From Salibacter halophilus (GTDB lineage: Bacteria > Bacteroidota > Bacteroidia > Flavobacteriales_G > Salibacteraceae), in contig NZ_WACR01000002.1 of assembly GCF_008806325.1 (NCBI RefSeq), positions 186,001-250,000 on the forward strand: a DNA stretch of 64,000 bases, in the 5' to 3' direction. The notes under the pieces are model-generated. The model made no database searches, was not told where the DNA came from, and saw only the letters and a program-made list of their open reading frames with translations. This document shows positions 1-64,000 of the stretch, piece by piece. The number at the start of each line of letters is the position of its first letter. Within the stretch, counting starts at the first letter, position 1. The position numbers and the translations under genes were made by a program.

Positions 1-23
1 TCTACACTACTTGCTCAAAACAA

Positions 24-56
24 AAAAGGCCATGAAACTCGGTTTCATGGCCTTTT
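24..56. terminator. Bidirectional rho-independent terminator
   Basis: A perfect 15-bp stem (24-38 pairs with 42-56) encloses a 3-base TCG loop. The A-run at the left and T-run at the right allow it to work in both directions. It lies just past the stop of the lipoprotein gene on the minus strand. Confidence 0.85.
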
Positions 57-74
57 ACTTTATTGATAAATAAC

Positions 75-602
75 TTATTCAGTCACTTTAACAGTAATTG
101 AATTACTCATTTGCTTTCCGTAAGAACGGTGAAGACCATCAGCAAACTGAAGCGTAAGCGTGTGCTTACCCGGCTCTAAATCGAGCGTATCTTTTACCTG
201 ACCGCCACCATAGTGAATATGCGTATCATCAGCCGGAACAGTACCACCCATTTCGATGAATTTTCCATCGATTACAATGTGATGGTGACCAGTACCTTCT
301 ACAACTTCACCCGCTGGCTTCACTTTCATTCCTTCAATACCAAACTCAACTGCTAACGGAGACTTAACTTCAGCACCGTCTTCTAAGTTTGCAAAGAATA
401 CTTTAGCACCTTTAGGAACAGCCGGCAATTCAGGAGCTTCAGCTTTCTTTTCCTTTTTATCAGCCTTCTTTTCAGCTTTTTTGTCGGTTTGTTCCTTTTT
501 CGTTTCCTCTTTCGTGTTCTCTTTTTGGTCAGATCCAGATGGAGAACCGCATGATGCTGCCATAAAGCCAAACGCTATAGCAGCGATGTACAATTTTTTC
601 AT
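75..602 (-). CDS. Lipoprotein with DUF4399-like domain
   Basis: A 175-residue lipoprotein. The signal peptide ends in a lipobox (AASC, acylated Cys18). A Lys/Glu-rich charged linker follows (about residues 25-58), and then a compact domain with a GTGHHHIVIDG segment and a second His motif (DDTHIHYGGG). These His-rich motifs are typical of the DUF4399 family, whose function is unknown. The charged linker probably holds the domain away from the membrane. It is monocistronic, with a strong terminator downstream. The His clusters could bind metal, but that is only inference. The segment GSDQ after the lipobox is encoded by a copy of the dispersed motif GGATCTGACC (527-536). Confidence 0.8.
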   Translation of the reverse strand: MKKLYIAAIAFGFMAASCGSPSGSDQKENTKEETKKEQTDKKAEKKADKKEKKAEAPELPAVPKGAKVFFANLEDGAEVKSPLAVEFGIEGMKVKPAGEVVEGTGHHHIVIDGKFIEMGGTVPADDTHIHYGGGQVKDTLDLEPGKHTLTLQFADGLHRSYGKQMSNSITVKVTE

Positions 603-726
603 AATTCTTGCTTTTAAATTTGAATTAGCGGTGTAAAGTTATTGAACTTATCGAACCTGCCATGAATATAGAATGTGAAGGATTTAAACATCGCATTCAA
701 ATGCTGTAATTGTGGATCAACTACAC

Positions 727-734
727 TAAATTTG
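727..734 (+). promoter_or_regulatory. Bacteroidota-type -7 promoter element before cls
   Basis: TAAATTTG matches the TAnnTTTG element used by the Bacteroidota primary sigma factor. It lies 22 bp before the TTG start. No well-spaced -33 TTTG is evident, so this is a tentative call. Confidence 0.4.
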
Positions 735-756
735 GCAACACCATCAAAGAACTGAT

Positions 757-2235
757 TTGCTAGATAACCTTACTGACATATTTGATATTTCCTTTAAAGT
801 GCTCACAGCCATCTATTACGTTGTGAGTATTTTCACAATATTCTTTATTCTGCTCGACAACAAAAACCCGGCTAAAACGGTGAGCTATATCGTGGCGATT
901 ATCGCGTTGCCTTTTGTGGGGTTGATCATCTACTTCTTGTTTGGCCGCAATTTCAGGAAGGATAAAATTTTCTCGCGCAAAGAGTTGTTCGATGACAAAA
1001 AGATCAAAGAATGGCAACGCAAACACTCCAATGCCTTTTTTGAAAGCGAGCTGATTCAGGAAAAGCTGCTACCGCAAAGTCAAAAAATCGCTCGCCAACT
1101 CTTTTTCAATAGCAGAGCCGTTTTGACTACCAACAACAAAGTCGACTTCCTCATCAACGGAGAACGCAAGTACGAGGCGCTTCTGGAAGACATCAAAAAT
1201 GCTGAAAACCACATCCACCTCGAATACTACATCATTGAAGATGGAGAACATACGGGTGAGCTGTTTTCGGCTCTGACCGATAAAGCCAAAGAAGGAGTTG
1301 AAGTGAGGATGCTGTTCGATTCGGTTGGTAGTTCAAGCCTTAAGAGCAGTACGGTTAGGGAGTTGAGAAAACATGTTGTTAAAGTTGAATCCTTTATGCC
1401 CGTTTTCTTTCCGCAATTCACGAGTAAAATCAATTACAGGAATCACCGGAAGATTGTCGTAATTGACGGAAAAACCGGATATGTGGGCGGAATCAACCTC
1501 AGCGATCGCTACCTGAATGTGCCGGGCGAAAAAGCAAAAACTTACTGGCGCGACTCCCATTTCCGTATTGAAGGTGAAGCAGTTGTCCAACTTCAAATCC
1601 AGTTTATCCTGAACTGGAACTTCGCATCAACCGAACAACTTGGCCACACAAACGAGTACTTTCCAGATCAGCCACAGCTCGAAACACCCAAACTGGTTCA
1701 AATAGCTGCAAGCGGTCCTGACAGCGACTGGGAATCGATCATGTTGGCATTGTTCACAGCTATCGCCAGCAGTTCAAAATACGTTTACATTCAATCGCCC
1801 TATTTTATTCCTAACTCGAGTATGGTCAATGCGCTTATCGCTGCAGCACAGGGCGGTGTTGATGTAAGACTGATGATCCCGAGCAGCAGTGACACTAAAA
1901 TAACACAGCTTGCCGGATTCTCTTATCTGCGTCCTCTCCTGGAAGCTGATGTCAAAATCTATCTTTACACGAAAGGCTTCCTTCACGCCAAAACTGTAGT
2001 CGTTGATGATCAATTCACCTCCGTTGGCACAGCCAATATGGATATTAGGAGTTTTTACACGAATTTTGAAATCAATGCTTTCATTTACGATATTGAAACA
2101 GCAAAAAAAGCTCGTGAAATCTTTGAGGATGATTTAAAACACAGCGAAATGATGAATCCGGAAAGATGGAAAAACAGAAAATTGCTGTATAAAATATTGG
2201 AATCTTTCGCACGATTATTCTCTCCTTTGCTTTAA
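757..2235 (+). CDS. cls: Cardiolipin synthase (phospholipase D family)
   Basis: A 492-residue membrane-bound cardiolipin synthase that condenses phosphatidylglycerol at the inner membrane. Two hydrophobic segments at the N-terminus (about 15-35 and 45-65) are followed by two PLD catalytic motifs: HRKIVVIDG with His230 and HAKTVVVDD with His410. The length is normal for the bacterial Cls family. The start codon is TTG, with no earlier in-frame ATG. A -7-like element TAAATTTG lies at 727-734. A copy of the dispersed 10-mer is at 1269-1278. The next gene follows after 30 bp on the same strand and may be cotranscribed. Confidence 0.93.
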   Translation: MLDNLTDIFDISFKVLTAIYYVVSIFTIFFILLDNKNPAKTVSYIVAIIALPFVGLIIYFLFGRNFRKDKIFSRKELFDDKKIKEWQRKHSNAFFESELIQEKLLPQSQKIARQLFFNSRAVLTTNNKVDFLINGERKYEALLEDIKNAENHIHLEYYIIEDGEHTGELFSALTDKAKEGVEVRMLFDSVGSSSLKSSTVRELRKHVVKVESFMPVFFPQFTSKINYRNHRKIVVIDGKTGYVGGINLSDRYLNVPGEKAKTYWRDSHFRIEGEAVVQLQIQFILNWNFASTEQLGHTNEYFPDQPQLETPKLVQIAASGPDSDWESIMLALFTAIASSSKYVYIQSPYFIPNSSMVNALIAAAQGGVDVRLMIPSSSDTKITQLAGFSYLRPLLEADVKIYLYTKGFLHAKTVVVDDQFTSVGTANMDIRSFYTNFEINAFIYDIETAKKAREIFEDDLKHSEMMNPERWKNRKLLYKILESFARLFSPLL

Positions 2236-2265
2236 ATTCGAAAACCTAACCTAAAATCAAACAAA

Positions 2266-3087
2266 ATGGAAACTCTTTCAGGCACAAACGACCCATTAGA
2301 AAACGGCTACCAATTCAAGTTCAATCAATACCTAAACAGAGGTTGGGAACTTTTTAAAAGTCAGGCCCTTTTGCACATAGGAACACTCGTAGTGTTTTTC
2401 ATCATTTCAGTAATTGCCGGGTTTATCCTTGGATTTATTCCTGTTGTTGGGAATGTATTAGCTAACATACTCACCGTACTTTTGTATGCCGGTTACTTCA
2501 TTGCAGCCGATAAAATTAGTCGAGGCCAGGAACCTGAATTTAAAGACTTCTTTGGCGGTTTCAACTTCTTTGGTCCCATTGCACTCTACCAGATAGTATA
2601 TATGCTCATCATGTTCATTGCTCTCATACTGCCAATACTCTATCTTTTGTGGGCAGTTGTACCATTTGAAGAAATCATTCAACTGGCACAATCTGAAGAT
2701 GAACTAGAAGCATTTTTAAAAGATTATTTTATGGGCGGTGAATTTGCTGAAAACCTTACCAGCATTATCATCCCAATTTTATTAATCTTGATAATATCCA
2801 TTTACGTAGGCCTCATTTACACCATTACAACTCCGTTAATTGTATTGAAAAAGTACGGTTTTTGGCAAGCTATGGAAACGAGCCGTAAAGTAGTTAACAA
2901 AAAGTTTTTCAGCTTTTTACTATTTCTCATTGTACTTGGGTTAATCAACTTTGCTGGTGCTATATTCCTGGGGATTGGATTGTTAGTTACTATTCCATTC
3001 AGTATACTGGCAACTTACGCCATTTACGAAGACCTTTACGGAGGCGAGTCCAGCCCAGATGAAGAATTAGATGTACATGTTCAATAA
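2266..3087 (+). CDS. Multi-pass membrane protein of unknown function
   Basis: A 273-residue integral membrane protein. I count about six hydrophobic segments (roughly residues 38-60, 65-85, 105-130, 165-190, 215-240 and 240-260), with a soluble acidic loop around 135-160 and an acidic C-terminus. The arrangement resembles the loosely defined group of polytopic proteins related to glycerophosphodiester phosphodiesterase membrane domains, but no catalytic motif is visible. It lies between cls and the CoA-transferase, and its last 17 bases overlap the latter. Function not recognised. Confidence 0.75.
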   Translation: METLSGTNDPLENGYQFKFNQYLNRGWELFKSQALLHIGTLVVFFIISVIAGFILGFIPVVGNVLANILTVLLYAGYFIAADKISRGQEPEFKDFFGGFNFFGPIALYQIVYMLIMFIALILPILYLLWAVVPFEEIIQLAQSEDELEAFLKDYFMGGEFAENLTSIIIPILLILIISIYVGLIYTITTPLIVLKKYGFWQAMETSRKVVNKKFFSFLLFLIVLGLINFAGAIFLGIGLLVTIPFSILATYAIYEDLYGGESSPDEELDVHVQ

Positions 3088-4135
3088 ACTTACCGTCATC
3101 GAATTAGCAAGTGTGCTCGCAGGACCATCTGTGGGCACTTTTTTTGCCGAGTTGGGTGCTCGTGTCATCAAAGTGGAAAACGCGACAACCGGTGGCGATA
3201 TGACGCGCCATTGGTTTTCACGGTCAGAGCCGAACTCAGGCACTTCAGCTTACTTCTCCAGCGTCAACTACAAAAAAGAATACCAGCAACGCGACCTCAA
3301 CAAAAAAGAACACCAGGATGAAATTCACGATCTGATTAAAGATGCTGATATCGTCCTCTCAAATTTCAAGGAGAGCACAGCTAAAAAATTCAGAGTGGAT
3401 TTTGAGTCGCTGAAGAAAGTCAATCCGAATGTTATTTTAGGTACCATTACAGGTTTCCCGCACACATCTCGCCCGGCTTTTGATGTTGTACTACAAGCTG
3501 AAACAGGATTTTTGAGCATGACCGGTTCTGATCATGAGCACCTGGCCAAAATGCCGGTTGCTATGGTTGATGTTTTAGCTGCTCACCAATTAAAGGAAGG
3601 ATTGCTGATAGCATTATTGAAGCGACAGTCAGAACCGAAGGCTTACCGGGTCAATGTCACACTTTACGAAGCGGCTCTGGCTTCGCTGATCAATCAGGGA
3701 AGTAATTATTTAATGACGGGTGTTTCACCGGAACCTATTGGAACTAAACATCCTAACATCGCTCCATACGGTGATATTTTCACGACATCAGACAACAGGA
3801 AAGTTGTACTGGCTGTGGGCACGCAAAGCCAATTTGCTCAACTCTGCGAGTATCTGGATATGAATGAACTAAAAACAGATCAACGATTCTGCGACAACGC
3901 CTCAAGAGTAAAAAACAGAAAAGCATTAATCGATATTCTGACAAAAGTGATTAGCCAAATTGACAGAGAAACATTGATGAAAAATCTGCTAGACCGCGGT
4001 ATCCCGGCCGGAGCTGTGAAAACACTTGAAGAGGTTTTTGCCGATGAGCAGGCTCAAAAGCTGGTTCTGACCGAAACGATTGACGGAACAAAAACCAAAC
4101 GCGTAAAAGGAAATATTTTTAGCGTATCGTCTTGA
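3071..4135 (+). CDS. Family III CoA-transferase (CaiB/BaiF type)
   Basis: A 354-residue member of the class III CoA-transferases, which move CoA between acyl groups. The N-terminus has the family signature (ELASVLAGPSVGTFFAELGARVIKVE). The catalytic aspartate is probably Asp167 in AMVDVLAAH. The family is usually about 380-430 residues, so this is a slightly short form. The start overlaps the upstream membrane-protein gene by 17 bp; an alternative ATG at 3077 gives MFNKL. The substrate cannot be deduced. The 3' end overlaps the convergent gene at 4119 by 17 bp. Two copies of the dispersed 10-mer lie inside (3222 and 4063). Confidence 0.88.
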   Translation: MYMFNKLTVIELASVLAGPSVGTFFAELGARVIKVENATTGGDMTRHWFSRSEPNSGTSAYFSSVNYKKEYQQRDLNKKEHQDEIHDLIKDADIVLSNFKESTAKKFRVDFESLKKVNPNVILGTITGFPHTSRPAFDVVLQAETGFLSMTGSDHEHLAKMPVAMVDVLAAHQLKEGLLIALLKRQSEPKAYRVNVTLYEAALASLINQGSNYLMTGVSPEPIGTKHPNIAPYGDIFTTSDNRKVVLAVGTQSQFAQLCEYLDMNELKTDQRFCDNASRVKNRKALIDILTKVISQIDRETLMKNLLDRGIPAGAVKTLEEVFADEQAQKLVLTETIDGTKTKRVKGNIFSVSS

Positions 4136-4673
4136 GTTGACGATTGAGGAACACTGTTAGCTGGCGAGCATCTTTTTCTTCGAGGTGCATTCCAAAACTT
4201 ACCTTCCCGCCCAAATAGTCGAACTCTATCTGCTCGTTTCCAACTGTCCAAAATGTTTTGTTGTAAGCTGCTGCAAATGATTTTTTGGACGGCTCAAATA
4301 ATCTGAATCCTTTGATATTCTTGCGCAGGTAGTTTTTGATTTTTCCGCGCTTAAAGAGCGAGCGCTTGTACAACAGTTTTTCTTTATTGATTTTGATGAG
4401 CTCGTAACCGAACTTTTTAAAGAGGTAACCGTGGAGCGCTTTGTATTCGAAATACCCCCAAAATGAAAGATAGACGATGAAAAAGATGTAGGCATCGCGC
4501 TCGAGACCGGCATTGAAAAGATAAAATGTGACGTAAATCCCGAGACTTGTCCACAGAACTAACCAGCCCAGTAAAGCCATTTCCTGCCACCCTTCTAGCG
4601 GATTGATAATTTTGATCAGCACCTCATCGTCTTGTTTGCTGATTGATATGTTGTCTCCTATTTCTTTTTTCAT
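4119..4673 (-). CDS. Two-TM membrane protein of unknown function
   Basis: A protein of about 184 residues from the ATG at 4673; a GTG 54 bp upstream (4727) would add 18 residues. A short basic/acidic N-terminal strand region is followed by two adjacent transmembrane helices separated by a short loop, then a soluble domain rich in aromatic and basic residues. The layout resembles small bacterial PH-like membrane proteins, but no diagnostic motif is present. It is convergent with the CoA-transferase and shares 17 bp with its 3' end. Function not recognised. Confidence 0.7.
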   Translation of the reverse strand: MKKEIGDNISISKQDDEVLIKIINPLEGWQEMALLGWLVLWTSLGIYVTFYLFNAGLERDAYIFFIVYLSFWGYFEYKALHGYLFKKFGYELIKINKEKLLYKRSLFKRGKIKNYLRKNIKGFRLFEPSKKSFAAAYNKTFWTVGNEQIEFDYLGGKVSFGMHLEEKDARQLTVFLNRQLKTIR

Positions 4674-4783
4674 GGCGCTGTGCAAAAGAACAAATTTTTG
4701 GTATTGTTCTTGTTTAAACAAAGGCACATTTTAAGAGTTCAAGAATTTTATAAACTTTGAAGCACTAAAAACGAAAGGAAAAT

Positions 4784-5554
4784 ATGAAACTACGAGCAAT
4801 GAAATTATCGATTTTGACCATTGGGTTAGCTTTATTTACAGGGTCTGCTTTTGCACAGGTAGCCGGAGGTAGCATGACAAAATTATTCGACCTCTACGTG
4901 ATGGGTGATTACGAAAAGTGCTATGACAAAGCGATCAAAGCTACTGAAGATGACGATACAAAATACGAGTCAGAACCGTACTTATACGCTGCTCTATCGC
5001 TCAAGAAGATCTCTGAAGATCCTGAGCTGAGACAGTACTACGAAGACGCTACAAAAGATGCGATCAAGCTCGCAGCTAAGTTTACAAAGCGTGACATCCG
5101 TAAAGGAGAAAAAGACGAGGAAACACTATTTGAAGAAAATAGAGAAACAATTGGCATGTTTAAACGCATGGCGATCAATGAAGCGAAGAGTTTTTATGTT
5201 CAGCAAGACTGGAGAAAAGCTTCATATTATTTGAAGTACGGATTGAGAATTGATCCTAGCGATCCGGCTGTTGAACTTTTTAAAGCTGTTGCAGATTACA
5301 AGTCTCGTAACCGCTACAACGGTGATAAACATTCTGAAAGTGCAATCAAGAAGTTTAAAGAGCTTGCTAAAGAAGGTGGTTACGAACCAACAGAATACAA
5401 TGTTACTGCTTTTGAAGATGGATTCATCGAATATGTTGAATACCTCAAGGAAGAAGATGAATTGGAAAAAGCCAGAGAAGCTGCTTCATTGGCTCGTAAA
5501 CTTGCTCCTGATAACTCTAAGTTTGAGCGTTTAGAATCTAACCTCAATGGATAA
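4784..5554 (+). CDS. Secreted TPR-like repeat protein
   Basis: A 256-residue exported protein. The signal peptide is clear (cleavage likely after GSAFA, before QVAGG). The rest is helical and charged, with TPR-like pairs such as the segments around residues 35-55, 130-155 and 215-245 (ending DELEKAREAASLARKLAPDN). A second ATG at 4799 gives a signal peptide five residues shorter. It is probably a periplasmic or outer-membrane-associated scaffold, but no partner can be named. It stands alone between divergent and convergent neighbours and ends in a strong terminator. Confidence 0.75.
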   Translation: MKLRAMKLSILTIGLALFTGSAFAQVAGGSMTKLFDLYVMGDYEKCYDKAIKATEDDDTKYESEPYLYAALSLKKISEDPELRQYYEDATKDAIKLAAKFTKRDIRKGEKDEETLFEENRETIGMFKRMAINEAKSFYVQQDWRKASYYLKYGLRIDPSDPAVELFKAVADYKSRNRYNGDKHSESAIKKFKELAKEGGYEPTEYNVTAFEDGFIEYVEYLKEEDELEKAREAASLARKLAPDNSKFERLESNLNG

Positions 5555-5570
5555 TTAGGATTTAAGAATT

Positions 5571-5606
5571 AAAAAAAACTCCATCGAAATCGATGGAGTT
5601 TTTTTT
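5571..5606. terminator. Bidirectional rho-independent terminator
   Basis: A 16-bp stem (5571-5586 with 5591-5606) has A- and T-runs on its outer sides. It serves the TPR-like gene on the plus strand. On the minus strand it overlaps the stop codon of the DUF4301 gene. Confidence 0.85.
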
Positions 5607-7092
5607 ATGCCTGATGTGCCGGTTTAATGAGGTCTAACACCGTTTTAACCGGACTAAAAGTCTCTAGCGGAACTTCAATAAAAACTGTATTCCAGTAAGC
5701 CATACTCCCATTCCACAATCCTGGGTGTTCAAGAGCTAATATCGACTGACCGTTATAACTCTTTTCAGATACAAACGACCAGTTACGCTCAATGTAATCG
5801 TTGAGATTAAAAGACTCTCCTTTGTAGTTCTTCAGTGAACAAACGATATCAACCGGATTGAAATGGGTGGATTGCTCCACAGCTTTTTTCTGCTCCGGAT
5901 CTGAAAAGTCGATCTGTGCTTTTTCAACGATTTGGAGAGAAACCTGTCCGTTTTGCTTCACCCAAAATGGACCTCCGCCCGGCTCACCTTCGTTTTTCAC
6001 CATTCCGCAAACGCGGAGTGGCCTGTTGAGCAGAGAATGTAATTTCTTCTCATCAATATCATTTGAAATATCCAGGTTCAATTGTTCTTTAGCGAAATCG
6101 ATGATCTCATTTTTCAAATCTGAATCAACGCCTTCATCAAGAGCTCGCAAGTAAGCGTTACTCGCCTTTTTGAGTTCAATCAGCTTTCCGCCCAATAATT
6201 TCTTGTACTCTGATGCTCGTTTTTGAATGCTTTCAACCTGAACGTTATCGATGTTTTTTATGAAAACAATGTCATCGTTCAAATCCTGCAGGTTTGACAA
6301 AAGCGCACCGTGCCCTCCGGGTCTGAACAGGAGTTTTCCTCTATTCGTTTTCACCGGTCTAAATTCTTTATCCACCGCAAGTGTATCGGTTTTTCTGCGC
6401 TGGAAAGACCACGATATTCTGTAGCGAACTCCATAGCGTTGCTCATACTTACTGATAACTGCATTGAGATAGGTTCTGAAACGCGTTTCGTGGGCTTCAG
6501 AGATGGTGAAATGAATGTGGCATGTGCCATCATCATTTACCGCGTAAGAAGCCGCCTCAGCGAGTTGCTCATCTACTGCTTTTCTAATTTCATTGGCATA
6601 GAGGTGAAAATCGATCAGCGCTTTTGGCGTAGCCCCGTAACCTATCCCCTGGTTGTCGAGAAGAATCTCAACAATAGTTTTCAAATTTTCACGGTCAGAT
6701 CCATTGAGCTGTATCCCGTGCAGTTGAAGGTAATCCTCAACCGGCTTGCTGAAAGCGAATTTCTCAAAATTCTCAGCAAATTTTTCTATCTCAGGAGTTA
6801 CTTCATCATTTTCCAAATAATTGAACAACAACTTGAACATTCTGCTCGCTGCACCAGAGGCCGGCACAAATTTCCCAACCTGTAAATTATTGAGCGTCTC
6901 TTCGTAAAGGGATTTGTAATATTCAGCAGATTCTTCTCCAATCAGTAATATACCGTCACCGATCACAGCTGGTCGCTGAATATCCAGCTTTTGTGTTCCT
7001 TTTTGAAAGTAGATGAGTTGCTCTTCAACCTCATCTATGTTCATATCATATTTATCCAGCTCTTTCAAGAACTGATCTGTAATTTCGATCAT
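5605..7092 (-). CDS. DUF4301 family protein
   Basis: A 495-residue cytoplasmic protein that I recognise as the Bacteroidota family DUF4301. It includes the characteristic VPASGAASRMFK segment (about residues 78-90) and an RPGGHGALLSNLQDLN stretch (near residue 256), which resembles nucleotide-sugar or sugar-phosphate nucleotidyltransferase signatures. The GGHGAL region and the GAASRMFK loop suggest a phosphate- or nucleotide-binding fold, but the activity is not established. The length is typical for the family. It is transcribed alone with its own terminator. One copy of the dispersed 10-mer lies at 6693-6702. Confidence 0.85.
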   Translation of the reverse strand: MIEITDQFLKELDKYDMNIDEVEEQLIYFQKGTQKLDIQRPAVIGDGILLIGEESAEYYKSLYEETLNNLQVGKFVPASGAASRMFKLLFNYLENDEVTPEIEKFAENFEKFAFSKPVEDYLQLHGIQLNGSDRENLKTIVEILLDNQGIGYGATPKALIDFHLYANEIRKAVDEQLAEAASYAVNDDGTCHIHFTISEAHETRFRTYLNAVISKYEQRYGVRYRISWSFQRRKTDTLAVDKEFRPVKTNRGKLLFRPGGHGALLSNLQDLNDDIVFIKNIDNVQVESIQKRASEYKKLLGGKLIELKKASNAYLRALDEGVDSDLKNEIIDFAKEQLNLDISNDIDEKKLHSLLNRPLRVCGMVKNEGEPGGGPFWVKQNGQVSLQIVEKAQIDFSDPEQKKAVEQSTHFNPVDIVCSLKNYKGESFNLNDYIERNWSFVSEKSYNGQSILALEHPGLWNGSMAYWNTVFIEVPLETFSPVKTVLDLIKPAHQA

Positions 7093-7179
7093 GTAAGACT
7101 TTATGAAATAGGGTTATTAATTCAGAAAATGGTTGTTTGTTGTGGGCAAATTAAAAAAATAATGACAATCTAATAGCCT

Positions 7180-7563
7180 TTATTCAAACTCTAAATTGGT
7201 CAAAAATCTGGAGTTTCTACTCTTCTTGCGTTCTCGCCTGTAAGCTATTGAGAGTTTATAGATTGCCAATCCCCATGAACCGCTGTAAAAAACAGCATTA
7301 AATATCATGGAATTGGGCAATGTGTAATAAAGCGATAATGTGACAATCGTGTACACAACAATTCCAATGACGTAATAATTAATCAAAATATTCATCGGGT
7401 AGTAATACTCGTGTTTGCGGATATGATAGTAAGCACCTCCTAATTGTACCAGGCCCAAAGCAGTCATAGCCAACCAAAAATAATCGATACTACATGATGC
7501 AATGAGAACCACAAATGAAATCACCATTAGCATCAATTCAATCAACGTTTGCCTGTATCTCAT
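7180..7563 (-). CDS. Small four-TM membrane protein
   Basis: A 127-residue protein made mostly of four hydrophobic helices (about residues 8-27, 29-47, 57-80 and 85-105) with a basic C-terminal tail. It overlaps the stop of the GbsR/MarR-like gene by 4 bp and is therefore translationally coupled to it. Such regulator plus small-membrane-protein pairs are common in Bacteroidota. Its role is unknown. Confidence 0.7.
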   Translation of the reverse strand: MRYRQTLIELMLMVISFVVLIASCSIDYFWLAMTALGLVQLGGAYYHIRKHEYYYPMNILINYYVIGIVVYTIVTLSLYYTLPNSMIFNAVFYSGSWGLAIYKLSIAYRRERKKSRNSRFLTNLEFE

Positions 7564-8072
7564 GATTTCTTCCTGTAAAATAATTTTCTAATCCCGTTTA
7601 CAAACCAATTTTGCTCACTCCTACTCAGTGTTTCGAGCAAATTGTCAGCCAATTCCGTGTAGTGCAGGAGTTCACCGGTTACTTTTCTGAATTCCGCCTG
7701 TTCTTTATCCTTCTTATCAACATGTTGAGCTTCCTGCAATAAATTGATCACCGGCTCTATTTCGCGTTTCCTTCTCTCGGCAGTGACTATTGAAATCACT
7801 TTCCAAATCTCTTTCTCGGCTATAAAAAACTCCTTGCGCTCTCCTTCTTTGTGAATTTTTGAAACAAGGCCCCAATCGAGCAGATTTCGAACATTCATAT
7901 TCACGTTTCCACGTGAAATGTGAAGCTCTTCCATGATATCATCAGTGCACAAAGGTTCAGGTGCGATGAGCAAAAGCGCATGGATTTGCGCCATTGCTTT
8001 GTTGATCCCCCATTTTGAGCCGAAAGTTCCCCACGTTTGTAGGAATTCTTTCTTTTTATCTTCGAAATCCAT
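7560..8072 (-). CDS. GbsR/MarR-family transcriptional regulator
   Basis: A 170-residue winged-helix regulator. The N-terminus (GTFGSKWGINKAMAQIHALL) and the helix-turn-helix around residues 40-65 (TDDIMEELHISRGNVNMNVRNLLDWGLV) are typical of the GbsR branch of MarR-like proteins in Bacteroidota. The C-terminus is a helical dimerisation or coiled region. It is the first gene of a two-gene operon with the small membrane protein, coupled by a 4-bp overlap. The ligand is unknown. Confidence 0.85.
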   Translation of the reverse strand: MDFEDKKKEFLQTWGTFGSKWGINKAMAQIHALLLIAPEPLCTDDIMEELHISRGNVNMNVRNLLDWGLVSKIHKEGERKEFFIAEKEIWKVISIVTAERRKREIEPVINLLQEAQHVDKKDKEQAEFRKVTGELLHYTELADNLLETLSRSEQNWFVNGIRKLFYRKKS

Positions 8073-8117
8073 ACTTCAAAGATATAAAAGTTTACGAACT
8101 TTCAAAAGTTTCTGAAA

Positions 8118-8891
8118 CTATTGAGAAACGAATCGAAAAGTGATGCTCCCCTTTTGAGCTTCAGGGGCTTGTTGCGAATTATTGAAACGAGTATTTTGAG
8201 CAGCCTGAATCGCAGCTCGTTGTAAACAGCCATCGTCAGATTTAGATGTTTCCTCGTCAACCTTTGCTGCCAGTACCCTTCCTGATCTGTCAACCACGAT
8301 ATTGACTGTTACTTCACCTCCGTACTGACACATATAAACCGGAACATCCATGTAAGTATCGTAACGGTTTTCGAGTTTGTAAGAGATGTTGGTATTTCCT
8401 TTTACGGCTCCTTCAGAAACGGCTTTCTTTTCTTTTACCTCTTCTAACTGCGGCTGTTTTTTACTGTTGATCAGTGCCTCAGCCTCTTCTTTCGTGTATC
8501 CGTATCCAGCATCGCGTTGTTCCTGAATCACCTCCTGTTCCAGTTTCTTGAGTCGCTCGTTGATTTCTTTCTCAACCTGGCTTTTAGATTCATTTGGAAC
8601 GTTTTCTTCAATCTTATTGTAATCGGCTTTGTCGAGCATCTCAGGAGCACTTTTATTCACAGCTTTGTTCGATGAAGGCTCTGACTGTTCAGTCTCAGTC
8701 AATTCCTGCTCCTCAGGTATTTGTTCCGGATCTGCTACTTCTGGTTCTGAAAATTGCATGGTTATCGTGGAGTCTTTCGTTTCGGCATCTTTGAGTGTCG
8801 CAATATCGAAAATCACAAACGCCAAAATGTGCACTAATGCTGTGAGAGCAATAGCTGTGCGGTGTTTTGCTATGTAGTCTTTTAAACTCAT
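8118..8891 (-). CDS. TonB-like energy transducer
   Basis: A 257-residue TonB-type protein. One N-terminal transmembrane helix (about 14-31) anchors it in the inner membrane. A long acidic and coiled linker rich in Glu, Gln and Lys (about 45-150) replaces the usual Pro-rich spacer. The C-terminal TonB/TolA-like domain (about 170-257) contains GGEVTVNIVVDRSGRVLAAKV and ends in FRFVSQ. It would couple the proton-motive force to outer-membrane receptors or act in envelope mechanics. Its start overlaps the stop of the WG-repeat gene by 4 bp, so the two are translated together. Which receptor it serves is unknown. Confidence 0.82.
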   Translation of the reverse strand: MSLKDYIAKHRTAIALTALVHILAFVIFDIATLKDAETKDSTITMQFSEPEVADPEQIPEEQELTETEQSEPSSNKAVNKSAPEMLDKADYNKIEENVPNESKSQVEKEINERLKKLEQEVIQEQRDAGYGYTKEEAEALINSKKQPQLEEVKEKKAVSEGAVKGNTNISYKLENRYDTYMDVPVYMCQYGGEVTVNIVVDRSGRVLAAKVDEETSKSDDGCLQRAAIQAAQNTRFNNSQQAPEAQKGSITFRFVSQ

Positions 8892-11071
8892 TCTTCCTGG
8901 TCAGATCCGGCCGGCATCGAGTTATCAATCATCAACTCTGAAAATCCTTCCTGAGCGTAGATAAACCTGTTTCGTTGCATGTCAAAAATGGCCAAATAAC
9001 TCTCTATTCTAACGATAAAATAGCGGTCATCGATTGCCTGAACATCGTGAAATATCTCGGGCAACAGAAAGTTGGCTTTGTTATCCAGAATGCCGTAATT
9101 CCCTTTACGTTTTGAAATGTATCCTTGTTTAACAGGTTTAATTTCTTCAAAATTTGTTGGCAAAACATACTCTCCTTCCCTGTCGATAACACCAACGCTA
9201 TCACTCACCTCAACGCGAGCCAGCGAGTCGATAAATGGCCAGGCATAATCAAACCGGTAACGGATTTCCAAATCGACATTCATATTGGCAAATCCCCATT
9301 TCCCGTACTTTTTAACGGGAATCAACGGTGGTTTAAACGTGCCTATTTCCTCAAATATTGCGGGAAAAACACGATTCCCGGCAGTATCTATCACCCCGAA
9401 TTTTCGGTCATTCCGGTATTTTGCGTAGCCATCTTCAAACTGACCGTAATTGATGACGATGGAAGAATAATCGTATTCTTTTTTAAAGGCTTTTTCTCCT
9501 TTTGAGTTAATGTAATGGTATTTACCATCTTTTGCTACAATGGTGAGGTTGTTAGAGAAAGGACCAATGAAATCGTATTCAAACGGGAGAAGTGTATCGC
9601 CCGATGCTTTAAGCAAACCGTATTTATTGTTGAGTTTGGCTCTTATCGTGCTATCCTGAAAAAGACTCACCTGATCAAAACGAGGAGGAAACAAAAGCTG
9701 CCCCGCTGTATCAATAACAGACCATGCTGTATCGACTTTCACGCGGGCTAAACCTTTCTCAAAATCATAAGCCGATGAAAATTGCGGTTCAATGGCCACG
9801 TTTCCCTTTTTATCAAAATAGCCATAGCGTCCGCTGTCGCTTTCAAAAAATATGCGGCCGTATAGCATTTCACCTAAATCAGTGTAATTTGGCAACAACA
9901 TCATTTCACCGTAATAGTTGATCATTCCCAACTTACCGTTTTTCTCGACTGTTGCCACATGATTTTGAAAAGCGAAGCCATCATCATATTGAGGCTCGAT
10001 ATACCACTCACCCAACAGATCGATGTAACCGAGTTTATTACCGTTTCCGGCAAGCGCTTTTCCTTCGTGAAACTGATCAACTTTTTGGAATTCTGGTTCT
10101 ATCGCCCAATTGCCCAACGTATCGATAAAACCCCATTTTCCGTTTTTTATCATTGGGATAAGGCGCTTACGGCTCTGACCGATATAGGCTTCCAGTTTTT
10201 CTTTTTTGGGGTAGTTTGAAAACTTATCCCTGAAATCTATCAACTCTTCAGTAGCAAACGTTTTTACCGAGCGATAAAAAATGTTTTCCCACGCCTCACC
10301 AACATACGGATTATCCTGATTTTCAAGAATAAAGTTGATAAAAGAGCTCAGCGAACCATCACGCGTTGATAGTTGGTAAACTTTCCGCTGAGCCTGAGGA
10401 AGAAAAGGGCTATCGGGATAGTCTTTCACAAAAGCCTGATAATCTTCGAGCGTACCGTCCTGAGTTTTGGTCTCAAAAAAACGTATCTCGTATTTTTCTT
10501 TTGCCTGTTCAAACTGCGGTGCATTTGGATAGCAATCCATGAAATGCTTGTAAGCCGTAAAAGTGTTCGTGTCGAGCGCATTTTGAAAAGCGTATTGATT
10601 GCGCAGAGAAATAGCGCTATCGAGCTGGTTATACCAGTGATGCTTAGCTATAAAGTTGTTGTAAAGTTGAACATCAGTTGTATCGGTCAGATCCTCAAAG
10701 TAATAGTGTGAAACGACCTGCTTTACTGAGTCTATCGAAGATCGGTTGATATTTACTTCTGCCAGATCTTCTCTGTCTTTTTCTTCGAGCTTTAGAAACA
10801 GCGTATCAGCAATCCGAATGAATTTATAGGCACTGTCTTTATTTATCAATGGAGTATTGGGCATCGCGTACATGTACGCCAGTCCGTATGAACCGCCAAC
10901 ACAATCCCGTTTTAACGCTTTGCGAAAAAGCCTTTCAGCATCGTGAAAGTTGTACACTTTGAGTTCTTCAAACCCTCTCTCCAACTTACTAGCTTCTACC
11001 GGCTTACACCAAATTGTTAAAAGAGTGAAAAATGTAAAGTAATAGCCTATTTTCAAAAAGCTATTTGCCAT
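8888..11071 (-). CDS. Secreted WG-repeat protein with TPR-like N-terminus
   Basis: A 727-residue exported protein. After a signal peptide, the N-terminal third is helical and resembles TPR repeats (residues about 30-300). From about residue 310 the protein holds around ten WG-type repeats, with cores such as KWGFIDTLGNWAIEP, KYGLLKASGDTLLP and KWGFANMN. WG repeats probably form beta-hairpin units that mediate protein or glycan contacts. The gene is the first of an operon with the TonB-like gene, which it overlaps by 4 bp. Three copies of the dispersed 10-mer lie inside it, at 8899, 10171 and 10685. Confidence 0.85.
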   Translation of the reverse strand: MANSFLKIGYYFTFFTLLTIWCKPVEASKLERGFEELKVYNFHDAERLFRKALKRDCVGGSYGLAYMYAMPNTPLINKDSAYKFIRIADTLFLKLEEKDREDLAEVNINRSSIDSVKQVVSHYYFEDLTDTTDVQLYNNFIAKHHWYNQLDSAISLRNQYAFQNALDTNTFTAYKHFMDCYPNAPQFEQAKEKYEIRFFETKTQDGTLEDYQAFVKDYPDSPFLPQAQRKVYQLSTRDGSLSSFINFILENQDNPYVGEAWENIFYRSVKTFATEELIDFRDKFSNYPKKEKLEAYIGQSRKRLIPMIKNGKWGFIDTLGNWAIEPEFQKVDQFHEGKALAGNGNKLGYIDLLGEWYIEPQYDDGFAFQNHVATVEKNGKLGMINYYGEMMLLPNYTDLGEMLYGRIFFESDSGRYGYFDKKGNVAIEPQFSSAYDFEKGLARVKVDTAWSVIDTAGQLLFPPRFDQVSLFQDSTIRAKLNNKYGLLKASGDTLLPFEYDFIGPFSNNLTIVAKDGKYHYINSKGEKAFKKEYDYSSIVINYGQFEDGYAKYRNDRKFGVIDTAGNRVFPAIFEEIGTFKPPLIPVKKYGKWGFANMNVDLEIRYRFDYAWPFIDSLARVEVSDSVGVIDREGEYVLPTNFEEIKPVKQGYISKRKGNYGILDNKANFLLPEIFHDVQAIDDRYFIVRIESYLAIFDMQRNRFIYAQEGFSELMIDNSMPAGSDQEE

Positions 11072-11165
11072 AAATTCTTTAAATTTTAGCCAAAAATAAC
11101 ATTAGCAAAACAAAGGAGGCCAGAGGTCTCAAACATTACTTAACAACTCATTAATAATAACGCTT

Positions 11166-11558
11166 ATGGAACAGCAAAAAGGTATATGGATCGATCACCG
11201 CAAAGCATTGGTTGTCGACCTCAACGGAACAGAAAAACTCAGAACTATATATTCAGAACTCGATGATGATAGCACGAGAATTGATAGCCCATCTAAGTTT
11301 GGCGATCAGGCAATTCGTCATGAGAAAAAGCTACAGGCGAAGAAAGAAAAGGTTCTGAAAAACTTCTATGACGACATTTTGGAAAGTATAGAAAACAATG
11401 ACGAGCTCTATGTTTTTGGTCCGGCCAGTGCCAAAAAAGAATTGAAGAAAGCGATTGAAGACTCTCCTAAAAAACCTTCAAGTATCAAAATGGAAACTGC
11501 CGACAGCATGACGGATAATCAAGTTGTGGCAAGAGTTAAAGAGCATTTTGACAAGTAA
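11166..11558 (+). CDS. Conserved small protein, possibly eRF1/Pelota-like
   Basis: A 130-residue soluble protein. The N-terminus (KGIWIDHRKALVVDL) and the segment VFGPASAKKELKKAI near residues 83-97 recall bacterial proteins related to archaeo-eukaryotic release-factor domains, where a GP-(x)-AK-EL motif is usual. The middle is a charged helix with many lysines. I recognise the general type but not a named function; a link to ribosome hibernation or rescue would be speculation. It stands alone with a terminator downstream. Confidence 0.6.
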   Translation: MEQQKGIWIDHRKALVVDLNGTEKLRTIYSELDDDSTRIDSPSKFGDQAIRHEKKLQAKKEKVLKNFYDDILESIENNDELYVFGPASAKKELKKAIEDSPKKPSSIKMETADSMTDNQVVARVKEHFDK

Positions 11559-11565
11559 AATAAGT

Positions 11566-11611
11566 GGGTGTATCAAAAGTGAAAAACTGCGCTCTTGATA
11601 CACCCTTTTTT
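11566..11611 (+). terminator. Rho-independent terminator
   Basis: An 11-bp perfect stem (11566-11576 with 11595-11605) and an 18-base loop are followed by a run of T. It sits 8 bp after the stop of the small protein gene. Confidence 0.8.
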
Positions 11612-11625
11612 CTTTACCGTTTAGT

Positions 11626-12336
11626 TTAATCTGATAAAGTATATCTTACTCCAAATTCCCAGGCTACAGTCAATGGGTTTGACGGATAGTCATTATCTGG
11701 GTCATGAGGTAAAAGTCTTCTATCTCGAGCATCTGTCAAACCATAATCAGTTCTAAACCCTGTATCAATAGCAATTTGATCAGTAATGTTAATTGCCATA
11801 CCTAAATTCAAAGCCAAACCAAAAACAAAACTTTGGTATTCGTCCTCCATTACATCTGAGGCACTTCTAAAGGTTAAGTTTTGTTCATCAAAAAATGCGG
11901 CACCCTTACCATCCCACTGTTCAACATCACCTTTTCTAAAAAGCCCCATATATGGGCCAAACTTTCCTCTAAAACATACTGTGTTAGAAGTTTCACCACT
12001 AAAGACGATCTGGAGTGGAATCTTAAAGTATTTATATTGTTCGATGTACTCAAACTTAGTATTTAATGTATCGTAGGCGTATTTATTACCTTCTGATGAA
12101 AAGAGGAAATCCATACTAACCCCTAACTTACTAGTAAAGTTATAACCGATACCAACTCCAAAAGCACTCCCGTAATAAACATTGCTTTCATGATCTGGAT
12201 TATCAAAGTCAGTTTTACTAATCATTAATGAGGCTTGCGGCATTCCTTTAACACTAAAGTTCAGTCCTTTTTGAGCGTAGCTTAGCGATCCAACAAAGAA
12301 AAGAATCACTGTGGTCAATAATTTAAACTTGTTCAT
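11626..12336 (-). CDS. Outer-membrane beta-barrel protein, paralogue A
   Basis: A 236-residue protein with a signal peptide (cleavage after SLSYA) and alternating beta-strand segments ending in the aromatic-rich FGVRYTLSD, as in PorT/OmpA-like eight-stranded barrels of Bacteroidota. It is a clear paralogue of the gene at 12395-13084: both begin QKGL-F-S-KGMPQAS and share GYNF, FLFSSEGN/FSKEGN and FRGKFGP/FRAKMGP motifs in the same order. The 58-bp gap suggests a tandem duplication, perhaps in one operon. Function unknown. Confidence 0.8.
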   Translation of the reverse strand: MNKFKLLTTVILFFVGSLSYAQKGLNFSVKGMPQASLMISKTDFDNPDHESNVYYGSAFGVGIGYNFTSKLGVSMDFLFSSEGNKYAYDTLNTKFEYIEQYKYFKIPLQIVFSGETSNTVCFRGKFGPYMGLFRKGDVEQWDGKGAAFFDEQNLTFRSASDVMEDEYQSFVFGLALNLGMAINITDQIAIDTGFRTDYGLTDARDRRLLPHDPDNDYPSNPLTVAWEFGVRYTLSD

Positions 12337-12394
12337 GTAGTTATGTTTTGGTTTAGCGTAAAGGTAAATATTATTTAAGGCACTGTGTGTTTTT

Positions 12395-13084
12395 TTAAAG
12401 CTTGAATCTTGCTCCTATTTCAAAAGCGAGGATAAAAGGTCTATAACTTTTTTCATTATCGCCATCGCTGTATAAAGTATTTAAAACCAAATACTTTCTT
12501 CTTGCATTAGTCAAACTGTAATCAGAACGTATACCTGCATCAATAGAGAAGTAATCTGTTACATTAAAAGCTAAGCCAACATTCATTGCCCAACTGATGG
12601 TAATATCTTTAAAGTATGTTTCTTTCTTCGTCATGGTGGGTAAAAGGTTTGAATAGTAGACTACATTAGCATTCCTCAATATATTGATAGAAGGTCCCAT
12701 TTTAGCTCTAAAGCTTACAACATTTGTAGGATCTCCGTTGAATACAAACTGTATCGGAATCCTTAGATATTCATAACGTTCTCTTATATCGTAACGCAAA
12801 CTATCAAAACGATAACGGTACCTATTACCTTCTTTCGAAAACAAGAATTCTAAACTAACACCAATTGTATCATTGAAGTTGTAACCAACTTCAAAGCCCG
12901 ATGCATTTCCAAAATAGTAATCTACAGTATGCTCATCGTATTGATAGGAGTCTTTGACAAGCATCGCTGAAGCCTGTGGCATACCTTTCAGGCTCAGAAA
13001 AAGCCCTTTTTGAGCATGAGCTAGTGAAGCAATAAAAATAAATAGTGGTGCAGTTATCAGTAAAGCGAGTTTTCTGTAGGCCAT
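12395..13084 (-). CDS. Outer-membrane beta-barrel protein, paralogue B
   Basis: A 229-residue protein with a signal peptide cleaved after LAHA. It has the same strand order as its downstream neighbour, including GYNFNDTIGVSLEFLFSKEGN and the final FEIGARFKL. An eight-stranded PorT-like barrel is likely. It is the promoter-proximal member of the pair. Identity between the two looks moderate, so the duplication is not recent. Function unknown. Confidence 0.8.
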   Translation of the reverse strand: MAYRKLALLITAPLFIFIASLAHAQKGLFLSLKGMPQASAMLVKDSYQYDEHTVDYYFGNASGFEVGYNFNDTIGVSLEFLFSKEGNRYRYRFDSLRYDIRERYEYLRIPIQFVFNGDPTNVVSFRAKMGPSINILRNANVVYYSNLLPTMTKKETYFKDITISWAMNVGLAFNVTDYFSIDAGIRSDYSLTNARRKYLVLNTLYSDGDNEKSYRPFILAFEIGARFKL

Positions 13085-13271
13085 GGTTTAAATTTTTTCA
13101 GGACTAAAATTCAGAAATAATTTGATGATTACAAATTCTCCATTTAACAATGAAATTTAATAGATCTACTATTCAATAAATCCATTTAACTATCCATTTA
13201 GAAAAGCTTTGTTAAGAGTTGAATGTTAATTTATTATTGAAATATTTTTAACGGGTGCAAAAACAATTTTA

Positions 13272-13279
13272 TAGTTTTG
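13272..13279 (+). promoter_or_regulatory. Possible -7 element before the YceI gene
   Basis: TAGTTTTG fits TAnnTTTG, 53 bp before the ATG at 13332. It lies in the 247-bp AT-rich gap 13085-13331 between divergent genes, in which I see no other feature. No good -33 element was found. Confidence 0.35.
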
Positions 13280-13331
13280 GTGTATATACATTTATTCAAA
13301 TTAGTAATTGCGCTAACAAAATCAATTTATT

Positions 13332-14003
13332 ATGAAAAAGAACACATTTTTAGCATTGTTTTTAGCAGGTTCAGCATTCTTAACCGCTTGTGGTGGTGGA
13401 GGTTCTGCTGAAAAAGGCGGAGAAAAAGAGAAAAAAGCTGACAAAAAAGAAAAGACTGAAATGAAGGATGAAAAGTCTGCCAAAGAAATGACAATGATGG
13501 TAGACACTTCAAAAAGTAAAGCAAAGTGGGCTGGAACACTCGTTGGAGTTTACACACACTCTGGAAACGTAATGTTTGAAAAAGGCATGCTTACAGCAAA
13601 AGGTGATAAAATCACAGGTGGTGAGTTTGTTATCGATATGAACACAATGGTTGCTACTGATGACAACTACGATCCAGAAAAAGACAAAACTCCTGAGAAA
13701 TTAATCGGTCACCTTAAAGCTGACGATTTCTTTGCTGTTAAGAAACACCCAACTGCTTCATTTAAAATCAAATCTTACGATGAAGCATCTAACACAATCA
13801 CTGGTGATTTAACAGTTAGAGGCAAAACTCAAGAAGAAAAAATTACTGATGTAGCATTCAACCCTAAAGAAGGAACTGCTAAAGGTAAATTAGTATTTGA
13901 TCGTCACGAGTACGATGTTGCTTACACAATGAGCATGAAAGACATGACGATCACTGATGAAATTGAAGTGATGGTTGACCTAAAACTCAATCCAAAATCA
14001 TAA
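13332..14003 (+). CDS. YceI-family lipoprotein
   Basis: A 223-residue lipoprotein (lipobox LTAC, Cys20) with a Gly-rich and Lys/Glu-rich linker (about 21-55) and a C-terminal YceI domain. The domain begins DTSKSKAKWAGTLVGVYTHSG and contains HLKADDFFAVKKHPTASFKI, which is diagnostic for YceI. YceI proteins are lipocalin-like barrels that bind isoprenoid-type lipids in the periplasm. The gene is preceded by an AT-rich promoter region and followed by a strong terminator. Its synonymous codon use (many GAA, AAA and GCT) suggests high expression, which is inference. Confidence 0.92.
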   Translation: MKKNTFLALFLAGSAFLTACGGGGSAEKGGEKEKKADKKEKTEMKDEKSAKEMTMMVDTSKSKAKWAGTLVGVYTHSGNVMFEKGMLTAKGDKITGGEFVIDMNTMVATDDNYDPEKDKTPEKLIGHLKADDFFAVKKHPTASFKIKSYDEASNTITGDLTVRGKTQEEKITDVAFNPKEGTAKGKLVFDRHEYDVAYTMSMKDMTITDEIEVMVDLKLNPKS

Positions 14004-14024
14004 TTCATCACAATTGTATTTTTG

Positions 14025-14054
14025 AAGCCGACTCATTTGGGTCGGCTTTTTTTT
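14025..14054 (+). terminator. Rho-independent terminator
   Basis: An 8-bp GC-rich stem (14025-14032 with 14041-14048) is followed by a run of eight T in total. It ends the YceI transcript. Confidence 0.85.
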
Positions 14055-14100
14055 GCTTGAAATTCTGTAATTTTAGTCGCAAACTCATAAATCCAGTCAC

Positions 14101-14892
14101 TTGAAACGAATCACACAGGTATTAGCGCTCATTACATTCATCGGAACACTGTATGTCAACTACCTTTCAAATACCGGTGAAATCAATAATGAAACAATGG
14201 CGAGTGTTTCCAGGCAGTATTTCACGCTTTTCACTCCGGCCGGTTATGCATTTTCAATTTGGGGGATGATCTACCTGGGGCAAGCTCTTTTCCTGATCAA
14301 AATGTGTGCAGATATCTTCAAAACAAACGATGAAAATGAATTGCCTCAAAAATTCGGGTTTTACTTTATTGCCATCAACCTGCTCAACACGATATGGGTT
14401 TTTATGTGGCTCAATCATTACACCGGACTTTCAGTAATTGTGATGTTTTTATTACTCATTTGCCTGCTGGCAATTCTGTTCATTGAACAAATCAACACTT
14501 CAAAAGCTCCTCTAAAACAATACATCTTTGTCAGATGGCCTTTTAGTCTCTACCTCGGGTGGATTATTGCCGCCTCAATCGCCAATACTGCTGCTTATTT
14601 GATCAAAATAGGGTACAGCGGTGCGCCACTTTCCATGACCATATGGACGTATGTTATGATTGCTGTGGCTCTGATCGTGTATTTGTTTATGCTATGGAAA
14701 AGAAATACTGATGTGTTGGCTCTGGTTGGGATTTGGGCGCTCGTGGCTATTGGTGTTGCTCGATATCATCAGGTTGATGAAATTTCGTGGTTTGCCTTTG
14801 CCTGCGCCATTATTCTGTTCGTCAACATCGCTGTGCACCGCTATAAGATCAATAAAAACAAAGCTTCGGTTAGAGCCAGATCTGACCATTAG
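14101..14892 (+). CDS. TspO/MBR-like tryptophan-rich membrane protein
   Basis: A 263-residue protein with about seven hydrophobic helices. FTPAGYAFSIWGMIYLGQALF and the Trp-rich NTIWVFMWLNHYTGLS are typical of the long TspO-related proteins of Bacteroidota. It starts at a TTG codon (14101). TspO proteins bind porphyrins or other hydrophobic ligands; whether this longer relative does so is not established. The gene appears to be monocistronic. Confidence 0.8.
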   Translation: MKRITQVLALITFIGTLYVNYLSNTGEINNETMASVSRQYFTLFTPAGYAFSIWGMIYLGQALFLIKMCADIFKTNDENELPQKFGFYFIAINLLNTIWVFMWLNHYTGLSVIVMFLLLICLLAILFIEQINTSKAPLKQYIFVRWPFSLYLGWIIAASIANTAAYLIKIGYSGAPLSMTIWTYVMIAVALIVYLFMLWKRNTDVLALVGIWALVAIGVARYHQVDEISWFAFACAIILFVNIAVHRYKINKNKASVRARSDH

Positions 14893-14901
14893 TTTTTTCA
14901 C

Positions 14902-14911
14902 GGTCAGAACC
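14902..14911. repeat. Copy of dispersed motif GGTCAGANCC (28 copies in window)
   Basis: This is the only exact copy I found outside coding sequence. Exact copies read as GGTCAGANCC on the plus strand start at 527, 3222, 6693, 8899, 10685, 14902, 18979, 20945, 23107, 24044, 32261, 44796 and 58314. Copies read as GGNTCTGACC on the plus strand start at 1269, 4063, 10171, 19021, 19433, 22902, 23972, 25077, 32704, 34243, 36194, 42608, 46797, 54145 and 61821. A related form with G at position 5 (GGTCGGANCC) starts at 27673, 40112, 48886, 52235 and 62698. The list was made by eye and may miss a few. Confidence 0.85.
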
Positions 14912-14939
14912 TGAAACCGCTCAATCCCGTTCTGTTAGC

Positions 14940-14947
14940 TAACTTTG
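14940..14947 (+). promoter_or_regulatory. -7 promoter element before kinase-like gene
   Basis: TAACTTTG fits TAnnTTTG and lies 22 bp before the ATG at 14970. It predicts a leader of about 18 bases. A -33 element is not clear. Confidence 0.4.
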
Positions 14948-14969
14948 CATTCAAACGTTTATTTGACGC

Positions 14970-16010
14970 ATGGAAATATCCAAGAAAAAACCATTTTTCG
15001 CAATAAGAGAACCGCTTACCTCCTACCTCGATCAATACAGCAGACATCTGGAACTACCAGTTAAATACGATGAGCTGGCTCAGTACAGAGAGAGTTTTCC
15101 GCTATTCGATAAGCACGATAACAACACGCTTTGGGATTGCCTCATTTACGATGAGTCGTTTTACGAGGAGTTGCATGAAAACTTATTGATGACGTACTCG
15201 CTGCTCAAAACAGACGGAGATAAAGAAATAACGAATCACCTGCGTGTTGAGCGAATAGACTTTTGTCATTTTGGTAACTCGAAGCCTTTTAGGGTGAAAA
15301 TCGTAAACCTGCTGAATGACAACTACGATTACATGTACGTCAAAAAAGCTGATTCTTCACGTGTTTACGGTTTGGAACTTGAACACCTGCTCTCTCCTAA
15401 CTTCATCTCATACCTGGTTCATGATGATACGCTAGTTGAGGAACACATAGCCGGAATTCCGGGAGATGAGTTTTTGAAAACCGAACTGGAACGACCCAAC
15501 TTCAATCGTGTGCGTTTTGTGAAAGAGTTTATCAAGTTCAACGAACGCTGTTTCATCAGGTTGTTGGGAGACATGAGATCGTACAACTACGTTATTGACA
15601 TCACGCCCGACTTTGAAGATGAACAGTACAGAATTCGGGCAATCGACTTTGACCAACAGAGTTACGAGGGAAACAAGAGTGTTTATCTACCGCAGTACTT
15701 CAAGGAAAACAACCCGATCATTGAAATGGGAATGGACTTTGTTTCGGTTGCCACAACCCGTCAGTATCAATTCGAGGAACGGACACTTATAGCCAGGCGA
15801 CTAAAACTGGAATATGACCGGGTTGATGAGTTAATCGAGTGTATGCGTGAAGATACCATTTCAGTTCCCGAAAAGGTTGAACAACTGAAACAGGATCTCA
15901 ACCAAATGTCTGACACGACAGTCTTTAACGAATGTACCAATATGGGCGACATCCTCAAGGTTCAGTTGCGATTCATGCTTTCGGGACACGTAGCGAAGTT
16001 GAATTTTTAG
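14970..16010 (+). CDS. Hypothetical protein with protein-kinase-like motifs
   Basis: A 346-residue soluble protein that I do not recognise by name. In order it shows YMYVKKADS (candidate ATP-anchoring Lys125/126), a helix with LELEHLL (candidate partner Glu137/139), EEHIAGIPGDEF (hinge-like, 157-168), LLGDMRSYNYVID (Asp201 and Asn206 spaced as in a kinase catalytic loop) and RAIDFDQQ (Asp226/228, like the DFD/DFG metal site of aminoglycoside-phosphotransferase-type enzymes). The Gly-rich loop is not obvious and the catalytic-loop His/Arg is replaced by Leu-Gly. A kinase-like fold is inference from motif order. It appears to be monocistronic. Confidence 0.6.
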   Translation: MEISKKKPFFAIREPLTSYLDQYSRHLELPVKYDELAQYRESFPLFDKHDNNTLWDCLIYDESFYEELHENLLMTYSLLKTDGDKEITNHLRVERIDFCHFGNSKPFRVKIVNLLNDNYDYMYVKKADSSRVYGLELEHLLSPNFISYLVHDDTLVEEHIAGIPGDEFLKTELERPNFNRVRFVKEFIKFNERCFIRLLGDMRSYNYVIDITPDFEDEQYRIRAIDFDQQSYEGNKSVYLPQYFKENNPIIEMGMDFVSVATTRQYQFEERTLIARRLKLEYDRVDELIECMREDTISVPEKVEQLKQDLNQMSDTTVFNECTNMGDILKVQLRFMLSGHVAKLNF

Positions 16011-16274
16011 TTACTTTTTAGTTGTCTCTTCAGTGATACTCTGTCCTTATTTTCAAGTTTTCTACTTCAGTATAGTTTAATTCCAGTAGTTTAGAGTAAT
16101 AGATGTTTCATACTTCAGAGTATTTAAACTTTTTATTCTGCGTTAATATTGAGTATCTTTGGTTATGGCGTTTAGTCAATTATCAAAATTTGAAATAGTT
16201 TAATTAATGAACTCTAAAACACTGATAAGAATTTGGTGAATGATCATTATTTAATCTTAATTACAAATTGTATT

Positions 16275-16481
16275 ATGAAAGTATTATTGGACATAAAAGA
16301 CAACAAGGTTTCGTTTGTAATGGAACTACTTAACAGTTTGAATTTTGTCAAAGTTAAACCGCTTTCTGATGATAAAGCGGAGCTTATGAGCAATATTAAA
16401 GAAGCTGTTGATGAACTTAATTCAATCAAAGAAGGTAAATTAAAAGGGATTCCTGCAAAAGATTTACTTGATGAGTTATAA
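16275..16481 (+). CDS. Antitoxin of a RelE-type toxin-antitoxin pair
   Basis: A 68-residue protein from the ATG at 16275; an upstream in-frame start at 16233 is less likely. It begins MKVLLDIKDNKVSFVMELLNSL and ends KLKGIPAKDLLDEL, a pattern of small Bacteroidota antitoxins encoded next to RelE/ParE-like toxins. It overlaps the toxin gene by 11 bp. The 264-bp gap before it (16011-16274) is AT-rich with no gene; it should hold the promoter and an operator, but I could not define one. Confidence 0.75.
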   Translation: MKVLLDIKDNKVSFVMELLNSLNFVKVKPLSDDKAELMSNIKEAVDELNSIKEGKLKGIPAKDLLDEL

Positions 16482-16797
16482 TGTTATTGCGGTTCCAAAA
16501 TTCAAAAAGGAACTCAAGAAACTAGCTAAAAAGTATCCCTCTCTCAAAGCTGAATTTGCTTCATTAATTAGAAGTTTAGAAATTGAACCAAAACAAGGTA
16601 AAGAACTTGGTAAGAACTGCTATAAAATTCGCCTTGCCATTAAATCTAAAGGTAAAGGGAAAAGCGGAGGTGCTAGAGTGATTACTAATATTGCTATCTC
16701 CAACAATATTGTTTATTTACTTTCCATTTATGATAAAGCAGACAAAGAAAATTTGACAAATAAAGAATTAATAGAACTCTTGAAAGCTATTAAATAG
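16471..16797 (+). CDS. RelE/ParE-family toxin
   Basis: A 108-residue basic protein starting at the ATG at 16471 (a TTG lies one codon upstream). VPKFKKELKKLAKKYPSLKAEFASLI at the start and YKIRLAIKSKGKGKSGGARVI in the middle match the RelE/ParE fold, specifically the branch with a Lys/Gly-rich loop. YLLSIYDKADKENLT follows, as in this branch. RelE-type toxins cleave mRNA on the ribosome, while ParE types act on gyrase; the sequence favours the RelE-like side but does not prove it. It is coupled to the antitoxin by overlap. Confidence 0.85.
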   Translation: MSYNVIAVPKFKKELKKLAKKYPSLKAEFASLIRSLEIEPKQGKELGKNCYKIRLAIKSKGKGKSGGARVITNIAISNNIVYLLSIYDKADKENLTNKELIELLKAIK

Positions 16798-16872
16798 TTA
16801 TACAATAAGCATTTCAGTATTAATATATGAACTCAGGTCACACTCAACCTCTATCGTTTTCCATTTTACAGC

Positions 16873-17646
16873 TTAACTCTTCTTCGCCTCCTGCCAAATA
16901 GCTTCCATTTCTTCGAGCGACATCTCTTTGAGGCTCTGGTTCTGACTATTCGTTTTTTCCTCGAGGTATTGAAAGCGTTTGATAAATTTTCTGTTTGTTT
17001 TCTCAAGTGCATCTTCAGGATTGACGCCAATAAATCTAGCGTAGTTGATGAGTGAGAACATCAAGTCGCCAAACTCCTCCTCCATGCGTTCTTTGTTTCC
17101 GTTTTTCTCTTCTTCACGAAATTCCTGAATCTCTTCCTGCACTTTATCCCAAACCTGGTCTTTATTGTCCCAATCAAACCCAACTCCTTTAACCTTTTCC
17201 TGGATTCGGCTCGCTTTCACGACAGCCGGTAATGATTTGGGAACTCCCTGCAAAACAGACTTCTTCCCCTCTTTGAGTTTTAGTTCTTCCCAGTTCGCTT
17301 TTACTTCTTCCTCCGTTTTGGCCTCTACATCACCGTAAATGTGCGGATGCCTGTGAACGAGTTTATCACAAATTGCATTCAACACATCAGCCACATCGAA
17401 TTCATTCTTTTCACTGGCAATTTTCGAATAAAAAACCATGTGTAGCATAATGTCGCCAATCTCACCTTTGAGCTCTTCATAATCCTTGCTCAAAATGGCA
17501 TCACTCAACTCGTACGTCTCCTCAATTGTTAGGTAGCGCAAGCTGTCGAGCGTTTGCTTTCTATCCCACGGACAACCTTCTCTCAAGTCATCCATAATGT
17601 TCAATAACCTCTCAAATGCTTCTTTTTTTTCTTCGATTGTCGCCAT
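16873..17646 (-). CDS. mazG: Nucleoside triphosphate pyrophosphohydrolase MazG
   Basis: A 257-residue MazG that hydrolyses non-canonical or excess NTPs to NMP and pyrophosphate. Two MazG modules are present. The first has GCPWDRKQTLDSLRYLTIEETYEL (about residues 19-42) with the metal-binding pattern EExxE-like. The second has EIQEFREEEKNGNKERMEEEFGDLMFSLINYARF (about 172-205) with the ExxE-12-ExxD metal site. The length matches full-length MazG. It is not linked to a MazF toxin here; the RelE-type pair next door is unrelated. Confidence 0.94.
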   Translation of the reverse strand: MATIEEKKEAFERLLNIMDDLREGCPWDRKQTLDSLRYLTIEETYELSDAILSKDYEELKGEIGDIMLHMVFYSKIASEKNEFDVADVLNAICDKLVHRHPHIYGDVEAKTEEEVKANWEELKLKEGKKSVLQGVPKSLPAVVKASRIQEKVKGVGFDWDNKDQVWDKVQEEIQEFREEEKNGNKERMEEEFGDLMFSLINYARFIGVNPEDALEKTNRKFIKRFQYLEEKTNSQNQSLKEMSLEEMEAIWQEAKKS

Positions 17647-17762
17647 AAATAATTGTGTTCAATAATGCAGTTCAAAGGTACTTGGAATCCATCAATTTTT
17701 GGTCAGATCGCGAGTTCAATCAAAAATTTCAACAAATCCCGAACGTAAATTATCAGTTATCG

Positions 17763-17770
17763 TACTTTTG
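17763..17770 (+). promoter_or_regulatory. -7 element before small Cys-rich membrane protein
   Basis: TACTTTTG matches TAnnTTTG, 19 bp before the ATG at 17790. Its position inside the longer possible reading frame supports the short start. Confidence 0.4.
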
Positions 17771-17789
17771 TGATGTAAAAGAAAAGATT

Positions 17790-17999
17790 ATGGATTGGAC
17801 AGTTATTTTAGTTGCTATTGGAATGCTCGCACTTGCATTTGCCGGAATCGCTATCAAGATTCTCGTGAAGAAAGACGGTGAATTTGCCGGAACCTGTGCA
17901 GGTAACAACCCTATGCTCAACGAAGAAGGTGTTACATGCAGCATGTGTGGAGCTGAGCCAAATCAACAGTGTCAAAATGACGATAAGAAGGAAGCTTAA
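17790..17999 (+). CDS. Small single-TM protein with C-terminal cysteine motif
   Basis: A 69-residue protein from the ATG at 17790; an upstream start at 17655 would add 45 unlikely residues. One N-terminal transmembrane helix (about 4-27) is followed by a tail with a first cysteine in GTCAGNN and then GVTCSMCGAEPNQQC, giving a CxxC plus one more Cys. It is convergent with apbE and overlaps its stop by 4 bp. In Bacteroidota such small proteins often accompany apbE or the Na+-NQR genes. A role in flavinylation or iron-sulphur handling is plausible but unproven. Confidence 0.65.
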   Translation: MDWTVILVAIGMLALAFAGIAIKILVKKDGEFAGTCAGNNPMLNEEGVTCSMCGAEPNQQCQNDDKKEA

Positions 18000-19090
18000 A
18001 TTTCTTCTGTCATTTTTTTCATTCCTTCACTCATCCACGTTTTAAATTCTCCACCCTCATCGTAAATGAGGTAAACATCCATTTTTACATCAGTATTAGA
18101 CTGTAGAAATTCTTTTGTTTTCTCAGTTCCCATTACCATGAAAGCTGTTGCGTAAGCATCTGCTAACGTGCAATCTTCCATGACAACGGTCGTACTCAAA
18201 AGATTGTGTGTAACAGGTTTGCCCGTTTTTGGATCAATCGTATGAGAAAAACGTTCACCATCCTGTTCGTAGAACTTTCGGTAAGATCCCGATGTAGCAA
18301 CAGATTGATTTTTCAAAGTCAGAACAGCTTGTAGTTGACGTTCCTCATCAGGTGAAACCGGTTTATCAACTCCTATTTTCCAGTATGTTCCATCATTTTT
18401 CTTTCCCTTCGTTTTGATTTCACCTCCCAGCTCGATCATGTAAGAATCGATATTTTGATCATTGAATAAACTAGCTAGTTTTTCAACCGAGTAGCCCTGA
18501 GCAATTCCGTTAAAGTCGAGTTGCATATCAGCATTTTTGCGGTAAAACATCCTTACAGGCCCTGCTTTTTCTGTCGAGTCAAAACGCGTAAGGCGGACAC
18601 TTTGAAAATCAAAAGCTACAAGCGGCAAAAGAGCATTTACAGATTCATCGGTTACGTTTCCTCTTTTTTCCAATCCAAATCCCCATAAATTCACAAGCGG
18701 ACCGATAGTTGGATCAAAAGCTCCATCAGTCTTTACATAAACCTTACGAGCCATTTTGAAATTATCAGTGACATAATTAAACGTGTCATGTACCACAACC
18801 TCATTTGTATCTTTTGTATTCATGGCTGTAATTACAGATCCTTCATTCCAGCCGGAAAGCGAAAAGTCAATCTGCTTGAGCAGCGAGTCAACATCGCTTT
18901 TGAGCGAATTTTCAGCAGCTTTACCGTAGTACGAAATGTGATAAGTTGTTCCCTGCGCCTCGCCTGCAATAGATTTTTGGTCAGAGCCATTAGTTTGCTC
19001 CGTAGCCGTATCTTTGGTCTGGTTCTGACCGTTGTTGGAATTACAGGAAAAGAGAAAAGCCAATGCTATGGTCGCGTAAATGAATCTCAT
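17996..19090 (-). CDS. apbE: FAD:protein FMN transferase ApbE (lipoprotein)
   Basis: A 364-residue lipoprotein from the ATG at 19090 (lipobox FLFSC, Cys16), preferred over a start 33 bp upstream. It carries the ApbE core: EAQGTTYHISYYG, SLSGWNEGSVITAMN, DGAFDPTIGPLVNLWGFG, DFNGIAQGYSVEKLA and the SHTIDPKTGKPV metal/catalytic segment. It covalently attaches FMN to Thr/Ser of periplasm-facing flavoproteins such as NqrB/C or RnfD/G. No Nqr or Rnf gene is in the window, so its substrate lies elsewhere. Two copies of the dispersed 10-mer fall in its short linker after the lipobox (18979 and 19021). Confidence 0.95.
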   Translation of the reverse strand: MRFIYATIALAFLFSCNSNNGQNQTKDTATEQTNGSDQKSIAGEAQGTTYHISYYGKAAENSLKSDVDSLLKQIDFSLSGWNEGSVITAMNTKDTNEVVVHDTFNYVTDNFKMARKVYVKTDGAFDPTIGPLVNLWGFGLEKRGNVTDESVNALLPLVAFDFQSVRLTRFDSTEKAGPVRMFYRKNADMQLDFNGIAQGYSVEKLASLFNDQNIDSYMIELGGEIKTKGKKNDGTYWKIGVDKPVSPDEERQLQAVLTLKNQSVATSGSYRKFYEQDGERFSHTIDPKTGKPVTHNLLSTTVVMEDCTLADAYATAFMVMGTEKTKEFLQSNTDVKMDVYLIYDEGGEFKTWMSEGMKKMTEEI

Positions 19091-19196
19091 AATTTGAATT
19101 TGTTGCAAAGATGCTAACTGCAACGGAAACGAACCTGAAGAAAATCATTTTTTAACTCGCAAAATCTGCTTTGTTTTGCGTCAAAACGATAAAATC

Positions 19197-20117
19197 ATGG
19201 ATGAAGAAATTCTAAAAAGAATTCAAAATAAATACAAAGCACAGGATGAAAACCCTGAAATGTATTTGCACGGTCTACTCCACCAAAAACCTGTAAATTA
19301 CTGGGAATATGTTGAAGTAGACACACTTTTAACGCTTCAAAAAACACGCACTAACTTCCATGATGAAACAGTTTTCATCGTCTATCACCAAATCACAGAG
19401 CTCGTTTTAAAGTTGATGATTCACGAACTCAAGGTTCTGACCAAACAAAGAGGACTGTCTGTTGAGGAAATGGCTGAGAAAGTCTATCGCCTCAACCGTT
19501 ACACTTCAATGCTAATCAATTCTTTTGGTGTTATGACGAAGGGAATGGATTACGATGCTTACAACCAGTTCAGGTTGAGTTTGGCACCCGCGAGCGGATT
19601 TCAATCTGCACAATTTAGGTTGATAGAACTTTACTGCACTAAAATGGAAAACCTCATTCACGAAAAACGAATGAAGGATGTTCCAAAAGATGCAACAACC
19701 GATGATCTCTTTGATTATGTTTACTGGCAGGAAGCCGGACTCGATCACAAAACGGGGAAAAAATCGCTCACTCTGCGCGAGTTTGAAGAAAAATACCTCG
19801 ATGAATTCAAAGCGCTTGCCCGTGATATGAAGGATAAAAACCTCCAGGTAAGACTCGAGCAGATGAAAGATGAAGGAAAAGATGTGGAACCGCTCAGGAA
19901 TGCGCTTCGCACATTTGACAGGGCTTATAACATTGAGTGGCCTATCGTTCATTTGCAAACGGCTAATAGTTATTTAGCCAGAAAAGGTGAAGCGAAACAG
20001 GCTACTGGTTCCAGCGACTGGCAAAAATATCTTCACCCGGCTTTTCAACGCAGAAAGTTCTTCCCCAATGTTTGGTCTAAAGATGAGTTAGACAATTGGG
20101 CTAAAGATTTCTTATAG
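19197..20117 (+). CDS. kynA: Tryptophan 2,3-dioxygenase
   Basis: A 306-residue heme dioxygenase, counted from the ATG at 19197 rather than a TTG 21 bp upstream. It opens the indole ring of tryptophan to N-formylkynurenine. Recognisable segments are LHGLLHQKPVNYWEYVEVDTLLTLQ, DETVFIVYHQITELVLKLMIHEL (active-site region with the conserved His) and PASGFQSAQFRLIE (substrate-binding). The gene overlaps the next one by one base. No other kynurenine-pathway gene is near. Confidence 0.92.
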   Translation: MDEEILKRIQNKYKAQDENPEMYLHGLLHQKPVNYWEYVEVDTLLTLQKTRTNFHDETVFIVYHQITELVLKLMIHELKVLTKQRGLSVEEMAEKVYRLNRYTSMLINSFGVMTKGMDYDAYNQFRLSLAPASGFQSAQFRLIELYCTKMENLIHEKRMKDVPKDATTDDLFDYVYWQEAGLDHKTGKKSLTLREFEEKYLDEFKALARDMKDKNLQVRLEQMKDEGKDVEPLRNALRTFDRAYNIEWPIVHLQTANSYLARKGEAKQATGSSDWQKYLHPAFQRRKFFPNVWSKDELDNWAKDFL

Positions 20118-20674
20118 TGGAAAAGAAGACGCTCCGGAAAAAGATTTTAGCCGAGCGGGATGCTCAATCAAAAGCTGAACGAGAAGCAAAAGACAAACAG
20201 ATTTGGAATCGGCTTTTCAATACTGAGGAGTATCAAAAGTCAACAACCATTTTCGTTTTTATCAGCTTTAAGAGTGAAGTCTTTACCCACGCAGCAATTG
20301 AAAAAATGCTGAAAGATGGAAAGCGTGTTTGTGTTCCGGTTATACCTCGAAAAAACGACCCTATGGAAGCTCGCTACATCGAGCAGATATCTGATTTGAA
20401 AATGGGGTTGTACAATATCATGGAACCTCCTGCTTCAGCTGAAAAAGCGAACCAAAAAGAGATTGATCTTATCATTGCTCCGGGAGCAGTTTTCACAAGA
20501 AAAGGAAAGAGAATAGGTTACGGAGGCGGTTATTACGACCGCTTCCTCTCCAAATTCAACGGTGATATTATCGCCATTTGTTACGATTTACAAATCGTTG
20601 ATGATTTCAGAATTGATGAGTGGGATGTGAAAATCCAAAAAATCATTACTGAGAATGAACTTATAGCATGTTGA
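20117..20674 (+). CDS. 5-formyltetrahydrofolate cyclo-ligase
   Basis: A 185-residue enzyme that converts 5-formyl-THF to 5,10-methenyl-THF with ATP. The start codon is GTG and overlaps the TAG of the dioxygenase gene by one base, so the two are translationally coupled. Diagnostic segments are the basic N-terminus (KKTLRKKILAERD), a central VCVPVIPRKNDPMEARYI and the C-terminal IGYGGGYYDRFL loop that binds the substrate and ATP. The coupling with tryptophan dioxygenase makes sense because formate released from formylkynurenine can enter one-carbon folate metabolism; this link is inference. Confidence 0.93.
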   Translation: MEKKTLRKKILAERDAQSKAEREAKDKQIWNRLFNTEEYQKSTTIFVFISFKSEVFTHAAIEKMLKDGKRVCVPVIPRKNDPMEARYIEQISDLKMGLYNIMEPPASAEKANQKEIDLIIAPGAVFTRKGKRIGYGGGYYDRFLSKFNGDIIAICYDLQIVDDFRIDEWDVKIQKIITENELIAC

Positions 20675-20728
20675 TTTATGAATTCCAGAACAACTATAAC
20701 GAAGATATTGGAAAATTAAGATAGGCAG

Positions 20729-21613
20729 CTAGTGTGTCTTCGTCATATCTTCATCAACAACAAGGATGAAATCTGCCCGATTTTCAAATTCACTTTTCCA
20801 TTCTGCATCCTTTCCAATAACCGTTGACATCACACCAACTTTCAACTTGGGCGCGTACTCATTCAGGTACCAATAAATTCCGCCTTTATTCGCGCTGTGA
20901 TAATCACCCTGATAGTGGATGAACTGCGCTTTTTTGTCTTTTTCGGTCAGAGCCTGAGCTATGCGATGTGCCATTGTCGCGTCTTTGCTGGCCTGGGCTT
21001 TTACCATGTTCAGCATTCTGTCACCTCCACCGTGGCCATGAGCTCCGCCCATCATGCTCATCATTTCGCTGTACCCGGGAGCTGCTGTATCAAACGGAAT
21101 TGGAAATTCCGGTAAAAGTGATTTTTGATGTTCGTTTAAGCTATCTATTCCTTCAAATCCGGTTCTTACGATCATCGATGCGTATCTTCTGGGAATATTA
21201 GTGGCGATGAAAGGTAACTTGTTCTCATTCGCAAATTCAACCAGTGGTTTATAATCTGTTTCGTAATTAGGCCAAACTTTCGCTTCTTTTTGAAAATCCT
21301 TGTGACGGATAATTCCGCTCAGGTATTCGTCCATAATAACCTGGTCATCGGCTTCAAACATTTCAGCTCCGAGGACGAGGTTTTGGTTCTGATCGTGAAT
21401 TGCTTTCGTTATTTCGAGCTGCATCCAATGAGCGATAGGATCATTGTGTTGCTCGCCTACCAAAATGACATCCTTTTTGCTAAATGATTTGATTAAATCA
21501 GTGAAGGTTACTTCTTTTCCTTTTGAGTTGTAGATCTTGTAAGCTGCTAAGTCCTGACCTATCAAACTAATATTCAGCAAAATGGAAACTAATAGAAGTA
21601 CTCTACCTTTCAT
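20729..21613 (-). CDS. ChaN-like protein (DUF399 family)
   Basis: A 294-residue exported protein of the ChaN/DUF399 family. The signal peptide ends near ISLIGQ. Core motifs are DVILVGEQHNDPIAHWMQLEI (EQHxDP), LVLGAEMFEADDQVIMDEYLSG and FIHYQGDYHSANKGGIYWYL. ChaN is a heme-binding lipoprotein linked to iron acquisition; this copy lacks a lipobox Cys. A Met/His/Gly-rich insert around residues 183-197 (MMSMMGGAHGHGGG) could bind metal or heme, which is inference. It is divergent from uridine kinase. Confidence 0.85.
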   Translation of the reverse strand: MKGRVLLLVSILLNISLIGQDLAAYKIYNSKGKEVTFTDLIKSFSKKDVILVGEQHNDPIAHWMQLEITKAIHDQNQNLVLGAEMFEADDQVIMDEYLSGIIRHKDFQKEAKVWPNYETDYKPLVEFANENKLPFIATNIPRRYASMIVRTGFEGIDSLNEHQKSLLPEFPIPFDTAAPGYSEMMSMMGGAHGHGGGDRMLNMVKAQASKDATMAHRIAQALTEKDKKAQFIHYQGDYHSANKGGIYWYLNEYAPKLKVGVMSTVIGKDAEWKSEFENRADFILVVDEDMTKTH

Positions 21614-21673
21614 AATTGTAAGTTCTGTTGAAAATTTGGCTTACAAAGATGAAGGAAATTTGCGAGAAACGAA

Positions 21674-21702
21674 TTGACAAAAAAATTCGATTACTACTTT
21701 TG
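21674..21702 (+). promoter_or_regulatory. Promoter of uridine kinase, predicted leaderless
   Basis: A -33 TTG (21674-21676), an 18-base spacer and the -7 element TACTTTTG (21695-21702). Only four bases (CCGC) separate the -7 element from the ATG at 21707, so transcription should begin at or next to the A of the ATG. Confidence 0.55.
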
Positions 21703-21706
21703 CCGC

Positions 21707-22381
21707 ATGGATTACGAGCCGTACATCATTGGCATTGCCGGAGGAAGTGCATCCGGAAAGACCTCATTTTTAAAGGACCTCAAGCGCAATATGCCAAAGG
21801 GCTCAGTGTGCATCATTTCACAGGACAACTACTACAAACCGATTGAAGAACAAAAGATCGATGAAAACGGACAGGTCAATTTCGACTTGCCCGATAGCAT
21901 CAACCGTATTCAGTTTTACCGTGATTTGATCAGCATCAGGAAAGGTGAAGAAATCACGATTAAGGAGTACACGTTTAACAATAAGAAGAAAACTCCCGGT
22001 TTGATCAGGGTTCAGCCTGCTCCAATTATCATCATGGAGGGATTGTTTATTTTCCACTACGAGGAGATAAGAAAAGCTTTGGATTTACGCGTTTTCATTG
22101 ATGCTCGCGAACACGTTAAATTGGAGAGAAGAATCAAGCGCGATATTGAGGAAAGAGGCTACCCCGAAAAAGATGTGCGTTACCAGTGGAATAACCACGT
22201 TGTTCCATCTTATAAAAAGTACCTGGAACCGTATCGAGATGACAGCCACATCATCATCACCAACAACAGTCATTACAGAAAAGGTCTTGAAGTGCTCGTC
22301 AACCACATGAAGATTCACTTACCTGAACATTTCAGCAATCGCTTTATCAAAGCCAAAATTCCGGCTACAAAAGAGAACTAA
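21707..22381 (+). CDS. udk: Uridine kinase
   Basis: A 224-residue P-loop kinase that phosphorylates uridine and cytidine. Walker A is GGSASGKT (residues 12-19). SQDNYYKP provides the substrate Asp/Tyr motif, and VFIDAREHVKLERRIKRDIEERG holds the lid-region arginines. The ATG at 21707 is chosen because the family begins a few residues before the P-loop and because a promoter ends just before it. The longer frame from 21674 would include the promoter. Its end overlaps the convergent DUF4294 gene by 4 bp. Confidence 0.93.
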   Translation: MDYEPYIIGIAGGSASGKTSFLKDLKRNMPKGSVCIISQDNYYKPIEEQKIDENGQVNFDLPDSINRIQFYRDLISIRKGEEITIKEYTFNNKKKTPGLIRVQPAPIIIMEGLFIFHYEEIRKALDLRVFIDAREHVKLERRIKRDIEERGYPEKDVRYQWNNHVVPSYKKYLEPYRDDSHIIITNNSHYRKGLEVLVNHMKIHLPEHFSNRFIKAKIPATKEN

Positions 22382-22965
22382 ATATACCCTGCTTCTATTT
22401 GCTGAACGATAAACTCGATTTCTCTGTCGGCTCCATCAGGATCGTAGTTTGTTTTGAGATTGTGTCCGAATAACCTGGCAAAACTCTGCCAAAAAAATGC
22501 GGTGAATTGACCTCTAAGGTCTTCAACCAACTCGTAAGATGTATCTCCAGTTTCCCTATCAATGAGTTTGATGAGAATACGTCCTTCACTCATTGTCAAT
22601 TTTTTGAGATCAGCACCGTACTCTTCTTTAAGCTCTTCTTCAATTTGCTTGTAGAATTTTTTCTTTTGTCTTTCACTCTGAACAGTATCCAGAATTGAAG
22701 CATATTCGCGAAGTTTTTTCCCCGCCAATTTTGCATAGGGATAAACCTTTACCACTTTCTTTTTGAGCTTCTCGTATTTTTTCTGCTGTCTCCTACTCTT
22801 CCACGTTCTCTTTTCCCAAACATAAGTCGGTTTGAGTACGATTAGCGGAATGGTATCGCCATTGTGAATGGCAGATCGCGTTACCACCTCACGGCTGGGC
22901 TGGCTCTGACCGAAACCTGTCAAAACCAAACTCAAAAGAAACGATATGATGAGCAATTTGCGCAT
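22378..22965 (-). CDS. DUF4294 family exported protein
   Basis: A 195-residue protein with a signal peptide (cleavage near VLTGFGQ) and a strongly basic helical region (WKSRRQQKKYEKLKKKVVKVYPYAKLAGKKLREY, about residues 55-90), which is the hallmark of the Bacteroidota DUF4294 family. The C-terminal part contains SEGRILIKLIDRETGDTSYELVEDLRG. The function is unknown; the family is widely conserved and probably periplasmic. Its stop overlaps that of udk by 4 bp. Confidence 0.85.
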   Translation of the reverse strand: MRKLLIISFLLSLVLTGFGQSQPSREVVTRSAIHNGDTIPLIVLKPTYVWEKRTWKSRRQQKKYEKLKKKVVKVYPYAKLAGKKLREYASILDTVQSERQKKKFYKQIEEELKEEYGADLKKLTMSEGRILIKLIDRETGDTSYELVEDLRGQFTAFFWQSFARLFGHNLKTNYDPDGADREIEFIVQQIEAGYI

Positions 22966-23037
22966 AACTTACCTAGTTCAATAAACGTACCAACAGGCTT
23001 AAAATTACACAAATTCAATGAATTAAATCAACATTTA

Positions 23038-23532
23038 TCACCTCTGACTGTCACTTAACCTTTCCATAATTCGGTAAACAGCCGGGCAAATGCGCGTATT
23101 TTTCACGGTCAGATCCATGATTTGCTGCATGTTTTTGCGATTCGTGTGTGGATATTCCCGGCAAGCTCTCGGGCGAACCTCATAGATGCTACAATAGTTA
23201 TCATCTCCCAAAAAAGCACAGGGAGATTTTTTTAGAACAAAGTCACCATCCTCATCTTCCCTGAGGTATTTCTCAACAAAATCTCCCGGTTTTAATCCCA
23301 GATGTTTTGAAATACGCTGGATATCGCGCTCGATAAAAATCGGGCTGGTTGTTTTACAGCAATTAGCACACTCCAGGCATTCAATATTTTCAAAAGCCTC
23401 TTCATGCAGCTCGTGAAATGTATAATCCAGCTCACGCGGGGGAATTTTTTTCAACCTTTGGGCAAGCTTTTTGAAAACTTTCTTTTTGGATGCTGCAAGG
23501 TCTTTTAATTTCGAAGGCTCAACCATTTCCAT
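23038..23532 (-). CDS. YkgJ-like cysteine-cluster protein
   Basis: About 164 residues from the ATG at 23532; ATGs at 23550 and 23526 are alternatives. It has the zinc- or iron-chelating pattern of YkgJ-type proteins: CLECANCC near the middle, a later DDNYCSIYEVRPRACREYP and a final RICPAVY. The activity is unknown; the Cys spacing suggests one metal cluster. It is divergent from the pseudouridine synthase with at most about 26 bp between starts, so both promoters must overlap the other gene. Confidence 0.82.
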   Translation of the reverse strand: MEMVEPSKLKDLAASKKKVFKKLAQRLKKIPPRELDYTFHELHEEAFENIECLECANCCKTTSPIFIERDIQRISKHLGLKPGDFVEKYLREDEDGDFVLKKSPCAFLGDDNYCSIYEVRPRACREYPHTNRKNMQQIMDLTVKNTRICPAVYRIMERLSDSQR

Positions 23533-23552
23533 AATGCAAAATTGCAGCATAA

Positions 23553-24146
23553 ATGGCTAAACCGAAAAAATACTACGTCCTTTATAAACCGGCAGGTTAC
23601 CTTTCTCAATTCTCACCGGAACACGGTAAGAAATGCCTCAGCGATTTAGTTGATGTGCCAAAAGATGTTTACCCGGTTGGCAGACTCGATGAAATGAGTG
23701 AGGGTATGTTGTTGCTCACCAACGATAAAAACGTCAATCAGCAACTACTCGATCCAACAAACAAGCACGAGCGTTCTTACCTCGTGCAGGTTGAAGGTCA
23801 GCTCAACAAAAAAGCCGTTAAGCAACTCAAAGAAGGTGTTGAAATCACTCTGCCCGATGGCCAGTACACAACCAAACCAGCAAAGGCTCAAAAAACAGGA
23901 AATCCAAAACTCCCCGATCGTGAACCTCCTGTCTCCTTTGACAAGAGTAAAGGTGTTTCGTGGCTCAAGTTGGTTCTGACCGAAGGAAAAAACCGACAGG
24001 TACGAAGAATGACCGCAGCAGTTGGTTTCCCAACTGTAAGGTTGGTCAGAACCGGAATTGAAAACCTCGACCTGGGTCCGCTAAATCCCGGTGAATTACA
24101 AAAACTGGACAGACCAACATTTTACGATAAGCTCAATCTACATTAA
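23553..24146 (+). CDS. rluE: 23S rRNA pseudouridine synthase, RluE-like
   Basis: A 197-residue RsuA-family pseudouridine synthase without an S4 domain, like RluE. The catalytic motif is YPVGRLDEMSEGMLLLTND, with the nucleophilic Asp in GRLD. LVLTEGKNRQVRRMTAAVGFPTVRLVRTGI is the conserved second half. RluE modifies U2457 of 23S rRNA in E. coli; here the exact target is inferred. Two copies of the dispersed 10-mer lie at 23972 and 24044, one in each orientation. Confidence 0.9.
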   Translation: MAKPKKYYVLYKPAGYLSQFSPEHGKKCLSDLVDVPKDVYPVGRLDEMSEGMLLLTNDKNVNQQLLDPTNKHERSYLVQVEGQLNKKAVKQLKEGVEITLPDGQYTTKPAKAQKTGNPKLPDREPPVSFDKSKGVSWLKLVLTEGKNRQVRRMTAAVGFPTVRLVRTGIENLDLGPLNPGELQKLDRPTFYDKLNLH

Positions 24147-24166
24147 TTTGCACAAAAAAATTACAC

Positions 24167-24916
24167 ATGTTCAACTTTGAATGGCTCTCGACTCCAGATG
24201 GCTGGATTGCTTTTTTAACTCTAACATTTTTGGAAATCGTTTTAGGGATTGATAACATTATTTTCATCTCCATATTAACCAATAAACTTCCTGAAAAAGT
24301 TCGACCAAAAGCTCGCACGGCAGGTATTGGTTTAGCATTGCTTTTCAGGATTATTATGCTTCTCGGAATTACGTGGATCATAGGCTTTACGGAACCACTT
24401 TTTGCCATTTTTAGCTATGAAGTGACCGGTCGCGACTTGATCCTCATGCTTGGCGGACTTTTCCTTCTCACAAAAAGTACCAGAGAGATTTACCACAAAA
24501 CAGAAGAGGTTGAATCGATTGAAGAAGATGCCAAACAAACGGCAGCTAAAAACATGATTGGTATTATCGTGCAGATTGGTCTGCTGGATATCGTCTTCAG
24601 CTTTGACTCAATCTTAACTGCAATTGGGATGACTGAGCAAATTACAATTATGATTCTGGCAGTGATTATATCGCTCGTTATCATGCTCATTTTTGCAGGT
24701 AAAATCTCCTCGATTATTGAGAAGCATCCATCACTACAAATGTTGGCCTTGAGTTTCTTAATTCTGATAGGTTTTGTCCTGATTACTGAAGGATTACCCG
24801 GAGAATTGAGCGTTCACATGCCAAAAGGGTACATCTATTTTGCGGTTGGATTCTCTCTAGCTGTTGAGTTACTCAATATCAAAATGAGAAAGGCTCGGGA
24901 TAAATCAAAATCGTAG
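24167..24916 (+). CDS. TerC-family membrane protein
   Basis: A 249-residue protein with about seven transmembrane helices. LTFLEIVLGIDNIIFISIL (about 19-37) and LLDIVFSFDSILTAIGM (about 142-158) hold the paired acidic residues (GIDN and SFDS) that mark TerC/Alx-type metal ion transporters. Members of this family export manganese or protect secreted metalloenzymes; the original tellurite link is indirect. It appears to be monocistronic and ends in a strong terminator. Confidence 0.92.
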   Translation: MFNFEWLSTPDGWIAFLTLTFLEIVLGIDNIIFISILTNKLPEKVRPKARTAGIGLALLFRIIMLLGITWIIGFTEPLFAIFSYEVTGRDLILMLGGLFLLTKSTREIYHKTEEVESIEEDAKQTAAKNMIGIIVQIGLLDIVFSFDSILTAIGMTEQITIMILAVIISLVIMLIFAGKISSIIEKHPSLQMLALSFLILIGFVLITEGLPGELSVHMPKGYIYFAVGFSLAVELLNIKMRKARDKSKS

Positions 24917-24929
24917 ACTTTATAAAACA

Positions 24930-24959
24930 AAAAAACCAGCCCTTTCGAGCTGGTTTTTT
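24930..24959. terminator. Bidirectional rho-independent terminator
   Basis: An 11-bp perfect stem (24930-24940 with 24949-24959) and an 8-base loop. It serves TerC on the plus strand and the giant adhesin gene on the minus strand. Confidence 0.85.
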
Positions 24960-24978
24960 GTTGTTGAGTTGTTTCGTT

Positions 24979-27900
24979 TTAGTGTTTCACGATCCTGTAC
25001 ACCTTGATCATTTCACCTTGCTTATCTGAAAGCTTGATGAAGTAAAGCGCATTTGCGTAGTCGCTCATTTCGATTCGGTTCTGACCGTTCACGATGCGAC
25101 CTCTCTGCAATTCACGACCTGTTTGATCGAGCACACTGTAGAGCATGTTCTCTTCCATTCCGCTTACCTGCAGATTTACGTTTCCGCGTGTCGGGTTTGG
25201 ATAGAGTTTTACTTCTGCTGTGAAAGTGTGCTCTTCAGATCCTGTCAAAATAGTAACTTCAACTGTATCAGTAGCTGCGCAACTATTGCTATCGGTTACT
25301 GAGACCCAAATCGTTGTGTCCATTTCAACCTGTACAGAGATGTTTTCTGTCGTCTCTCCTGTGCTCCAAACATTTGTCGCATTCGGATATCCGGTTGAGA
25401 AGCTTACGATATGTTGTGGACCAACTCCTGTATCAGCTCCCAGATTTACCATCGGCAATGGGTTTACTGTTACATCTGTTGCACAAGTTGCAGTGTTTCC
25501 GCTCAGGTCAACTGCTTCAAATGTCAACTGGTAACTTCCTGCTGAAAGCGAATCACCAGTGAAAATAGATCCTGTGCTTATTACAGTACTAACACAGTTA
25601 TCAGTACTCGTTGCATCAGTGAACTGGATTTCTCCTTCACAGATTTCAATATCAGCCGGACATGTTATTACCGGAGCAATTGTATCCAAAACAGTTACTG
25701 TTGCAGTATTTGAAGAAGTGTTTCCTTTTTCGTCAACTACAGTCAGAACCACATTTTGTGAGCCGGTATCCGCACAACTGAAAGTTGTAATATCCAGACT
25801 CATTGTATCGATCGAGCAGTTGTCGCTACTTCCGTTGTCGATGTCGGTTGTTGCAATCGATGCTGTACCTGCGTTATCGAGGTAAACAGTGATGTTTTGT
25901 GTCTGAACAACCGGACTTGTAGTATCTTCTACGGTTACCGTTGCGGTTGCTGAACTCATGTTTCCGCTTACATCAGTTGCGGTGAGTGTTACGGTGTTTG
26001 AACCTGTATCTGCGCAAGTGAAGTTCGTCACATCGAGACTTAAGTTATCGATCGAACAGTTGTCACTGCTTCCGTTGTCAATATCTGTAGTCGAGATCGA
26101 TGCTGAACCAGCATTATCGAGGTAAACAGTTACGTTTTGTGTCGCCACAACCGGACTCGTAGTATCTTCTACTGTTACCGTTGCGGTTGCTGAGCTCGTG
26201 TTTCCGCTTACATCGGTTGCTGTGAGTGTTACTGAATTCGCTCCTGTGTCAGCACAAGTAAAGCTCGTAACATCAAGCGACAGGTTATCGATCGAGCAGT
26301 TATCGTTACTTCCGTTATCGATGTCTGTTGTTGAAATCGATGCTGAACCGCTGTTGTCCAGATAAACAGTTACGTTTTGCGTTGCCACAACCGGACTCGT
26401 AGTATCTTCTACGGTTACCGTAGCTGTTGCTGAACTCATGTTTCCGCTTACATCGGTTGCTGTGAGTGATACGGTGTTTGAGCCAGTATCAGCACAAGTG
26501 AAGTTTGTTACATCGAGACTTAAGTTATCGATCGAGCAGTTATCGTTACTTCCATTGTCAACGTCAGTTGTTGCAATCGATGCTGAACCTGCGTTGTCTA
26601 GGTAAACAGTTACGTTTTGCTTTGCCACAACCGGACTCGTAGTGTCTTCTACAGTTACCGTTGCTGTTGCTGAACTCATGTTTCCGCTTACATCGGTTGC
26701 GGTGAGTGTTACTGTGTTAGCACCTGTATCAGCACAAGTGAAGTTCATTACATCGAGACTTAAGTTATCGATCGAGCAGTTATCGTTACTTCCGTTATCG
26801 ATGTCTGTTGTTGAAATCGATGCTGAACCGCTGTTGTCCAGATAAACAGTTACGTTTTGCGTTGCCACAACCGGACTCGTAGTGTCTTCTACAGTTACCG
26901 TTGCTGTTGCTGAACTCATGTTTCCGCTTACATCGGTTGCTGTGAGTGTTACTGTGTTAGCACCTGTATCAGCACAAGTGAAGTTTGTTACATCAAGCGA
27001 CAGGTTATCGATCGAGCAGTTATCGCTGCTTCCGTTGTCGATATCTGTTGTTGCTATTGATGCTGAGCCGCTGTTGTCCAAGTACACAGTGATGTTTTGG
27101 GTCTGAACAACTGGACTCGTAGTATCCTCCACGGTTACCGTAGCAGTTGCTAAACTCATGTTTCCGCTTACATCGGTTGCTGTGAGTGTTACTGTGTTTG
27201 ATCCTGTATCAGCACAAGTGAAGCTCGTTACATCGAGGCTCAAGTTATCGATTGAGCAGTTGTCGCTACTTCCATTGTCGATATCGGTTGTCGCAATCGA
27301 TGCTGAACCTGTGTTATCGAGGTAAACAGTGATGTTTTGTGTCGCCACAACCGGACTCGTAGTATCTTCTACTGTTACCGTTGCTGTTGCTGAACTCATG
27401 TTTCCGCTTACATCGGTTGCAGTCAATGTTACTGTGTTTGATCCTGTGTCAGCACAAGTAAAGCTCATAACATCAAGTGACAGGTTATCAATCGAGCAGT
27501 TATCACTGCTTCCGTTGTCAATATCTGTAGTCGAGATCGGTGCTGAGCCGCTGTTGTCCAAGTACACAGTGATGTTTTGGGTCTGAACAACAGGGTTCAC
27601 ATCATCTCCTACTTCGAGTGACACTGAATCTACAATCGTACATCCATTACCATCGGTTACCGTCAACACATAGGTTCCGACCGAAAGATTACTAACAGTT
27701 GAAGTTGTGGCTGAATTGCTCCACAAGTATGAGTAAGGAGCTGTTCCACCTGTTACAACTGATGTGATTTCTCCGTCAGATCCGCCAGGACAAGAAACTG
27801 AATCGTTCACGCTCACTGTCAGACCCAATGCAGTTGGCTCTGTAATAGTTACTGAAGTTGAATCGAAACAGCCATTATCATCAGTAATAGTTACTGAATA

Positions 27901-30900
27901 GGTTCCGGCTGCAATACCTGAAATTGAAGCAGTTGTAGCAGCATTACTCCACATATAATTGTAAGGTGCAGTTCCGCCAGTTGCTGAAGCTGTTGCTCCG
28001 CCATTACTTCCTCCGTTGCAAGATATGTTGCTGTCAACAACTGATGCTGCTGTAAGCATTGCAGGCTCAGTAATTGTCAATGAAACTGAATCAAAGCAAC
28101 CGTTATTATCCGTTACTGTGACGCTATAAGTGCCTGCAGGTACTCCTGTAATTGAAGCTGTAGTTGCTGCGTTACTCCACATGTAGTTGTAAGGTGCAGT
28201 TCCGCCTGTCGCTGAAGCAGTTGCTCCGCCATCGCTAGCTCCGTTACATGACACATTGCTATCTGCTACTGAGCTCGCTACTAATGAGGCTGGCTCTGTA
28301 ATCGTCAATGAGGTTGAGTCGAAACAGCCATTATTGTCTGTTATCGTTACACTGTAAGTTCCTGCTGATACACCAGTAATAGAAGCAGTAGTCGCTGAAT
28401 TGCTCCACATGTAGTTGTAAGGTGCTGTTCCACCTGTCGCTGAAGCGGTTGCTCCGCCATCACTTGCACCGTTACATGACACATTGCTATCAACAACTGA
28501 TGCTGCTGCAAGTATTGCCGGTTCTGTAATAGTTACTGAAGTTGAGTCGAAACAGCCATTATTGTCTGTTATCGTTACGCTGTAAGTTCCTGCTGCTACT
28601 CCTGTAATCGAGGCTGTTGTTGCAGCATTACTCCAGCTATATGTGTATGACATTGTTCCGCCAGTTGCTGAAGCGGTTGCTCCGCCATCGCTAGCTCCGT
28701 TACATGACACATTGCTATCTGCTATCGAACTAGCTACAAGAGATGCAGGCTCAGTAATTGTCAATGAAGTTGAATCGAAACATCCATTATTATCCGTTAC
28801 TGTGACGCTATAAGTGCCCGCAGGTACGCCTGTAATAGAAGCTGTAGTTGCTGCGTTACTCCACATGTAGTTGTAAGGTGCTGTTCCGCCTGTCGCTGAA
28901 GCTGTTGCTCCTCCATCGTTTGCTCCGTTACATGACACATTGCTATCTGCCACTGAGCTCGCTACTAATGAGGCTGGCTCTGTAATCGTCAATGAGGTTG
29001 AGTCGAAACAGCCATTATTGTCTGTTATCGTTACGCTGTAAGTTCCTGATGCTACTCCTGTAATCGAGGCTGTTGTTGCAGCATTACTCCAGCTATATGT
29101 GTATGGCATTGTTCCACCTGTTGCTAAAGCGGTTGCTCCGCCATTACTTCCTCCGTTGCAAGATATGTTGCTATCTGCTATCGAACTTGCTACAAGTGAT
29201 GCTGACTCTGTAATTGTCAATGAAGTTGAGTCGAAACAGCCATTATTGTCTGTTATCGTTACGCTGTAAGTTCCTGCTGCTACTCCTGTAATCGAGGCTG
29301 TTGTTGCAGCATTACTCCAGCTATATGTGTATGGCATTGTTCCGCCAGTTGCTGAAGCGGTTGCTCCGCCACCGCTAGCTCCGTTACATGACACATTACT
29401 ATCAACAACTGATGCTGCTGTAAGCATTGCCGGTTCTGTAATCGTCAATGAGGTTGAGTCGAAACAGCCATTATTGTCTGTTATCGTTACACTGTAAGTT
29501 CCGGCTAATACACCTGTAATTGAAGCTGTAGTTGCTGAATTGCTCCACATGTAGTTATAAGGTGCTGTTCCACCTGTCGCTAAAGCAGTTGCTCCACCAT
29601 CACTTGCTCCGTTACATGAGATATTGCTGTCTGCTACTGAGCTAGCTACTAAAGATGCAGGCTCAGTAATTGTCAATGAAGTTGAGTCGAAACAGCCATT
29701 ATTGTCTGTTATTGTTACACTGTAAGTCCCTGCTCCTACTCCTGTAATTGATGCTGTTGTTGCTGAGTTACTCCATGAATAAGTATAAGGCATTGTTCCG
29801 CCAGTTGCTGAAGCTGTTGCTCCTCCATCGGTTGCTCCGTTACATGAGATATTGCTGTCTACTACTGAGCTAGCTACTAAAGATGCTGGCTGAGATAATG
29901 TAGTCGAGGCTGAATCAAAACATCCATTTTGATCGGTTATTGTCACTGAATAAGTTCCTGCCCCTAACCCTGTCTCAGTAGCGCTTGTTCCACCAGTATT
30001 CCAAGAATATGTGTAAGAACCTGTACCACCAGTTGCAGAGGCAGTAACCTGACCATTTGCATCTCCATTACAGTCTAATGCTGAAGAAACAGATGCAGAT
30101 GAAACCAAAGAAGTAGGCTGCGTGAGAATAGTCGATGCTGAGTCAAAACATCCATTTTGATCGGTTATCGTAACCGAGTATGTTCCTGCTGATAGCCCAG
30201 TATTCAAGGCAGAAGTAGCTCCGTTGTTCCATGAATAAGTATAACTCCCTGTACCACCAGTTGCTGAGGCAAGAGCCTGCCCATCATTACCTCCATTACA
30301 AGACAAGTTGCTATTTACAGAGGCTCCTGCAGTTAGCGATACTGGTTCTGTAATATTGATTGAAGCAGAATCAAAACAGCCATTATTGTCTGTTATTGTT
30401 ACACTGTAAGTCCCTGCTCCTACTCCTGTAATTGATGCTGTTGTTGCTGAGTTACTCCATGAATATGTATAAGGCATTGTTCCGCCAGTTGCTGAAGCTG
30501 TTGCTCCGCCATCGGTTGCTCCGTTACATGAGATATTGCTGTCTACTACTGAGCTAGCTACTAAAGATGCTGGCTGAGATAATGTAGTCGAGGCTGAATC
30601 AAAACATCCATTTTGATCAGTTATTGTCACTGAATAAGTTCCTGCCCCTAACCCTGTCTCAGTAGCGCTTGTTCCACCAGTATTCCAAGAATATGTGTAA
30701 GAACCTGTACCACCAGTTGCTGAGGCAGTAACCTGACCATTTGTATTTCCATTACAATCTATTGTTGAGGATACATTGGCTGATGAAACCAGAGAATTAG
30801 GCTGCGTAAGAGTGGTTGAAGAAGAGTCGGTACAACCGTTTTGATCAGTTACTGTTACAGAATAAGTTCCTGCTCCCAACCATGTCTGTGTAGCCGAAGT

Positions 30901-31827
30901 TCCACCCGTATTCCACGAGTATGTGTAAGGAGCTATACCTCCAGTAGCTGAAGCAGTCGCCTGACCATCTGAATCTCCATTACAATCTATTGCAGAGGAA
31001 ACATTGGCTGATGAAACAAGTGCTGAAGAAGGTTGTGTAATAGTTGCAGAAGCTGTTGCTATACAACTGTTTCCATCTGTAACTGTAACAGTGTAAGTAC
31101 CTGCAGCTAGTGAAGATATAGTATTGGTAGAGGAAGAAGTATTTGAAGTACTTGCACCATTAGACCAAGAATATTGAAAATTGGATGTCCCACTACTCTG
31201 TGTAACAGTTAGTGAACCCGTACTCCCGCCATTACAAGCAACATTCGTTTGAGAAGTTATCGAGGCTGTCATGGTACATGGAGCTGAAGCAGTATTCCAA
31301 ACAAAATTATCTAAGCCATGAGAATCCATATTAGCGTTTGCAGTAATTCTAATAGAATCGACAGCGTCAAAATCACTATCTCCAGATACATCCATCGTAG
31401 TTGAAAGACCTGTATTCGTTTTATTGTATGATGCTCCTGAAACGGGTGCTCCATTTCTGTAACCTGTAATTGTCACATTAAGTGTACAACAGTTAAAGCA
31501 AATAAAATCATTGATAAAATCTAATGAGATTAAATCGAATTCGGTTCCATCAGTAGTAGCAATTGTAGCCGAAGTTACACTTCCTCCTGTAAATAACACG
31601 AAGTTATCGCTGTAACCACAAAAGCTTGAACTAGCCCTATGTTCAAAACCTGGACTGTTAGAGGTAGAAGTAAACCTGAATTCTTGGCCATTGTTGGTTA
31701 TCAAAAAGTTATTAAGATCTTGAGCATTTGTCCAGCCCTGGCTACCAAAACCAATTGTATTTTGTGCTGTGGAACTAAAACAAAAACAAAATATTGACAA
31801 TAGGGTTAAGAGTGCAATTTTTTTCAT
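24979..31827 (-). CDS. Giant T9SS-secreted repeat protein (SprB and HYR-like repeats)
   Basis: A 2282-residue surface or secreted protein. Order: signal peptide (1-22); a unique N-terminal domain (about 23-180) with a FICFNCC cluster; 16 SprB-type repeats of about 76 residues (cores VSCNGASDGGATA, TYSVTITDNNGCFDS); eight near-identical 80-residue HYR-like units (cores ITVYLDNSGSASI, DNCSIDNLSLDV, FTCADTG); one divergent classic HYR unit (ITCPADIEICEG); a PKD/Ig-like module; and a T9SS type A sorting domain (VKLYPNPTRGNVNLQVSG to VYRIVKH). SprB in Flavobacterium johnsoniae is the mobile gliding adhesin, but this protein is smaller and differently built. A role in adhesion is inferred. Confidence 0.93.
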   Translation of the reverse strand: MKKIALLTLLSIFCFCFSSTAQNTIGFGSQGWTNAQDLNNFLITNNGQEFRFTSTSNSPGFEHRASSSFCGYSDNFVLFTGGSVTSATIATTDGTEFDLISLDFINDFICFNCCTLNVTITGYRNGAPVSGASYNKTNTGLSTTMDVSGDSDFDAVDSIRITANANMDSHGLDNFVWNTASAPCTMTASITSQTNVACNGGSTGSLTVTQSSGTSNFQYSWSNGASTSNTSSSTNTISSLAAGTYTVTVTDGNSCIATASATITQPSSALVSSANVSSAIDCNGDSDGQATASATGGIAPYTYSWNTGGTSATQTWLGAGTYSVTVTDQNGCTDSSSTTLTQPNSLVSSANVSSTIDCNGNTNGQVTASATGGTGSYTYSWNTGGTSATETGLGAGTYSVTITDQNGCFDSASTTLSQPASLVASSVVDSNISCNGATDGGATASATGGTMPYTYSWSNSATTASITGVGAGTYSVTITDNNGCFDSASINITEPVSLTAGASVNSNLSCNGGNDGQALASATGGTGSYTYSWNNGATSALNTGLSAGTYSVTITDQNGCFDSASTILTQPTSLVSSASVSSALDCNGDANGQVTASATGGTGSYTYSWNTGGTSATETGLGAGTYSVTITDQNGCFDSASTTLSQPASLVASSVVDSNISCNGATDGGATASATGGTMPYTYSWSNSATTASITGVGAGTYSVTITDNNGCFDSTSLTITEPASLVASSVADSNISCNGASDGGATALATGGTAPYNYMWSNSATTASITGVLAGTYSVTITDNNGCFDSTSLTITEPAMLTAASVVDSNVSCNGASGGGATASATGGTMPYTYSWSNAATTASITGVAAGTYSVTITDNNGCFDSTSLTITESASLVASSIADSNISCNGGSNGGATALATGGTMPYTYSWSNAATTASITGVASGTYSVTITDNNGCFDSTSLTITEPASLVASSVADSNVSCNGANDGGATASATGGTAPYNYMWSNAATTASITGVPAGTYSVTVTDNNGCFDSTSLTITEPASLVASSIADSNVSCNGASDGGATASATGGTMSYTYSWSNAATTASITGVAAGTYSVTITDNNGCFDSTSVTITEPAILAAASVVDSNVSCNGASDGGATASATGGTAPYNYMWSNSATTASITGVSAGTYSVTITDNNGCFDSTSLTITEPASLVASSVADSNVSCNGASDGGATASATGGTAPYNYMWSNAATTASITGVPAGTYSVTVTDNNGCFDSVSLTITEPAMLTAASVVDSNISCNGGSNGGATASATGGTAPYNYMWSNAATTASISGIAAGTYSVTITDDNGCFDSTSVTITEPTALGLTVSVNDSVSCPGGSDGEITSVVTGGTAPYSYLWSNSATTSTVSNLSVGTYVLTVTDGNGCTIVDSVSLEVGDDVNPVVQTQNITVYLDNSGSAPISTTDIDNGSSDNCSIDNLSLDVMSFTCADTGSNTVTLTATDVSGNMSSATATVTVEDTTSPVVATQNITVYLDNTGSASIATTDIDNGSSDNCSIDNLSLDVTSFTCADTGSNTVTLTATDVSGNMSLATATVTVEDTTSPVVQTQNITVYLDNSGSASIATTDIDNGSSDNCSIDNLSLDVTNFTCADTGANTVTLTATDVSGNMSSATATVTVEDTTSPVVATQNVTVYLDNSGSASISTTDIDNGSNDNCSIDNLSLDVMNFTCADTGANTVTLTATDVSGNMSSATATVTVEDTTSPVVAKQNVTVYLDNAGSASIATTDVDNGSNDNCSIDNLSLDVTNFTCADTGSNTVSLTATDVSGNMSSATATVTVEDTTSPVVATQNVTVYLDNSGSASISTTDIDNGSNDNCSIDNLSLDVTSFTCADTGANSVTLTATDVSGNTSSATATVTVEDTTSPVVATQNVTVYLDNAGSASISTTDIDNGSSDNCSIDNLSLDVTNFTCADTGSNTVTLTATDVSGNMSSATATVTVEDTTSPVVQTQNITVYLDNAGTASIATTDIDNGSSDNCSIDTMSLDITTFSCADTGSQNVVLTVVDEKGNTSSNTATVTVLDTIAPVITCPADIEICEGEIQFTDATSTDNCVSTVISTGSIFTGDSLSAGSYQLTFEAVDLSGNTATCATDVTVNPLPMVNLGADTGVGPQHIVSFSTGYPNATNVWSTGETTENISVQVEMDTTIWVSVTDSNSCAATDTVEVTILTGSEEHTFTAEVKLYPNPTRGNVNLQVSGMEENMLYSVLDQTGRELQRGRIVNGQNRIEMSDYANALYFIKLSDKQGEMIKVYRIVKH
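25681..27600 (-). repeat. Eight tandem 240-bp HYR-like coding repeats
   Basis: Eight in-frame units of exactly 240 bp remain in register along the whole block. Some units are nearly identical at DNA level: bases 26341-26400 equal 26821-26880, and 26641-26700 equal 26881-26940. Neighbouring units differ mainly at a few alternating positions (QTQN/ATQN, SGSA/AGSA), which suggests recent conversion or duplication. Confidence 0.9.
27610..31260 (-). repeat. Sixteen tandem SprB-type coding repeats (about 228 bp)
   Basis: Sixteen units with a core period of 228 bp; for example the same string recurs at 28291 and 28975, exactly three periods apart. The promoter-proximal units are the most divergent and the middle units the most alike. 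A two-unit block (the units carrying CNGDANGQ/CNGATDGG) also repeats as a larger segment near 29880-30100 and 30560-30780. Confidence 0.88.
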
Positions 31828-31946
31828 CTAATGTTTATGAATAGGTTAATAAATTTCGCCAAAAGTAAACCTACTATTCCATATTCAACATTAAATTCAA
31901 ATTAATTTTAACTGTATTTTTCTGACAGTGAAAAAATTACACCACA

Positions 31947-32492
31947 TCAAGCAGCGTTCAAAGCCCTCTTACCCTGCTCCACATGCCTGCGATTGTGATT
32001 GACGATTACTCTGAACATGTCTCCCAGTTTGAACTTTACAAACTGAGCTATCGAAAGGCGAACTTTAATTTTGTTGAGATCTTTTGAACGGGCAGCATCG
32101 ATGAGGGATAACCATTTTTCCTGCTGAACAAGAAATTTATCAAGCACATCTCGGTTCACGTTACTCTCAGCAGGCTGCATGCTCTTAGGAGCTTTCATCT
32201 TTGTTTCACCAGGTTGCATTTTCTTTGCAAAAAGATCACCGAAGAATCCACTTTTAAATTGGTCAGAACCGGGAGCATCATCAGCTTTGGAAATGCTTTT
32301 CTCAAACTCTCTAATGTACAACTCACCAAATTTCACAAGGTGTGCGATACATTCCAACACGCTCCAGGAATCGGGGTTTTCTTTGAAATTCAGCTTTTCA
32401 TCTTCCATGAGTTTGAATTCCTTGACATCCCCAATGACATTTCTCGTTTGTTGTGCCAATTCGTTGAGTAAAATTGCCCGATCCATTTTCAT
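31947..32492 (-). CDS. DinB-like protein
   Basis: About 181 residues from the ATG at 32492; an ATG 6 bp downstream and a longer frame to 32531 are alternatives. It is predicted to be a four-helix bundle of the DinB/YfiT superfamily. The likely metal-binding histidines are in WSVLECIAHLVKFGE and in the C-terminal VNHNRRHVEQGKRAL. Some members are thiol-dependent S-transferases; the substrate here is unknown. It is divergent from menC. Confidence 0.8.
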   Translation of the reverse strand: MKMDRAILLNELAQQTRNVIGDVKEFKLMEDEKLNFKENPDSWSVLECIAHLVKFGELYIREFEKSISKADDAPGSDQFKSGFFGDLFAKKMQPGETKMKAPKSMQPAESNVNRDVLDKFLVQQEKWLSLIDAARSKDLNKIKVRLSIAQFVKFKLGDMFRVIVNHNRRHVEQGKRALNAA

Positions 32493-32581
32493 ACTGCAAA
32501 TTTCAACTTTTTTATTAACGGCTGTGACCATTAAAACTTATTGATAGATTTTTTTGGAAGTATCACCAATTCAACAATACA

Positions 32582-32589
32582 TATCTTTG
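32582..32589 (+). promoter_or_regulatory. -7 element of menC, predicted leaderless
   Basis: TATCTTTG is a perfect TAnnTTTG element that ends four bases (CGGC) before the ATG at 32594. A possible -33 TTTG at 32553-32556 is spaced a little too far (25 bases). The arrangement mirrors the udk start. Confidence 0.5.
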
Positions 32590-32593
32590 CGGC

Positions 32594-33655
32594 ATGACAA
32601 ATGACAAAAAGTTCACTCTTCGTTTTTCAAAATATATTCTCAACTTCAAGAAACCCAGCGGCACTTCTCGTGGGGTAATGACCGAAAAGGAAACGTATTT
32701 TTTGGTTCTGACCGATGAAAAATCAAACGTTCAGGGTTGGGGAGAATGTGGATTGCTTCGCGGACTCAGTTTTGACGACAGACCGGGATATGAAGAAAAG
32801 CTTCAATGGCTTGTTGAACACATCAACGATGACAGAGCTAAATTGATGAGTCAACTGGCTGAGTGGCCCTCCATTAAAATGGGACTTGAAATGGCTTTCC
32901 TCGATTTTGATAATGGTGGCAAACACATTTATTTTGACAGTGATTTTACCAAAGGAAAAAAGCCGATTTCTATTAATGGCCTCATTTGGATGGGTTCTAA
33001 AGACGATATGCTCAGTCAAATTGAACAGAAGATAAATGATGGTTTTTCATGTATTAAAATGAAAATTGGCGCCATAAACTTTAAAGAGGAACTCGAATGT
33101 CTCAAGTTTATTCGTGACCATTACGACAGCAATAAAATCGAGCTTCGGGTTGATGCCAATGGCGCTTTCGACCCTGATGATGCAGATTACAAACTAGAGG
33201 ATCTTGCTCAATATGATATTCACTCAATCGAGCAACCCATTAGACCACAACAGTGGGATGAAATGGCTGAGCTCTGCCGCTACTCTCCTATTCCAATTGC
33301 CCTGGATGAAGAGTTGATAGGGATTTTTCAATCTGATCTCAAAAAGAGTCTACTCGATGTTATTCAACCACATTACATCATTCTCAAACCTTCGTTGATC
33401 GGTGGTTTTGAGTCGGCATCAGAATATGTAAAACTCGCAGAAAAGCGCAATATAGGTTGGTGGGCAACTTCAGCACTGGAATCGAACATCGGGTTAAATG
33501 CCATTGCTCAATGGAGTGCCACTACCGGGAATAAAATGCCTCAGGGATTGGGAACGGGCTCGCTTTACACGAACAATTTAGATGGTCCTACTTACGTTGA
33601 AAACGGATCATTGCACTACGACACTAATTTTGAATTTCAAACTTTCCTTCCATGA
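32594..33655 (+). CDS. menC: o-Succinylbenzoate synthase
   Basis: A 353-residue enolase-superfamily enzyme that dehydrates SHCHC to o-succinylbenzoate in menaquinone synthesis. CIKMKIGAINF holds the KxK catalytic pair (Lys155/Lys157). The metal ligands are in RVDANGAF, SIEQPI and ALDEELIG, and a second Lys lies in ILKPSLIGG. The enolase superfamily includes dipeptide epimerases, but the next gene, a menE-type ligase overlapping by 4 bp, settles the assignment. One dispersed 10-mer is at 32704. Confidence 0.92.
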   Translation: MTNDKKFTLRFSKYILNFKKPSGTSRGVMTEKETYFLVLTDEKSNVQGWGECGLLRGLSFDDRPGYEEKLQWLVEHINDDRAKLMSQLAEWPSIKMGLEMAFLDFDNGGKHIYFDSDFTKGKKPISINGLIWMGSKDDMLSQIEQKINDGFSCIKMKIGAINFKEELECLKFIRDHYDSNKIELRVDANGAFDPDDADYKLEDLAQYDIHSIEQPIRPQQWDEMAELCRYSPIPIALDEELIGIFQSDLKKSLLDVIQPHYIILKPSLIGGFESASEYVKLAEKRNIGWWATSALESNIGLNAIAQWSATTGNKMPQGLGTGSLYTNNLDGPTYVENGSLHYDTNFEFQTFLP

Positions 33656-34686
33656 TCTTAAAAGTTGGTGAGCTCACAATTCACAGCGACTTACTGGAAG
33701 AATCTATCAGTCAGCTATCAGCTCAGCAGCTTTCAATAATGCCTCAGTGGAAGCAAAACATTTTTGTTTTCCTCAAAAGTTGGTTTGATGAAAAGGATTA
33801 CATCGAAGCGCAAACATCAGGCTCAACAGGAAAACCCAAAACAATAAAACTTTCGAAGGAGAGTATGCGCAATAGCGCAAAGATGACAAATGAATTCTTT
33901 GATTTAGGTAATGGTCAGAACGCATTGTTGTGCATGGATGCGCGTTTTATAGCGGGCAAAATGATGATAGTGAGATCTCTGGCAACCGGAATGAACCTCA
34001 CAATTGTTGAACCTCAATCTGATCTGTCAGATTCACTACAAACAAAGTACGATTTCTCAGCTATGGTTCCTTTACAGGTTAGGGAATCACTTCATGCTCT
34101 GGAATCGGTCAAAACGCTGATTATTGGCGGAGGACCTGTTGATACTGACCTTGACAGTAAACTCCGGGAAATTTCAACAAAATGCTACTCGACTTACGGA
34201 ATGACTGAAACTACGAGTCACGTAGCCATGCGTGCTATAAATGGCTCTGACCGAAGTTCGTGGTACAGAGCAATGCCAGGCGTAAACTTTTCGCTTTCAG
34301 ATAAGAATACTCTTGTAATTGATGCACCTCACCTGAATGTGAAGCGTTTGGAAACAAACGATGTTGTGGAGCTTCAAAACAATTCATTTAAATGGCTGGG
34401 CAGAAGTGATTTTACAGTGAATTCTGGCGGAGTGAAATTACAGCCTGAGTCGATTGAGAAGAAGATAGAAAAATTCATAAATGTCCCGTTTTACCTGACC
34501 GGAACTCCTGATGAAAAGCTGGGAGAAAAGTTGATTATGTATATCGAATCTCAGGAAAGTTCAGCAATAAAAAAAGGGCTTGAAAAAGCTTTTCAAACCC
34601 TTGATCAATATGAAATTCCAAAGGAAGTTTTCTATCGTGAAAGTCTCGAGAGGACAGAATCGGGAAAGATCAAACGAATCGTTTAG
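33652..34686 (+). CDS. menE: o-Succinylbenzoate--CoA ligase
   Basis: A 344-residue acyl-CoA synthetase of the ANL superfamily that activates o-succinylbenzoate with ATP and CoA. AQTSGSTGKPKTIKLS is the P-loop, STYGMTETTSHVA the A5 motif, GRSDFTVNSGGVKLQPESIE the hinge region and SGKIKRIV the C-terminal catalytic-Lys motif. It is shorter than most MenE (about 450 residues) because the N-terminal part is compact, as in many Bacteroidota. It overlaps menC by 4 bp and ends with a 4-bp convergent overlap with the stress-protein gene. Confidence 0.92.
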   Translation: MILKVGELTIHSDLLEESISQLSAQQLSIMPQWKQNIFVFLKSWFDEKDYIEAQTSGSTGKPKTIKLSKESMRNSAKMTNEFFDLGNGQNALLCMDARFIAGKMMIVRSLATGMNLTIVEPQSDLSDSLQTKYDFSAMVPLQVRESLHALESVKTLIIGGGPVDTDLDSKLREISTKCYSTYGMTETTSHVAMRAINGSDRSSWYRAMPGVNFSLSDKNTLVIDAPHLNVKRLETNDVVELQNNSFKWLGRSDFTVNSGGVKLQPESIEKKIEKFINVPFYLTGTPDEKLGEKLIMYIESQESSAIKKGLEKAFQTLDQYEIPKEVFYRESLERTESGKIKRIV

Positions 34687-35507
34687 TGATCTTTCACTGC
34701 CAAAAGAGGAACTTTCGTGTGGTAAGAAATTTCCTTTGATATACTTTTCTTGAACAGTTTATTCCAAAATGTAACTTTACGCGGAACCACAACGAGTAGA
34801 TCAGCATTTACTTCTTCGATAAACTCGTCAATTGCTTCCACAATGTTGTCGTCATGTAAGCTGTGAAATCCAAAATCAACGCCATCTAATGTTTGATTGA
34901 TTTTGAGTCTGTTTTTCTCTTCTTCCAGTGTTTCACCGAGATCACCTGATTTCACAACATGAGTGATATACAAGTGAGCATTGTAATTCTTAGCCAGCGA
35001 TTTTACAGTATCAAAAACGGCATTATCGCTGATGTCCTGTAAATCTGCAGCAAAAACAATTTTCTTTATCGGGCTGAACAAAAACCCTTCAGGTACTGAG
35101 AATACTGGGTATTCAGAATCAGCAATTACTTTTTGAGCATTGCTTCCCAGGAATGTCTTTTTGAGTCCGCTAGCTCCCGTTGTTCCCATCACAACAGCGT
35201 CAACATCATTTTGATTTGACCAGTGAGCTACTACATCATCAACAGAACCGTGTCTCGATTCAATATCAACTGTAATCCCTTTATACTTGTTATTAAGGTA
35301 TTCGAGTTCTTTTTCTAAATCGGCAATACTCTCTTTCTCCAGCATTTCGTCAATAGAAACGAGCATGCCACTAGTACCGGCATTTGGTGTTTCAAAAGAG
35401 TTGATTAATGTATAACGAACACCATCTAAACCAAATAGCTTTACAGCATAATCAAATGCGTTGCGGGCATTTTCAGAAAAATCAGTAGGAACTAGGATAC
35501 TTTTCAT
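34683..35507 (-). CDS. Universal stress protein, two Usp domains
   Basis: A 274-residue tandem Usp protein. The N-terminal domain (1-140) carries the ATP-binding signature GTTGASGLKKTFLGSNAQ (G-2x-G-9x-GS). The C-terminal domain (about 148-274) is degenerate. It is the last of three Usp genes on the minus strand, after a 55-bp gap, downstream of an Fnr-like gene. This grouping usually points to a response to low oxygen or energy stress. It lacks its own recognisable operator. Confidence 0.88.
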   Translation of the reverse strand: MKSILVPTDFSENARNAFDYAVKLFGLDGVRYTLINSFETPNAGTSGMLVSIDEMLEKESIADLEKELEYLNNKYKGITVDIESRHGSVDDVVAHWSNQNDVDAVVMGTTGASGLKKTFLGSNAQKVIADSEYPVFSVPEGFLFSPIKKIVFAADLQDISDNAVFDTVKSLAKNYNAHLYITHVVKSGDLGETLEEEKNRLKINQTLDGVDFGFHSLHDDNIVEAIDEFIEEVNADLLVVVPRKVTFWNKLFKKSISKEISYHTKVPLLAVKDH

Positions 35508-35562
35508 CTTAAATGATTTGTCTTTACGATTGAATTAGGTCGTTTCAAAGATACAAAGAACC

Positions 35563-36345
35563 TTAAATAACAGCAGCTATCGTTGCAATTTTAACGTTGA
35601 GGAAATATTTCTCTATCAATTCTGCATCAGGATTAGATCCTGTTACAACTATAGTATTTTGATCTACATTGAGATAAGTGCGTAATTTATCGGGCTGTTC
35701 GCCAGTGAATGGATGCACAGCAATGCTACTACAATGTGTTTTGAGATAATCAACCATCATTTTTTGCTGCGCCATATGTTTATTCGAATACTGCGTAACG
35801 TAATCGAGTAAACTCACCTCCCACCTCATGCAATAGTCATCAAAAACCTGGCAGAATTGTTTTATCGCGTACAATGACGATGGTGTTCCATCGTCAATGA
35901 GGATAATCCTGTGAATTTTCCTCAGTGAATTTGGCAGGATCAGAACCGGCACATTTCCCTTGCATGCTTTATCTGAACAGTTTTGAGCAAAGCGCTTCAC
36001 TGTTTCATTTTGAGCGATAACTAAATCGGCAAATTGACAGTATTCCGTAAGGCAAAAATCCTGATGATGAATTTTATCGATCGAGAAATTGGATTTTTCC
36101 AATTCATTTTGATCGATGATATGTTTAATCAACGATTCATCAACTGAATTCTGCGGCCATCTACCTGATTTGATAAGGGGTAGAATGTTTATCGGTTCTG
36201 ACCGTGAACCGGCTGATAGCTCGTTATTGCTGAAAACAATTTTAACAGTGTGCTCTGAGTCCCTGAAGTACTCGAGAGCAAAATTGAGAGCTTCAAGGGA
36301 CTCAAGCGTTGAGTCGAGCAACACTATAATTTGTTTAGCAGCCAT
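35563..36345 (-). CDS. Degenerate universal stress protein
   Basis: A 260-residue protein with the two-domain size and N-terminus (KQIIVLLDSTLESLEALNFALEYF) of Usp proteins, but without the Gly-rich ATP-binding motif in either half. It is encoded between two better-conserved Usp genes with a 9-bp gap to the upstream one. It may be a non-nucleotide-binding partner that forms a hetero-oligomer with its neighbours, which is inference. One dispersed 10-mer lies at 36194. Confidence 0.72.
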   Translation of the reverse strand: MAAKQIIVLLDSTLESLEALNFALEYFRDSEHTVKIVFSNNELSAGSRSEPINILPLIKSGRWPQNSVDESLIKHIIDQNELEKSNFSIDKIHHQDFCLTEYCQFADLVIAQNETVKRFAQNCSDKACKGNVPVLILPNSLRKIHRIILIDDGTPSSLYAIKQFCQVFDDYCMRWEVSLLDYVTQYSNKHMAQQKMMVDYLKTHCSSIAVHPFTGEQPDKLRTYLNVDQNTIVVTGSNPDAELIEKYFLNVKIATIAAVI

Positions 36346-36354
36346 GTGTTTTAG

Positions 36355-37164
36355 TTATTCTGGAAATAGTATCCTGTTATTAGATTTCTTTTCTGGTAAT
36401 TTCACACTCAGAACCGGAATTTGGGACTCGCTGGCAACCGTTTCAGTAAGACTACCGAGCAATACTTGCGACAATCCTTTTCGGCCATGAGTTGTCATAG
36501 CGATTAAATCAGCATTTACTTCCTGTGCAAATTTGTTGATTCCGGCATCTTTTGATTCTTCGTTGTAAATGTTGATCGTATAATTTTTAAGATCGTTGCG
36601 ATCAGCAAAATCTGTCATCAACTTGCGCGTGTAGGTTGTGGTTTCAAAGTTCTTTGGTGTAATGACTTTGAGCAGATGAAGTTTGGCATCATTGAACTCA
36701 GCAAACTCCTGGATTTTTGGAAATACGGGTCTAATTTCAGTGTAGAAACTGGATGCGAAGACGATATTCTCAATTTTAAAATGCTCAATTTTATTCTTGA
36801 TCACGAGAACAGGTCTCTGTGCAAGTCGCACAACACGCTCTGTATTAGAACCAACAATTCTGCTGGAAAGTTTTTCACCTCTTGCACCCATCACAATGAT
36901 ATCAACATCTATATCACGGGCAGTTTTCACGATAGCTCCTTCGAGCTTTTCCTGAAGGAATACTGACTTTACATTTATTCCTTTGAGCATATCACTGTTC
37001 AGCAACTCGTCCATCTTTTTTTGCGACTCTTCTGCTTTGTCCTTTTTAGGAGCAACATGCAGAATATGAAGCGTTGAATTTGTTGTACGAGCTAACTGAG
37101 CGCCAATATCAACAGCGTTAGTTGCAAGTTCTGAAAAGTCTGTTGGTATTAAAATATTTTTCAT
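36355..37164 (-). CDS. Universal stress protein, two Usp domains
   Basis: A 269-residue tandem Usp protein. It begins KNILIPTDFSELATNAVDIGAQLA. The first domain has VMGARGEKLSSRIVGSNTE and the second MTTHGRKGLSQVLLGSLTE, so both domains keep near-complete ATP-binding loops. It is the first gene of the three-Usp cluster. Two TGAT-N4-ATCA palindromes sit 46 and 68 bp upstream, between this gene and the Fnr-like gene. Confidence 0.9.
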   Translation of the reverse strand: MKNILIPTDFSELATNAVDIGAQLARTTNSTLHILHVAPKKDKAEESQKKMDELLNSDMLKGINVKSVFLQEKLEGAIVKTARDIDVDIIVMGARGEKLSSRIVGSNTERVVRLAQRPVLVIKNKIEHFKIENIVFASSFYTEIRPVFPKIQEFAEFNDAKLHLLKVITPKNFETTTYTRKLMTDFADRNDLKNYTINIYNEESKDAGINKFAQEVNADLIAMTTHGRKGLSQVLLGSLTETVASESQIPVLSVKLPEKKSNNRILFPE

Positions 37165-37209
37165 GCCTAAAATCTTTTACAAAGTTGATTTAGGCTGAAA
37201 AGTATTAAA

Positions 37210-37223
37210 ATGATTGCAATCAA
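37210..37223. promoter_or_regulatory. FNR-type operator 1
   Basis: ATGATTGCAATCAA contains a perfect TGAT-N4-ATCA palindrome and differs by one base from the FNR consensus (TTGAT-N4-ATCAA). It lies 46 bp upstream of the Usp start at 37164. Confidence 0.65.
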
Positions 37224-37231
37224 TCCCAAAA

Positions 37232-37245
37232 ATGATAATTATCAT
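37232..37245. promoter_or_regulatory. FNR-type operator 2
   Basis: ATGATAATTATCAT is a full 14-bp palindrome with the TGAT-N4-ATCA core. Its centre is 22 bp from that of the first operator, two helical turns, so both sites face the same side of the DNA. It also resembles a Fur-type box, but the neighbouring regulator gene favours FNR. Confidence 0.6.
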
Positions 37246-37269
37246 AATTTTAGAATTGAATGATGTGCA

Positions 37270-37980
37270 TTAAATATTACCTACTCTAATTAATTTTTCA
37301 GGTTCTAAGACCTTGATTTTACGCCCTTTGGTTTCGATGAGTTTCTCATCTTTAAAGTCGTGTAAAAGTCTGATGATGGTTTCAGTTGCTGTTCCCACAA
37401 TATTCGCCAGGTCTTCGCGAGTAAGATTGATCTCAACTTCCGTATCATCTCCTGCAGCCGGGTCAACATCGTAAGTGTCTTTCAACATTAATAAGGTAAC
37501 GGCTAATCGCTCACGAACCGATTTTTGAGCTAAGCTTGTAATGTTTTGCGTCATAGCGCCCAACTCGTGACAAGCTGCCTGTAGAAGTTGCTGACCAAAA
37601 GAAGGCACTCTCGTGAGCATTCCTAAAAACTCCGATTTTGGGATGAAACAAACTTTAGTGTTCTCGAGTGTTTCTCCTGAAACCGGATACAATTCATCGC
37701 TCACCAGTGCTTTATAACCCAGCAAATCACCGCCAGTTGCAATTTTTATTATTTGATCTTTACCGTCATCACCAGTTCTGTAAACCTTGATCTTTCCCTG
37801 ATTTACACAGTAAACTCCCAGCGGACGTGTTCCTTCGTGAAAGAGAATTTGACCTTTTTTATAGAACGCACAAGATTTGTGATAATTGATGTTTTCTATT
37901 TCCTCATCTGGAAGCCCTTTAAAGAGTGAGTCATTTTTCACCCTGCACTCCTCGCAACCTACATAAACTTGCTTACGCAT
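37270..37980 (-). CDS. Crp/Fnr-family transcriptional regulator, FNR-like
   Basis: A 236-residue regulator. N-terminal Cys9, Cys12 and Cys37 (GCEEC and KSC) lie before a cyclic-nucleotide-binding fold (about 25-140). The helix-turn-helix is at about 190-212 (TREDLANIVGTATETIIRLL); its recognition helix keeps the Glu and Arg that FNR and CRP use to read a TGA half-site. The Cys set suggests an oxygen- or NO-sensing iron-sulphur cluster, but spacing differs from E. coli FNR. It sits 105 bp upstream of the Usp cluster and probably regulates it. Confidence 0.88.
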   Translation of the reverse strand: MRKQVYVGCEECRVKNDSLFKGLPDEEIENINYHKSCAFYKKGQILFHEGTRPLGVYCVNQGKIKVYRTGDDGKDQIIKIATGGDLLGYKALVSDELYPVSGETLENTKVCFIPKSEFLGMLTRVPSFGQQLLQAACHELGAMTQNITSLAQKSVRERLAVTLLMLKDTYDVDPAAGDDTEVEINLTREDLANIVGTATETIIRLLHDFKDEKLIETKGRKIKVLEPEKLIRVGNI

Positions 37981-38231
37981 GTGTTACTTTTGATTTCTTT
38001 AATGGTTGGTAAATATACAAACTTAGGTACGAATAAAAGATGCATAGAGGTTTAAGCAGGCTTTAATATTTTCCTATTTTTGGAATTAATCCCGAAAAGA
38101 AATTAAATTTATTCATGCTAAAACAAAAACTCAATCGGTCAAACCATTAGTTTACAAAAGATTAACCAATTTTCACTCGACTTCATACACTATCTGCACA
38201 ATTTCTGTAAAACTCAGCAAAATAAAATTTG

Positions 38232-40712
38232 ATGAATAACTTTTTGGGTAAGCTCAATAAAATACTCACACTATTCTTCTTCGCTAGCATCCCGGCTTTT
38301 ATATATGGTCAGGAAGCAACTCCTGTTGAAGAAGTTGATGGTTTGTTCTACACTGTTCAAATTGGAACATTTTCTTCCCCTGAAACTCCCGAATCAATTG
38401 TTGAGTTAAGCGATGTCTATTTTGAAAAAATTGATGATACCAGATACCGCTATTTGGTTGGTGTGTTTCGCGAGATGGAATTTGCCAGAACAAAACAGGA
38501 AGAGCTCATCAATGAAGGCTTTAAAGGTGCATTTGTCATCGCTTATGAAAATGGTGACAGGATAAGTTTACGTGTTTTGAGAGAAAGAATGGTTCAGGAA
38601 GACGAGAGCTTACAGGATACCAAACTCCCCGTTTTCAAAGAAACACCTACTGAAACCCAAAATGACCCAGACGCAAAATTCAACTTCGAAATAACAAATG
38701 GTAATGTTCTCTCAGAAGCCACACGTGAGGTGTCAGATCTATTTGAGAATCAAATTCTCGATTACCGTGAAATGAGACCTGATGTTGACCCTTTAACAGC
38801 TGAAGACCTGTTCACCATTAAGTTTGATACAATCAGTCAGGTTGAGCTAGACAGCGCATTATTGAGAGAAGAAATCGAAAGACTACGCAACGACTGGGGG
38901 CTCGATTTCAACACCTGGTACATTTACAACTTTGAGCCAGGCCTCGGTCCGGTTGAAGACGTATTTTACAGGCAACGGGCAAACTTCACGCTCGAAATGA
39001 ACCTACTCAAAGGCGGGCTCTACAACAACCGAAACAAAGCAAAACAACTCGAAAGAGAAATTGAACTCATGGATCTCCGTCACAAAGAAGAAAGTGAACG
39101 AGATCGGTATGAAGACCTTTACAACTACACAATTTACCTTTTCAACCTCGAAAAACTCAACTTCATTGACGAACGTGTAAAACTACTAAACCGTAAAAAG
39201 CAAATCCTGGAAATGCTCTACACGAGCAAGGATAAAACCTGGGAAGATGTACTCGAGCTTCGTGGGCAAATAACACGCGCTCAAAACATGTACAATAAAT
39301 GGCAGCAATACAACACCATTCTCAAGGACAAAGTCATGGAAGATTTCCCTGTGGAAAAAGGCCTTACAGCATCAAAACTACCCGTTCTTCAGCTTAGTCC
39401 AGATTCCCTTTTCAGTCAGAGCCAAAATGCCAACACCGACACATTGCGTGAACAAATGCAAAGACTGAGAAGAGAAATCATTGAAATTGACCAAAACAGA
39501 TGGAAAGACGTTGGATTGAGGCCATTCTTGCGTTACACCCTCATTGGAGATAACGGGAATGCTGTGGATCGTTCCTTTTCATCCGGTGGAATCAGCCTCG
39601 ATATTCCAATTAACTGGAAGGGCCGCAATTCCCTAACTCAGGCACAAATCAATGCCATTACAAATGTCGACTACGTCAAAGAGAAAAATGACAATCACGA
39701 GTTGTTGAACTACTATTATGAATACGAATACAAACTAGAACAACTCATTACACTACAATACAACTATGGAAAAATAGAAGAACGCCTACGCAAACAAATC
39801 ATACTGTATCAATTCAAAGATCCAAAATTTAGTCCATTAGTAGCCGTACAGTACCTCGATGAAATGCTTTCCACACGTATTGAAATGATAGACACCAAAC
39901 AAATGCTCTATCTCAAGATCATCAAAATAATGGAATACATGCAAAGCTACTCCCCACTTCAGTTTTCTGATGTACTGGATCTGAACGAAAAAACAAGGAA
40001 GTACAAGAACAAACGCGACATGTACTGTTGGTCCGATTTTTTCTACAATCAAAACAACCTATTCCTCATACATTATCTAAAGGTCAATGAAGTTCGCAAC
40101 TTTATCCTTTCGGTCGGAACCGAGATAAACCGCAACAAAGTAGAAGACTTCGTGCAACTGGCAAACCGCTATGATGTTAACATGCACGGTATGATTGGTA
40201 ATAACGGCCTTGCACTCGATGTTCAACCCGATGCTATTTTAGAGTATGTAGAGCGTTTTCATCAAATGGGTTTTAAGGGAATTCATTTTGATATTGAGCC
40301 ACAAACATTCCCAGACTGGGACGGAAACAAAGAAATGTACTTAAATAATTTAAAAGAAACTTTTAGAATTGCACGAAAGCTATGCAACGATCGCGGCATG
40401 AAATTAAGTGCATCTATACCTACCTATTACCCTGAAGAGCAACTACCTGAAATTTACAGCTTGCTCGACAAAGTATATTTAATGGCCTATGAGCGGCCTG
40501 ACATAGAGTTCATTGCTCGTAAAACAAGTGAAGAGTTCGCGCTAAATAAAGAGAAAACTGTTCTTTCTTTGCGCACTAAAGATTTTAATAATCGTTTAGT
40601 CATGGAAAAATTTATTGAAGCATTAGATGCAGAAATACAATTTGAAGAAATGGCAATTCACGACTTGGGCACATTGTTTGAGATGGACTACGCAACCTCA
40701 TTTGAAGAATGA
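38232..40712 (+). CDS. SPOR / TolC-like / glycosidase-like fusion protein
   Basis: An 826-residue exported protein from the ATG at 38232 (a TTG lies one codon upstream). The signal peptide ends near AFIYGQ. Residues about 38-112 resemble a SPOR domain (FYTVQIGTF to AFVIAY). Residues about 150-590 form a TolC-like outer-membrane factor: long coiled coils and two strand-rich segments (PFLRYTLIGDNG, GGISLDIPINW). Residues about 600-826 look like a glycoside-hydrolase barrel, with GIHFDIEP (Asp687, Glu689), KLSASIPTYYP and VYLMAYE as in GH18-like enzymes. It would span the outer membrane and trim the exported glycan. The fusion is unusual. First gene of a four-gene operon. Confidence 0.7.
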   Translation: MNNFLGKLNKILTLFFFASIPAFIYGQEATPVEEVDGLFYTVQIGTFSSPETPESIVELSDVYFEKIDDTRYRYLVGVFREMEFARTKQEELINEGFKGAFVIAYENGDRISLRVLRERMVQEDESLQDTKLPVFKETPTETQNDPDAKFNFEITNGNVLSEATREVSDLFENQILDYREMRPDVDPLTAEDLFTIKFDTISQVELDSALLREEIERLRNDWGLDFNTWYIYNFEPGLGPVEDVFYRQRANFTLEMNLLKGGLYNNRNKAKQLEREIELMDLRHKEESERDRYEDLYNYTIYLFNLEKLNFIDERVKLLNRKKQILEMLYTSKDKTWEDVLELRGQITRAQNMYNKWQQYNTILKDKVMEDFPVEKGLTASKLPVLQLSPDSLFSQSQNANTDTLREQMQRLRREIIEIDQNRWKDVGLRPFLRYTLIGDNGNAVDRSFSSGGISLDIPINWKGRNSLTQAQINAITNVDYVKEKNDNHELLNYYYEYEYKLEQLITLQYNYGKIEERLRKQIILYQFKDPKFSPLVAVQYLDEMLSTRIEMIDTKQMLYLKIIKIMEYMQSYSPLQFSDVLDLNEKTRKYKNKRDMYCWSDFFYNQNNLFLIHYLKVNEVRNFILSVGTEINRNKVEDFVQLANRYDVNMHGMIGNNGLALDVQPDAILEYVERFHQMGFKGIHFDIEPQTFPDWDGNKEMYLNNLKETFRIARKLCNDRGMKLSASIPTYYPEEQLPEIYSLLDKVYLMAYERPDIEFIARKTSEEFALNKEKTVLSLRTKDFNNRLVMEKFIEALDAEIQFEEMAIHDLGTLFEMDYATSFEE

Positions 40713-41800
40713 AAAAATTTCATTTTAAAACACAAGAAAGCATTATTAAGGGGATCGAGGAAAAGCCGGTTAAAAAAGGCTTTAACTGGGATCGCGTGAT
40801 CTACCTCGTTACACTCTTAATTATTGTAGTGAGCTTCGGTTCATACTTCATCAGCAAGAGTATTAAAGTTACTGCTGAGTCTGAAGTAATAATGGACAAG
40901 TTCAACGTAACTTTTACTAACGATGTTATCGTTACCGAATTTTACGTTGAAGAAGGCGATTCAGTAAGAAAAGGAGATAGTTTGTTTAACTATATCCTCT
41001 CAAGAGAAGCTGATGATGATAATATGTTCATGTCTAACAAAAACGATCGAGGATACTCTAAAGAAACTGAGAACTATCTTGTTAGGGAAAAACTTCAAAC
41101 TGAACGTGATCTTCAAAAAGCCAGAATGGAAATCAAATCTCTTGAACGAGAAGTTGAAGCATTAAAGAAGGAAATCGATAGAACTGAGAAGAAAGTATTC
41201 CTGGATGTAGAGCCTCCATCAGCTATTACTAGTCTCAAGAAAGATATTAGTGACGCTGAAATGGAAATGAGTCAGCAAGAAGACGAAATTGATTACTTGA
41301 AAAACTACCTGGCCATAACCAATAAAAAACTAGAAAACCTCAGGTCTCAAATTCCGCAGGTAAATATAGGGGAGTTACAGGGTATTTTAAGTGGCGAAGT
41401 TAATCGACCTGAAGAATACACTTATATCTCTCCCAAATCGGGAATGATCTCTCAGGTTTACGCAAGAAGTGATGAAGTTCGCTACAAGTCAACTCTTGTT
41501 TTGGATATTATAGAATATCAGGGATTGCACATCCTCGCCTACTTTAGACAGGAAGATCTCAAGTACATTGATGCAGGAGATAAAGTGGAAGTAACATTCC
41601 CTGATGGTACAAAAAGTGCCGGTATCATTGATAAGTTGTATCCTAAAACAGCTACAATGCCGGATAGATTGTACGACTCGGGAAGTAAAGTTGAACGAAG
41701 AATTAGAGCGGTTGTTGTACCACTAAATGTTGAAGAAGCATCTAAATGGTATGGCTTTTACAAGATCAACGTGATCGTTTCTAAGTCTAAATACTTTTAG
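40709..41800 (+). CDS. Membrane-fusion protein (HlyD-like), exopolysaccharide type
   Basis: A 363-residue periplasmic adaptor. One transmembrane helix (about 29-49) follows a cytoplasmic N-terminus. A split biotinyl-lipoyl module (VIVTEFYVEEGDSVRKGDSLF, about 73-95) is interrupted by coiled coils (about 112-215) and followed by a beta-barrel region (SPKSGMISQVYARSDEV and IDAGDKVEVTFPDGT). It overlaps the outer-membrane gene by 4 bp and is 3 bp from the next gene. It should bridge the inner-membrane synthase and the TolC-like exporter, comparable to the periplasmic part of Alg44; that role is inferred from context. Confidence 0.85.
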   Translation: MKKFHFKTQESIIKGIEEKPVKKGFNWDRVIYLVTLLIIVVSFGSYFISKSIKVTAESEVIMDKFNVTFTNDVIVTEFYVEEGDSVRKGDSLFNYILSREADDDNMFMSNKNDRGYSKETENYLVREKLQTERDLQKARMEIKSLEREVEALKKEIDRTEKKVFLDVEPPSAITSLKKDISDAEMEMSQQEDEIDYLKNYLAITNKKLENLRSQIPQVNIGELQGILSGEVNRPEEYTYISPKSGMISQVYARSDEVRYKSTLVLDIIEYQGLHILAYFRQEDLKYIDAGDKVEVTFPDGTKSAGIIDKLYPKTATMPDRLYDSGSKVERRIRAVVVPLNVEEASKWYGFYKINVIVSKSKYF

Positions 41801-41803
41801 TAA

Positions 41804-43210
41804 ATGGATCAGGTACAAGACAATGTTACCATAAAGCGCATTGAAAACGACTACGATAAGGAGATCGTTTTAGTAAGTGATTACGAGAATTTCGATATAA
41901 AGAAAGTCCCGTTATACGATGCGCTTATTCTGGACTACACAGAAAGAGACAAGTGTTTAAAGGCTCTTCGTGATGTGAGGGGTTCAGGTATTGAAAGTAT
42001 TTATCTCATCCCTCTTTTCGTACTTAGCATTGCTGAGATCAAGAACCAGGAAATTGTTGAATTGGCTGACGGTATCATCAACAATATTCAAACTGATACA
42101 ATTAACACGTTTGTTGAAAACGTAAAAAGCAAGAGAAGACAACTCAAGCCATTTAATATGAATGCTGAGATTAATAAGAATCTCATTAAAATGTTGCGTT
42201 TTTCATTCAGCCGTGATAAAGAATTAAAACCCGTTAAAGATCGCCACCACATTATTGGTTTTAAATATCCTATTTTGAGTTTGAGCCTTGGTGATGATAA
42301 TGCCAGGATGCAAATTCAAACTGTTCACGAAGCAGTTGAAAAGGAGTTTTTTAAAGCTGAATACGTAGATCGCCTTCACCTTTGTGGTAATTGTAGTTCA
42401 GGGTTTTTGAATTACAAAGAACTCGATCCTGAAACGAATTCATCTCACCTTGAGACTGAAAACCTCATCCACCACTTTACCTGTGCTTACATAGGTCCGG
42501 AAAGTGACTTTGTTAGAGGCGATCAATATATTTGTCCCAAGTGTAACAAAACGCTGAGACACATCGGTGTGGATTACGACAAACCGAGTGTGATGTACCA
42601 CGTTGTTGGATCTGACCGATACTTTCAGGAACCTGTTATGAAGGCTGAATGTATGAGTTGCGGACGCCAAAACGAGGTTGAAGGATTGCAACAATACGAT
42701 GTTTACAATCTTGCTTTAACTGAGGAAGGAAAAGAAGAGGCAATACAACCTAAAGGCTCGCAAAGCGTTCAGGATGTTGTTTACAGTGGCTTCATTACTT
42801 ACAGCACATTTGGAACCTTCCTGCGTTACGAAATTGAGCGAGTAAAAACATCAACAAGAAACAGTTCTATCGGACTCATCAGGCTGAATATAACATCCAA
42901 AATGGAGTCTGAGTTAGGAACTCGTTACGGTAAAATCATTGAGGAAATTTCATCGTTTATTTCGAATAACACAGACAGTTCTTGTATCTTGTCTAGATCG
43001 ATGCATTCATTTTTCATACTTTTCCCAGACACACCGCTTGAGAAATGCCAAATGAAAATTGAAAAAATTAAATCGGCTGTTATTGAACTGTTGAAAAATA
43101 ACGTGAAAGACCAAAATATTAATGTTCACTCTACTGTTCGTGAAATCACTCCAACAAGTGAGTATCAAACTGTTTTAAACGACCTTAGAGCAAGCATCCT
43201 AAACGACTAG
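41804..43210 (+). CDS. TackOD1-like zinc-binding protein with degenerate GGDEF domain
   Basis: A 468-residue cytoplasmic protein. The N-terminus (1-140) looks like a degenerate receiver domain. The middle (about 150-295) matches the TackOD1 output-domain pattern: CGNC (194/197), HHFTCAYIGPESDF (Cys227), YICPKC (244/247), LRHIGVDYDKPS and CMSC (283/286), probably two zinc sites. The C-terminus (about 325-468) resembles a GGDEF domain whose active-site loop reads SRSMHSFFIL instead of RxGGDEF, so cyclase activity is unlikely. It may be a c-di-GMP or protein-binding switch for the synthase. Encoded 3 bp from both neighbours. Confidence 0.75.
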   Translation: MDQVQDNVTIKRIENDYDKEIVLVSDYENFDIKKVPLYDALILDYTERDKCLKALRDVRGSGIESIYLIPLFVLSIAEIKNQEIVELADGIINNIQTDTINTFVENVKSKRRQLKPFNMNAEINKNLIKMLRFSFSRDKELKPVKDRHHIIGFKYPILSLSLGDDNARMQIQTVHEAVEKEFFKAEYVDRLHLCGNCSSGFLNYKELDPETNSSHLETENLIHHFTCAYIGPESDFVRGDQYICPKCNKTLRHIGVDYDKPSVMYHVVGSDRYFQEPVMKAECMSCGRQNEVEGLQQYDVYNLALTEEGKEEAIQPKGSQSVQDVVYSGFITYSTFGTFLRYEIERVKTSTRNSSIGLIRLNITSKMESELGTRYGKIIEEISSFISNNTDSSCILSRSMHSFFILFPDTPLEKCQMKIEKIKSAVIELLKNNVKDQNINVHSTVREITPTSEYQTVLNDLRASILND

Positions 43211-43213
43211 TAC

Positions 43214-44524
43214 ATGTTTGTCGATTACTGGGAGTACTTCGTAGATTACTGGTTTGAAAAAAGTTACCTCGAAATCATCAGAACATTTTGGTACTTTTTC
43301 ATCCTGGAACTACCCCGTTTCTTACTTTTCGACTTCATCATAGTTATTTCGGTAATTCTCAACAGGCAAAACCTGAGAAGACGCTATCAAAAAGCCCGTA
43401 AACTGCTATGGGCTGAAATGCCGCTCATCTCAGTAATTGTCCCCGGTAAAAATGAGGGAAAACACCTCTATAAATTAGTCAATTCATTAAAGGAACAAAC
43501 CTACTTCAACTACGAACTCATTGTTGTCGATGACGGATCAGACGATGAAACACCACTCATTGGGCGTGATCTCGAAAAGAACGGATACATCGATAAGTTT
43601 GTACGAAATGATGTGAGGGGCGGAAAAGCGAGTGCAGCAAACCTGGCATTGCGCTATACAAACGGAAAATATATCGTTCACCTCGATGCTGATACCTCAT
43701 TTGATCGCGATTCAATTGAAAACATACTACTCCCCTTTTACTTTGGTGAAAACATTGGAGCTGTAGGAGGCAACATTAAAGTCCGCAACGCTGAAGATAG
43801 CTTTTGCTCAACCTTACAGGCTATCGAATACCTGAATACGATTTCCATGGGTAGAATTGTATCTACTGAATTGGGTATTTACCGAATTATATCAGGTGCT
43901 TTTGGCGCTTTCAGAACCGATGTAATCAAGCGTTTAGGTGGCTGGGACATCGGTCCGGGTCTTGATGGTGATATTACCGTGAAATTCAGAAAACTGGGTT
44001 ACAAAATTCACTTTGAGCCAAAAGCTGTAGGTCTCACAAATGCACCTACCAACTTCCCCACTTTGAGCAAGCAAAGATTACGTTGGTCAAAATCACTGAT
44101 TCGTTTTAGAATTCGCAAACACAGCGATATTTATATTCCCGGAAAAAATTTCAACCTCCTCAATTTCATTTCCTTTATCGAAAACGTTACTTATGATGTA
44201 ATTCTGAACTTCCTGTGGTGGTTTTACATCCTGGACATCGTCATCAACAATATGCGCATGCTTGCGATCATTATTCCGCTCAAAGTATTCATGTACATGA
44301 TCATGGATTTTGTACAGTTTACACTTATCCTCATGATCAGCGAACGCTGGAAAAAAGAACTAAAACTGTACCTGTATCTTCCGGCAATGGTATTCTACAA
44401 CAGTTATTACATGCGTTTCATAAGGACAATGGCCTACTTCAAGGAAATCTTTTGGTTCAGTTCTTACAAAGATCCGTGGAACCCTGCCAAAACATCTATC
44501 AAAGCCTTTAGAAACAAGCTTTAG
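43214..44524 (+). CDS. Processive-type family 2 glycosyltransferase (polysaccharide synthase)
   Basis: A 436-residue inner-membrane GT2. One N-terminal transmembrane helix (about 25-48), a GT-A domain (about 70-310) and about three C-terminal helices give the layout of PgaC/HasA-type synthases. Motifs: VVDDGSDDE (Asp106), HLDADTSF (Asp158/Asp160), GLDGD (Asp251; usually GED-like in relatives) and QRLRW (287-291), which marks processive enzymes. It would polymerise and translocate a glycan to the MFP/TolC-like exporter encoded upstream. No PilZ domain is present. Its stop overlaps the convergent TonB-receptor gene by 4 bp. Confidence 0.88.
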   Translation: MFVDYWEYFVDYWFEKSYLEIIRTFWYFFILELPRFLLFDFIIVISVILNRQNLRRRYQKARKLLWAEMPLISVIVPGKNEGKHLYKLVNSLKEQTYFNYELIVVDDGSDDETPLIGRDLEKNGYIDKFVRNDVRGGKASAANLALRYTNGKYIVHLDADTSFDRDSIENILLPFYFGENIGAVGGNIKVRNAEDSFCSTLQAIEYLNTISMGRIVSTELGIYRIISGAFGAFRTDVIKRLGGWDIGPGLDGDITVKFRKLGYKIHFEPKAVGLTNAPTNFPTLSKQRLRWSKSLIRFRIRKHSDIYIPGKNFNLLNFISFIENVTYDVILNFLWWFYILDIVINNMRMLAIIIPLKVFMYMIMDFVQFTLILMISERWKKELKLYLYLPAMVFYNSYYMRFIRTMAYFKEIFWFSSYKDPWNPAKTSIKAFRNKL

Positions 44525-46854
44525 TTTGTTTTCACTTCAAATGGAACGATAAGCCTAACGATCAAATTTCTACCAGGCTCCGGCAGGTTTAGCAATCTGT
44601 ATCGGTTAAGATGGCTCAAATAACGTTGGTCAAATAGGTTTTGGACTTCAAACCGCAGTGTAAAAGGAAAATCACCACCATTTTCAAAACCGGCCCATGC
44701 AGATGTAACATGATAACCTGGCGTAGCTTTTTCATTGCGATCAACACGGTTCTGATCAAAAACTATTTGATGTCTAATTCCAATTTTCATTTCACGGTCA
44801 GAGCCGAGCTGAGTAGCGTACTCAACTTCATGACTAAATCTGAATGGCGGAGTAAATGGGAGAGGCAAATAAGTATCGAGGTTGTAATTGTGAACATAAG
44901 CAGACTGGTGCCTGAATGTCAAGTGCTCATTTAGCCTGTATTGGATGGACAACTCGTAACCTGTGTAAATAGCATCGTGCTGAGTGTACTCCCACAATTG
45001 ATCACCTTCAGGCAGCCTGGAAAAACGATTCGATGGTCGCAGGTAAATGAAATCTTCAAAATAGTTAAAGTAAGTTGACGCATTGATTTTCCATCTTTGA
45101 AGATTAGATTCAAAAGAAAGATCAAACTGGTAGCCGTGTTCGCTGGATAAATCTGAGCTTCCCTTTTCATGTCTAAAAGTTCCGTGGTGTACTCCATCGC
45201 TGGCTAACTCGGCAGCTGTAGGGAATCTAAAACTCTTTCCTATGTTCAGCTTCAGTTCATTTTTAGAATTAATATCGTACCGCAAACCTACGCTCCCAGA
45301 CCAACTGGAAAATTGCTCATCGAGCGCTTCATTTTTACTAAAATAGATTGTGTCACGTTCAGAGTTCAAGATCAACCTTTCATGAGCTGTTGTATTGACA
45401 CTTCCTATATCATAGCGCAATCCACCGGTAAAAAACAAACTCTCATTAACTTTTCGTTTTGCCAGTGAAAACAGACCAAAACGCTGTGTTCTGTGCTCGG
45501 GGATTAAAAATTCGAACCCATCAATTTTATTCTGCTGCCATTCAGTGCTCAACCCCGTTATAGATGTCCATTCGCCTATTGATGTTTCCAGTTCAAGGCG
45601 AGAAGTAAAAGTAACGAGATCCAGGTTGAGTGCATTTGAATCAAGAATCGTTGTAGCCCCATGAGAATGAGGTTCTGAAAACTCAGACCTCACGTTTTGT
45701 TGTACTCCTGTTTTGACACGTAAAATCGATTCACCTAAATAATAGTTACCCTGAAAAGTAGCCATATCGTGCTGAATCTCTTGCCTCGGTAAATCGATAT
45801 CGCGACTGTCTCCATCAGATTGTAAATCGTAAGCTCTTGGAATTCCGATTGAGCCGGGAAACATTCCTATATCCATATTGTAAGATGATACATTAATACG
45901 TGTTGTACCCCAATCGCGCTGCAATCCTATTTCACCTCCGTAATGAAGCTCATTCCCCGCTGTGTTTTTTAATTCACTTTCTGCAATTGGAAGTATGTAT
46001 CGGTTGTAGTTGAATGAATCAGCCGGAACCTGATAGTCTCCAAACGTTTTGTAAGTAACTCTACCTCTAACAAATACACCATTATTGTTGTATGCCAGCT
46101 TAGAACTAGCTCCAAAAGTATTGTTGTTAGATTTATAAAATGTTTGCGCTTTACCCTGAATTACATCTTCACGAGGAACCGGAGCCGGTAAAATATTGAT
46201 AACACCTCCAAGTCCGTCAGATCCATAGAGTAACGAGCTGGGGCCTTTTACAACCTCTACTCTTTCAACTCCAAACTGATCGATTTCGAGTCCGTGATCA
46301 GCGCCCCATTGCTGACCGTTTTGCTTGACTCCATTATTGTTCACCAAAACACGGTTGAAGCTGAGTCCGCGAATAACCGGTTTGCTAACTCCCACTCCGG
46401 TATTTAGAGCATTTATTCCCGGAATCTTTTCTAGTGTTTCTACAAAATTGTTTCCGCTGTTTTGCTCAAAAAAATCAGCCGTTAACTCTTTGTTGTCAAG
46501 AGCATCGTGATCAGTAGCTTTATGTCCCTCAATAATGATTTCATCAATATTTTGGACAGAATGAGTCAGTGAAATTTCGATGTGCTTATTACTCCTTACA
46601 TCAATGGTATCAACGTAATCATGAAATCCCAGGCTTGTAATCTTAAAAACATGTGTTCCTTCAGGAACTTTAATAGTGAACCGGCCATTGTTATCAGTTG
46701 CTGATAACATAAACGTATCTAACAATTGCACATAGGCATCTGGCACAGCGTGCCCGTGTTCGTCAACTACAGTGCCGGAGAGCCTGAATGTTGTTTGGCT
46801 CTGACCGTAAACGAAAAAGGTTAAAAGAAGAAAAGTTAAGGCTATTTTACGCAC
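44521..46854 (-). CDS. TonB-dependent receptor, probably zinc-regulated
   Basis: A 777-residue outer-membrane receptor. After the signal peptide comes a carboxypeptidase-regulatory-like beta-sandwich (about 22-105), then a plug (about 115-230; NKELTADFFEQNSGNNFVETLEKIPGIN and RGLSFNRVLVNNNGVKQNGQQWGADHGLEI) and a 22-strand barrel ending in aromatic-rich FDQRYLSHLNRYRLLNLPEPGRNL. A His-bearing loop (EPHSHGATT) could bind metal. It overlaps the Fur/Zur-like gene by 8 bp and is therefore in the same operon. Zinc as substrate is inferred from that regulator and the His-rich lipoprotein. Confidence 0.9.
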   Translation of the reverse strand: MRKIALTFLLLTFFVYGQSQTTFRLSGTVVDEHGHAVPDAYVQLLDTFMLSATDNNGRFTIKVPEGTHVFKITSLGFHDYVDTIDVRSNKHIEISLTHSVQNIDEIIIEGHKATDHDALDNKELTADFFEQNSGNNFVETLEKIPGINALNTGVGVSKPVIRGLSFNRVLVNNNGVKQNGQQWGADHGLEIDQFGVERVEVVKGPSSLLYGSDGLGGVINILPAPVPREDVIQGKAQTFYKSNNNTFGASSKLAYNNNGVFVRGRVTYKTFGDYQVPADSFNYNRYILPIAESELKNTAGNELHYGGEIGLQRDWGTTRINVSSYNMDIGMFPGSIGIPRAYDLQSDGDSRDIDLPRQEIQHDMATFQGNYYLGESILRVKTGVQQNVRSEFSEPHSHGATTILDSNALNLDLVTFTSRLELETSIGEWTSITGLSTEWQQNKIDGFEFLIPEHRTQRFGLFSLAKRKVNESLFFTGGLRYDIGSVNTTAHERLILNSERDTIYFSKNEALDEQFSSWSGSVGLRYDINSKNELKLNIGKSFRFPTAAELASDGVHHGTFRHEKGSSDLSSEHGYQFDLSFESNLQRWKINASTYFNYFEDFIYLRPSNRFSRLPEGDQLWEYTQHDAIYTGYELSIQYRLNEHLTFRHQSAYVHNYNLDTYLPLPFTPPFRFSHEVEYATQLGSDREMKIGIRHQIVFDQNRVDRNEKATPGYHVTSAWAGFENGGDFPFTLRFEVQNLFDQRYLSHLNRYRLLNLPEPGRNLIVRLIVPFEVKTN

Positions 46855-47260
46855 GCTGACAAGTCTTACAAATGCCGTTCGCTACCATGTAAACATCATT
46901 GATCATGAGGTCCTTTGGTAAATTCATTTCAGGAATTGGAAGGTCGAGACAATAACTGTTTCCGCATTTTGTGCAGTGGAAATGAACATGATCATCCTCA
47001 TGACTGGAAACATCACAATGGTCAGAACACAGCGAAAAACGTACCGTTCCTGTTTCATCGTACACTTTGTGCAAAAGTCCTTTTTCCTCAAAAGAATTGA
47101 GCGTTCTGTAAAGTGTAACACGATCAAAATGTTCTCCCAGCTTACTCTCTAACTCAGCATGAGAAAGGGCTTTACCGGCACTAAGGTACTCTTTCAAAAC
47201 CTCAGTTCGGGTAGCTGTTTTGCGTAAATTGTGTTTCTTTAAAAGTTCAGTTGCTTCCAT
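46847..47260 (-). CDS. Fur-family regulator, Zur-like
   Basis: A 137-residue Fur-family repressor. The winged helix (about 1-80; LRKTATRTEVLKEYL and FDRVTLYRTLNSFEEKGLLHKV) precedes the dimerisation domain with a structural zinc site (HFHCTKCGNSYCL and GICKTCQ) and a regulatory His/Asp cluster (SDHCDVSSHEDDHVH). The promoter region holds five TTGCA words and one 7-1-7 palindrome. Position ahead of a TonB receptor and opposite a His-rich lipoprotein favours zinc over iron as the signal, although the protein alone does not settle this. Confidence 0.88.
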   Translation of the reverse strand: MEATELLKKHNLRKTATRTEVLKEYLSAGKALSHAELESKLGEHFDRVTLYRTLNSFEEKGLLHKVYDETGTVRFSLCSDHCDVSSHEDDHVHFHCTKCGNSYCLDLPIPEMNLPKDLMINDVYMVANGICKTCQRA

Positions 47261-47304
47261 ATAATGAAACTTTGTTGCATTTACTTTTGCAATTTAGTTG
47301 CATT

Positions 47305-47319
47305 TGCAATAGTATTGCA
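47305..47319. promoter_or_regulatory. Zur/Fur-type 7-1-7 operator palindrome
   Basis: TGCAATAGTATTGCA is a perfect 7-1-7 palindrome, the geometry of Fur and Zur boxes. It lies 45-59 bp before the regulator start (47260) and 27-41 bp before the lipoprotein start (47346), so one site can control both directions. TTGCA words also start at 47275, 47287, 47298, 47304 and 47315. Confidence 0.7.
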
Positions 47320-47345
47320 TTTACAAATGTAAAACGAATTTTGTT

Positions 47346-47792
47346 ATGAAAAAGGTTTCACTATTTATGATGGCCATTAGTTTGGCATTCGTCAGTTGCA
47401 ACAAAGACGATGATGACGATAACAATCAAAACACAGACACGATAAAACCAGTTGTGACTGTGATGAGTCCGTCAGGGCATTCAGAATTTGCTCCCGGAGA
47501 CACTATTCACTTTGAAGGTGAAGCTGTAGACGACAAAGCTCTTTCAGAAATGAAAGTTGACATTCACTGGGCAGGTGATGGTCACGGTCATGGTGGAAAA
47601 AGAGCATCAGTTGCAGAGAAATGGGATGAGGAGTTTATTTTCGAATTATCTGGTCGTGAGTATCATGTTCACGAGCACCTTACAATTCCGGCCAATGCTG
47701 ATACCGGAATGCATCACCTCATTGTAACAGCTCTTGATAAAGCAGGAAACCAGTCAGAGTTTGTTGAAGTAGACTTTCATGTTGAAAAATAA
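47346..47792 (+). CDS. His-rich lipoprotein (DUF4625-like)
   Basis: A 148-residue lipoprotein (lipobox FVSC, Cys18) with an acidic linker of five Asp and a beta-sandwich domain of the DUF4625 type (IKPVVTVMSPSGHSEFAPGDTIHFEGEAVDD at the start). It has 11 histidines, including DGHGHGG and YHVHEH, which is strongly suggestive of zinc binding. It is divergent from the Zur-like gene and shares its operator region. It may pass metal to the receptor or buffer it at the cell surface; this is inference. Confidence 0.8.
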   Translation: MKKVSLFMMAISLAFVSCNKDDDDDNNQNTDTIKPVVTVMSPSGHSEFAPGDTIHFEGEAVDDKALSEMKVDIHWAGDGHGHGGKRASVAEKWDEEFIFELSGREYHVHEHLTIPANADTGMHHLIVTALDKAGNQSEFVEVDFHVEK

Positions 47793-47812
47793 TCCTGCTA
47801 TTGTTCTAAAAG

Positions 47813-47844
47813 AAAAAGGCCGTTTCGCTTGAAACGGCCTTTTT
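47813..47844. terminator. Bidirectional rho-independent terminator
   Basis: A perfect 14-bp stem (47813-47826 with 47831-47844) with a GCTT tetraloop and A/T tails on both sides. It serves the lipoprotein gene and the convergent peroxiredoxin gene. Confidence 0.9.
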
Positions 47845-47868
47845 AATTTATAATTGAATCTTCAATTA

Positions 47869-48501
47869 TTAGTTTTTAGAAAGGTAATCAGCAACGCCTT
47901 CGTGAGTATCTTTCATACCGCTCTTACCTTGCTCCCAGTTTGCAGGGCAAACTTCTCCGTTTTCTTCGAAGAATTGAAGAGCATCGATCATGCGAAGTGC
48001 TTCTTTTACGTTACGTCCAAGTGGCATGTCATTAACCAATTGGTGACGAACAACACCTTCTTTGTCGATAAGGAATAGTCCGCGGTAAGCTACCATTTCA
48101 CCGCTTGTTGCTAGTTGATCATCTTCATCGTAATAGAAGTCACCAGCTAGAACATCGTAGTTGTAAGAGATTGTTTTATTCGTATCAGCAACTACCGGGT
48201 AAGTAATTCCTTTGATACCACCGTCATCTTTTGACATTTGTAACCATCCCCAGTGAGATTGCTCAGTATCAGTTGATACTGCTACAACTTGTGTATCACG
48301 ATCTTCAAATTCTTTTAATTGCTCCTGAAATGCATGCAATTCAGTTGGGCAAACGAACGTGAAGTCTTTTGGGTAAAAGAACAATACAACGTTCTTTTTA
48401 CCGATGTACTGATCGAGAGAAAAATCTTCAACGATTTCGTCTCCGTCAATTACTGCTGCTGAATTGAAACTAGGTGCTTTTTTTCCTACTAATACTGCCA
48501 T
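47869..48501 (-). CDS. 2-Cys peroxiredoxin
   Basis: A 210-residue AhpC/Prx1-type peroxiredoxin that reduces hydrogen peroxide and organic peroxides. The peroxidatic cysteine is Cys51 (DFTFVCPTE) and the resolving cysteine is Cys185 (GEVCPANW). The C-terminal extension after Cys185 (WEQGKSGMKDTHEGVADYLSKN) is typical of sensitive typical-2-Cys enzymes. It is monocistronic with a shared terminator downstream, and its codon use looks like that of a highly expressed gene. Confidence 0.95.
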   Translation of the reverse strand: MAVLVGKKAPSFNSAAVIDGDEIVEDFSLDQYIGKKNVVLFFYPKDFTFVCPTELHAFQEQLKEFEDRDTQVVAVSTDTEQSHWGWLQMSKDDGGIKGITYPVVADTNKTISYNYDVLAGDFYYDEDDQLATSGEMVAYRGLFLIDKEGVVRHQLVNDMPLGRNVKEALRMIDALQFFEENGEVCPANWEQGKSGMKDTHEGVADYLSKN

Positions 48502-48612
48502 TATAATTTGTTTTTAATTTGTAATTCGTTTTCAATTGCAAATGTAATAAGTGAGACACCAAATAGCTAAATAATTATGATTAATAGTTTTTTATCAATC
48601 CATTAAATCAAA

Positions 48613-49356
48613 TTATAGCTTTGGTTGACAGTAAAAGATGCAGCGCTCACTGGCACTCTTCTCCTCAAACTTATTGAGCTTGTAATCTCCCCAAACATCC
48701 ACAACCTTGAATCCTGCCATATCTAACATTTTTGAAAGATCATCAAATGAAAACGCATTGACTTTTTCAAAGTATTGGGTATCAACTTTGTTTTTGGGGT
48801 CAATCACTCTAATTTTTTTGACAATAATTCCGTCCTCCACATAGCGATTGATATGGAAATGACATCCGTCAATCAGCTTTTCTTCGGTCGGAACCATAGT
48901 CTCGATGGCATGTCGTGAATTGAGAAAATCGAGAATGAAGCTGCCTTGTGGGTTGAGCTCTGACCGTACAGATTTTAATACTTTGAGATTGTCAGAGACG
49001 TGATCGAAATATCCAAAACTGGTGAAGAGATTGAAAACAGCATCGAAAGATTTTTTGAGAGGCTCTCGCATGTCGTGAACGATGAATTCGACTTCCTCAG
49101 AAATATGAGTTTTTGCGTGTTGAATGCTGTTCTTGCTCAAATCAGCACCTGTAACATGAAAGCCGAGCTGAGCGAGAATTTGAGAATGCCTGCCGCGACC
49201 GCATGCCAGGTCAAGCACTTTTGCTCCTGTTTTGAGATCGAGCTGTTTTACAACTCTCTCAATAAATTTTTGCGCTTCACTTTCATCTCTGTTTTTGTAC
49301 AGAGTGTGATAGTAACTTGTCTCAAACCAGTTTTCAAACCATTCCACAGCGCGCAA
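48613..49356 (-). CDS. Class I SAM-dependent methyltransferase
   Basis: A 247-residue methyltransferase. The start codon appears to be TTG at 49356, with a GTG three codons on. Motif I is AKVLDLACGRGRHSQILAQLGF (about 57-78), followed by VTGADLSKNSI and a motif IV region FDAVFNLFTSFGYF. The fold is clear, but the substrate is not. It lies 20 bp downstream of the DUF4835 gene, at the place where other Bacteroidota often have recN. Confidence 0.88.
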   Translation of the reverse strand: MRAVEWFENWFETSYYHTLYKNRDESEAQKFIERVVKQLDLKTGAKVLDLACGRGRHSQILAQLGFHVTGADLSKNSIQHAKTHISEEVEFIVHDMREPLKKSFDAVFNLFTSFGYFDHVSDNLKVLKSVRSELNPQGSFILDFLNSRHAIETMVPTEEKLIDGCHFHINRYVEDGIIVKKIRVIDPKNKVDTQYFEKVNAFSFDDLSKMLDMAGFKVVDVWGDYKLNKFEEKSASERCIFYCQPKL

Positions 49357-49375
49357 ATGTACGTAAGTGGTTTAC

Positions 49376-50281
49376 TTAACCTGAAATCTTACTCCATTTA
49401 TTGGAGTTTGCCGGAGATATTTTGTTCAGGAGGTTGACAACTTTGCGCTGTTCATCACCCGGAGCTTCACTAAAAATATTGACAATTTCATTAGCTTTTG
49501 CATTGAAGAACAGGCGCATATTGATGTTATTTGGAAGATTATCGTAGATCGGCTGTAGCTTTTCAAGTGCCTTGTAAATATTTTCTCTCGCCTTAGTGGG
49601 ATCATCCATCATTTGATCCATTCCCTGCCTGTGGTATTCATACATACAGGTTCTGAGATTTTCAAAGCGAGAATCCAGGTAGTTTGTAGCGATCCAGTAA
49701 CGATTTGTTTGGCTTTTAAAAGCTTCCCATCCCGATATATCAGATCCCTGAAACTGGTTGGCTATGTTGAGTGCTTTGTTGAGATATTTATCACCTCCCT
49801 CAGGTGAAAAAGAATCGTAATCAAACCCGATCACCAAATAAGTGTAGAAAGCAAAAATTGCTGTGAGGTTATTTTGCTTAGCTGCCTGCTCTGAGAATTG
49901 CAATACATCAAACTTGGCAAACTCAAACTGGACCTCATCATCCTTGTGGTTGATCAATGGAGTACTGTAAGAAGACCCGTAAACCGGCCTTCTAGATTGT
50001 ATTTGAATATTTCCTTTAAATCGATCTCCCGATGCTTCATTAATTCTCAATAAAATACTGAACTCAATTCGCTCGTGAGCTTTAAACTTATCCGTAGTCC
50101 ATTTACGGTTGTTCACAAACTCATAAAGGTTGTTTTCCAGCGATTCAAAAAGTGTTCTATCAGTATTGGAAATTTGCTGTGCATCAACTTCAACAGTGCA
50201 ATTGACATCCTGAGCACTCACGGTTTTAACCAGTAAGCCAATAATGAAAACGAGAAAAATTTTAGAGCGAAATAATTTCAT
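49376..50281 (-). CDS. DUF4835 family exported protein
   Basis: A 301-residue protein from the ATG at 50281. It has a signal peptide (VSAQDVNC at the cleavage site) and the DUF4835 pattern: VEVDAQQISNTDRTLFESLENNLYEFVNNRKWT, RIEFSILLRI and SRRPVYGSSYSTPLINHKD. Function unknown; it is the conserved companion of coaBC in this phylum and may act at the envelope. It overlaps coaBC by 20 bp. Confidence 0.9.
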   Translation of the reverse strand: MKLFRSKIFLVFIIGLLVKTVSAQDVNCTVEVDAQQISNTDRTLFESLENNLYEFVNNRKWTTDKFKAHERIEFSILLRINEASGDRFKGNIQIQSRRPVYGSSYSTPLINHKDDEVQFEFAKFDVLQFSEQAAKQNNLTAIFAFYTYLVIGFDYDSFSPEGGDKYLNKALNIANQFQGSDISGWEAFKSQTNRYWIATNYLDSRFENLRTCMYEYHRQGMDQMMDDPTKARENIYKALEKLQPIYDNLPNNINMRLFFNAKANEIVNIFSEAPGDEQRKVVNLLNKISPANSNKWSKISG

Positions 50282-51458
50282 CGACAAGGTCTTTAGCGAT
50301 CTCAGTTTTTTGTTTTAACTCAAATTCGCGCGTTTTATTTTGCCCGATAAAAGTAACAACATTTGTATCGTGTTTAAAACCGGCACCTTCAGTTTTTAAC
50401 GAATTCAGCACAATGAGGTCAAAATTCTTCTTTGTGAGCTTCTTTTTGGCATTTTTAAGCAGGTTTTCGGTTTCCATTGCAAAGCCTATTAGCTTTTGGT
50501 CAGATCGCTTTTTAGCTCCCAGTGATTCCGCAATATCAGGATTCTTCGTTAGCTCAAGTGTAATGGAATCATCAGCTTTTTTGATTTTTTGATCGCTGAC
50601 ATCTTTCGGTCTGTAATCTGATACTGCAGCGGCCATTATTCCAACCTGGCAATCATCATAAAGACTAGTAGCCGCTTCGTACATATCAACAGCACTGTTG
50701 ACGTGGTGAACAGTTATATTAGGGTGCTTCACTTCAATACTGGAGGGTCCTAAAACCAACTCCACTTTCCCACCTCTTTTAGCTACTTCATTGGCTATTG
50801 CGATTCCCATTTTGCCAGAGCTGTGATTACCGATAAACCGAACGGGGTCTAGTGATTCGTAAGTAGGTCCGGCAGTCACGAGATAACGCTGACCAACTAA
50901 CGAGTTTGCTGTGCGGAAATAGTCTTCGAGATGATCAATGATATGCTCCGGTTCTGACAGTCTCCCCTGTCCTTCCAACCCGCTGGCTAACTCACCACTT
51001 TCTGATTCGATGACCTCAGTACCTCTACTTCTCAAAATATCTAAATTCGATTGTGTCGAAGCGTGGCTATACATATCGAGATCCATTGCGGGAGCAACCA
51101 TTACCGGGCATTTAGCACTGAGAAAAGTTGCCATCAGCACATTATCGCAAATCCCCTGAACCATTTTTCCAAGCGTATTTGCTGAACAGGGCGCTATTAA
51201 AAATAGATCGCCCCACATGCCCAGTTCTACATGGTTATTCCAAATACCCTGATCGTGATCCTGAACATAAGAAGAAATAACAGGATTCTTAGAGAGTGTT
51301 CCAATGGTCAATGGAGTAATAAACTGAGTAGCATCAGGAGTCATTACAACTCTTACATCAGCTCCTTTTTTGACCAGCCCTCTAACAAGAATAGCGGCTT
51401 TGTAGGCCGCTATACTGCCGGTTATACCGAGAACAATTTTTTTATTTTGAAGGCTCAT
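50262..51458 (-). CDS. coaBC: Bifunctional CoaBC
   Basis: A 398-residue bifunctional enzyme for two steps of coenzyme A synthesis. The N-terminal flavoprotein decarboxylase (about 1-185) begins KIVLGITGSIAAYKAA and contains the GIWNNHVELGMWGDLFLIAPCSANTLGKM active-site His and Asn region. The C-terminal phosphopantothenate-cysteine ligase (about 188-398) has LVTAGPTYESLDPVRFIGNHSSGKMG and KKADDSITLELTKNPDI. Part of the conserved bamD-rpoZ-coaBC-DUF4835 operon; 9 bp separate it from rpoZ. Confidence 0.96.
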   Translation of the reverse strand: MSLQNKKIVLGITGSIAAYKAAILVRGLVKKGADVRVVMTPDATQFITPLTIGTLSKNPVISSYVQDHDQGIWNNHVELGMWGDLFLIAPCSANTLGKMVQGICDNVLMATFLSAKCPVMVAPAMDLDMYSHASTQSNLDILRSRGTEVIESESGELASGLEGQGRLSEPEHIIDHLEDYFRTANSLVGQRYLVTAGPTYESLDPVRFIGNHSSGKMGIAIANEVAKRGGKVELVLGPSSIEVKHPNITVHHVNSAVDMYEAATSLYDDCQVGIMAAAVSDYRPKDVSDQKIKKADDSITLELTKNPDIAESLGAKKRSDQKLIGFAMETENLLKNAKKKLTKKNFDLIVLNSLKTEGAGFKHDTNVVTFIGQNKTREFELKQKTEIAKDLVDEIISL

Positions 51459-51467
51459 AAAAGAGGC

Positions 51468-51803
51468 TTAATCTTCCTCCTGAGCTTCTTTGGCGGGATT
51501 TCTGTAATACGTTTCGCCATTTGAGAATTCTTCGAGAGCCAATGCAGTTGGCTTAGGTAGGCGCTCGTAGAATTTTGAGATTTCAATTTGCTCGCGATTT
51601 TCAAAAATCTCCTCAAGATTGTCTGATGAAGAAGCAAACTCTTCCAACTTTGAGTTCAATTCATCTTTGATCTCAAGCCCAATTTGATCTGCACGTTTAG
51701 CAACTACTGAAAGTGCTTCGTAAACGTTACCCGTAACATCACCGATTTTATCAACATCGCGTGTTACAGTGGTCATTGGGGCATTTGTCTTTTTGTAATC
51801 CAT
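51468..51803 (-). CDS. rpoZ: RNA polymerase omega subunit, Bacteroidota type
   Basis: A 111-residue protein matching the Bacteroidota version of the omega subunit. It begins MDYKKTNAPMTTVTRD, and GNVYEALSVVAKRADQI is the omega core helix that contacts the beta' subunit. It is followed by an acidic extension. Position between bamD and coaBC is the standard arrangement. Five bp separate it from bamD. Confidence 0.88.
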   Translation of the reverse strand: MDYKKTNAPMTTVTRDVDKIGDVTGNVYEALSVVAKRADQIGLEIKDELNSKLEEFASSSDNLEEIFENREQIEISKFYERLPKPTALALEEFSNGETYYRNPAKEAQEED

Positions 51804-51808
51804 AATCT

Positions 51809-52633
51809 TTAGCTCTTGTTTGCTACGTTGGTTTCTCTTTTCAACTCCTGTAATTCAGAGTACCACTTTTCAGCTTCCACAATATCTTTTGACTCGGGAA
51901 ACCGATCTACAAAAGTAATATAAGCCTTTAAAGCGGCATCAATTCTTTCTTCTTTTTTGCTTTCAATACTGTTGACAGCCAATTTGTATTTGGCTTTGAA
52001 TATGAGAAAATAAGCTTCTTCCCTGTATTTCGTATCAGGAAAATTGCTCAACAAATTGTCAAACTCAGTGTATGCAGCCCTGTAGTCCTCCATTTTGAGG
52101 TACTGCTTAGCAGCATTGTAGCGCTTGTACTCCAACTTTGTTTCTAGCTCAGTGATCAATTGCGTACACGTATCAGCTCGTTTGCTCTTTGGGTAATCGT
52201 TGATGTAAAGCTGCAATTTGTCGATTGCTTTTCTGGTCGGATCCTGATCCAAACTGTAATTGGGCGACATCTTGTACTGGCAGTAAGCCGCCATATACTG
52301 GCACTCTTTGGCATAGTCTGATCGAGGAAACGTTTCAACGAATTTGTCAAAGCGATGACTTGCCAATAAGTAGTCTTCAAGATAATAATCACTATATGCA
52401 TAAATGTAATAGAGCTTCTCGGCCCTGTCAGTCCCTCTGTAAAAAGCGATCAACTCTTCAATCAAAGGGTAAGCTTTGTAGTATTCACCTTCATTATAAT
52501 ACTCCATTGTTTTGTTGTACTTGTATTCGATATCACTGGATTTGAGTACTTTATTGTACTCTGAGCATCCACTGATCAATACAGCAATGAAGATAATGAA
52601 GATGTATAACGCTTTGGATCTGATCATAAACAT
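51809..52633 (-). CDS. bamD: Outer-membrane assembly lipoprotein BamD
   Basis: A 274-residue lipoprotein (lipobox near LISGC); the ATGs at 52633 and 52627 are both possible. TPR-like repeats run through the protein (for example YYKAYPLIEELIAFYRGTDRAEKLYYIYAYSDYYLEDYLLASHRFDKFVETFPRS). BamD is part of the BAM complex that inserts outer-membrane barrels. It is the first gene of the rpoZ-coaBC-DUF4835 operon. Confidence 0.92.
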   Translation of the reverse strand: MFMIRSKALYIFIIFIAVLISGCSEYNKVLKSSDIEYKYNKTMEYYNEGEYYKAYPLIEELIAFYRGTDRAEKLYYIYAYSDYYLEDYLLASHRFDKFVETFPRSDYAKECQYMAAYCQYKMSPNYSLDQDPTRKAIDKLQLYINDYPKSKRADTCTQLITELETKLEYKRYNAAKQYLKMEDYRAAYTEFDNLLSNFPDTKYREEAYFLIFKAKYKLAVNSIESKKEERIDAALKAYITFVDRFPESKDIVEAEKWYSELQELKRETNVANKS

Positions 52634-52714
52634 CGCGCAAAATTAGTGATTTCCATTACAAATAAAACGAACCCTTTATACATTCGACTGTTAATAAACC
52701 TAAATACCCCCGAA

Positions 52715-52744
52715 TTGTATTTTGAGGGATTAATCTTAGTTTTG
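52715..52744 (+). promoter_or_regulatory. Promoter of the oxoamine synthase gene
   Basis: A -33 TTG (52715-52717), a 19-base spacer and the -7 element TAGTTTTG (52737-52744) match the Bacteroidota consensus layout. The GTG start at 52792 is about 42 bp downstream of the predicted start of transcription. Confidence 0.5.
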
Positions 52745-52791
52745 TCGATTGATTCTCATAGTGAATTGAATAGAACTAAAACGAAGGAATT

Positions 52792-54036
52792 GTGGATATA
52801 TTTGAGAAATTAAAGGTTAACAGAGGGCCACTAGGTCAATATTCAAACAGTACACACGGTTATTTCACTTTCCCAAAGCTCGAAGGTGAAATCTCTAATA
52901 ACATGAAATTCCGCGGGAAAGATGTTCTCGTTTGGAGTCTCAACAACTACCTGGGGCTTTCAAATCATCCTGAAGTACGCAGAGTTGATGCTGAGTCATC
53001 AAAAAAATATGGTCTCGGAAACCCGATGGGTGCTCGTATCATGAGTGGTAACACAACCATGCACGAAGAGTTAGAGCGCCAACTTGCCGATTACGTTCAA
53101 AAAGAAGATGCTATTCTATTAAACTACGGTTATCAGGGAATGGCTTCTGCCATTGATGCTGTGGTTGACAGAAATGATGTAATCGTTTACGATTCTGAGT
53201 CGCACGCCTGCATCATGGACGGAATGAGAATGCACCAGGGTAAAAGATTTGTTTATCCTCACAATGATATTGAAGCGCTTAAAGTTCGCCTTGAACGCGC
53301 TACCAAACTCACTGAAAAAAATGATGGCGGAATTCTCGTTATTACTGAAGGTGTTTTTGGAATGGCCGGAGACCAGGGTAAGTTGAAGGAAATAGTTGAA
53401 CTCAAAAAACAGTACGACTTCCGCCTTTTCGTAGACGATGCTCACGGTATTGGAACAATGGGTGAAAACGGAGCCGGAACAGGTGTTCATCAGGGCTGCC
53501 AGGACGGAATCGATATTTACTTTGGAACGTTTGCAAAGTCGTTCTCTTCAATAGGTGCATTTGTTGCATCAAATGAAAATGTCGTTGAGTTTTTGCGTTA
53601 CAACACGCGTTCTCAAATTTTTGCGAAATCTCTTCCTTACCCAATTGTTGAAGGTGCACTAAAGAGATTAGAAATCATGCGCAATGAACCACAGCACAAA
53701 GAAAAACTGTGGGAAATAGCTAACGCGCTACAGAACGGCCTCAAGGAAAAAGGATTTAATCTGGGAAGAACTAACTCTCCGGTAACTCCTGTTTTCTTGT
53801 CTGGTGGAACATTTGAAGCAGCCAATATCATTTTTGATCTCCGTGAAAACCACGGGTTGTTCTGTTCAATGGTTGTATATCCTGTTGTACCAAAAGATGT
53901 TTTCATGCTGAGATTGATACCAACAGCTGTTCACACACTTGAGGATGTAGCTTACACTATTGATAAGTTTGAGAAAATAAAAGCAAAACTTGATGCTAAT
54001 GAATATGCGAAAGATCGTTTTGAATTAGTATCTTAA
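52792..54036 (+). CDS. Alpha-oxoamine synthase (SPT/KBL/BioF family)
   Basis: A 414-residue PLP enzyme with a GTG start. It condenses an acyl thioester with an amino acid. SLNNYLGLSNHPEV, GARIMSGNTTMHEELE, VDDAHGIGTMG (PLP-contacting Asp and His) and FGTFAKSFSSIGAF (Schiff-base Lys) define the family. Three substrates are possible: serine (sphingolipids), cysteate (capnine-type sulfonolipids) or glycine/alanine. The N-terminus MDIFEKLKVNRGPLGQY is that of a Bacteroidota clade usually annotated only generically, so I do not assign a substrate. Ends in a strong terminator. Confidence 0.85.
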   Translation: MDIFEKLKVNRGPLGQYSNSTHGYFTFPKLEGEISNNMKFRGKDVLVWSLNNYLGLSNHPEVRRVDAESSKKYGLGNPMGARIMSGNTTMHEELERQLADYVQKEDAILLNYGYQGMASAIDAVVDRNDVIVYDSESHACIMDGMRMHQGKRFVYPHNDIEALKVRLERATKLTEKNDGGILVITEGVFGMAGDQGKLKEIVELKKQYDFRLFVDDAHGIGTMGENGAGTGVHQGCQDGIDIYFGTFAKSFSSIGAFVASNENVVEFLRYNTRSQIFAKSLPYPIVEGALKRLEIMRNEPQHKEKLWEIANALQNGLKEKGFNLGRTNSPVTPVFLSGGTFEAANIIFDLRENHGLFCSMVVYPVVPKDVFMLRLIPTAVHTLEDVAYTIDKFEKIKAKLDANEYAKDRFELVS

Positions 54037-54063
54037 GTTGTTCATTTACATATTGATTATGAT

Positions 54064-54095
54064 AAAGGGTTGTCATTAAATTGCAACCCTTTTTT
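54064..54095 (+). terminator. Rho-independent terminator
   Basis: A 9-bp stem (54064-54072 with 54084-54092) and an 11-base loop are followed by further T. It ends the oxoamine synthase transcript. Confidence 0.75.
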
Positions 54096-54118
54096 AATGA
54101 AAAAATCTCTGTACTGCT

Positions 54119-54583
54119 ATGAAATATTTGACTATGATAATTGTGGTTCTGACCACTACCTTAATCCTTTCTCCTAAAAATACCTTTTCTCAGTACGACT
54201 CAACACTTGCTAAAGAGTTGGGAGCTGATGAATACGGGATGAAAATGTATGTATTTGTGATGCTGAAAAGCGGTGAAACCAAAATTGAAGATGATGAAAA
54301 AAGAAAGGAAGTAATGGCTGGCCACCTCCTCAATATTCAAAAACTGGTAACCGCTAAAAAAATGGTTGTTGCAGGTCCAATGGGAGAAAATGAAAATAAT
54401 TTGCGCGGTATTTTCATTATGAATGTGAGTAAAGTTGAAGAAGCTGAAATACTGTTACAGTCAGATCCGGCAATAAGTATAGGAGCATTGAAAGCTGAGT
54501 ACTATCCGTGGTACGGTTCTGCAGCCTTACCAAAATACCTCCCCTATCACGATAAAATTGAAAAAAACAGTGTTTCAGAGTAA
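54119..54583 (+). CDS. Exported YciI-like protein
   Basis: A 154-residue protein with an N-terminal signal peptide (about 1-24), then a YciI-like dimeric alpha/beta-barrel domain: MYVFVMLKSGETKIEDDEKRKEVMAGHLLNIQKL, MVVAGPMGENENNLRGIFIMNVSKVEEAEILLQSDPAI. YciI proteins are cytoplasmic and of uncertain activity, so the exported form is unusual. Monocistronic. Confidence 0.82.
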   Translation: MKYLTMIIVVLTTTLILSPKNTFSQYDSTLAKELGADEYGMKMYVFVMLKSGETKIEDDEKRKEVMAGHLLNIQKLVTAKKMVVAGPMGENENNLRGIFIMNVSKVEEAEILLQSDPAISIGALKAEYYPWYGSAALPKYLPYHDKIEKNSVSE

Positions 54584-54721
54584 GCTTTATTTTCTAAAAA
54601 ATCATTCTTTTAAAATAGAGCTTTTTTTAATGATTTTATACCCTTTAATCTTTATAAAATAAATATATTGCTGATCTGATGAAAGCCATTTTACTTAGTA
54701 ATAACTCTTCCCTGAAACTAT

Positions 54722-57700
54722 ATGGCAAATAGTAGCTTCATGGATGTAATTGACAATAATAGAGATTTGTCAATGCTTCAACTTATCCCTAATCCAATAT
54801 GGATTTATGATCATGATCGATCGACCTTTGTATTTGCCAATAAAGCAGCCGTTGATCTCTACGGTTATTCAGCTAAAGATTTTAACAAACTCCAAATAAG
54901 CGATATTCAGGTCAAAGAAATCCCTGAAGAATCAAAGTCAAAGAACGGAAAGTTATTCGAGCATCGGGATAAGAACGGAGATCCTATCTACGTTAAAGTT
55001 CAATCACAACTGATTGAATTCAACGGGAAGAAAGCAAGTCTTTACTCCATCAACGATATTACAGAAAACTTTTCTCAAAACACTCTTTCTCAAAGAAATA
55101 AAGCATTACTAAATGCTATTGCTGAAGTCAATAGCTCATTTATTTTGAATGCAGACTGGTTGAGAGCACTTCAAAAATGCCTTGCCATAATTGGGAAAAC
55201 TATTGATGGAGACAGGGTTTATTTTTTCGATTTAAAAATTGATGGAGAAAAAAAGGTCATTTCATCCCAAACTGCAGAATGGTGCATTGAAGGTGTATCT
55301 CCTGAGATTGACAATGAGGAACTTCAAAATCTTGATTTAACACCTTACCGTTTTTTTGTTGAATCGCTCTTTAACAAAAAACCATTTGATCAAAAAGTTG
55401 CTGAAATCTCTGACAAAGAATTCAAAAGCCTGCTTGAGTCACAAAACATCAAGTCTATATTGATTCACCCAGTATTTTCAGGTGAAAGAGTTCACGGTTT
55501 TATTGGGATTGACGCATGCTTTGAAGAAAGAACCTGGAAAAAGGATGAGGTTGAACTGGTTAAATCCTTTGCCACGACAATTGCAGGAACTATAGACAAG
55601 CAACTTGCTATGAAATCTGTTCAGTTGAGTAAGGACAGGTTTAAAGCAATGGTTCGTGAAGGTGCTGATCTTATCACCATGATTAATGATAAAGGTGAAA
55701 TCACATTTGCCGGAGATACGACTTCGTCAATTCTGGATATTAGTCCTCGATGGTTGGTAGGTAAAAATGCTTTTGAATTCATTCATCCTGAGGATATCGA
55801 CTATGTGAAATCCTACACAAAACGTGTACTAAAAGAGAAAAAAAGAGCTACTATACCGGCCTACAGGCTCAAAGATGGAAAAGGAAACTGGAGATGGTTA
55901 TCGAGTGTTATTACGAATCTTTCTGATGACGAAGCTGTTAAAGGTATTGTTGTCAACACCAGAGATATAACTAAAGAAAAAGAGTATTCTTTAAGACTCG
56001 AAAAAGCGAATGATCGTTACCGAATAGCTGCTCAGGTATCTGACGAGCACATATATGACTGGGATGTGGCAGAAAACAAAATCATCCAATCAGGCGATTC
56101 ATTTAAACGAATATTCGGTTTTAAGCTCAACAACAAGAAGCTCATTACTCGTGACTTTTGGATTAAGCATCTCTCAAAGACAGAATCGAACAGATTACAC
56201 AATGAACAGGTAAAAGCCTTTAAAAATAAAAATGTCAATACTGTCTCGTTCAATTATCAATTAAAAGCTCCTGATGGTACAACAAAACAATTGTTAGATA
56301 CTGCAAGACTATTCAGAAATAAGAAGGGACGAGTGACGAGGGTTGTTGGATCTGTTAAAGATATTACCCCGGTTTTCTTAAAAAAGGCTGAAGATAAGCT
56401 CCTTCAATCTTTATCAGGATTACTTGGAAAAGCATCAAATTTTAGCGAAGGCATTTTTGATATGCTCGAACTACTTTCTCGTTACTCCAAAACTCAAGTT
56501 GCAGAGTATTGGAGTTTAACAGCTGATGGTGCTGAGATTCACTTAACTCAGTCTTACACGAGAGATAAATCAGGTAAGCTATTCCATAAGGATTCTCATA
56601 AAATCAAGTCCTTTTCATTTGAATTTCATAATAGCACTACTGTTGAAAAATGGTGTAATGAGGAAATTGTTATTTGGGATAATCTCGGGGAAAACAAAGA
56701 CTTTGTTCGAAGAGACTCTGCCAAAAAAGTAGGCTTAAAATCAGGCATTGGTGTTCCCATTATGCACAACAAATCTCTTCTTGGAGTATTCATTCTTTTA
56801 GCTGATAAACCAAAAAACAACTGGAAAAACGTCCAAAAGATGCTCAGTCATCTCAGTGAGCAATTAGGGCCTCTCCTCAACCAAAAAAGGGTGCAGGAAG
56901 AATTGAACAGCTTTTTTGAGCTTTCGCCAGATATTTTGGCAATTACCAGTAAAGATGGTCACTTCCGCAAAACCAATATTGCGTTTAAAGAAATACTGGG
57001 ATACAGCCAGCAGGAAGTCATCAACCAATCGATTTGCAACTTCACTCATGAAGAAGATTACGTAAAAATCAATGAAGCGCTAAGCAATGTAAAAAATGAG
57101 CTTATAGAATTACGTGCGAGATTTATCAGTAAAGGAAATGAGGTGAAATGGTTAAATTGGCGCTTTCGTTATAATAAAGATTCTAAGCAGGTTTATGCTG
57201 TTGCTAAAGATATTACTGCTCGTCAAAAAGTTAGGTTACAACTGCAGGAAACACTTGAAAAGCTCAAAAACGCGCAGGATATTGCTAATCTGGGGTACTG
57301 GAACAGAAGTTTGGATCAGGAAAAAATTGAATGGTCAGATGAAGTTTACCGCATTTATGACTACGAGATAAATGCTATAACCCCAACTCATGACTTGTTC
57401 CTGGAGCACATGCCTGTAGATGATAGGCCGGAGTTTATGCTCCTGTTTGAAAAAATGCTCAAAAAGCCCGATAGCGGATCTGAATATGAGTTCACTCATC
57501 GAATAATTACAAGCACAAATGAAGTTAAGTGGGTTTACCAAAAAATGAAAGTCGTAACTGACAAAAAGGGAAAACCATCTTATATTGAAGGCATTATACA
57601 GGACATTACTGAACATAAACAATACGAGGAGCTCCTCAAGTTGAGTAATGAGCGTTTTGAACTAGCCATGAAGTCAACCAACGAAATGATTTGGGACTGG

Positions 57701-58249
57701 AATCATGTAACAAACGAAGTTTCGCGCGGATTTGGCTATCAAAAAGAATACGGCTATCAAACGACAGAAAAGGTTACGCTCGACAATTCATGGTTTAATC
57801 TCATCCACCCCGATGATCGCGAGCACGTTTACAACTCAGTTAGTCACGTCCTCGACAATACGCGCGAAGATTACTGGTATGAAGAGTACCGAATAATCAA
57901 ACCCAATGGTGAAGTAGCCTATATTTTAGATAGAGCTTATATTCTCAGAAATGAAAATGGAGAAGCTATAAGATCAGTTGGTGCTTCACTCGATGCAACA
58001 GTATCGCGCAAGCAGATGTACGCCATCAAAAAACAAAACGAAACGCTCAAAGAAGTTGCATGGATTCAATCACACGTTATTCGCGCGCCAATCGTGAGAA
58101 TTATGGGAATGCTTGATTTGATCGAACAACAGTACAAATCCATCGACCCTGATCTCAAAGAACAACTCGAGGTACTGGCTAAATCTGCTTACGAACTCGA
58201 TGATTTAACCCGCGATATCACCAAAAAAACAGAGTCGATCGATTACTGA
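54722..58249 (+). CDS. Multi-PAS/GAF sensor with HisKA-like end but no ATPase domain
   Basis: An 1175-residue soluble protein without transmembrane segments. Domains in order (approximate): PAS (15-115), GAF (120-290), PAS (298-420), PAS (425-550), GAF (560-715), PAS (718-830), PAS (845-950), PAS (955-1095) and a HisKA-like helix pair with WIQSHVIRAPIVRIMGMLDLI (His1118). Only 57 residues follow the His, so no HATPase_c domain exists. It could be phosphorylated by another kinase, dimerise with one, or act as a scaffold. The ORF ends cleanly and the next gene is convergent, so truncation by frameshift is not evident. Confidence 0.88.
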   Translation: MANSSFMDVIDNNRDLSMLQLIPNPIWIYDHDRSTFVFANKAAVDLYGYSAKDFNKLQISDIQVKEIPEESKSKNGKLFEHRDKNGDPIYVKVQSQLIEFNGKKASLYSINDITENFSQNTLSQRNKALLNAIAEVNSSFILNADWLRALQKCLAIIGKTIDGDRVYFFDLKIDGEKKVISSQTAEWCIEGVSPEIDNEELQNLDLTPYRFFVESLFNKKPFDQKVAEISDKEFKSLLESQNIKSILIHPVFSGERVHGFIGIDACFEERTWKKDEVELVKSFATTIAGTIDKQLAMKSVQLSKDRFKAMVREGADLITMINDKGEITFAGDTTSSILDISPRWLVGKNAFEFIHPEDIDYVKSYTKRVLKEKKRATIPAYRLKDGKGNWRWLSSVITNLSDDEAVKGIVVNTRDITKEKEYSLRLEKANDRYRIAAQVSDEHIYDWDVAENKIIQSGDSFKRIFGFKLNNKKLITRDFWIKHLSKTESNRLHNEQVKAFKNKNVNTVSFNYQLKAPDGTTKQLLDTARLFRNKKGRVTRVVGSVKDITPVFLKKAEDKLLQSLSGLLGKASNFSEGIFDMLELLSRYSKTQVAEYWSLTADGAEIHLTQSYTRDKSGKLFHKDSHKIKSFSFEFHNSTTVEKWCNEEIVIWDNLGENKDFVRRDSAKKVGLKSGIGVPIMHNKSLLGVFILLADKPKNNWKNVQKMLSHLSEQLGPLLNQKRVQEELNSFFELSPDILAITSKDGHFRKTNIAFKEILGYSQQEVINQSICNFTHEEDYVKINEALSNVKNELIELRARFISKGNEVKWLNWRFRYNKDSKQVYAVAKDITARQKVRLQLQETLEKLKNAQDIANLGYWNRSLDQEKIEWSDEVYRIYDYEINAITPTHDLFLEHMPVDDRPEFMLLFEKMLKKPDSGSEYEFTHRIITSTNEVKWVYQKMKVVTDKKGKPSYIEGIIQDITEHKQYEELLKLSNERFELAMKSTNEMIWDWNHVTNEVSRGFGYQKEYGYQTTEKVTLDNSWFNLIHPDDREHVYNSVSHVLDNTREDYWYEEYRIIKPNGEVAYILDRAYILRNENGEAIRSVGASLDATVSRKQMYAIKKQNETLKEVAWIQSHVIRAPIVRIMGMLDLIEQQYKSIDPDLKEQLEVLAKSAYELDDLTRDITKKTESIDY

Positions 58250-58971
58250 TCTTTCTCCTCTTTTGGTTTGTAATGGTATGATACTCTCACACCCTTTTGA
58301 ACTTCTCTGTCACGGTCAGAGCCGGAAAAATCCTCACCTCGCCACATTGATTCGGGGATCGGACTGTAATCGCCATCGTAGTCCCAACTGTATTTTTTGC
58401 GCTGTGGACCATCTTTCCGATAAATCCAGGCGAGCAAAACACCCATAATAGCACCAAATAAATGCCCTTCCCAGCTAATCTTGTAATCGATTGGCAAAAG
58501 TCCCCAAACCATTCCGCCATAGAGGAAAACAGTGATGAGTGATAACCCCATCATGTTTCGGTTCTTGTTGAATAGCCCGCTGAAAAAGACGAAAAAAGCC
58601 AGCGAATAAATCAATCCGCTCGCCCCGATGTGAAATGAACTCCTCGCTCCTACCCACACCCAAAAACCACCTATTAAAGTACCGTAGATAATTACTTTCC
58701 ACGAACTTTTGGGGTAGAAATAAAAAACCGCTGTTCCAAGAATCAACATCGGGTAGGTGTTGTTGATCAAATGGCTCCAACTACCGTGTAAAAACGGAGA
58801 AAACAAAATACCGCGCAAACCGGTAAAGTCACGCGGTAAAATTCCATATTCTGCCCAGGTTGTTCCTGAATAATGCTGTATCAAATGAACAGCCCACATC
58901 ACAGCAACAAAAATCACCGGGAAAATGGCACTTTTGAACAACCGCTTACGTGGAGTCATTTTCTTTGACAT
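58243..58971 (-). CDS. Rhomboid intramembrane serine protease
   Basis: A 242-residue protein with about six transmembrane helices (first at 15-32) and a long basic/acidic cytoplasmic tail. HLINN (about 67-71) is the rhomboid oxyanion/first motif, IGASG carries the catalytic Ser118, and WEGHLFGAIMG the catalytic His. The fold is that of rhomboid proteases, which cleave membrane protein helices. The C-terminal charged tail (after about 195) is not common to all members. It overlaps the multi-PAS gene by 7 bp at the convergent end. Confidence 0.9.
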   Translation of the reverse strand: MSKKMTPRKRLFKSAIFPVIFVAVMWAVHLIQHYSGTTWAEYGILPRDFTGLRGILFSPFLHGSWSHLINNTYPMLILGTAVFYFYPKSSWKVIIYGTLIGGFWVWVGARSSFHIGASGLIYSLAFFVFFSGLFNKNRNMMGLSLITVFLYGGMVWGLLPIDYKISWEGHLFGAIMGVLLAWIYRKDGPQRKKYSWDYDGDYSPIPESMWRGEDFSGSDRDREVQKGVRVSYHYKPKEEKDQ

Positions 58972-58980
58972 TCGGCTAAA

Positions 58981-60465
58981 TTACAGATCTCCGTTGAAGT
59001 CATCATCATCAAAAGAGAACATCGAATTCATCATGTCCTTGAAACTCATACCCTCTTCATCAATATTCTTGCTGATGAGAGAATACTCAGCCAATCCGTG
59101 TAAGATGAGTTCCATAAAAAGGAATTGCTCTGTAGCATCTGCCTTTGGATGATACTTTTTAACGAGTTCTTTCAGTCCCGGAACTGAGACGAGCTTTTCG
59201 TGGAATTTCTTATCCTTAAGATCACTGCCGAGAACGAGGTCATTCTTAGCGAACCACTTGATTATTTCAGCATACGGACTCTCCTCTTTCCTGCGTTTGA
59301 TCATTTCAGGATCAGGGAAGTATTGAGGAAAAACTTTTCTGATAACCCGATTGATCAATTTGTGAGCAACTCCAATAGCTCCTTCCTGCTCTCCTTCATA
59401 AACGAGCTCCACTTTTCCTGTAATTGCCGGAATTACACCTATGAAGTCGCCAATACGAGCAGTTGTTTTCTTTTCCCTGTTGATGATCGCTCTGCGCTCA
59501 GCAGATCCGATTAAGTCTTCATAAGCCGAAATACTCAAACGAGCCGATACGCCAGACTTTTGATCGATAAACTCACTTTCACGAGCCTCAAAAGCAATCA
59601 TCTCCAACATATCCTGGAGAATTGGTGCTACATACACCTTTTTCTCCTGATCGGGTAAAATACGCGCTTCCTGGTGCGTAATTTGTTTACTGATATCGAT
59701 TGATTTGGGATAGTGCGTGATAATCTGGCTCTGAATACGATCTTTAAGAGGAGTAATTATAGAACCGCGATTCGTGTAATCCTCTGGGTTTGCGGTGAAA
59801 ACGAATTGTAGATCGAGGTTGATTCTCAGCTTAAACCCTCGGATCTGAATGTCACCTTCCTGCAAAATATTGAACAATGCAACCTGGATTCTAGCCTGTA
59901 AATCGGGAATTTCATTGATCACAAAAATGCCGCGATTAGCCTTGGGAACCAGCCCAAAATGAATCACGCGTTCATCGTTGTAGCTCAACTTTTGGTTAGC
60001 AGCTTTTATCGGATCAATATCACCAATAAGATCAGTAATGGTTACGTCAGGCGTTGCAAGCTTCTCTGTATAGCGCTCACTGCGGTGCATCCAGGAAACA
60101 GGCGTTTTATCTCCTTTTTCTTCGATCAAATCACGAGCATAGCGCGAAACAGGTTCAAGCGGATCATCGTTGAGTTCTGCCCCTTCAACAACCGGAATGT
60201 ATTCATCTAAAAGCAAGGTCATCGCTCTGGCGATACTCGTTTTAGCCTGACCTCGTAAACCGAGCAAATTGATATTGTGCCGAGCCAAAATAGCACGCTG
60301 AATATCTGGAATAACAGTATTGTCATAACCAATCACATGATCAAATACCTTCTCTCCTTTTTGCATTTTGGCGATCAAATTATCGCGCAACTCTGTTTTT
60401 ATATCTTTTGACTGGTAATCACTTTTTTTGAGATCTCCCAGAGTTTTAATCTTTTCGTAATTCAT
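58981..60465 (-). CDS. MoxR/ChlI-like AAA+ ATPase
   Basis: A 494-residue AAA+ protein from the ATG at 60465; a longer frame to 60534 would overlap the upstream gene by 53 bp. Walker A is GLRGQAKTS; the Walker B segment is GIFVINEIPD, with Asn where Asp is usual. FVFTANPEDYTNRG is the sensor I region and RIQSQI the arginine-finger area. It is often annotated as magnesium chelatase subunit I, but no tetrapyrrole chelatase genes are near. The downstream partner of a VWA protein, it is likely a chaperone-like ATPase comparable to RavA-ViaA. Confidence 0.87.
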   Translation of the reverse strand: MNYEKIKTLGDLKKSDYQSKDIKTELRDNLIAKMQKGEKVFDHVIGYDNTVIPDIQRAILARHNINLLGLRGQAKTSIARAMTLLLDEYIPVVEGAELNDDPLEPVSRYARDLIEEKGDKTPVSWMHRSERYTEKLATPDVTITDLIGDIDPIKAANQKLSYNDERVIHFGLVPKANRGIFVINEIPDLQARIQVALFNILQEGDIQIRGFKLRINLDLQFVFTANPEDYTNRGSIITPLKDRIQSQIITHYPKSIDISKQITHQEARILPDQEKKVYVAPILQDMLEMIAFEARESEFIDQKSGVSARLSISAYEDLIGSAERRAIINREKKTTARIGDFIGVIPAITGKVELVYEGEQEGAIGVAHKLINRVIRKVFPQYFPDPEMIKRRKEESPYAEIIKWFAKNDLVLGSDLKDKKFHEKLVSVPGLKELVKKYHPKADATEQFLFMELILHGLAEYSLISKNIDEEGMSFKDMMNSMFSFDDDDFNGDL

Positions 60466-60481
60466 TCTTTGCAGTGAAGTT

Positions 60482-61597
60482 TTATCGTGTATTTCTTCTT
60501 CTGTTTCTTTCGTAATCTTCAAATATAAAGTCACCCAATCCGCTCAAGCCGGTGTAAAAAGCTTTTCCTTTATTGGCTTCAGTAAACTCTCTTATGAAGC
60601 CCTGTAAATAAGGATCTCGGGCAATCATAAAGGTGGTAATGGGAATTTTAGCTTTGCGACACTGAACAGCGAGATTGAGTGTTTTATTGACAATTCTCTC
60701 GTCAAGTCCCATGCTGTTTTTGTAATACTCGCCATTGATTTTGATGCACGATGGTTTACCATCAGTAATCATGAAAATCTGTTTGTTGGGATTTTTGCGT
60801 CTCCTCAGCAAATCCATGGAGAGTTCGAGTCCCGCTACGGTATTCGTGTGATAAGGTCCCACTTCGAGATATGGCAAATCTTTCAACGATACCTGCCAGG
60901 CATCATTCCCAAAAACGACTATATCGAGAGTATCCTTTGGATATTTGCGCCTGATCATTTCTGCAAGAGCCATCGCCACTTTTTTGGCCGGAGTAATTCG
61001 ATCCTCACCGTACAATATCATACTGTGCGACAAGTCGATCATGAGCACTGTAGAAGCTTGTGTTTTGTACTCATTTTCTCTCACGACAAGGTCGTTCTCT
61101 GTCATGTGGAAATCACTAACACCGTGGTTGACCTGCGCATTTCGCATGCTTTCGGTAAAGTCGATTTGCTCGATTCGGTCACCAAATTGGAAGTCCCGCG
61201 TTTCGGGTGTTGGTTCATCTCCCAGGCCGGTTTTTCCAGTTCGGTGATTAGCCGAGTTTGAGCGTTTCATTTTTCCAAAGATCTGCTCAAGTGAACGCTG
61301 CCTGATGACCTGTTCACTTTTGGCTGTCATACCGTAACCGCTTCCTGGACCCTGACCTTTTTTTCCAGTCCCGTCATCGATGAATCCTTTTTTCTTCAGA
61401 TCCTCAATGAAGTCATCAATCGTGTAGTTTTCATCTGTTAGTTTGTATTCTTTGTCGAGTTCGCGCAACCAGTCGATCGCTTCGTCAACATCACCAGATG
61501 TGTAGGTGAGTAACTCCATAAAGATATCGAACAGTTTCTCAAACGGACTCCGTTCATCTTTCTCCGGTGTATATCGTGTAAATCGGTATCCCAACAT
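60482..61597 (-). CDS. VWA-domain protein paired with MoxR-like ATPase
   Basis: A 371-residue protein. A helical N-terminus (about 1-150) includes a Gly-rich linker (GTGKKGQGPGSGYG). The C-terminal von Willebrand A domain has the MIDAS residues DLSHS (Asp-x-Ser-x-Ser) and a later TDGKPS. It is the upstream member of the two-gene operon, 16 bp before the ATPase. Such pairs act in metal insertion or protein-complex assembly; the target is unknown. Confidence 0.88.
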   Translation of the reverse strand: MLGYRFTRYTPEKDERSPFEKLFDIFMELLTYTSGDVDEAIDWLRELDKEYKLTDENYTIDDFIEDLKKKGFIDDGTGKKGQGPGSGYGMTAKSEQVIRQRSLEQIFGKMKRSNSANHRTGKTGLGDEPTPETRDFQFGDRIEQIDFTESMRNAQVNHGVSDFHMTENDLVVRENEYKTQASTVLMIDLSHSMILYGEDRITPAKKVAMALAEMIRRKYPKDTLDIVVFGNDAWQVSLKDLPYLEVGPYHTNTVAGLELSMDLLRRRKNPNKQIFMITDGKPSCIKINGEYYKNSMGLDERIVNKTLNLAVQCRKAKIPITTFMIARDPYLQGFIREFTEANKGKAFYTGLSGLGDFIFEDYERNRRRNTR

Positions 61598-61660
61598 GGA
61601 CGAAAAGGTATTAATTCTGCACTAACCTGCCGCTAGATTATTAAATGCTTCACAGGTTAT

Positions 61661-61682
61661 TAACTTTGCTAAAGTATTTTTG
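61661..61682 (+). promoter_or_regulatory. Two overlapping -7-like elements before mscS
   Basis: TAACTTTG (61661-61668) and TATTTTTG (61675-61682) both match TAnnTTTG. The ATG at 61708 follows by 25 bp. Their position inside the longer frame from 61645 supports the shorter start. Confidence 0.4.
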
Positions 61683-61707
61683 TTGCACTTTATTTAATCG
61701 TACGATT

Positions 61708-63033
61708 ATGGACGAGACACAGGAACTTGGCAATCAAATTGGTAATTGGTTAGGGAATATTCTTCAGGAAATGGGCGTTGCCGGTAGCAGCTTGCGTTTT
61801 GTCAAGATGCTGGTTCTTCTGGCTCTGACCATTATTATAGCATTACTTATCGATTTTATAGTACGCAAGATACTCGTGAATTTCCTACATCATTTTGCCA
61901 ATAAATCGAAAACCAATTTTGATGATCACCTGATTGAGCGAAACATTACGCGGTACATCAGCCAGTGGTTACCGGCAATTTTTGTGAGTGCAGTAATTCC
62001 GGTAGTTTTTCATGATTTTGACTTTTTGATTACTCCACTAACTGAAATTGTTGACATTTACCTATTCATTGTAATTGCCCTGTTTATTCAAGCTTTGCTA
62101 CAGGGAAGTCGTGATTACCTGCTGACAAAGGATAAATTCAAGGACAAGCCTATTCAAAGTTTAGCCCAATTACTCAATATTGCGAGCTGGATTGTTGTCG
62201 CCATTTTGATTTTCTCAGAACTCACAGAAAAATCTGTCACCAACCTATTTGCTGCACTTGGTGCTGCATCGGCAGTTCTACTACTTATTTTTAAGGATAC
62301 CATTTTAGGATTTGTGGGAAGTATTCAGCTCTCTTACAATGATATGGTTAGGGTTGGCGATTGGATTGTTATGAGTAAATACGGAGCCGATGGTAATGTA
62401 ACTGTCATCAACCTCAACACGGTAAAAGTACTCAACTGGGACAATACGATCACGAATGTGCCAACTTACGCCCTCATAAGCGATAGTTTCATCAATTACC
62501 GCAACATGGAGGAAGGCCCTGGCCGTAGAATTCAAAAAGCGATTTACATCAAACAAAGTACGGTTCGATTTCTCGAAAAAAACGATTTGGATAAACTCAA
62601 GGGCATTCAACTCATCAACAAATATATAGACACTCGCCAGGCTGATATCGATAGCCATAATGAGAAAAATAACATCGATAAATCTTTAGCTATTAATGGT
62701 CGGAACCAAACGAACCTGGGGATATTTCGCAAATATTTGCTCGAATACCTCAGACAAAACCCTATCATGAGAAAAGATATGAAGTTAATGGCTCGTCAAT
62801 TACACCCAACTGAGCACGGAATTCCTATTGAAATTTACGGGTTTAGCAAGATAAAATCCTGGGTTGACTATGAATACGTAATGGGCGAAATCTTTGATCA
62901 CGCAATCGCTTCAGTAAAGTACTTTGATCTCGAGTTGTTTGAAATTCCAGCCGGATCTGACATCACACCTCTCAAATTACAACATAATGGAGATGTCAAA
63001 ACTGGAAACGAAGCCCAAGAGAGTAAGTCATAA
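61708..63033 (+). CDS. Mechanosensitive ion channel, MscS family
   Basis: A 441-residue channel from the ATG at 61708. About four transmembrane helices precede the pore helix TNLFAALGAASAVLLLIFKDTILGFVGSIQL and the beta domain (NDMVRVGDWIVMSKYGADGNVTVINLNTVKVLNWDNTITNVPTYALISDSFINYR). The long C-terminal soluble domain with GRRIQKAIYIKQ is that of the YbdG-like branch rather than small MscS. It protects against hypo-osmotic shock. Its 3' end overlaps the convergent barrel gene by 38 bp. Confidence 0.92.
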   Translation: MDETQELGNQIGNWLGNILQEMGVAGSSLRFVKMLVLLALTIIIALLIDFIVRKILVNFLHHFANKSKTNFDDHLIERNITRYISQWLPAIFVSAVIPVVFHDFDFLITPLTEIVDIYLFIVIALFIQALLQGSRDYLLTKDKFKDKPIQSLAQLLNIASWIVVAILIFSELTEKSVTNLFAALGAASAVLLLIFKDTILGFVGSIQLSYNDMVRVGDWIVMSKYGADGNVTVINLNTVKVLNWDNTITNVPTYALISDSFINYRNMEEGPGRRIQKAIYIKQSTVRFLEKNDLDKLKGIQLINKYIDTRQADIDSHNEKNNIDKSLAINGRNQTNLGIFRKYLLEYLRQNPIMRKDMKLMARQLHPTEHGIPIEIYGFSKIKSWVDYEYVMGEIFDHAIASVKYFDLELFEIPAGSDITPLKLQHNGDVKTGNEAQESKS

Positions 63034-63730
63034 GGTTTGTATTGGATGATACCTTATCGTAAGTAGCTTCCTGCGTGTTATCGTTGTACTCAATTGATTC
63101 AGGATCTATGTAGGAGGATTCGGTTCCGTAGAGTTTTTCCACTCTACCATCAATAAATACTACACGCGATAATTTAATAGACAAACCACCTGCATAGCCA
63201 TAACTCCAGGCGCCTTTCGTTTCGTTTTCGATTTCATCTGGCGGTGGGTTCTGAGTGTAGTCATCAACTGAAATACGGGTGCGGGAATTGAACAATCTAA
63301 AACCGGCTATTCCCTCGATGTAAGGATAAAATGCGTTGTTCACATTCTTGAGCGGACTAACTCTCAAGTTAGCATGAATGGGCATCATGTTGCTATTCAC
63401 AACTGAGGTAACTTCGTATTCGCCAAACTGTGGATCGTCTTTTTGAAAGTCCTCTTCCTGCCTTTCCATCCAGTAATAATGGTAAGTTAAACCGAGTTCG
63501 AGCGTCAATTTGCGAACGAGCGGAAAATAGATTCCGCCACCAACACCAAAAAACGCACGATCACCAACGGTTTCTTTAAATTCACCTTCTGGAAATCCTA
63601 ATCCCATGTGAACATCTAAGTGCCCGTCATTTTCATTCTCGTCATCTTCGTCATCGTTCTGTCCAAATACCTGAACAGAAGTTGCGAGCAACACCATCAC
63701 TAAAATACTCAATCGTTTAAGCATATCCAT
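62996..63730 (-). CDS. Outer-membrane beta-barrel protein
   Basis: About 244 residues from the ATG at 63730 (63724 also possible). The signal peptide ends near QVFGQ and is followed by an acidic stretch (NDDEDDENENDGH). Strand segments such as LTLELGLTYHYYW and the C-terminal YSLGLRFQF support an eight-stranded barrel. It shares 38 bp with the 3' end of mscS in the opposite orientation, which limits both sequences there. Function unknown. Confidence 0.8.
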   Translation of the reverse strand: MDMLKRLSILVMVLLATSVQVFGQNDDEDDENENDGHLDVHMGLGFPEGEFKETVGDRAFFGVGGGIYFPLVRKLTLELGLTYHYYWMERQEEDFQKDDPQFGEYEVTSVVNSNMMPIHANLRVSPLKNVNNAFYPYIEGIAGFRLFNSRTRISVDDYTQNPPPDEIENETKGAWSYGYAGGLSIKLSRVVFIDGRVEKLYGTESSYIDPESIEYNDNTQEATYDKVSSNTNLMTYSLGLRFQF

Positions 63731-63824
63731 CCTTTTGTTAGTGATTAGCAGAAACCAGACCAAAAATACTTTAATTGTTGAAACAAATTAAACCCTTAAA
63801 TGTAAATAACAGAATTACAACACT

Positions 63825-64000
63825 TTACCTAATCAAAATCACACTACCCATTTTCACTTCTTCATCACCGGATTGATTGACGAGCGAGATACGATAAGCA
63901 TAAGCTCCCTGCTGAGCCGCACTTCCGTCTTCTCCCGTTCCGTCCCAACCTCTTTCAATATTGGTCGATTCAAAAATGAGATTTCCAAATCGGTTAAAAA
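63825..64000 (-). CDS. Partial T9SS cargo protein, C-terminal end only
   Basis: The last 57 codons of a gene that continues past the right edge. The translation FNRFGNLIFES, RGWDGTG and AYAYRISL, ending in ILIR, matches the gliding-motility-associated C-terminal (type B) T9SS sorting domain. The gene is therefore likely a secreted or surface protein. The 61-94-bp gap to the barrel gene holds no recognised feature. Confidence 0.75.
   Translation of the reverse strand, partial: FNRFGNLIFESTNIERGWDGTGEDGSAAQQGAYAYRISLVNQSGDEEVKMGSVILIR

Follow-up and report, generated by a model that had tools for sequence, protein, structure and literature searches.

A conserved four-gene operon of Salibacter halophilus that probably encodes a synthase-dependent exopolysaccharide system with an HlyD-TolC export route

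Five synthase-dependent exopolysaccharide systems were listed in a 2020 survey, and the Gram-negative ones typically release their product by way of an outer-membrane pore to which a TPR domain is coupled (PMC7112194). Four adjacent genes (P1 to P4, Table 1) in a 64,000-nucleotide stretch of Salibacter halophilus DNA, which we call the window, raise the question of what product is made by a membrane GT2 enzyme encoded together with an HlyD-like adaptor and a TolC-like channel, and how it leaves the cell. We conclude that the operon is probably a synthase-dependent exopolysaccharide system with export from GT2 to HlyD to TolC, its polymer probably being built of N-acetylhexosamine. The four-gene cassette is conserved and apparently undescribed.

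Layout and conservation of the operon

P1 to P4 are co-directional and occupy positions 38232-44524. As read from the sequence, P1 and P2 overlap by 4 bp (ATGA), and gaps of 3 and 3 bp separate P2 from P3 and P3 from P4, in agreement with the four coupled genes of a preliminary description of this DNA. Scans for sigma-70 promoters and terminators gave no excess over shuffled sequence, and we therefore claim no promoter.

Table 1. Positions in the window of the four genes and of the domains discussed
Feature	Position	Strand	Description	Basis
P1	38232..40712	+	826 aa; in-frame TTG at 38229 is an alternative start	ORF call
P1 SPOR-like domain	38343..38564	+	aa 38-111	Pfam SPOR 12.1 bits, below cut-off 21
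P1 TolC fold	38805..39947	+	aa 192-572	Foldseek 7ng9 E 2.3e-11; VIA Z 19.0
P1 GH18-like (beta/alpha)8 domain	40005..40709	+	aa 592-826	VIA Z 18.7-20.8
P2	40709..41800	+	HlyD-like periplasmic adaptor, 363 aa	ORF call, Pfam
P3	41804..43210	+	cytoplasmic control protein: receiver-like, TackOD1, degenerate GGDEF	Pfam, AF2
P3 TackOD1 domain	42170..42712	+	zinc-ribbon-type	Pfam PF18551 166.9 bits, cut-off 32
P4	43214..44524	+	membrane GT2, 436 aa	Pfam, NCBIfam

The order P1-P2-P3-P4 was near-universal among complete homologous loci from Bacteroidota, Balneolaceae, Aquificota, Desulfurellales, and Nitrospirae, in loci whose identity fell as low as 23-30%. This repetition of the arrangement across several phyla is far beyond chance. 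In a sample of 395 Bacteroidota genomes, P1 and P3 were present in exactly the same 12 (Fisher 4e-23, with genomes that are not independent of one another), and every TackOD1 domain over the cut-off lay within those 12. The sequence comparisons indicate that P1 to P4 have been inherited as one unit. A neighbourhood check for homologues that do not co-occur, proposed in the preliminary description, went the opposite way (together in 12 of 12 genomes), and the polymerase, adaptor, outer-membrane channel, and control protein that it had combined do form one conserved functional unit.

Synthase, adaptor, and channel

P4 matched Pfam Glycos_transf_2 with 99.7 bits and carries the motifs DDGSDD (106-111), DAD (158-160), GLDGD (249-253), and QRLRW (287-291). 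The last of these, together with the C-terminal membrane spans, is typical of processive synthases, as the first reading of P4 as a processive-type GT2 had it. Among PDB structures, the P4 profile matched synthases of chondroitin and hyaluronan, and the best NCBIfam model was PgaC_IcaA, at 164.1 and 163.8 bits below its cut-off of 422.3. Pfam found no PilZ domain on P4, which leaves no room for one beyond its last membrane span. The donor sugar of P4 is not fixed by the GT2 class.

P2 likewise proved to be the HlyD-like adaptor it had been taken for, since both HlyD_D23 (30.2 bits) and HlyD_3 (26.8 bits) exceeded their cut-offs. It has a single N-terminal membrane span, a coiled coil, and a barrel-sandwich, with no PilZ match in Pfam.

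The AF2 model of P1 (mean pLDDT 83.7) consists of an N-terminal SPOR-like domain, which forms a compact beta-alpha module, a middle TolC fold, and a C-terminal GH18-like barrel; the TolC-like fusion noted earlier thereby stands and acquires a named partner. Comparison of the model with TolC covered 372 residues (rmsd 5.6), and as modelled the middle part has the fold of the TolC/OEP family. The Pfam OEP match was sub-threshold in the window's P1 and present in 20 of 39 homologues (best 1.2e-9).

The C-terminal barrel aligned over 212-230 residues with GH18 chitinases and chitinase-like proteins, and PgaB (4f9j) was among the Foldseek matches of P1. A sequence search of this part against the PDB gave no match, whereas the fold search did; Pfam GH18 was matched in 2 of 39 homologues and not in the window's P1. 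D687-x-E689 lies on beta4 and M751-x-Y753 on beta6 (strands from DSSP), and all four residues are invariant (39/39 P1 homologues). The motif departs from DxxDxDxE/MxYD in two places, with H685 at the first Asp of DxDxE and MxYE instead of MxYD; a domain altered in this way could bind without cutting. Desulfurellales loci encode the GH18-like part separately, in a gene that immediately follows P4 and has an apparent signal peptide.

The HlyD and TolC families mostly serve protein and drug export, and dolichol-phosphate-type enzymes also belong to GT2. Both facts would suit an arrangement in which the product of P4 is a short glycan on a lipid or protein, and P1-P2 work like a tripartite pump of type I or MFS type on some other cargo, such as a peptide or small molecule. 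We consider this very unlikely. No ABC, RND, or MFS pump occurs among the conserved neighbours of the cassette: an ABC partner is absent from the operon, and no exporter ABC is conserved beside the cassette in ~60 loci, which also have no conserved substrate gene. Moreover, the QRLRW motif and C-terminal spans of P4 fit processive synthases, and the GH18-like domain and the deacetylase described below point to a polysaccharide.

Control protein and accessory genes

P3 comprises a receiver-like domain (aa 10-113), TackOD1 (123-303), and a degenerate GGDEF domain (322-468), the first being an addition to the TackOD1/degenerate-GGDEF protein of the preliminary description. Its AF2 model (pLDDT 86.7) best matched PleD (E 7.7e-8; VIA Z 18.2). 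The Cys/His pairs of TackOD1 are invariant among homologues, and four Balneolaceae versions have a canonical-looking receiver. The Pfam GGDEF match was sub-threshold; the GG[DE]EF active site was present in none of 32 P3 homologues (MHSFF in the window's P3), and the I-site RxxD is missing in the window's clade. Judged by these residues, P3 is not a diguanylate cyclase and its GGDEF domain is predicted to be catalytically dead. The function of TackOD1 has been called obscure (PMC5847659), and the cassette places this domain in a concrete biological setting.

A gene for a deacetylase-like protein with a T9SS tail adjoins P4 directly downstream in ~7 loci, and the Salibacter genome encodes such a protein in trans (39% identity, E 6.8e-146). 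It was found in 5 of 10 cassette-bearing relatives, and so is missing from half of them, and in 0 of 50 others (p 4.6e-5, again with genomes that are not independent). Its domain order, GATase-like followed by an HDxD/HxxxH deacetylase, recalls Agd3 (PMC7229062). The family profile matched only the T9SS tail and, weakly, a GATase-like structure in the PDB; membership in CE4 or CE18 is therefore left undecided. The term "self-contained", which had been applied to the operon, was too strong because this statistically linked protein is encoded elsewhere, as is the sugar-nucleotide supply. A CotH/LTD protein adjoins P4 in 14 homologous loci; it was rejected as part of the window's system because CotH is absent from this genome.

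The polymer may vary from clade to clade, since a Balneolaceae variant of the cassette includes a UDP-GlcNAc dehydrogenase that resembles TviB (453-469 bits) and a relative in Rhodobacteraceae has galE. Both genes, like the His in place of the first Asp of the GH18 motif, would fit an exopolysaccharide system whose polymer is a beta-glucan or an (amino)uronic chain and whose GH18-like domain guides or binds that chain. In rhizobia, beta-glucans are products of GT2-HlyD pairs (BgsBA, PMC9495663), and such pairs have also been proposed for cyanobacterial cellulose (PMC12430437). We regard such a polymer as unlikely here, given that the catalytic Asp, Glu, and Tyr positions of GH18 are invariant, the nearest family to P4 is PgaC/IcaA, the deacetylase-like protein follows cassettes that have GH18, and the dehydrogenase-bearing variant lacks the GH18 domain.

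Proposed export route and comparison with known systems

For the N-acetylhexosamine polymer that we favour, P4 would polymerise the chain and extrude it through its own membrane spans. P2 would carry it over the periplasm and dock on a trimeric P1, through which the chain could pass out across the outer membrane. The GH18-like domain, which would sit at the periplasmic end of P1, may trim or clear chains, as PgaB, PelA, BcsZ, and AlgL do in other systems. From the cytoplasm, P3 may gate P4 in the role of a non-catalytic receptor for a nucleotide or phospho-signal, and the most likely chain, of N-acetylhexosamine, would be part-deacetylated outside the cell by the T9SS-exported protein encoded in trans.

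The operon had been said to match none of the cellulose, alginate, Pel, and PNAG gene sets, and examination of the defining features of each bears this out. PNAG (pga/ica) comes nearest by synthase, although P4 scores below the curated PgaC/IcaA level, and hydrolase and deacetylase functions are represented in both systems. The PgaB-type deacetylase plus GH153 protein and the PgaA TPR-barrel are missing from the window's operon, and PgaD was not found in the system. Here, TolC/HlyD replaces the TPR-barrel porin, the hydrolase is fused to the channel, and the deacetylase-like protein is encoded in trans and exported by T9SS, none of the four proteins having a deacetylase domain. Unlike the bcs cellulose synthase, which bears PilZ and is partnered by BcsB, P4 is without PilZ and has an HlyD-type partner. 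The Alg44-type PilZ on an HlyD-like partner and AlgK/E of alginate were also not found, the outer-membrane part being TolC. Pel and the cassette each have a control protein in the cytoplasm whose GGDEF is degenerate (PelD and P3). However, its PelF GT4, PelG, and GAF-GGDEF PelD have no equivalent here: P4 is a GT2, there is no PelG-like exporter, and P3 has TackOD1.

Closer likenesses lie outside these sets. In the cyanobacterial XcsA-XcsB-TolC system, proposed to export cellulose (Maeda 2018, as reviewed in PMC12430437), a GT2, an HlyD-like adaptor, and a TolC-like channel likewise form a tripartite set with a glycosidase. XcsA carries PilZ, whereas P4 lacks the PilZ (or PCR) of a cellulose synthase. 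The T. vulcanus genes are scattered and include no TackOD1 protein, and the glycosidase is an endoglucanase that is not fused to TolC. A single operon also encodes both the GT2 and its HlyD-domain partner in the rhizobial mixed-linkage glucan system BgsBA (PMC9495663), but the C-terminus of BgsA itself binds c-di-GMP (PMC5567048), and no TackOD1, TolC, or GH18 gene is reported in that operon.

Shewanella oneidensis mxdABCD, a biofilm locus already known, has the same core by gene description: mxdA is of unknown function and affects c-di-GMP, mxdB is a GT2, mxdC is efflux-pump-like, and mxdD is hypothetical (PMC3691769). The likeness of mxdABC to the cassette is one of published gene descriptions, and neither a TolC nor a GH18 part has been described for mxd, whereas here both are fused and inside the operon. 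The trio TackOD1(-GGDEF-like), GT2, HlyD occurs in this order in proteobacterial relatives, namely in Plesiomonas, Rhodobacteraceae, Phyllobacterium, Aminobacter, and Photobacterium. The role of mxd in cell-cell aggregation and three-dimensional biofilm (PMC3691769), like the SPOR-like domain in the window's clade, could indicate a polymer that stays attached to the envelope as a peptidoglycan- or outer-membrane-bound glycan and does not enter a free matrix. We find this the least probable of the alternatives: the SPOR-like domain is confined to the window's P1 and its four nearest homologue rows and is missing from most homologues, and both the TolC channel and the accessory proteins exported by T9SS suggest a destination beyond the outer membrane.

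The cassette may, we suggest with some reserve, represent a class hitherto undescribed, in which a GT2 hands its chain to an HlyD-TolC conduit with a trimming glycosidase on the channel, TackOD1 serves as a dedicated control domain, and the polymer receives its final form from a deacetylase exported by T9SS. The HlyD-TolC polysaccharide route proposed for cyanobacteria has yet to be proved by experiment, one reason being the scatter of its genes (PMC12430437). In the cassette, all parts lie in one conserved operon of cultured genera, and the route is therefore directly testable. Brumimicrobium, Gracilimonas, Fodinibius, and Rhodohalobacter are among the cultured genera in which the cassette occurs.

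A probable four-gene polysaccharide operon

Genes P1 to P4 lie on one strand with the overlap of 4 bp and the gaps of 3 and 3 bp first described, as we checked in the sequence, and the window corresponds to C2:186001-250000 of a 3.12-Mb genome whose nearest named relatives in a named-genome scan are Flavobacteriales MAGs. Pfam matches were obtained to HlyD (P2), TackOD1 (P3) and GT2 (P4), while recognition of P1 as an OEP by sequence (Pfam) was weak.

Features of the window, its genome and homologous loci
Feature	Coordinates	Strand
ORF of 2282 residues	24979-31827	-
Universal-stress-protein genes	34683-37164	
Crp/Fnr-type regulator, divergent	37270-37980	-
P1, TolC-type channel with GH18-like barrel	38232-40712	+
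P2, HlyD-like adaptor	40709-41800	+
P3, TackOD1/degenerate GGDEF	41804-43210	+
P4, membrane GT2	43214-44524	+
Convergent TonB-dependent receptor, Fur-family regulator, small lipoprotein gene of metal-binding look	44521-47792	
Deacetylase-like gene (L102, same genome)	8549-10624	-
P1 homologue (locus L041)	5219-7876	
P1 homologue (locus L048)	805-3447	

Because a GT2/HlyD/TolC set occurs without a pump, a glycosidase-type domain is fused to the channel, the synthase is PgaC-like and a deacetylase-like protein is linked to the set, the data point to a synthase-dependent polysaccharide system with export through a tripartite conduit, the polymer most likely being built of N-acetylhexosamines. The preliminary description had set the operon apart from the cellulose, alginate, Pel and PNAG gene sets; it fails tested defining features of all four systems. 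For cyanobacterial cellulose an HlyD-TolC route has been proposed and is unproven (PMC12430437). The components and general logic are already known; no description of their combination was found in the literature searched, which comprised openly licensed papers only.

Predicted channel, synthase and accessory proteins

An AlphaFold model of P1 built on a 39-sequence alignment (mean pLDDT 83.7, pTM 0.65) contains three modules. In Foldseek (E 2.3e-11) and VIA (Z 19.0 over 372 residues), residues 192-572 resemble TolC, OprM and CusC. Residues 592-826 fold into a (beta/alpha)8 barrel, for which VIA gives Z scores of 18.7-20.8 over 212-230 residues (rmsd 2.6-3.5) against GH18 chitinases and chitinase-like proteins. 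By DSSP strand order in the model, D687-x-E689 (where beta4 ends) and M751-x-Y753 (on beta6) occupy the positions of the GH18 catalytic DxE and MxY, and these four residues are invariant in the 39 homologues. Catalytic activity is predicted as likely, though not certain, since P1 departs from the classical motif in having His for the first Asp and MxYE for MxYD. Both chain ends of TolC face the periplasm, and by analogy the GH18-like domain would be placed there; consistent with this, in Desulfurellales and a related MAG the GH18-like part is encoded on its own downstream of P4, apparently with a signal peptide. The SPOR-like module (residues 38-111) is found only in the window's close clade. 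In the L041 and L048 homologues an N-terminal YCF48/BNR-type repeat domain replaces it.

P4 is a 436-residue GT2 with an N-terminal membrane span, C-terminal membrane spans and the motifs DDGSDD, DAD, GLDGD (a GEDxxLT-type site) and QRLRW. Its top NCBIfam match was PgaC/IcaA (164 bits, far under the cut-off of 422), and its profile against the PDB retrieved chondroitin and hyaluronan synthases.

Directly after P4, a CotH/lamin-tail protein is encoded in 14 homologous loci (L030, L031, L037, L038, L042, L043, L047, L048, L052-L054, L057, L062, L070); the two proteins scanned (L031, L043) have T9SS tail, CotH kinase, lamin-tail and chitobiase-C domains. No CotH was found in the window's genome. 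About seven loci instead have, at this position, a deacetylase-like gene encoding a T9SS tail, a GATase-like N-domain and the invariant motifs THDxD, HSxGH, RxG and LIHP. The window's genome encodes this protein in trans, at full length and 39% identity, and its combination of a GATase-like with a deacetylase part recalls Agd3/CE18. It occurs in 5/10 cassette-bearing relatives versus 0/50 others (p 4.6e-5) and, in a phylum sample, in 3/12 cassette-bearing versus 1/383 other genomes (p 8.5e-5), both p values ignoring shared descent.

P3 as a putative control protein

The P3 model (mean pLDDT 86.7, pTM 0.64) best matched the response regulator PleD (E 7.7e-8; VIA Z 18.2), with a clear GGDEF fold (Z about 17, rmsd 2-3 over about 143 residues). 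GG[DE]EF was present in none of 32 P3 homologues; the RxxD of the inhibitory site has disappeared from the window's clade but is retained by part of the other homologues. The receiver-like N-terminus is degenerate in Bacteroidota; four Balneolaceae homologues have a canonical-looking receiver instead, the degenerate module there being a small separate gene. By analogy with PelD of the Pel system, this dead-GGDEF protein probably controls the polysaccharide system. The first report of TackOD1 concerned archaeal response regulators, in which it is an output domain; its function was called obscure, and some bacteria have it too (PMC5847659).

Distribution and related cassettes

The named-genome scan yielded 60 loci, and P1-P2-P3-P4 order and strand are kept in nearly every contig-complete one, with gaps mostly of -14 to +30 bp. 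Hosts are Flavobacteriales and other Bacteroidota, Balneolaceae (Gracilimonas, Fodinibius, Rhodohalobacter), Hydrogenothermaceae, Desulfurellales and a Nitrospirae MAG, where an antisense ORF masked P3 in gene calling and tblastn placed it between P2 and P4. P3 was found in 12/395 Bacteroidota genomes, with P1 in the same 12 and TackOD1 over cut-off in these only. Since 10/60 relatives carry the cassette, its distribution is patchy.

Balneolaceae are the main carriers of a second type of cassette, which has no GH18 domain. L084, L086 and L087 encode a PAS kinase, two receivers, a LytTR regulator, TolC without GH18, HlyD, a DUF4114 lipoprotein (absent in L084), a TviB-like UDP-GlcNAc dehydrogenase, P3 and P4; another member, L088, has neither the kinase/regulator set nor the dehydrogenase. 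Both types occur on one Rhodohalobacter contig (L084, L085). On proteobacterial plasmids, a TackOD1 gene is followed by GT2 and, where the record allows, HlyD (Plesiomonas, Rhodobacteraceae, Phyllobacterium, Aminobacter, Photobacterium; Palleronia is similar); the Aeromonas record stops within the GT2 downstream of TackOD1. The genes mxdA-mxdB-mxdC of Shewanella have been described in the same order, MxdA being likened by description only, and mxd mutants form neither aggregates nor three-dimensional biofilms (PMC3691769).

In the window, the genes that converge on the cassette look like ordinary metal uptake. The Crp/Fnr-type regulator and universal-stress-protein genes adjoin the cassette in the window and in its four closest complete loci; oxygen or redox control is possible.
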